DNA of 22,190 bases, from positions 1-22,190 of IMG/VR virus record IMGVR_UViG_3300027752_000127. One strand, 5' to 3'. Shown here one piece after another: positions 1-22,190 of the stretch. This DNA is from a virus. Position numbers and translations under genes: made by a program. The stretch's first letter is position 1. Every line of letters starts with the position of its first letter. The notes under the pieces are model-generated. The model did no database searches and was not told the DNA's origin. It worked only from the letters and a program-made list of their open reading frames with translations.

Positions 1-907
1 CGCCGAACTTGTATTCATCAAGCATACCATCTTTAACAATCTGGTTAATCCTCAAGAACTTATCTCTTGTAGAGTTCATTGTAAGATCCAAGTAGTGACA
101 CCTAGACATCAATGCCGCCAAATGGTCCTTAATCTTCTTGCTACGAACGTTCTCAAAATCAACGTTAGTAATAAAGATACAACCACCTTTAAACTCAAAT
201 CTATCTGGAATGCCTTCTCTTCGCAATGCGTTAGATTCTGACTTCCAAGTAATGTAACGCTTCTTGCCTGAATCCAAAGTTGCTTTAAGCATGTTCAAAC
301 ATACTTCATCAAACAACACACTATCACAGTCATCAAATACTAGTATGTTACCAGCAGATGAATTGTTATAAAGTGTTTGGAACAAACCAATCGGTGTTAC
401 CGAACCTTTTACTACTTCAGTTCTTGCAGGCTTGCCAGCAACCTCAGTAAGCATATCGTAATCTTCTAGTACAGTTTCTACACCATAAGATTTACCAACT
501 CCTGGAGGACCACTAACAATCATACCACGTACTGTACCTTCTGCTACAGCATGTGTCATTCTATCAAGGATATCAAAACGTTCTCTGATACGCTCAATAG
601 CTTCTTCGTCATTCTCTTCTTTCTTAGGCTCCAGGTCAATTTTTGGTTGATCTGCATATACACTAGGAGTTACATATTCTAAATCCATTGTTGGATCTTC
701 AATTAGTACTCTTATACTAGCGAACTGGTCTCCCATTACTTCACTACCGTTTACAGTAATGAATGCGCCTTTCTTGCCAATGTTAAGTGGCTTAATGATG
801 GGAAATACTGTATCAACGATATCGTTTTTACGGTAAGTACCAGCCTTAATCTTTACATAGCTTAGTTTGTTTTTCTTCAAGTTTGTCATATTAGTCATCC
901 CCGACAT
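1..907 (-). CDS. AAA+ family ATPase, 3' end cut by window edge
   Basis: The reading frame is open through the left edge; about 302 codons are visible. A P-loop GPPGVGKS lies near residues 133-140 and a Walker B-type ILVFDD near 188-193, followed by a segment ending in FITN that could be sensor 1 (inference). This is a AAA+ ATP-hydrolysing protein of the sort conserved in marine T4-like phages; the specific substrate is unknown. It is not an obvious clamp-loader gp44, because the N-terminal 110 residues form a separate region with a charged, glutamate- and lysine-rich linker. Three in-frame ATGs (907, 898, 889) are possible starts. The longest is given: it has an AATAAATA box 6 nt upstream but no Shine-Dalgarno, while 889 has a GGGGA stretch 9 nt upstream. 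Two consensus sigma70 promoters lie just upstream, so early expression is likely. Confidence 0.8.
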   Translation of the reverse strand, partial: MSGMTNMTNLKKNKLSYVKIKAGTYRKNDIVDTVFPIIKPLNIGKKGAFITVNGSEVMGDQFASIRVLIEDPTMDLEYVTPSVYADQPKIDLEPKKEENDEEAIERIRERFDILDRMTHAVAEGTVRGMIVSGPPGVGKSYGVETVLEDYDMLTEVAGKPARTEVVKGSVTPIGLFQTLYNNSSAGNILVFDDCDSVLFDEVCLNMLKATLDSGKKRYITWKSESNALRREGIPDRFEFKGGCIFITNVDFENVRSKKIKDHLAALMSRCHYLDLTMNSTRDKFLRINQIVKDGMLDEYKFG

Positions 908-949
908 TATGATTATTTATTAGTAAGCCCTTCTTACTAACTTATGTAT

Positions 950-978
950 ATTATACTAAATTCTAGGGTCCATGTCAA
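950..978 (-). promoter_or_regulatory. Consensus sigma70-type promoter (proximal) for the AAA+ ATPase gene
   Basis: On the minus strand TTGACA (978-973) and TATAAT (955-950) are separated by exactly 17 bp, a perfect match to the bacterial housekeeping consensus. The -35 box is preceded by AAAAAGG, a block shared with the other promoters of this class in the window. The predicted transcription start is near 943, giving a leader of about 36-54 nt. Confidence 0.85.
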
Positions 979-1035
979 CCTTTTTACCAGTTTTATTGAA
1001 CTTTTTTCCTGTCCTTTATTGTTTAATATGTATAT

Positions 1036-1064
1036 ATTATACAGTCAATACGACCCTATGTCAA
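1036..1064 (-). promoter_or_regulatory. Consensus sigma70-type promoter (distal) for the AAA+ ATPase gene
   Basis: TTGACA (1064-1059) and TATAAT (1041-1036) lie 17 bp apart on the minus strand. It is the second perfect consensus promoter within 90 bp. It shares GGTAAAA-GGTTGACAT with the proximal copy, so the pair may have arisen by local duplication. It starts about 20 nt after the exonuclease stop codon. Confidence 0.85.
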
Positions 1065-1084
1065 CCTTTTACCAATCTTTCTGG

Positions 1085-1633
1085 TTAATCTTGGGTGATA
1101 TTTAGGTGCTTATATGCTTTTTGTACTGCTACTGCTTGGTTGTATGCATCAGCGAGTGCTGAGTGCAAGTCCTTTTGAGTGCCTGAATCGTCTTTACGCA
1201 AGTCTCTAGGCACTAATTGCCCTAGTGTCCTGCTATCAGCTTCTTGCCAATATGCCCAATTCTTATGCTGTCCAAACTGGTCAATTAGGTTCTCTAGGAT
1301 ACCGTAGTCAAATCGTGATCCTTGGGCCCATTTAAGTTCTGTGCCAACTAACCACTTGTTAAGGTCTGCAATAAAAGTCAACACAGGAGTCCTATTCTCG
1401 TCTGAAAACGCTTCGTCCTGTATTGCTTTATCTTGTTTGCCCCACCACTCAATAGTGTTAGGGTCAACTACCCGTCCTTGGGCAGTTTGCTCATCAATGT
1501 CTAATCTTACACTAAAGGGAGTGTGCGGTTCTTCACTAGTATACGGGTCAAACTTAACACCGCCAATAGTTAAAACTACAGCATCAGGCTTAGTGCCTAA
1601 CGTCTCGATATCAATCATTGCATGAGTTGTCAT
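1085..1633 (-). CDS. DnaQ-like DEDDh 3'-5' exonuclease (DexA-type)
   Basis: The 182-aa protein has the DEDDh exonuclease signature: MIDIETLG supplies D8 and E10, SRFDYGILE supplies D109, and HSALADAYNQA supplies H157 and D162. Family knowledge says such proteins remove nucleotides from DNA 3' ends using two metal ions. Length and lack of extra domains fit the small phage group that includes T4 exonuclease A (DexA), although the exact orthology is inferred. The start codon overlaps the stop of the preceding 61-aa gene in TAATG (one shared base), implying translational coupling. It belongs to a short operon driven by the sigma70 promoter at 1855-1884 and probably acts in DNA turnover or recombination. 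Confidence 0.85.
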   Translation of the reverse strand: MTTHAMIDIETLGTKPDAVVLTIGGVKFDPYTSEEPHTPFSVRLDIDEQTAQGRVVDPNTIEWWGKQDKAIQDEAFSDENRTPVLTFIADLNKWLVGTELKWAQGSRFDYGILENLIDQFGQHKNWAYWQEADSRTLGQLVPRDLRKDDSGTQKDLHSALADAYNQAVAVQKAYKHLNITQD

Positions 1634-1818
1634 TACTTATATTGTCCAAATAGTTTGTCAAAAATTGCTTCAGCTTCGACTGGTGTCAACTGCTTCTCGC
1701 TGTATGCTGAACGTTCAGCACTGTTCTTAAGGCGCCAGTCAGTGAAGTTTTCATTGTAGGGTCTTGCTGAATCGTAAGTAAACAGAAAATCATCGCTTGT
1801 ATTAGTAATTGTGGTCAT
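1633..1818 (-). CDS. Small acidic protein of unknown function (61 aa)
   Basis: I do not recognise this protein. It is 61 aa, hydrophilic, without cysteine clusters or a membrane segment. It is supported as a real gene by an AAGGAGA Shine-Dalgarno upstream of its ATG, a sigma70 promoter about 35-65 bp upstream, and a TAATG overlap with the exonuclease gene that follows. As the first gene of a two-gene unit with a DEDDh exonuclease it may modulate or accompany that enzyme, but this is only inferred from position. Confidence 0.7.
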   Translation of the reverse strand: MTTITNTSDDFLFTYDSARPYNENFTDWRLKNSAERSAYSEKQLTPVEAEAIFDKLFGQYK

Positions 1819-1854
1819 TTAAATGTCTCCTTATTTATTAAATACTACCCGTAT

Positions 1855-1884
1855 AGTATAGCATCGATAGTAAGCATAAGTCAA
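1855..1884 (-). promoter_or_regulatory. Sigma70-type promoter for the 61-aa / exonuclease genes
   Basis: On the minus strand TTGACT (1884-1879) and TATACT (1860-1855) are 18 bp apart, each one base off consensus. The -35 box is preceded by TAGG as in the other promoters of this class, and it contains the TGA stop codon of the metallopeptidase-like gene, so the promoter is built into the end of that gene. An AAGGAGA ribosome site follows before the ATG at 1818. Confidence 0.75.
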
Positions 1885-2276
1885 CCTATTTTGAAGTATT
1901 TTTTACACAATTCTTCTTCTAGCCCAAATGCTTCTCGCTCCCACGGTAGTTCCATATATGGTATGCCTGGAGTTGCTCGGGGTTCAAACTGCTTTTCAAT
2001 CAATTGTTTAGCATGTACTAGCTCGTGGGTGAGATGCAATAATATGTCATCACGCATAAACTTAGTACCTTCACTGTTTCTAGCTATCTCTATATGTACC
2101 AGTTCTGAGTCTCCCCAACAATAGCCTGCCATTTGTTGGTCTAAGTGTCGTAAAAGACAAACGTCAATGTCAACATCATAGTCACAGTTAACACATAACT
2201 CTGCTAACATAAGTTCAGATGCTTCTATAATTTTTCGTTTGTCTTTTATTCTACCTGTGAAGTATACATAGATCAC
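1881..2276 (-). CDS. Small HExxH zinc metallopeptidase-like protein
   Basis: The 131-aa protein contains LTHELVHAKQ with HELVH at residues 84-88, the zinc-binding and catalytic HExxH motif of zincin metallopeptidases. A downstream PWEREAFGLEEEL (residues 111-123) offers glutamates that could provide the third ligand, as in gluzincins. No signal peptide is seen, so it would act in the cytoplasm. The start is GTG at 2276, and GTGA overlaps the stop of the glycosyltransferase-like gene by 4 nt, a coupled arrangement. It is the last gene of the gp32-uvsX-uvsY operon. The substrate is unknown. A degenerate, non-catalytic zincin fold is possible. Confidence 0.7.
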   Translation of the reverse strand: MIYVYFTGRIKDKRKIIEASELMLAELCVNCDYDVDIDVCLLRHLDQQMAGYCWGDSELVHIEIARNSEGTKFMRDDILLHLTHELVHAKQLIEKQFEPRATPGIPYMELPWEREAFGLEEELCKKYFKIG

Positions 2277-3265
2277 ACGCTTATCTCAACAAGTTGCTTA
2301 AATTCATTGCTTTGCAGATGCAAAAAGTTATTCTTACGTCTGAGTTCTGTACGATGGTATATATCTACTATATCATCATTTAATCGACCCATTTCGTTAA
2401 CACAAGAATTAACACGTTTTACCAAGTCAGGCTCTTCATCATAAGAATGGTCTATTAAGTCTCTAAAAACATCAAACCCAAACTGCTCTAGTTTTTTAAT
2501 AGAACCCGGAGCATTTATTGATAAAAACAACTGCCCTGAATATATAGGCTTCCATGTTTTCTCTGAAAAGAACAGACGTTCACACGAACTCTCAGTTATA
2601 AGATTCAATGCTGTTTCATTATATGCTGGGCTACTTACAGTGTGGTCATTAAGATATGGTACTTTAATATCGTCTATAATAATAGGACATTTATGCTGTA
2701 TCGTCTGCATAAAGTATTCGTACTCATCAGAATAGTTTATGATATCCTGTTTCCAATAATCTGTCTGCAAGTGGTTTCTAGAATGCTTTTGCTTATCCCA
2801 AAGAAAACTATGAAACACAGAATCTTGTAAGTTATGCTGATAAATTTTATTCAGTGTAATCAGTCTGTGTATTTTAGGAACAGAGTTCAAACAAGAAAAT
2901 TTATATTTTATAGGCTTTTCTTCAATCGGGTATACTAACTGACTGTATGGCAAATGGAAGTAAGAAGTATAATACTGTTCGTTAGCGTCATCGCTAAGTA
3001 CTATCACCTTCTTGTTTTTATGCTTATCAATAAATGTTTGGACTCGACCTCGAAACGCTTTGATATCATCCATTGGGTTATGACTCGCGTCTAATATTAT
3101 TGTGTCAAAGCGATTAATTACACTTAGTGGTTTGTGAATTATATCACAGTGAACTATAACGTAATTATCGTGGATGCCTAACTTCTCAGATATCCACGGT
3201 ATAAGATATTGTCTACTGACGGTATTTGTGTTGTATACTTGCGCCAGATCAATAATATCTTTCAT
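2273..3265 (-). CDS. Putative glycosyltransferase-like protein
   Basis: The 330-aa protein is assigned from its C-terminal half. There, SEKTWKPIYSGQLFLSINAP followed by a segment with GFDVF and a DEEPD stretch resembles the nucleotide-sugar-binding half of GT-B type, fucosyltransferase-like phage proteins (pattern S/TEKTxKPI...G.PF...G). The N-terminal half, with VIVHCD, TIILDAS and KKVIVLSD strands, looks like a Rossmann-type alpha/beta domain. I chose ATG 3265 rather than the upstream ATG at 3328 because it forms a TAATG overlap with the uvsY stop, as elsewhere in this operon; the longer start would overlap uvsY by 64 nt. Being embedded in a recombination operon is unusual. A possible role is modification of DNA bases, virion or host glycans; the sugar and acceptor are unknown. 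Confidence 0.5.
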   Translation of the reverse strand: MKDIIDLAQVYNTNTVSRQYLIPWISEKLGIHDNYVIVHCDIIHKPLSVINRFDTIILDASHNPMDDIKAFRGRVQTFIDKHKNKKVIVLSDDANEQYYTSYFHLPYSQLVYPIEEKPIKYKFSCLNSVPKIHRLITLNKIYQHNLQDSVFHSFLWDKQKHSRNHLQTDYWKQDIINYSDEYEYFMQTIQHKCPIIIDDIKVPYLNDHTVSSPAYNETALNLITESSCERLFFSEKTWKPIYSGQLFLSINAPGSIKKLEQFGFDVFRDLIDHSYDEEPDLVKRVNSCVNEMGRLNDDIVDIYHRTELRRKNNFLHLQSNEFKQLVEISV

Positions 3266-3726
3266 TACGATATAACTATATCTTCCATGCCTGCTGTTCG
3301 CAGTCTTGTGATGTGACCTATTTGCCACTGTTTAGTATCTAAGCCTTTCATTATGCCAAGATACCTGTTACGCAATAGACCGTATTGATTAGTGAGGTGC
3401 GTTAGGTTGATAACACTGTCCTCACTATCAACAAACTTTTCAGCATCTCTACTGCTAAGTGTTCTATTATAATGTTCTAGATATTTTCTAAACACTATTG
3501 AACGTTCTTTACGAAGCTCAATGTTCAAGTGTTCCAGGATTGCTTCAATCTCTTGTAGCTGATTGAAACGGTGTTCAGTGATGCCAGGAAGGGAAGAGCT
3601 GGCTTTCTCCAGACTCCCCTTGATATGACATTCGTACTTGGCTTCGTCTAACTCATTCTCAAAATAGTCAATCGAATCAACTATTTTGCCTAAGTCAGCT
3701 ATTACTGAATTGAACCATCCCGCCAT
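3265..3726 (-). CDS. uvsY: UvsY-like recombination mediator
   Basis: The 153-aa protein is helical and charged. Its C-terminal part (roughly residues 85-153, YLEHYNRTLSSRDAEKFVD, then YGLLRNRYLGIMKGL and IGHITRLRTAGMED) lines up by eye with the C-terminal half of T4 UvsY, including the spacing of its YWGILLD...AIKHIQDMRA region. UvsY helps UvsX replace gp32 on single-stranded DNA during phage recombination. The gene lies two genes after uvsX in the same operon, which supports the call. It starts three bases after the previous stop and overlaps the next gene by one base. The protein is slightly longer than T4 UvsY (137 aa) through an N-terminal extension. Confidence 0.75.
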   Translation of the reverse strand: MAGWFNSVIADLGKIVDSIDYFENELDEAKYECHIKGSLEKASSSLPGITEHRFNQLQEIEAILEHLNIELRKERSIVFRKYLEHYNRTLSSRDAEKFVDSEDSVINLTHLTNQYGLLRNRYLGIMKGLDTKQWQIGHITRLRTAGMEDIVIS

Positions 3727-3729
3727 TAT

Positions 3730-3960
3730 CTAATCCCACTCGCCATCTTCGGTTTCTTCTTCATCGAATGCAAAGTGTCCTGTTACTGCTGTTTTTAATA
3801 CAGCATCAAAAGTACCCACTTCATCTTCAATATTTCCTAGGTCTGCTTCCTCATCGAAAACTCTAACTAGGTGTTCTGCCGCTTCAACACGATCTTTCTT
3901 AGGAACATAGTGCTTAACAGTGTCCCAGACACTTACTAAAAGTAAAATATCAGGATTCAT
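3730..3960 (-). CDS. Small acidic protein in the uvsX-uvsY interval
   Basis: This 76-aa protein is not assigned to a family. It is strongly acidic, with a tail rich in glutamate and aspartate (FDEEETEDGEWD), and has no cysteines or membrane segments. Its ATG shares one base with the uvsX stop (TAATG) and uvsY starts a few bases after its own stop, so it is translated with both. A small acidic protein between a recombinase and its mediator could bind one of these partners or mimic DNA, but this is inference from charge and position only. Confidence 0.75.
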   Translation of the reverse strand: MNPDILLLVSVWDTVKHYVPKKDRVEAAEHLVRVFDEEADLGNIEDEVGTFDAVLKTAVTGHFAFDEEETEDGEWD

Positions 3961-5075
3961 TATGCTACTCCTTCTTCGTGTTGTGTAGGATCATCTACTA
4001 AGGTTTCGTCATCAACTAAATCCGAGATGTCGTCAGTTTCAACAACGTCTGGAATGTGATTCCACTCATCCATTACTACTTGTAGGCGTTCTTCAGTCCA
4101 CTGCTTTCTAAACTCTTTAATCTCTTCGCCTGTAACAGGTGAGATGTATTGTAGTTTATTTCCGACTTTAGTAACAATTCCTTTCTGCTCAAGTAATTCT
4201 AAAATGCCTGAGTAAGGATTCATTCCTGATTCGTATGGGATTTTAATCTGTACACTTTCAAACGGTTTGCTGTAACGAGTTTTCACTACTTTACATGCCG
4301 CTCTAATACCTTGTACAGTACTAACTTTATTCCCATCCTCGTCTTCTTTCAGTTTCAACTTCTTCATTGCTACCACAATACTTGAAGCATATACAAATCC
4401 TTGTCCACCTGATATCTTATCATCAGGGTCAAACATATCTTGCGATGCGTATGTATGGTTAGTTGCAACAAGTCCAATTGGATGTGGTGCTAGTTGGTTA
4501 ACTGTATTTCTAACTAGGGCTGTTAATGCCTTAGGCTTTCTACCCATATCACCTTTCATGTCGCCTTTTTCAAACTGTGCAACATCGGTAGGTGTAAGCA
4601 ACATTCCTAAACTATCCACTACGAATAGTAATTTAGGTTGCTCTGCATATGGTAGGTCACCATAGTTAGACTTATAGTCTTTTACAAAGTCACTAATTGT
4701 CTTTGCTACATCGTCAATCATCGAGACGCCAATCTTCAATAATTTCTCAGGAGTTGTATCAACGCCTAATGCTTGTAGCCAGTCTTCATCTAGTGCATTC
4801 TCACTATCAAATAATACTACTTGACAGCCTTGTTGTTGTGCATTACGCACTAAGTTACCTGAACAGATAAACGATTTACCTGAGCCAGACTCTCCAGCAA
4901 ATACACTTACTTTACCCAAAGGGACTCCTTTTTGGAAGTCCCCGCTAATTAGGTAGTTAAGAGTGTAGTTACCAGTCGAGATCCAGTCTTGCGGATCATG
5001 AAAGCCAGCACTGATGCCAGCAATACTTTTCGTGATTCCTGTTCGGAACTTTGTTAAGTCAAAAGGTTTCTGCAT
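3960..5075 (-). CDS. uvsX: UvsX, RecA-like recombinase
   Basis: The 371-aa protein has the RecA-fold core: Walker A GESGSGKS at residues 61-68, an FDSENAL segment near 89-95, and Walker B LLFVVDS at 149-155. The region before the P-loop (NYTLNYLISGDFQKGVPLGK) is typical of UvsX rather than cellular RecA. UvsX polymerises on single-stranded DNA, catalyses strand exchange and primes recombination-dependent replication. It ends in an acidic tail. A clear AAGGAG Shine-Dalgarno lies about 8 nt before the ATG. It follows gp32 by 12 nt and precedes the 76-aa protein and UvsY, so the three main proteins of presynaptic filament assembly are co-transcribed. Confidence 0.95.
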   Translation of the reverse strand: MQKPFDLTKFRTGITKSIAGISAGFHDPQDWISTGNYTLNYLISGDFQKGVPLGKVSVFAGESGSGKSFICSGNLVRNAQQQGCQVVLFDSENALDEDWLQALGVDTTPEKLLKIGVSMIDDVAKTISDFVKDYKSNYGDLPYAEQPKLLFVVDSLGMLLTPTDVAQFEKGDMKGDMGRKPKALTALVRNTVNQLAPHPIGLVATNHTYASQDMFDPDDKISGGQGFVYASSIVVAMKKLKLKEDEDGNKVSTVQGIRAACKVVKTRYSKPFESVQIKIPYESGMNPYSGILELLEQKGIVTKVGNKLQYISPVTGEEIKEFRKQWTEERLQVVMDEWNHIPDVVETDDISDLVDDETLVDDPTQHEEGVA

Positions 5076-5087
5076 TTTTAATACTCC

Positions 5088-6113
5088 TTAAGAACGATTC
5101 TTAATCATGTTAAGAATATCAGTCGCACTAGGTTTCGCATCACCTTCTGCCGCCGGGACAACTGGTGCCACTGGTGCTGGTGCTGGTGCTACTACTGGTG
5201 CCGCTGTTGGCGTAACATCAAACGGAATGTCTGCTGTCGCTTCTGCAACTGGAGCCGCTACTGGAGCCGCTACTGGTGCCGCTGTTTGCACAGATGCTGT
5301 AGTAGGTTGTGTTGCTGACTTAGGTGCTTCTACGCCATAAGGCTTGTAGAACATTGCCCAACGCTCTGGATCATACAACTCACCGTCAACTGATGCTTGG
5401 AACATTTCGCTAATTGCGTTAAGTTCGTCTTGTCCAGGTCTTTTAGGTAAAAAGTCTGAAAGTGTAAATAAGCCATTTGCGTCAATCGCCGCTAGTTCAG
5501 TTTCATCCAAGCCACGCTCTTTACGAGCCCATTTTGAAGTACTGTAATCAGCGTACTGTCCTTTAGTTGTTTTAGTAACTCTAAAATCTGTTCCAGCAGT
5601 ATAGTCAGTTGGAATGTTTTCCATATCTGGATCCATTAGTGCTGATTTAATAATGTTAAAGATTTGTGGTGAGATTACAAAACGCCTTACTGGATTTTCA
5701 GGTGCTGTTTCGGTTAGTGCGTTTTCAGTTACAAATCCTTGGAAGATGTAACTACGTTTTTTCCAATATTTACGACCGAGGTCTTCTAAAGAAGCATCCT
5801 TAAACCAAGGACGTACTTCAGTTAATACTGGACAAGTGTCGCCGTACATTTCTGCACAAGGTACTTGTACTGTTACTGGTTTCATGTCTCCACCTTTTAC
5901 TCCAGGGAAAGTAAGACGAATCATTTGTCTTTCTACCCAGAAAAAAGTGTTGTCAGGATCGCTATCAGGCAAAAACCTTAGTGTTGTACTAGTGTTCTCG
6001 TCGATATTCCAGTGGGGGTAAATGGCGTTGTCGCCGCCGTTTGATGAACTGTTTGGTTTGGAATTAGATTCCATAGAGGCCAGTTTAGCTCTAATTTCTT
6101 GTAAAGATGCCAT
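5088..6113 (-). CDS. gp32: gp32, single-stranded DNA-binding protein
   Basis: The 341-aa protein is a gp32-type SSB: a basic N-terminal stretch for cooperativity, a core with WVERQMIRLTFPG, GRKYWKKRSYIFQGFV and a KWARKERGL segment, then a long alanine/proline/valine-rich linker (about 265-325) ending in a short C-terminal tail. It coats single-stranded DNA in replication and recombination. T4 gp32 binds zinc through a His and a CPVC motif. Here the corresponding CPVL (C94 to L97) lacks the last cysteine and only C86 and C94 remain, so the T4-like zinc site looks incomplete. A GGAGAAA Shine-Dalgarno precedes the ATG. Both a consensus sigma70 promoter and a late-type box lie upstream, indicating expression early and late. 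Confidence 0.93.
   Translation of the reverse strand: MASLQEIRAKLASMESNSKPNSSSNGGDNAIYPHWNIDENTSTTLRFLPDSDPDNTFFWVERQMIRLTFPGVKGGDMKPVTVQVPCAEMYGDTCPVLTEVRPWFKDASLEDLGRKYWKKRSYIFQGFVTENALTETAPENPVRRFVISPQIFNIIKSALMDPDMENIPTDYTAGTDFRVTKTTKGQYADYSTSKWARKERGLDETELAAIDANGLFTLSDFLPKRPGQDELNAISEMFQASVDGELYDPERWAMFYKPYGVEAPKSATQPTTASVQTAAPVAAPVAAPVAEATADIPFDVTPTAAPVVAPAPAPVAPVVPAAEGDAKPSATDILNMIKNRS
5248..5283. repeat. Three tandem 12-nt repeats in the gp32 linker
   Basis: The unit actggagccgct (plus-strand reading) occurs three times in tandem with one base change in the last copy, encoding AAPV-type repeats in the flexible linker of gp32. It is part of a longer alanine/proline-rich low-complexity stretch (about 5150-5300), which could expand or contract by slippage. 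Confidence 0.8.
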
Positions 6114-6175
6114 GTTATTTCTCCATATGTGCCATGTGTGTTAATCCTTTGGGGTTTGTGGACTAACTTAGGTTT

Positions 6176-6204
6176 ATTATAATATATCTTTGCCATGTTG
6201 TCAA
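6176..6204 (-). promoter_or_regulatory. Consensus sigma70-type promoter for gp32-uvsX-uvsY operon
   Basis: TTGACA (6204-6199) and TATAAT (6181-6176) lie 17 bp apart on the minus strand, a perfect consensus. The -35 is preceded by AAAAAGG as in the promoters before the AAA+ ATPase gene. A start near 6169 would give a leader of about 55 nt before the gp32 ATG. Confidence 0.85.
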
Positions 6205-6249
6205 CCTTTTTCTATCACTTGATAGCAATCGTTGTCTTTATTGTAATAG

Positions 6250-6257
6250 TATTTATG
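6250..6257 (-). promoter_or_regulatory. T4 late-type promoter box upstream of gp32
   Basis: CATAAATA followed by CTATT on the minus strand matches the T4 late promoter consensus TATAAATA. It lies between the stop of the 428-aa gene and the sigma70 promoter of gp32. The box overlaps by one base a perfect 10-bp palindrome (GCCTTAAGGC, 6257-6266). It would give late expression of gp32 and the recombination genes. Confidence 0.55.
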
Positions 6258-6282
6258 CCTTAAGGCAGTTTAAACCGTCTTT

Positions 6283-7569
6283 TTATTGAGCAAAAGGTTT
6301 ATCACTGCTAGTAAACTTGTTTAAGAATGTTTCAAATTTACCTAAATCGTCAGTACTTTCTGCCATAACTGGTGTTGAATTCTGTGCAGAAAGTAAAGAT
6401 GCCTTAACTGCTCTGTATTCAAACTGACTCATTGTGCCGCCACTGGATAACTTACTGCCTATACCATTTAAGTATCCGCCTAACTTCTCACTAGATGCAG
6501 ATTGCCCTAATTGTGATACTCTGTGACCTAATTGTGCATTAGGTGAATCAAATTGCATTACTGAATCGTTTTCTTGCATAAGTGTCTTAGCATTCTTAAA
6601 TGATTCTGTTTGGATAGTATCCATTATGTAACTTTCGAAAGCAGATTGTTTATTAACTAACTTACTTAATGTAAGATGTGCATTACCTACCTTGTCGTCA
6701 AAATGTGTTTCAGTGAAGTGGTCTTCTAGATTTACTTCATTCACTATTTCAACGTTATTAAATTCTGCTAAACTTTCAACAGCATTTGCATAAGTCTTTA
6801 CGCCGCTAAGTTTCTTAAATGTAGTTCTGATGTTTTCGATGTGTTCTTTAGCAAGTGAGACATACTCGCCATTAGTTTCGTTAACCAAACCTTTCTTAGT
6901 AACATAACCAACAAACTCTTTGATAGAACCAAAGTCTTTACACATTCCAATAATACTTTCAGCGACAGTATCGTGCATTGTTCCGCCATTGTGTATGTGC
7001 CTAGCCATTGCTCTTGCACCATGTAAGTTTTTACTTGGGAACAAATAACGTTCTTCGTTCGCTTGAATAAAAATCTTACTAATGTTTCTGCTTCTCGAAC
7101 CACGTACTTCTTCGTTAACGTCTTTACTGTGTTTAACAATAATCTTAACGTTGTCTAGTGGTTGATAACTAGTTTTAACTGAACCACTTACTGGTCCTAA
7201 ATTTGCTTCCGTTACTGATTCCATACCTGTCTCTTTGGTTGATCTCGCAACACTTATTGCATCGCTTATTGGTTTAAGAGTTTTCCCAAATACTCTAAAG
7301 TCTAAATTCATCAAGTAACTTTGGGCTAACTGTTTTAATTGCTTTCGTAAAATGTCAGTTTCTTCTGTATTAGCACTGACACTAAACTTAATTTGTTCTT
7401 CGGGTACATTAAGTGTAACAAGTAAGTCTGGATCATTAACGTAAAAACGTACTGCTTCTGCAGGATCGCCTACTACCTTACCTTCTTTGTCAAAGGTATC
7501 AACAGCAAATCCATATCCTTTTAATAAATTGAATACTTTATCTGCTACTGTTTTAACTGAAATTGCCAT
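6283..7569 (-). CDS. Probable virion structural protein of unknown role (428 aa)
   Basis: I cannot assign this protein to a named T4 gene. It is soluble-looking, with no membrane segment. It has an N-terminal region containing KVFNLLKGYGF and EAVRFYVNDPDLLVTLN, a middle segment with RGSRSRNISKIFIQANEERY and HGARAMARHIHNGG, and a serine/glycine-rich C-terminal part. This arrangement resembles uncharacterised virion proteins of marine T4-like phages. Late expression is supported by a GATAAATA box at 7589-7596 that sits inside the end of the preceding gene, followed by an AGGAGAT Shine-Dalgarno directly before the ATG. Its place between the packaging gene and gp32 gives no further hint. Confidence 0.6.
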   Translation of the reverse strand: MAISVKTVADKVFNLLKGYGFAVDTFDKEGKVVGDPAEAVRFYVNDPDLLVTLNVPEEQIKFSVSANTEETDILRKQLKQLAQSYLMNLDFRVFGKTLKPISDAISVARSTKETGMESVTEANLGPVSGSVKTSYQPLDNVKIIVKHSKDVNEEVRGSRSRNISKIFIQANEERYLFPSKNLHGARAMARHIHNGGTMHDTVAESIIGMCKDFGSIKEFVGYVTKKGLVNETNGEYVSLAKEHIENIRTTFKKLSGVKTYANAVESLAEFNNVEIVNEVNLEDHFTETHFDDKVGNAHLTLSKLVNKQSAFESYIMDTIQTESFKNAKTLMQENDSVMQFDSPNAQLGHRVSQLGQSASSEKLGGYLNGIGSKLSSGGTMSQFEYRAVKASLLSAQNSTPVMAESTDDLGKFETFLNKFTSSDKPFAQ

Positions 7570-7581
7570 TTAATATATCTC

Positions 7582-8358
7582 CTACTTGTATTTATCTTTT
7601 ATGTCGTTTAAGTATTCATAATCGTTTTTATACATTTCTTTAATCATGTCTCTTACGCCCGGATCAACGGTTTCATCTGTAACTATAATGTTCCTTTCTT
7701 CTGAGTAACGTGTAACAAAGTCCCAATCATGCTCTATGCCTAATTTACGATTAAAGTACGCTGAATCGCCTATTTTGTTAAAGTCTAGTAGTACTAAGTT
7801 AACACCGGAGTCTTGCCAACTTGGTATTATATCACTATATTTGTTCTGTGCATACATTAATTTATCAGCTGTCTCTATTTTTCTAGTTGCATGTTGCTGT
7901 ATTTTACGTTTAAGTATGTCAACACCTTGTGGCGTATTAAATAATTCTGCTTCTCTATCAAACACTTCGCCCATTGTAGTTCTATTATGGGCCCACCAAC
8001 TAGAATGATTAATTAAACTAATCCATGTTTCGTACGGATCCCTGATCCACAAATAAACAGTTAAATCAAAACGTTTGTCTAACTCTTTAATGATAGTTGT
8101 ATCTCTACTAGCCTGATACCACCCTAAAGAAAAATCCATCCAAGGTTTTTCCGACTGTTCTACTGTGTCGTAATATTCTTGCATTGTTTTACTAAAATGC
8201 TTCCCTTGGCTTATTACAGGAAAGTCTGGAAATGGTTTATCACACCATACGTATGATTCTTTTAATTGATATGTATTGTATTTGCTCTTTAAGTTTTCCC
8301 AAAGCCATGTAGTGCCTGTTCGGGCTGGCCCAACACACAGCATAAGTTCTTGAGACAT
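7582..8358 (-). CDS. P-loop sulfotransferase family protein
   Basis: The 258-aa protein begins with LCVGPARTGTTWLWENL (P-loop near residues 10-18), the 5'-phosphosulfate-binding loop of PAPS-dependent sulfotransferases. A later LWIRDPYETWISLINH segment matches the 3'-phosphate-binding motif (RDP...S). Length fits the family. Such enzymes move a sulfuryl group from PAPS to hydroxyl or amino groups on sugars, lipids or proteins; the acceptor is unknown. The ATG shares one base with the terminase stop (TAATG), so it is translated with the packaging motor and expressed late. A second, quite different sulfotransferase-like gene lies on the opposite strand at 11972-12592. Confidence 0.8.
   Translation of the reverse strand: MSQELMLCVGPARTGTTWLWENLKSKYNTYQLKESYVWCDKPFPDFPVISQGKHFSKTMQEYYDTVEQSEKPWMDFSLGWYQASRDTTIIKELDKRFDLTVYLWIRDPYETWISLINHSSWWAHNRTTMGEVFDREAELFNTPQGVDILKRKIQQHATRKIETADKLMYAQNKYSDIIPSWQDSGVNLVLLDFNKIGDSAYFNRKLGIEHDWDFVTRYSEERNIIVTDETVDPGVRDMIKEMYKNDYEYLNDIKDKYK
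7589..7596 (-). promoter_or_regulatory. T4 late-type promoter box for the 428-aa gene
   Basis: GATAAATA on the minus strand lies within the last codons of the sulfotransferase gene. The predicted start, near 7583, would leave the AGGAGAT Shine-Dalgarno (7583-7577) right at the mRNA 5' end, ahead of the ATG at 7569. Confidence 0.5.
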
Positions 8359-9953
8359 TACAAGAATCCGATTGGCATAGGCTCATCATATTCGTCATAT
8401 GGGCCAGTATCTCTGTCTGATTTTTCTATTCCGATTGTAGAATTTACTACTGAGAAAACATCGTCCTCAAATGTAGCAATATATGATACCATTCTACAAG
8501 CAACAATCATAGCCATAACTAAATCATCGCTTTCACCTGGTTGCCCAGCAAAGCTATTGCCTCTTGCTACAAATGTTTTTAGTTCTCCGATTAATGCTTT
8601 ACTACATATGCCCAACTTATCTTGTTCTATGTATCGCTTAATTTGAATACAGCCTTCTATTTTTGTTTTACTGCTTGTATGGAATCCTTTACGTCCTTTA
8701 CGTCCTTGTACTTTAACAGGATCATGTAAGAACGTTCCTGGGAAGGCTTCCTCACCAGTGTCTCTAATAACAACGAGTGCCGCTTCACCAATACTGTTGT
8801 TTTCTACTGTCCAATAAATTTCTTTGGCACCATAGTTCTGTATTTCTGTAAGAATTTCCATCATTGTCTTAACTTGCCCCTCGATAGGAGTTTTGTTATG
8901 ACACCATTCTGCAACTTGATTCATACTAGGTAGTTCTATTACTTGTAGTGCGGCATTGTCACCGCCGGTGCCTGCACTTGGGTCTAAACTCACTACATAC
9001 ATCTTATCTGCACTGGGCCTCTTATACCAACGTACTTGTCCCATCTTGTACAGGGCGTCTGTGGCATGCATAGTGGCAAGTTTTAAAGGATCTACAAGTG
9101 TTTCATTGTAAATAATGAATTCACATTCATGTTCTCGTCTAAATCGTTCTTCACCTATTCTACTACGTTCTTCTTCTGCCCACTCTACCGTTCTATCTGG
9201 ATGCTGATCCCATTTTGCCATGTATCCTTTAAATCCGTTGACACCGACAACACTTGGATTACCATATTCATCAACTGTCTTTGTTGCTTGATTCCAAATA
9301 CTAGCAAATGTGTCTTCATCACTGTTAGGCGTAGATGTCATAATACATTTTCCGCCTGTACTTAATGTTGGAGACAATGCTGTCCAAAATTCTGCGGCAA
9401 TACGTGGGGGTACAAACGCAAACTCATCCAAGTAAACTAATGTTAACGACATACCACGACCAGTATTCTCAGTAGTTGTACTACTTACTATACGTGATCC
9501 ATTGTCAAATGTTAAACTAGTCTTATTATATTCTGAAACACCTGCTCTAATATGGTCTGGAATACATTCGTATGCATATCTTATACGTTGCATGATTTCT
9601 TGTGAGCCTGCCGCTTTGTGAGCCGCAACTAATATTGTGCTGTCTGGCTTAAACATAGCAAACCATAGCAAGTATGCCGCCGCCACAGTGGTCTTACCCA
9701 TCTGTCTGCCCAGCATGTTAATACTGTATCTAAATTCGTTGTAGTTGTTTATTAAATCCTTCTGGTAATCGAAGGGTACAAAGTCAATTCCGCCCTTTGT
9801 AGGATGCTGGATCTTTACAAAGTTTTCCATGAAGTACAAGGCGCCATGTACAGGGTCGCAACACAGTTGAAACTCTCTAAGCATCTCCTGGTCGTACTGT
9901 ATTTTTTGGTATGCTGGTTTTACCAGCTCGGTATTTACTGTTCCTTTAGGCAT
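8358..9953 (-). CDS. gp17: Terminase large subunit (gp17), DNA packaging motor
   Basis: The 531-aa protein has the full layout of a T4-type large terminase. The ATPase domain carries Walker A GRQMGKTT (82-89), Walker B LVYLDE (172-177) and the coupling motif TSTPNS (206-211). The RNase H-like nuclease domain carries D324 in SLDPSAG, E384 in VENNSIG and D476/D477 in ESDDLVMA. It translocates DNA into the prohead and cuts concatemers. It has no Shine-Dalgarno. A CATAAATA late box ends 6 nt before the ATG, which suggests an almost leaderless mRNA. It overlaps the next gene (sulfotransferase) by one base. Unlike T4, tail sheath and tube genes do not follow it. Confidence 0.97.
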   Translation of the reverse strand: MPKGTVNTELVKPAYQKIQYDQEMLREFQLCCDPVHGALYFMENFVKIQHPTKGGIDFVPFDYQKDLINNYNEFRYSINMLGRQMGKTTVAAAYLLWFAMFKPDSTILVAAHKAAGSQEIMQRIRYAYECIPDHIRAGVSEYNKTSLTFDNGSRIVSSTTTENTGRGMSLTLVYLDEFAFVPPRIAAEFWTALSPTLSTGGKCIMTSTPNSDEDTFASIWNQATKTVDEYGNPSVVGVNGFKGYMAKWDQHPDRTVEWAEEERSRIGEERFRREHECEFIIYNETLVDPLKLATMHATDALYKMGQVRWYKRPSADKMYVVSLDPSAGTGGDNAALQVIELPSMNQVAEWCHNKTPIEGQVKTMMEILTEIQNYGAKEIYWTVENNSIGEAALVVIRDTGEEAFPGTFLHDPVKVQGRKGRKGFHTSSKTKIEGCIQIKRYIEQDKLGICSKALIGELKTFVARGNSFAGQPGESDDLVMAMIVACRMVSYIATFEDDVFSVVNSTIGIEKSDRDTGPYDEYDEPMPIGFL

Positions 9954-9959
9954 AGTAAG

Positions 9960-9967
9960 TATTTATG
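9960..9967 (-). promoter_or_regulatory. T4 late-type promoter box for the large terminase, 6 nt from ATG
   Basis: CATAAATACTTACT runs directly into the terminase ATG. T4 late transcription normally begins about 6 nt after the box, so the mRNA would start at or one base before the start codon. No Shine-Dalgarno is present between box and ATG. Confidence 0.65.
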
Positions 9968-9988
9968 TGAGTTTTGAGGGATTGTTTA

Positions 9989-10561
9989 CTAGGAACGGCT
10001 GTTTTTAAGATAATCTCTAAGTTTATCTCTAATAACACTAGTCAATACTGCTTTGTCTGTAGACATGTTAGCATCAACGTCTGTATGTGGGAAGTCCATA
10101 GTTGGGTGACTGCCGTCATCGGCGTCTACTTCTACTTCTGCTTCTGGTTGTTCTGGTTGTTCTGGGTTTATGCCTTGCGGAAGTGTTATTCCTGCAAGTT
10201 TTAATACTTTTGCTAGTTCTTGCATATCGTCAGCACTTGCTTCTATGCTTACTGAACCTTTATCAGTGTTCTTTTCTTGTCTAAATGTAACTGAGCCGCC
10301 AGTTTGTTCTGGGGCAGGTTCCATTTCTGGTTCCATTCCACATGGTGCTTCGTCTGTTTCTGGTTCTACTACCATTACTTCGTTGCCAGGTTCTACTGAC
10401 TCATCAGTTTCAACTGATGCCATCTCTTTACATTGTGAACATCTACCATGACCACTATCTACTTCTCCTTGTATAGGAGCGCCACAGCAATTACTAACTT
10501 CTTGTGCTGGAGCTTCTGCAAACAGTTCCATTAATCGTTTGTTTAGGTCATGATTATTCAT
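9989..10561 (-). CDS. Acidic protein with N-terminal zinc-ribbon-like cysteines
   Basis: The 190-aa protein is not recognised as a named T4 gene. Near the N-terminus NCCGAPI (C25, C26) and GRCSQC (C41, C44) form a CC-x14-CxxC pattern typical of a small zinc ribbon. The middle is highly acidic and low in complexity, with PE repeats (PEQPEQPEA) encoded by tandem 9-nt units near 10139-10165. The C-terminus (TDKAVLTSVIRDKLRDYLKN) looks helical. Its start lies two bases after the stop of the 233-aa gene, so the two are coupled, and the terminase promoter begins just after its stop. A packaging or scaffold accessory role is possible from position alone. Confidence 0.6.
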   Translation of the reverse strand: MNNHDLNKRLMELFAEAPAQEVSNCCGAPIQGEVDSGHGRCSQCKEMASVETDESVEPGNEVMVVEPETDEAPCGMEPEMEPAPEQTGGSVTFRQEKNTDKGSVSIEASADDMQELAKVLKLAGITLPQGINPEQPEQPEAEVEVDADDGSHPTMDFPHTDVDANMSTDKAVLTSVIRDKLRDYLKNSRS

Positions 10562-10562
10562 A

Positions 10563-11264
10563 TTAGTTTCTTCTCGAACTTTGTGATATTACATCAGCCA
10601 TCTTAGATTCAGGTGCGTTTCCGCCATGTGCCAAGCCTGTGATTGAATCGTGCATTGCTCTTAGGTTGTCGCCCATTAGCTCGTCTTTAGTAGGATAGTT
10701 CTTAAAGTAATCAGCACCTTTTTCTGCTTTGATTCTTTCTAGTTCTGCTAAAAATTTACTATTGTACTCTTCGCCAAACACTGCTATGTCTAAATCTTCG
10801 TTCTGTGCAGTATAATGCTCTTGTTCTTCAGTTGAATCCACTTCTTCTAGTTGTGCTTCTGGTGTCTCAACACTCCTGTCTAAGTCATCTGCTAGTCTTT
10901 TCTCAGCCATTTCACTTTCGACACGCCTAGGATCGTTAACACCGTAACATAATACATGGTCATGATCCACGCCCATTTCAACACATATTAATACTTCAAG
11001 TATTCTCTGGTTGACTGGGTATTTAAGTACAACATCTGTACTGCATACTTCAGATGTAACATTTACACCTTTCAATCTTTGAAATTCCATTGGATTTTCT
11101 TGGATTGGTAATCTTTTCCAAGGAGTAGCACTAACTAAGTTATACTTTGCAAGAACGCCTTCTAGTTTAGACAGATCATCCGGGCTACAATTTCTCGCTA
11201 ACTTAATTCTATAGCCGTACTCTTTGCTAAAAGATTCGTTAATTAGTTCTTTTAAGTTTTTCAT
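10563..11264 (-). CDS. Unknown late protein upstream of terminase (233 aa)
   Basis: I do not recognise this protein family with confidence. The N-terminal half (about 1-115, with YGYRIKLARNCSPDDLSKLE and an ENPMEFQRLKG segment) looks like a compact alpha/beta domain. A charged, glutamate-rich linker follows (120-160), then a helical C-terminal part with FLAELERIKAEKGADYFKNY. The layout resembles uncharacterised structural proteins of marine T4-like phages. Late expression is supported by two adjacent GATAAATA boxes (11288-11304) and a CAGGAGT Shine-Dalgarno. It is coupled to the zinc-ribbon gene that follows. Confidence 0.6.
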   Translation of the reverse strand: MKNLKELINESFSKEYGYRIKLARNCSPDDLSKLEGVLAKYNLVSATPWKRLPIQENPMEFQRLKGVNVTSEVCSTDVVLKYPVNQRILEVLICVEMGVDHDHVLCYGVNDPRRVESEMAEKRLADDLDRSVETPEAQLEEVDSTEEQEHYTAQNEDLDIAVFGEEYNSKFLAELERIKAEKGADYFKNYPTKDELMGDNLRAMHDSITGLAHGGNAPESKMADVISQSSRRN

Positions 11265-11287
11265 TTATTATAAACTCCTGTTACACT

Positions 11288-11304
11288 TATTTATCATATT
11301 TATC
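11288..11304 (-). promoter_or_regulatory. Two adjacent T4 late-type boxes for the 233-aa gene
   Basis: GATAAATATGATAAATA on the minus strand holds two late boxes offset by 9 bp (11304-11297 and 11295-11288). They lie about 24 bp before the ATG, leaving room for the CAGGAGT ribosome site, in contrast to the leaderless arrangement of several neighbours. Confidence 0.6.
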
Positions 11305-11311
11305 GTTTTTT

Positions 11312-11319
11312 TATAAATA
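11312..11319 (+). promoter_or_regulatory. Perfect T4 late box TATAAATA on the plus strand, 5 nt from an ATG
   Basis: TATAAATA followed by GAAGC and then ATG at 11325. It is the exact late consensus, divergent from the minus-strand boxes 8-24 bp away, and spaced so that the mRNA would begin at the start codon of the 37-codon gene. Confidence 0.65.
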
Positions 11320-11324
11320 GAAGC

Positions 11325-11438
11325 ATGACCATTAAAGTTAAAGAACCTCAAAATCCTAAAGAAGGCGAATATTCATTGGCAAACGATGGTACTGTGGTAG
11401 TGTTTAAAAACGGTGCTTGGACTATTCCTAGTCAGTAA
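11325..11438 (+). CDS. Short plus-strand late gene, 37 aa, unknown function
   Basis: The 37-codon frame encodes a protein starting MTIKVKEPQNPKEGEYSL and containing NDGTVVVFKNGAWTIP. The late box at exact leaderless spacing is the main evidence that it is expressed. There is no Shine-Dalgarno. The DGTxxxxxNGAW pattern resembles the DGTYW...NGSTWV motif repeated in the tail sheath insert of this window, so it may be a single free-standing copy of a small virion-surface module; that link is inferred from the motif only. Its stop codon overlaps the end of the convergent small-terminase gene by 11 bp. It may have been missed by standard annotation because of its size and strand. Confidence 0.55.
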   Translation: MTIKVKEPQNPKEGEYSLANDGTVVVFKNGAWTIPSQ

Positions 11439-11946
11439 CGTCATCTACTTTAGTATTAATTATTTTCAATAATTCGTTACGATCCATTGTAGCAGTTGCT
11501 GGACTGCCATCATCATAATTACCAGCATTGCTATCAAGCCTTGCTTTCTTAATCATCATATCAATTTGTTTTAACTTTGAATTAATCTTACTATCTTTTG
11601 CTTCTAAGGCAGTCTTTAACATTTTTGCGGCACTATCAAATATACTGCCAGCTTCTCTATCCCCGACATTCATACCCAAGTTCATCAACTGCTGAAAACT
11701 GTCTGTTGCCTGTCGAGCAATATCATCCATTTCAACATTATGATCCTCAAGACCCTTTACATTTTGTAAAGCATTGTCAATTTTTTCTGCTGTGGTTAAA
11801 GCTGTTTGAATATCTTCTACATCTATAGTCTCAAATTCAGTTACTTGCTGATCATTTAGTTCTTTTTGAGGAGCAGTCTCTGGTATGGCTTCATACGTGT
11901 CTTGCATGGGAGGTAGATTAAATTCTTCTTCTAATTTCTTTGTCAT
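11428..11946 (-). CDS. gp16: Probable terminase small subunit (gp16-like)
   Basis: The 172-aa protein (start at ATG 11946) has an acidic N-terminus, a central helical part with DSFQQLMNLGMNVGD and IFDSAAKMLKTALEAKDSKI, then a helix KQIDMMIKKARLD and a C-terminal MDRNELLKIINTK. The central helices recall the coiled-coil region of T4 gp16 (DAAKIFLETAKNADS), the small terminase that recognises DNA and stimulates gp17. I chose 11946 rather than ATG 11973 because TAAATACTGTTATGACAAA around it is shared with the radical SAM gene start. The call is moderate: two genes separate it from gp17, while in T4 the two are adjacent. Confidence 0.55.
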   Translation of the reverse strand: MTKKLEEEFNLPPMQDTYEAIPETAPQKELNDQQVTEFETIDVEDIQTALTTAEKIDNALQNVKGLEDHNVEMDDIARQATDSFQQLMNLGMNVGDREAGSIFDSAAKMLKTALEAKDSKINSKLKQIDMMIKKARLDSNAGNYDDGSPATATMDRNELLKIINTKVDDVTD

Positions 11947-11951
11947 AACAG

Positions 11952-11959
11952 TATTTATG
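11952..11959 (-). promoter_or_regulatory. T4 late-type promoter box 5 nt before the gp16-like ATG
   Basis: CATAAATA then CTGTT then ATG (11946). The block TAAATACTGTTATGACAAA is identical to that before the radical SAM gene at 13659. Spacing predicts a leaderless mRNA and no Shine-Dalgarno is present. Confidence 0.65.
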
Positions 11960-11966
11960 CTAAGTA
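11959..11966 (+). promoter_or_regulatory. Degenerate late-type box on plus strand before sulfotransferase gene
   Basis: GCTAAGTA followed by TTATC and ATG (11972) has the same 5-nt spacing as the leaderless late genes, but with G in place of one A and a weak first half. It abuts the minus-strand late box, so the 25 bp between the two ATGs would act in both directions. Low confidence. Confidence 0.3.
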
Positions 11967-11971
11967 TTATC

Positions 11972-12592
11972 ATGATAGGAATAATTTCAGGCTATAGGAC
12001 AGGATCTAGTACACTTATTACAGCGTTAAGTGAAACTCTGGGTATGACTTACGAACATCAATTTACTGGTGAGCTAGACTTTCATACAAACCTGTTCAGT
12101 TACCCAAAATCTATAAATCAGATATATAAAATAATGCCAACTAATAATAATCTTCGTGGAGAGACTAGAGAGTTATTTTATAAACACTGGCTAGACAACA
12201 GTTCTAACTTATTTTACACCGTAAGACATGATATTACTGCTCAGATAAAAAGTTGGGCATTAGCTAATATAACTCGTGGCTTTCATCCGGGACCTAACCG
12301 TCATATCGATAATTATAATCATTGGAACGATACCAAATTTGAGACTATTCGAGAATGTCAATCTCATATAGACAGCACATTTACTGAATCATCGTTACTT
12401 GGTTATAGGGATCAAATTATAAGCACCATGCAGAATCAATACGAAATATATCGAAAGTATAAGGGCACAGTTTGTTGGTTAGAAACTAGAGCAAAAACTA
12501 ATAATAATAAATATCCAATAGTTTTTTCGTTGCCAGCAGAGTTCGACTCGTGGCATTGTGGTTCTGTTGGTAAACAACATTTTAAACAGTAA
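11972..12592 (+). CDS. Plus-strand P-loop sulfotransferase-like protein
   Basis: The 206-aa protein starts MIGIISGYRTGSSTLITAL, matching the PAPS-binding loop of sulfotransferases (GxxRTGSTxL). A later YTVRHDITAQIKSWA segment fits the RxxxxxxxS 3'-phosphate motif. It is shorter than typical family members and ends soon after a QYEIYRKYKG helix, so it may be a minimal or inactive form. Upstream in-frame ATGs at 11957 and 11885 exist; 11972 is chosen because the P-loop strand normally begins at the N-terminus. It is one of two plus-strand genes in an otherwise minus-strand region. It converges on the radical SAM gene, with 11 bp between stops and no terminator visible. Acceptor unknown. Confidence 0.65.
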   Translation: MIGIISGYRTGSSTLITALSETLGMTYEHQFTGELDFHTNLFSYPKSINQIYKIMPTNNNLRGETRELFYKHWLDNSSNLFYTVRHDITAQIKSWALANITRGFHPGPNRHIDNYNHWNDTKFETIRECQSHIDSTFTESSLLGYRDQIISTMQNQYEIYRKYKGTVCWLETRAKTNNNKYPIVFSLPAEFDSWHCGSVGKQHFKQ

Positions 12593-12603
12593 ATTTGCCT
12601 ACT

Positions 12604-13659
12604 TTATTTGTACTTTGCTATATTATGTGATACAGATATGTTGTGTGCATTAGGCTCTAGGTCAATTGCTCTAAGTTGAGCTAAAAATTCTTCTCGTAAT
12701 GGGTGTGTGAGGTTATCGGTTATATCCTCTTCTTCATAATTAACAAATGTTTTCCAATCATCTAACTTAGTAATAAATCCCCTAGCATTATACTTGGCGC
12801 ATAGTCTAACAAAATTTATAATATCTAGTGCATTTGCTTTTTGTGCCGTAAAGTTAAAAGCTATCCTCATATTAGGTAGTTTGTTTTCTTGCATCCAATC
12901 TAAATTTTCTATTAGTTTTTCCCAAACTCCGGGTCTCCTGACATCTTCATACACTTCTTTACAGCCAGCATCTATACTAATTTTAAATTCGCCTATATTT
13001 GGTAATATTTTACTTCCGGCTAATTGTTTTTTCATTAGTAAACCGTTAGTAAATAATGTAACAGAATGATTAGCTTGTGGAATCCAATCTTTAACAAATG
13101 GCCTCATTATAATACTTGCTAAAGGATCGCCGTTGCCAGTTAGTGTTACGTTTGTACGACCTTTGTACCGTTCTATTAACTTTATAGTATGCTTGGCATA
13201 CAGTACTTGCTTATCAAATCTTTCGCCTTGCAGTCGAAGAAGCATTCCTGTTCTACAACTAGGACATGCTAAATTACAACTATCATCTACATTAACAAAA
13301 ATTGATTGGAATAATCCTTGCTCATCACTGTGTTCTAAATCTCTATCCATAATGCCGCAATGTTCAACAGCACAATAGGTAAACTTCTTATCATCTACAT
13401 CTTGCTGTAACTCTTTTGCTAACGGCTGATCCCAAATTTCTTCTAACGACTCTACATCTAAAATGTTACACACAGAAAACGGCAAATATAATTCACAATT
13501 ATCTATGTAGCATTCACCGTTAACAGTGATATTTAAACTTTGTCGTGGTAAGTTACATGAGTTAGTTATATTATACTGAAGTTCTTTATTACGTTTAGCA
13601 ATAGGGATTAACTGCGATGTTGGCGGATGCAGTAAGTGTGCGTCTATTAATTTTGTCAT
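12604..13659 (-). CDS. Radical SAM protein with N-terminal SPASM-like cysteine region
   Basis: The 351-aa protein has the radical SAM signature CNLACPSC (C128, C132, C135), which binds a 4Fe-4S cluster and cleaves S-adenosylmethionine to a 5'-deoxyadenosyl radical. A GNGDPLAS motif (GxGEP-like), an FTNGLLM strand and FKISIDAG follow in the usual order. Before the core, C35, C50, C55, C64, C96 and C101 are arranged as NGECYIDNC, SVCNILDVESLEEIW and TYCAVEHC. This resembles a SPASM/twitch auxiliary-cluster domain, normally found at the C-terminus. SPASM enzymes usually modify peptides or proteins, so a protein substrate is likely but unidentified. A late box 5 nt before the ATG predicts a leaderless late mRNA. 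Confidence 0.85.
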   Translation of the reverse strand: MTKLIDAHLLHPPTSQLIPIAKRNKELQYNITNSCNLPRQSLNITVNGECYIDNCELYLPFSVCNILDVESLEEIWDQPLAKELQQDVDDKKFTYCAVEHCGIMDRDLEHSDEQGLFQSIFVNVDDSCNLACPSCRTGMLLRLQGERFDKQVLYAKHTIKLIERYKGRTNVTLTGNGDPLASIIMRPFVKDWIPQANHSVTLFTNGLLMKKQLAGSKILPNIGEFKISIDAGCKEVYEDVRRPGVWEKLIENLDWMQENKLPNMRIAFNFTAQKANALDIINFVRLCAKYNARGFITKLDDWKTFVNYEEEDITDNLTHPLREEFLAQLRAIDLEPNAHNISVSHNIAKYK

Positions 13660-13664
13660 AACAG

Positions 13665-13672
13665 TATTTACC
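13665..13672 (-). promoter_or_regulatory. T4 late-type promoter box 5 nt before the radical SAM ATG
   Basis: GGTAAATA then CTGTT then ATG (13659), placed in the short gap after the gp4 stop codon. The downstream TAAATACTGTTATGACAAA is identical to that at the gp16-like gene. No Shine-Dalgarno is seen. Confidence 0.6.
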
Positions 13673-13679
13673 TGCTGTG

Positions 13680-14147
13680 TTACTTTCTGCGTTGGCGTTT
13701 TGGAGTGGCTCGTTTCTTAGGATTATTTCTAAATATCTGATCTTCTGTTATTACTTTAAATCTTATGCCTTTTGCTTCTGACCATTGCTGTGCGGCTGTC
13801 CACTTGGCGGCATTTACTATAGTTGCCATTTTATCGCCTCTTCCTTTAGCATTTTCTATCACTGTTTGGCTCTTAGGCTTAATTTCTATAAGTTCTACCA
13901 ATGTTTTTCCGTTCTTGTCTTGGTACTGTACCATAAAGTCAGGTACATAGTTTGTTATTTTGCCTGTTAAAGGATGCCTATAAGGAATTTTTACATTCTC
14001 ACTAGCCCATTTTATTATGTTCGGATGACTATCGCAGAATCGCATAAAGGCAGTTTCCCAACTACTTCGTGCAAAAGGCTTTTTAGGTCCTATATATTTT
14101 TCTGGATTCTGGGGTGTGTATAACCCTTGGGAATAATGTGATGCCAT
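13680..14147 (-). CDS. gp4: gp4-like head completion nuclease
   Basis: The 155-aa protein closely follows the T4 gp4 pattern: YTPQNPEKYIG, RSSWETAFMRFCD, KIPYRHPLTGK and YVPDF. It carries the restriction-nuclease-like (TnsA-type) catalytic set E31, D70 and E88-x-K90 (in ELIEIK), and ends in a very basic tail suited to DNA binding. In T4, gp4 acts late in head maturation, before tail joining, probably trimming or protecting packaged DNA ends. It starts two bases after the stop of the 144-aa gene, so translation is coupled. The neighbouring tail tube and unknown proteins suggest a head-tail joining unit. Confidence 0.9.
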   Translation of the reverse strand: MASHYSQGLYTPQNPEKYIGPKKPFARSSWETAFMRFCDSHPNIIKWASENVKIPYRHPLTGKITNYVPDFMVQYQDKNGKTLVELIEIKPKSQTVIENAKGRGDKMATIVNAAKWTAAQQWSEAKGIRFKVITEDQIFRNNPKKRATPKRQRRK

Positions 14148-14149
14148 TA

Positions 14150-14584
14150 TTAAGGCCTAATTGCGTTTGCTATCTTGCTTTGTCTGTTTGTTTTAGAAAC
14201 AGTTAAACCAATAAGATTTCCTTTTGGTCTAATTTTATTTATAGCTTTGTAAGTGTTCTCTGCTAGTTTGATTGAAGTTTCGTTTATTTCAAAATACTCC
14301 ATCGGGTGTACACCTTGCTGTTTGGCAATTTGTATTAGTGCAACTGCAAGTGTTTTGCCTGTTGCTTCATTAAAGCCGATACTAGTAAGTCTGCCATAAA
14401 CTAAATCAATTTCATCGCCGTTCATTCCGGCGTTTGGTTGTCCTAACATTGTTGTTAGAATTTCCACACTTGCTTCTGGTAGTGGAAATGCTATAGTAGA
14501 GTTTTCTAAAAACTTAACAAGTTTATCTTTACGAACTTCATAACTTACTTCGTTACCAAATGTTTCATATAAACTAGTACTCAT
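14150..14584 (-). CDS. Unknown structural-region protein (144 aa)
   Basis: I do not recognise this protein. It is mostly helical and soluble, with an LPEASVEILTTMLGQP segment, a GMNGDEIDLVYGRLTSIGF middle part and a basic C-terminal end (TVSKTNRQSKIANAIRP). Its ATG shares one base with the stop of the tube-like gene, and gp4 follows within two bases, so it is made with both. Possible roles are tail completion or a small baseplate or neck part. It does not show the conserved N-terminus I know for T4 gp53. Confidence 0.65.
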   Translation of the reverse strand: MSTSLYETFGNEVSYEVRKDKLVKFLENSTIAFPLPEASVEILTTMLGQPNAGMNGDEIDLVYGRLTSIGFNEATGKTLAVALIQIAKQQGVHPMEYFEINETSIKLAENTYKAINKIRPKGNLIGLTVSKTNRQSKIANAIRP

Positions 14585-15729
14585 TATCCGGTGCCTCCCT
14601 GATTGCCGCCGCCGACGGCTTGTCCGGCATTGTAAGTATCTGTCATTTTGCTGGCTTCAGCGTCTGTCAATGGCGCTTCGCCACTAGTGCTAAACGAATC
14701 TAAAAAACTAACTTGTTCTTTCCTGGATACGCCGTTTAAAAATTCAGCTTTTCTTTCTTGTAATGCTAGTGGATATATAGCACTTGGGTGTTGCCCTTCT
14801 GCTTTGTCGCCGGCTTCTAACATTTTCCATTCGCCTGTATGAAAGTTTGAAAATCTTTTCAGGTCGTCTTCTTCCATACGTTCATTTACATTTGGTGCCA
14901 TTGTAAAATTTTCATATTCAATACTTAAACTAATAGTACTAGCCGCTGTTGAGTTAGTATAGTCTACTCCGGTAATTTCAAAGGAAGTTATTATAGGATT
15001 AAATAATGTATACTTAATAGCCTTCTGTCCGTGATACTGTACAACGTCTATACTTGTAAGAAAGTTTCGTTGATCTGCCGGCTGTAAGTTTAATCCTGCA
15101 GAATTACTATCGAATGGTCTAGTAAAACTTCCACTGGCATCTGGTACAGATTCAGGAACTATATCATTCTTAATAGTTGTTTTTACACCTTCTTTATACA
15201 TATTAGTAGGGTTGGTGAATAAGTGTGAGTACATTCTCATTAACATAGTAACCCATAAACTATCGACTGTATCGTAAACTACAACCTGTACAGGTTTATA
15301 GTCGACAGCTGATACTGTTATGCGTTTTCTGTTATACTGATTTTGTACTGTTGTGGCAAACTCTGCACTTGGCATTGTGCTGGATTGTACCATACTGCTT
15401 AATCTGTTTTGAAAGTCTGCATTAGTATTTAACTCATTCAGGTTTATGTTATCATTAAAAATAAAATTAACATAGCCATTGAACGGTAGGCGTACTGGAG
15501 TATTTTCAGGATTAAATCTGGTTGCATTATTAATATCTTTCCAATAATGCCCTGTTGGTTGGTCACCTCGAGCTTTGAACGGGGTAACTTTACCGTTGAA
15601 CATTCCGCCTGATCCATTGTCCTCTGCAGGAGTGAAAACTCTTACAGCACCGTTGAACATTCCGCCAAACGCTTTAGCATCATTAACGAGGTTTAAAAGT
15701 TTCGGTAGATCAGTTGGTTCGAATGCCAT
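14584..15729 (-). CDS. Tail tube-like or tube-initiator-like virion protein
   Basis: The 381-aa protein is probably a tail protein. KAIKYTLFNPIITSFEI followed by VDYTNSTAASTISLSIEYEN is the sort of terminal beta-strand pairing seen in contractile-tail tube folds, and the gene comes directly after gp19. It could correspond to the gp48/gp54 tube-baseplate proteins of T4, but I cannot match it specifically. The N-terminus carries two copies of GGMFNG (residues 22-27 and 41-46) and the C-terminus is glycine-rich (AVGGGNQGGTG). No clear Shine-Dalgarno precedes ATG 15729, and no late box is seen. It is expected to depend on readthrough of the terminator after gp19 or on an unseen promoter. Confidence 0.55.
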   Translation of the reverse strand: MAFEPTDLPKLLNLVNDAKAFGGMFNGAVRVFTPAEDNGSGGMFNGKVTPFKARGDQPTGHYWKDINNATRFNPENTPVRLPFNGYVNFIFNDNINLNELNTNADFQNRLSSMVQSSTMPSAEFATTVQNQYNRKRITVSAVDYKPVQVVVYDTVDSLWVTMLMRMYSHLFTNPTNMYKEGVKTTIKNDIVPESVPDASGSFTRPFDSNSAGLNLQPADQRNFLTSIDVVQYHGQKAIKYTLFNPIITSFEITGVDYTNSTAASTISLSIEYENFTMAPNVNERMEEDDLKRFSNFHTGEWKMLEAGDKAEGQHPSAIYPLALQERKAEFLNGVSRKEQVSFLDSFSTSGEAPLTDAEASKMTDTYNAGQAVGGGNQGGTG

Positions 15730-15745
15730 GAAGGGTGTGCTCTAT

Positions 15746-15781
15746 TAAAATAATAAGTGAGGCTACGTTAAGTAACCTCAC
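15746..15781 (-). terminator. Factor-independent terminator after tail tube gene
   Basis: Minus-strand GTGAGGTTAC and GTAGCCTCAC form a 10-bp stem with one mismatch around a short TTAAC loop (15781-15757), followed by TTATTATTTT. It lies 12 bp after the gp19 stop. The weak U-tract suggests partial termination, which would reduce expression of the genes that follow. Confidence 0.65.
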
Positions 15782-15792
15782 TATATTATAAA

Positions 15793-16431
15793 TTATATTC
15801 CTGTTGTAGCGCCAGGCGTGTACGTGAATCCTACTGCGGCTCCAACACCTGTTGAGTTATCAGTAATAACACCTTTAGATCCGTCTTGTTGTATTGCGTT
15901 ATCGTATCTAAGCGTCATAGTAATCTGGACTGGCTCATTAGTTGAGTAGTCTGAATCACTGTAATCAGTGTTTGTAATGAAGCAACCATATAATGCCCAA
16001 CTTTCTGTAGCATCTGCTGTTTGTCCATCTAACACTTCTATAAGCATATCAAATTTGTAGTCTGATCCAGCAACTGGTGTTGTCTGGTCATAATGATTTA
16101 CCTGCTTAAGATTCTGTGAACCAATTGCTTTTGCAACTGTGTTTCTAACGTCATCTCTGATTACAACAGTAATCGGTTCCCAAGCATGTTTGCCCTGAAC
16201 ATATACTTTTGAATTGTAACTATCAATCATAACTTCTTCGTATGCTACTTTAGGTCTTGATACGTTTTGTACGTTTTGTGTTATAGTAAGGGTATCTCCG
16301 CCATCACCAAAATCTCCACCGAACATAACTCTAAATCGGAATTTTAATTTGGGCATTAAAATACCACTACCTGTGTTACCAGTTGTTGGAACTCCGAATT
16401 TGTCCAACGTCTTTTGATTAATCTGTGCCAT
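15793..16431 (-). CDS. gp19: Tail tube protein (gp19)
   Basis: The 212-aa protein has the features of a myovirus tail tube subunit: a start PKLKFRFRVMFGG, VSRPKVAYEEVMIDSYNSKV, WEPITVVIRDD, and a late EPVQITMTLRYDNA strand. Hexamer rings of this protein form the inner tube through which DNA passes. It is longer than T4 gp19 (163 aa), with additions at the C-terminus (residues 180-212, rich in glycine and threonine). A GATAAATA late box, a leader hairpin and an AGGAGAA Shine-Dalgarno precede the ATG. A terminator follows. It lies directly downstream of the sheath gene, as in T4. Confidence 0.88.
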   Translation of the reverse strand: MAQINQKTLDKFGVPTTGNTGSGILMPKLKFRFRVMFGGDFGDGGDTLTITQNVQNVSRPKVAYEEVMIDSYNSKVYVQGKHAWEPITVVIRDDVRNTVAKAIGSQNLKQVNHYDQTTPVAGSDYKFDMLIEVLDGQTADATESWALYGCFITNTDYSDSDYSTNEPVQITMTLRYDNAIQQDGSKGVITDNSTGVGAAVGFTYTPGATTGI

Positions 16432-16454
16432 TTGTTTATTCTCCTAAACCATAT

Positions 16455-16475
16455 ATCCTAAATATATATTAGGAT
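16455..16475 (-). other. Hairpin in the tail tube mRNA leader
   Basis: ATCCTAA and TTAGGAT form a 7-bp stem around an AT-only segment that is itself nearly self-complementary. It lies between the late promoter and the AGGAGAA ribosome site. A 5' hairpin of this kind could protect the mRNA or support high expression of this abundant protein. Confidence 0.6.
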
Positions 16476-16488
16476 GATTGTTAATACT

Positions 16489-16496
16489 TATTTATC
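16489..16496 (-). promoter_or_regulatory. T4 late-type promoter box for tail tube
   Basis: GATAAATA on the minus strand lies 57 bp before the gp19 ATG, giving a leader of about 50 nt that contains the hairpin. It lies downstream of the sheath terminator, so tube transcription can start afresh. Confidence 0.65.
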
Positions 16497-16535
16497 ATAT
16501 AACGATAGAAATTATTAAACAGTACTTTAAAAGAC

Positions 16536-16566
16536 TCAAAAAGAAAGGGCAATTAAGCCCTTTCTC
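16536..16566 (-). terminator. Strong factor-independent terminator after tail sheath gene
   Basis: Minus-strand AGAAAGGGC and GCCCTTTCT form a perfect 9-bp stem with a TTAATT loop, followed by TTTT. It lies 16 bp after the gp18 stop. It is the best terminator in the window and should isolate the sheath message. Confidence 0.85.
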
Positions 16567-16581
16567 TCGTTTTCTTTGTTA

Positions 16582-19365
16582 TTAACTTCCAGTTTGGCCC
16601 AAAGTGTTTTGGATTCTAATCGGAATGTATATAAACTCAACTGCTTTCATTGGCTGTACTGCAATGTCAATGTAAAGTTCGTTTCTGTCTATTCTAGCCG
16701 CTGTATTATTAGAAGTATCACAAACTGTAATAAAGTCTACTAATCCACGTGTTGTAACTAACTGACTTAACAGTCCGTCAACAATGTTTTTGGCTTTCAT
16801 TCTGATAACCGCATCATTTGGTTCAAACAATAAAGGTTTAACGATATCATCAAGTCTTTCTCTTATGTAAACCATAAGTCTAGCAACGTTAATTCTATCT
16901 AATGCACTAGCAGTTGGGTTCAGAGTTTTCTGACCAAATACTGCAAGTCCTCTTCCTGGGAAAGAAGCAATAGGATTAAGTTTGTTTTGATATAAAGTAT
17001 CTCTTTGACCTTCGTTAAGTGTTACCGCAGTGTACTCACCTGATGTAGGATCTACATAACCAACTGAAGTAGCATTCTGCACTAGTCCTCTTTGGAAGCC
17101 TGCTGGTGCAAACCAAGGATAAGCAACGTTATCGTTATATGCAATAGTTCTTAAAGCAACATGTGAAGCTGGAACAACTACGTTAGTTCCGTCTAGGTTT
17201 GTTGTTAATGCACTAGGATAATAAATAGCCGCGTAAGGTGAAGCTGAAACAAGTCCGTCTTCTCCGTTTTCACTTGCTACTGCTTTATTGGTTGCCCAAT
17301 TAGTAATACTAGTTGCATCTGCTTTAAGTCTAAACGGTGTGTCACCGATCACAAAGGCAGTATTTCTTCTGTCTGTGCTTAAGGTAATCATTTCGTCTAG
17401 CATTTCTGGCATGCCTGGAGCGGCTATAACATTAAAAGCATTTGTTTCAGCTCTAATATCATCGTTAGACGCAATAGCACTTTGCATTTTAACTTTAACT
17501 AAGTTATGTACTGATTTTCTCAAACCATGCATATTACCGTCTTGCTTATTTCCAGAAGCATCTACCCAAACATTACCAATGTTAGTTCCGCTTGGTGTGT
17601 AATTGAGTTTGTACTCTTTTACGTTACCAGCTGATGCTCTTTTGTTCCAACCTAATATTCCGTTTGGATATAGTGAAGCCAACGGTGCGTCTGCATCTAA
17701 AGAACTACTTGCTGATTGTCTAAAGTCTGCAAATACAACGCCATCTGCTGTATTTTGCTCTGCGCCGTCTACTGCAACCCAAGCCGTTCCTGACCACTTG
17801 TTCAGTGATGGGAAGTTTTCAGTATCATCAGAATCTAACCAAACATCACCTGCCACTAGTGCAGTTGCGTCTGATTGTGTAGTTGGAGCTGTTGCTTTTG
17901 CTTGGAAGTCCTTAGTAAAGGTTACCCAAGTTGAGCCGTTGTGCTCTAACAAGTCAATTGATGTATTAGAAACTGCTGTGTTGTACCAGTATGTTCCGTC
18001 TGCTAAAGTACCAGTTAAAGATGTTTTACTTGCTTGGTAGCTTAGTGCCGCGAAGTTTGAGTATGTAGCACTTACAGTAACAGCCGCTGTTCCAAATCCT
18101 ACTGTACTTGGTCCAAAGTCTGCATGGTTACTATTTAATACAATGTCTCTTCCTTTGCTTGAAGTTAATACTATAGTGTTAGCAGTTGTGCCTTCACTTG
18201 CTACTACTTCCGTTACACTTGCCGCCGCCAATGCCGCGTTGATGTCAAAAATAGCATCATCGGCTGTTGAAGTAGCAGGAGTTCCTGATATAGTACCAGC
18301 TAAAGTTACAACAACTGTTGTACCGTTATAAACAATATCAAAACTAGAGTTACCTGAAACGTCTAAAGCCGCTATGGCTGTTGAAGTAGCAGTAACAGTT
18401 TTTGATCCGTTATGTCTTTTTAATTCAATTTCTGCTTCAGCAGTGTTGTAAATACCAACTACTGAACCAACAGTAACATTTGCCATACCAATACTAGTAT
18501 ATGCTAAGTCTGTTGTAGAGTATAATGGAGTACTTACAGTACTGAAAGTTTTAGTTGATAAGCTGTAACCTTTAACACTTAAACTTGCACCAGTATTTGG
18601 TGTAGTAGTTTGAATGAAAACATCACCAGTTGCCAGAGTAGAAACTCCGTCACTTTGTAATGTAGGTACTGCTAAATGACTTTTAAATTGGAAGTCGCTA
18701 CTAGTAGCACTAATCCAACTTGCAGTACCAATTTGGTACCAGTCGTCACTGTATTTTTCAAAATATTTTACGTCTGTGGCAGTTCCGCCTGCGGCTGTAT
18801 TAGCTACAACGGCATAGTCGCCATTTAAGCCAAATGACCTTTTAGGTCCTGCTGTTCCTGAATCAATACTAGTTGAATCTACAACTGATACTGATTTCTT
18901 AACCCATGCTGTGCCTGACCATTCTCTAAGTCCTAATAAAGAACTTGCAGTGTCGAGCCAGTAAGTGCCGTCTGCGATTGCGCCAGTTGGTGCAGTGCTT
19001 CTTGCTGTAAGGTCGCCTAAGTCTAAATCAGCTCTTAAAACGTATGCTCTATTGGCAAGTCCTAAGAAACTGTGTGCGGCTAATAATCCATATTCGTTGA
19101 GATCATACCCGTTTAATGCAACTGAGCCACTAGAATGAAACACTGGGTTACCATATGTTTGTAATAATTCTCTTTGACTTGTTACAAGTTTTAATTTTCC
19201 TGCGTTTGCCTTAGTTGTATTTGACGCAGTACCTAGACCGTCAGGAGTTTTTTTATCCTGTGCAGTCGCTATAATTATTAATGGTACTGTTCCTGTTCCT
19301 GCCGCGGCATAGAACGATTCGTCTGATACACTAATGGAAACACCTGGTGATACTAATGTAGCCAT
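16582..19365 (-). CDS. gp18: Contractile tail sheath protein (gp18), enlarged
   Basis: The 927-aa protein begins MATLVSPGVSISVSD and ends with the conserved sheath C-terminal domain (about residues 640-927, with INVARLMVYIRERLDD and YIDIAVQPMKAVEFIYIPI). This makes it gp18, the contractile outer tail layer. T4 gp18 is 659 aa. The extra length lies between about 118 and 600, where a GTYW/GDVW...W(S/N)G(T/S)xWV motif recurs (131-154, 455-481, 505-530, with weaker copies near 246 and 597). This insert is serine/threonine/alanine-rich and probably forms exposed domains on the tail surface. The gene has its own late promoter, an AAGGAGA Shine-Dalgarno and a strong terminator. Confidence 0.95.
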   Translation of the reverse strand: MATLVSPGVSISVSDESFYAAAGTGTVPLIIIATAQDKKTPDGLGTASNTTKANAGKLKLVTSQRELLQTYGNPVFHSSGSVALNGYDLNEYGLLAAHSFLGLANRAYVLRADLDLGDLTARSTAPTGAIADGTYWLDTASSLLGLREWSGTAWVKKSVSVVDSTSIDSGTAGPKRSFGLNGDYAVVANTAAGGTATDVKYFEKYSDDWYQIGTASWISATSSDFQFKSHLAVPTLQSDGVSTLATGDVFIQTTTPNTGASLSVKGYSLSTKTFSTVSTPLYSTTDLAYTSIGMANVTVGSVVGIYNTAEAEIELKRHNGSKTVTATSTAIAALDVSGNSSFDIVYNGTTVVVTLAGTISGTPATSTADDAIFDINAALAAASVTEVVASEGTTANTIVLTSSKGRDIVLNSNHADFGPSTVGFGTAAVTVSATYSNFAALSYQASKTSLTGTLADGTYWYNTAVSNTSIDLLEHNGSTWVTFTKDFQAKATAPTTQSDATALVAGDVWLDSDDTENFPSLNKWSGTAWVAVDGAEQNTADGVVFADFRQSASSSLDADAPLASLYPNGILGWNKRASAGNVKEYKLNYTPSGTNIGNVWVDASGNKQDGNMHGLRKSVHNLVKVKMQSAIASNDDIRAETNAFNVIAAPGMPEMLDEMITLSTDRRNTAFVIGDTPFRLKADATSITNWATNKAVASENGEDGLVSASPYAAIYYPSALTTNLDGTNVVVPASHVALRTIAYNDNVAYPWFAPAGFQRGLVQNATSVGYVDPTSGEYTAVTLNEGQRDTLYQNKLNPIASFPGRGLAVFGQKTLNPTASALDRINVARLMVYIRERLDDIVKPLLFEPNDAVIRMKAKNIVDGLLSQLVTTRGLVDFITVCDTSNNTAARIDRNELYIDIAVQPMKAVEFIYIPIRIQNTLGQTGS

Positions 19366-19402
19366 ATTATATTCTCCTTTGATATGAATCTAATTATACA
19401 GA

Positions 19403-19410
19403 TATTTATC
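19403..19410 (-). promoter_or_regulatory. T4 late-type promoter box for tail sheath
   Basis: GATAAATA on the minus strand lies 37 bp before the gp18 ATG. The leader contains AAGGAGA about 7 nt from the start codon. Confidence 0.65.
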
Positions 19411-19468
19411 AAAAAAGCGTAGAAAAGGTATTATTACGGAGTGGGGTGCAAGGAATCTGGAAGGTTTT

Positions 19469-19476
19469 GATAAATA
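19469..19476 (+). promoter_or_regulatory. Orphan late-type box on plus strand facing the kinase gene
   Basis: GATAAATACG matches the late box but points into the 3' end of the kinase gene with no plausible plus-strand gene behind it. The same bases form a small inverted repeat (ATAAAT-CGT-ATTTAT on the minus strand), so it could instead be a weak 3' end structure for the kinase message, or chance in AT-rich DNA. Confidence 0.2.
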
Positions 19477-19480
19477 CGAT

Positions 19481-20134
19481 TTATTTTTTTAAATCGTTTT
19501 CTGTAATAAGTTCGTGCAAGGAATCTACACCTGTTTGCAACGCATCTAACGTATCGTTGTTTGTAAGCACATGGTCAAAGTCATACCCTATCCAATTCCA
19601 TTCGCTGAGGTGTACCTGCTTAAATTTCGTGTTCATTATATGCTGAGATGGAACATGTCCACCATTGGCTAAGGTAGCCGTTTCATACCATTCAGGCTTC
19701 TCACCTCGTTCAATGTTAATTACAACACCGCCTAAACGTTTAATTAAATCCAATTCATTTGTAAATCTAGTATCGCTTATAACTACACAAGGATGGTCTA
19801 TTTCTGCTCTACGCATTCTGTACTCTAAACTATCGATCCATATATCTTTATGGAAATGAGTACGAAGTACTTCTGTTCCCATTAGTTGTAATGCTAATCT
19901 AGGAGTAAAATTATCTATGCCCAGTTTCCGGGTCCAGAACATATCAGCTGTTTCTCTGAAGTCTCTACTATTAATTGTGTCGCCTTCTAGGTCCGATCTG
20001 TTCCAGCCGAATATAGATGCACACACATCTTTAAGTGGTGCCGCGAAACTATCCTGTAAACAGCCTCTGTTAACAAAACAACTTGCAACAGTATCTTTAC
20101 CAGAGCCTATTAGTCCTGTTATCCCGATTATCAT
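19481..20134 (-). CDS. gp1: Deoxynucleoside monophosphate kinase (gp1-like)
   Basis: The 217-aa protein opens with the P-loop GLIGSGKDT (residues 7-15). It also has SFAAPLKDVCASIFGW, LGIDNFTPRLALQLMGTEV, VVISDTRFTNELDLI and GGVVINIERG, the pattern of T4 gp1 dNMP kinase. The enzyme phosphorylates dNMPs (dGMP, dTMP and modified dCMP in T4) to diphosphates for phage DNA synthesis in the cytoplasm. Its ATG overlaps the stop of the preceding oxygenase-like gene by ATGA, so it is translated as part of that unit rather than with nucleotide genes. Confidence 0.9.
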   Translation of the reverse strand: MIIGITGLIGSGKDTVASCFVNRGCLQDSFAAPLKDVCASIFGWNRSDLEGDTINSRDFRETADMFWTRKLGIDNFTPRLALQLMGTEVLRTHFHKDIWIDSLEYRMRRAEIDHPCVVISDTRFTNELDLIKRLGGVVINIERGEKPEWYETATLANGGHVPSQHIMNTKFKQVHLSEWNWIGYDFDHVLTNNDTLDALQTGVDSLHELITENDLKK

Positions 20135-20970
20135 TTTATAAACTCGTTATTCATAATTAATTTTTTAATATCGAAGTAAGAATAATCTGGATCAAAACTT
20201 ATCGACCCCATATTCCTGTCTTCCTCTACTTGCGTGTTATCTATTCTATGCCACTGATTAGTCCTTATTAATGTAGGTACTGGCATTCCGTAATATTCAT
20301 CTACTTTAGTAAGTAACTCATCATGATTATCATACACAATACTGTGACCTGATTTAATTCTTACACCTTCGCCACTGTCATGTGTGATGTATAACAGTTC
20401 AGCCATTTCAGATATATCTGAATCTGGCATTGTTGCAGAACGCAATTTTATGTGACTTTCTATCATAGCTTGTGGCGGATTTAGTCCAACACTATCCATA
20501 ATGTTACTGTATCCTTGTGTTAACAATTCGCCCACTCTGTCATAGGCTTGGGCCCATTCAATTTTACTGTTAGACAAGTCTGACTCGGATACCGGGTAGT
20601 TAAGTGCAACAGAGCGCCTTGTTGCTCTAACGGCTTTCCTATATTCTTCTGGTGCATTGTCAGTATATTCCATTCCTTCGTTATGCCATTGGTATGATCC
20701 GTGTGCTGGCGTATGTAAAATTATAACGTCATGCACAGGAATTGTCAACTTTTTCTGTAAGTCTTTAACCATCTTATTTATTATGCCCGTTTTCCACAGA
20801 TATATAAATCCCATCTTGTGCTGGGTTATAAAGAAGTCGTTGTTCCCATTTCGATTAAACTCGTTAACATCTCCAGTAAAACGTTCGTAACTTCTACCAA
20901 AACAATCTTTAGCAAATTGAAAAATAGGATCTAATTCCGACGTTGGCAATTGGAAGTGATTATCGCTCAT
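20131..20970 (-). CDS. 2OG-Fe(II) oxygenase-like (DSBH) protein, paralogue B
   Basis: The 279-aa protein is a tandem paralogue of the gene just upstream of it. A double-stranded beta-helix hydroxylase is suggested by TPAHGSYQWHNEG (H96, E98), RRSVALNYPV, QWHRIDN (H241) and DRNMGSISF (R252). The order H-x-D/E ... H ... R is that of Fe(II)/2-oxoglutarate enzymes; this is inferred from motifs and the metal site has E where D is usual. It lacks about 25 residues near position 165-200 relative to its paralogue. The first 45 residues and last 13 are almost identical between the two. ATGA overlaps join it to both neighbours. Substrate unknown; a protein or small-molecule hydroxylase is possible. Confidence 0.6.
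   Translation of the reverse strand: MSDNHFQLPTSELDPIFQFAKDCFGRSYERFTGDVNEFNRNGNNDFFITQHKMGFIYLWKTGIINKMVKDLQKKLTIPVHDVIILHTPAHGSYQWHNEGMEYTDNAPEEYRKAVRATRRSVALNYPVSESDLSNSKIEWAQAYDRVGELLTQGYSNIMDSVGLNPPQAMIESHIKLRSATMPDSDISEMAELLYITHDSGEGVRIKSGHSIVYDNHDELLTKVDEYYGMPVPTLIRTNQWHRIDNTQVEEDRNMGSISFDPDYSYFDIKKLIMNNEFIK
20849..20940. repeat. 92-bp perfect direct repeat, copy 1 (5' part of paralogue B)
   Basis: These 92 bases are identical to 21760-21851 and encode the shared N-terminal part of the two oxygenase-like proteins (from SELDPIFQFA to the VNEFNRN region). Flanking sequence is clearly diverged, so identity stops sharply. Confidence 0.9.
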
Positions 20971-21881
20971 TTTATAAACTCGTTATTCATAATTAACTTT
21001 TTAATATCGGAGTAAGAATACTCTGGATTAAAACTTATTGATCCCATATTTCTATCTTCATCAACATGGGAGTTATCTACTCTATGCCACTGATTAGTTT
21101 TTATTAATGTGGGTACTGTCATGTCATAGTACTCGTCTACTTTAGTAAGTAGTAACTCATCATGATTATCATACACATTACTGAGTATAGCTTTAACTGA
21201 TAAACCTTCGCCGGTGTCGTGCGACGCCGTTAGTATATCGTTAATTTCTTTGGGGGTTAGTTTCAGTGCTTCGGATATATTAGGGTGTTGCAATTTCCCT
21301 ATATGAAATGTCGTATTTTTTAAACGTAAGTTTATATGATCGTCTGCGAAGTTATGTGAAAGTAATTCAATATCGACTCCAGCTGTAGGCTCATGGGCAA
21401 CACTATTCATTATATTACTGTATCCGTCTATTAATAATTCTTTGAGTTTGTCACTAGATGTTGCCCATTCAATTCTACTGTTAGACAAGTCTGCATTATC
21501 AAGTGGGTAATTAAGTGCAACTGATCTTCTTGTCATGCTGACTATGTGTCTAAATTGCTCTGTTGAATGTTCAGTATATTCCGTTCCTTCGAGATGCCAT
21601 TGGTATGTTCCGTGTGCTGGTGTTTGTAAAATAGCGAATTCGTCTACCGGGATTGTCACCTTTTTCTGTAAGTCTCTAATCATCTTATTCATTACACCCG
21701 TTTTCCACGCATATAAGTGACCTAACTCGTACTTGCTTATAAACAGATCATTATTACCGTTTCGATTAAACTCGTTAACATCTCCAGTAAAACGTTCGTA
21801 ACTTCTACCAAAACAATCTTTAGCAAATTGAAAAATAGGATCTAATTCCGAAGATACCAATTGGAAGTGATTATCGATCAT
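20967..21881 (-). CDS. 2OG-Fe(II) oxygenase-like (DSBH) protein, paralogue A
   Basis: The 304-aa protein shares the layout of its downstream paralogue: TPAHGTYQWHLEG (H96, E98), RRSVALNYPL, QWHRVDN (H266) and DRNMGSISF (R277). This fits a double-stranded beta-helix, 2-oxoglutarate/Fe(II)-type fold, as inferred from motif order. It has an extra 25-residue segment near 170-210 (with HINLRLKNTTFHIGKLQHP). The paralogues are roughly half identical in the middle but almost identical at both ends. It is joined by ATGA overlaps to the partial gene upstream and the paralogue downstream, making a three-gene oxygenase-like run. Retention of all putative metal ligands in both suggests both are active, perhaps on different substrates. 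Confidence 0.6.
   Translation of the reverse strand: MIDNHFQLVSSELDPIFQFAKDCFGRSYERFTGDVNEFNRNGNNDLFISKYELGHLYAWKTGVMNKMIRDLQKKVTIPVDEFAILQTPAHGTYQWHLEGTEYTEHSTEQFRHIVSMTRRSVALNYPLDNADLSNSRIEWATSSDKLKELLIDGYSNIMNSVAHEPTAGVDIELLSHNFADDHINLRLKNTTFHIGKLQHPNISEALKLTPKEINDILTASHDTGEGLSVKAILSNVYDNHDELLLTKVDEYYDMTVPTLIKTNQWHRVDNSHVDEDRNMGSISFNPEYSYSDIKKLIMNNEFIK
21760..21851. repeat. 92-bp perfect direct repeat, copy 2 (5' part of paralogue A)
   Basis: This copy is identical over all 92 bases to 20849-20940 and lies 911 bp away in the same orientation. The sharp boundaries fit recent gene conversion, or strong recombination between the two genes. Confidence 0.9.
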
Positions 21882-22190
21882 TGTGTTTGTACCAATAATT
21901 TTTTATTTTTATGTAGTTCCTCTAATTCGTTAAACGTATAACATTCGGATCCCATGAATCTTAATGTTACTCGTGCATTACCATCAGGTAGTGCAGGTAC
22001 TATAACTTTATGCCATTCTGCTACATTTATTATAAATGGACAATAGTTTCCAGAACGCACAACTTTTGTTGTTAATAATTCTTGTTCATCTCTACCAGAA
22101 TAAAATCCTGTCCGGGCCCGAAATACTCCTAAGTCATATTTTTTTGATTTAGCTTGTAATCTTCTGCCTGTTGTTGATTGTGCTAAGTCG
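21878..22190 (-). CDS. C-terminal part of a possible DSBH oxygenase-like protein, 5' end outside window
   Basis: The frame is open through the right edge, with about 103 codons visible. A GTG at 22060 exists, but translation continues upstream without a stop (QAKSKKYDLGVFRARTGFYS), so the gene is partial. EWHKVIVPALPDGNARVTL resembles the distal His...Arg part of the two following proteins (QWHRVDN...DRNMGSISF), so it may be a more diverged member of the same fold. This is inference from a short region. Its stop overlaps the start of paralogue A by ATGA. Confidence 0.55.
   Translation of the reverse strand, partial: DLAQSTTGRRLQAKSKKYDLGVFRARTGFYSGRDEQELLTTKVVRSGNYCPFIINVAEWHKVIVPALPDGNARVTLRFMGSECYTFNELEELHKNKKLLVQTQ

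Follow-up and report, generated by a model that had tools for sequence, protein, structure and literature searches.

Two old tandem paralogues of an uncultivated tailed phage, related to giant phages, genes A and B, very probably had their 5' ends equalised recently by ectopic homologous recombination, most likely by a gene conversion in which A was copied over part of B. Both genes lie on the minus strand of the window (the whole 22,190-nt virus record that was analysed), where B and A are joined by an ATGA overlap. The features of the array and of the shared segments are as follows.

20131 to 20970, minus strand: gene A, the downstream copy (279 aa), a putative 2OG-Fe(II) oxygenase with a conserved HxE...WH...R motif, and the probable donor
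20967 to 21881, minus strand: gene B, the upstream copy (304 aa), a mosaic by trees, AU tests and a window scan
21878 to 22190, minus strand: C-terminal part of gene C, which opens the array and is distantly related to the other two within one superfamily (profile match A2 versus A3, 96.2%, E 2e-9)
20849 to 20940, minus strand: putative conversion tract, gene A copy (codons 11-41, exact identity)
21760 to 21851, minus strand: putative conversion tract, gene B copy (codons 11-41, exact identity; 0 of 20,000 null simulations)
20131 to 20160, minus strand: 3'-end 30-nt identity, gene A copy, spanning the stop codon and the ATGA overlap with the dNMP kinase gene
20967 to 20996, minus strand: 3'-end 30-nt identity, gene B copy, spanning the ATGA overlap with gene A

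A first-pass annotation had reported that 20849-20940 and 21760-21851 are the same base for base, while the adjacent coding sequence is strongly diverged. Both statements hold. Base-by-base comparison gave an exact match of 92 nt that extends by 0 nt on either side and occupies codons 11-41 of A and of B, in the same frame and with the same codon numbers. Outside the tract, the in-register mismatch rate between the two genes ranges from 27% (20487-20848) to 32% (20131-20405); they are 73.0% identical from codon 42 to the end and 76% identical overall. The right edge of the tract is sharp, since the five codons beyond it encode unchanged amino acids and yet each of them carries a synonymous change. 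On the 5' side a further 19 bases and the start region match (including codons 3-8), interrupted by four changes in codons 9-10 and one in codon 2, and the 122 nt at the 5' end of the two genes are otherwise identical. The 3' ends, for which about 28 shared bases plus the ATGA overlap had been noted, are identical over 30 nt, a stretch that takes in the TGA and the overlap.

The 92-nt identity is not explained by chance or protein conservation. For the null model, per-site variability was derived from between-genome comparisons, and each pair was simulated at its own divergence in 20,000 simulations. Under this site-rate null the longest exact run for the window's A/B pair had a median of 23 nt and a 99th percentile of 41 nt, and a run of at least 92 nt was never obtained (0/20,000; p<5e-5). 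Synonymous differences along the two genes, which the earlier annotation had proposed to plot, are depleted in the tract: where A and B encode the same amino acid, 29 of 30 codons are identical inside it (the one exception being the edge codon), against 105 identical and 39 different codons among the 144 outside (p=0.0035).

The same mosaic pattern, which the annotation had suggested looking for in related phages, was present in three contigs of one relative (L002, L003 and L004). Here, copies 2 and 3 of a three-gene array share 97 identical nt at codons 11-43 (p<5e-5 under the site-rate null). The sequence of this tract differs from that of the window's and has at least 19 mismatches to every other genome; judged by these differences, it is the product of a separate, independent event. 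Further exact runs in L002 (66 and 44 nt), L037 (44 nt) and L076-L091 (42-22 nt) were tract-like by permutation and were not counted, because almost identical sequences recur in other genomes (0-4 mismatches).

Identical copies might also be created by assembly or amplification, through a collapsed or chimeric repeat, and the first-pass annotation had named such an artefact as a refutation of its reading. The sequence does come from an IMG/VR-type virus record, and 92 nt is close to typical k-mer sizes. However, the same A/B pair is found in a second IMG/VR contig, IMGVR_UViG_3300009172_000202, where 8 of 8,057 nt differ from the window, all as SNPs outside both genes; a 48-nt probe from the tract matches this contig only, and does so twice. 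The analogous 97-nt tract is likewise present twice in each of its three contigs, one of which has SNPs in copy 1. An artefact is thus unlikely, and we give it hardly any weight. The idea that the array causes assembly breaks was also rejected, contig ends within 2 kb of the head-tail adaptor gene Ad2 being no commoner on its downstream side, towards the array, than upstream (6 versus 19, n=53).

A constrained DNA or RNA element at codons 11-41 would hold both copies identical, and silent sites are indeed identical within the window's A/B pair. Between phages, however, the segment differs at 15 or more of its 92 nt and between-genome pairs lack synonymous conservation there (Fisher p 0.3-0.8), while within each of L005, L011 and L014 the two copies differ in this segment. 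As far as these relatives go, silent sites diverge between phages as much as elsewhere, and a constrained element was rejected as extremely improbable.

The ancestry of gene B points to recombination. Relatives of A and B for trees and comparisons came exclusively from IMG/VR. From codon 42 to the end, B clusters with L011_1 and L014_1, which are upstream genes of the B type (support 99/99), and a grouping of A with B is rejected (dlnL 103.5, AU 1.5e-60). In the tree of the first 41 codons A and B can hardly be told apart, and it is the grouping of B with its orthologues that is rejected (AU 0.007). The trees inside and outside the 5' segment conflict, and B is therefore a mosaic with an A-type 5' segment and a B-type remainder. 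Among other genomes, the nearest counterpart of the 92-nt tract is 15 mismatches away. Of the two causes that the first-pass annotation had offered, gene conversion is thus supported by conflicting trees, a private tract and a second, independent tract, whereas the constrained element fails on the silent-site divergence between phages.

With respect to the donor, nucleotide identity over the tract is ambiguous (78-84% to A-type relatives, 80-81% to B-type). Residues N4, F6, D14, Q18 and Y28 of B are those of A-type genes, and A was therefore the likely donor, in an exchange that we infer to have been non-reciprocal. A stretch of about 92 nt from gene A, which may have spanned codons 3-41, would have overwritten the matching part of gene B within the phage, through strand invasion or a template switch while recombination-dependent replication was under way. 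The five changes in codons 2, 9 and 10 argue against one clean tract running from the start codon. By the homologue model described below, the swap would have exchanged the N-terminal cap and left the active site untouched. The machinery may have been the phage's own UvsX, UvsY and single-stranded DNA-binding protein. PHROG matches located all three in the window, in agreement with the annotation, which had placed UvsX and UvsY nearby, and a role of UvsX/UvsY in the exchange is plausible.

3265 to 3726, minus strand: UvsY-like mediator (phrog_231, E 2.4e-13)
3960 to 5075, minus strand: UvsX-like recombinase, the possible agent (phrog_97, E 1.8e-66)
5088 to 6113, minus strand: ssDNA-binding protein (phrog_1192)

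Towards its 3' end, the gene for the ssDNA-binding protein contains tandem repeats (5154-5301) that encode an alanine/proline-rich stretch.

Alternatively, B could have gained its A-type 5' end along with gene C, through an ectopic crossover in the 5' region of A/B between a phage with a C-A array and a phage with a B-A array. Both kinds of array exist (C-A in L039 and L041, B-A in L037 and L038), the order C-B-A was found in no array but those of the window and its near-identical contig, and codons 3-8 of B are A-like as well. Two A-type 5' ends from different parents should nevertheless differ, A orthologues being 15-20% apart in this region, yet 92 nt are identical; moreover, the L002 tract is flanked by diverged sequence on both sides, which requires two breakpoints. 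We regard such a crossover as unlikely and favor conversion of B by A.

Given conversion, the position of the two tracts suggests a recombination hotspot. Their edges begin 1 nt and end 6 nt apart, a coincidence with a probability of about 0.003 under uniform placement, and in the model they lie close to where the N-terminal helices start and to the first core strand. Some feature of codons 11-43, e.g. conserved words on either flank or the boundary with the gene before, could favor exchange there. However, the coincidence involves two events and was spotted after the fact, L005, L011 and L014 have no tract at codons 11-43, and a motif was not identified, leaving the hotspot a doubtful addition to the conversion reading.

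The in-frame fused gene that the first-pass annotation had predicted from recombination between the copies does occur in a relative, with a breakpoint that falls in mid-gene, outside the 5' tract. The gene, L002_1, fuses a B-type 5' part to an A-type 3' part and carries the 31-nt leader of B-first arrays. Its first ~100 codons are mostly B-type (at codons 1-30 and 61-100, 0.87-0.88 to B against 0.76-0.78 to A), although A leads narrowly at codons ~31-70. By about codon 150 the gene has become A-type, at 0.87-0.88 to A against 0.53 to B in the variable middle. In AU tests, a B-type origin was rejected for codons 42 to the end (0.015), and an A-type origin was weakly rejected for the first 41 codons (0.042).

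Genes C, B and A occupy a slot in a conserved gene neighborhood, between Ad2 and the gene for a dNMP kinase. Gene A orthologues adjoin the kinase gene in L005 and L008-L018, and the complete gene C encodes 292 aa in L007 (871-1749).

19481 to 20134, minus strand: dNMP kinase, the conserved downstream border of the slot (PF21448, phrog_139)
16582 to 19365, minus strand: tail sheath, a conserved gene beyond the slot (phrog_10581)

The slot was surveyed in 80 loci (L035-L114) found via Ad2, in which the interval between Ad2 and the dNMP kinase gene holds 0-5 tandem genes. Besides C-B-A in the window, the contents are C-A, B-A, three A-like copies and, elsewhere, four or five more distant genes. 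The slot is empty in L094-L114, and its border genes adjoin each other in L100, as they do in a cultured Pseudomonas phage, PA5oct. The phages carrying the array are uncultivated, and by terminase and adaptor are nearest the PA5oct group. Profile comparison showed the slot genes to be homologous (A2 versus A3, 96.2%, E 2e-9; A2 versus A4, 98.0%, E 2e-13), and by fold and motifs they form one unannotated superfamily of putative 2-oxoglutarate/Fe(II) oxygenases. In L006, a cluster of small genes on both strands (4421-9042) includes one that matches Asp/Asn beta-hydroxylase (4979-5563; PF05118, E 8e-7) and one that matches the window's A/B family at its C-terminus (5560-6141). It is tempting, although we think it improbable, to see the slot as a diversification array. 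On this view its 0-5 putative oxygenase genes, which overlap briefly where they join, would recombine chiefly by exchanging their N-terminal caps (codons 11-43) and by fusing with one another, and new enzyme variants would result.

The array proteins share an HxE...WH(K/R)...R motif, which we take to be the metal and 2-oxoglutarate motif of double-stranded beta-helix oxygenases. In a 16-row alignment H94, H205 and R216 are invariant and E96 nearly so, and the HxE...WH...R motif is also present in A3 and A4. Searches of the array proteins against Pfam gave nothing above the cut-off and those against PHROG no convincing match; hence, the proteins are called putative oxygenases by fold and motif and not by sequence family. 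Neither isolate phages nor GTDB genomes yielded relatives. A structure model of window gene A was poor (pLDDT 46) and was left out of the fold search. The confident model of a compact homologue from L034 (pLDDT 84.8) matches phage proteins in BFVD (E 4.6e-9), and many of its top PDB matches are known 2OG/Fe(II) enzymes, among them SyrB2, proline hydroxylase H11, GriE and SnoN (E 2.7e-5 to 1e-3, with TM only 0.33-0.45). The model supports a beta-helix fold and, together with the motif, a predicted oxygenase activity. On this model, the tract would encode N-terminal helices that precede the first core strand and lie outside the catalytic barrel.

Elsewhere in the window, several other features were observed. 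The stretches 11921-11957 and 13634-13670 are related over 37 nt; on the minus strand they read TAAATACTGTTATGACAAA at an ATG and resemble a T4-type late promoter beside a start, so that the second Met is a possible start of the gene at 11428-11973. Two neighboring genes (14584-15729 and 15793-16431) both match tail-tube families (phrog_13438/phrog_4542) and are possibly a second tandem paralogue pair. A radical SAM protein with a SPASM domain is encoded among the head-tail genes (12604-13659). The lone plus-strand ORF amid minus-strand genes (11885-12592, 235 aa) has GYRTGSST near its start, similar to a sulfotransferase P-loop, and had no match in a Pfam search; a similar motif, GPARTGTT, is found in 7582-8358. 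Finally, 1881-2276 encodes a small protein with HELVH, a zinc-protease-like HExxH motif, whose PHROG matches are all of unknown function.

In cellular genomes, prokaryotes included (PMC6053082), paralogues are known to evolve in concert through interlocus gene conversion. The phage genes resemble such cases in that paralogues within a genome are closer than orthologues over the tract, edges are sharp and trees conflict. They differ from them in being phage genes, with a short 5' tract of ~92-97 nt in otherwise strongly diverged genes and in two lineages. As in the vaccinia copy-number arrays of PMC6115191, tandem virus genes trade variants by recombination and copy number changes; the vaccinia copies, studied by experimental evolution, are recent, whereas the phage copies are 57-80% alike in protein, with one segment homogenised. 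Variable genes inserted amid conserved structural genes recall the hyper-variable g15-g18 region of cyanomyoviruses (PMC2984593, in a passage citing Millard 2009). That region has diverse metabolic genes, whereas the slot lies between Ad2 and the dNMP kinase gene and holds a single superfamily, and the two were not equated. T4-like marine phages also carry several 2OG-Fe(II) oxygenase superfamily genes per genome with the same predicted fold (PMC3037559); those proteins are small (genes of 537-768 nt), while the array proteins are mostly 240-325 aa, lie in one array and are without Pfam, PHROG or isolate-phage match. A literature search of open-licence papers found none that treated gene conversion in this kind of phage array. 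The process itself, acting among tandem paralogues, is already known, and the array, the near-coincident breakpoints and the fusion are new examples.

With conversion as the very probable cause, the A/B pair represents clear segmental concerted evolution within a tailed phage's tandem array, for which the second lineage is a natural replicate and the fusion gene a natural by-product. The case cautions that a tree built from any one phage gene of this kind can blend different histories. For the uncultivated relatives of the PA5oct group, the array adds an unannotated putative oxygenase superfamily that varies from none to five copies at one conserved position.
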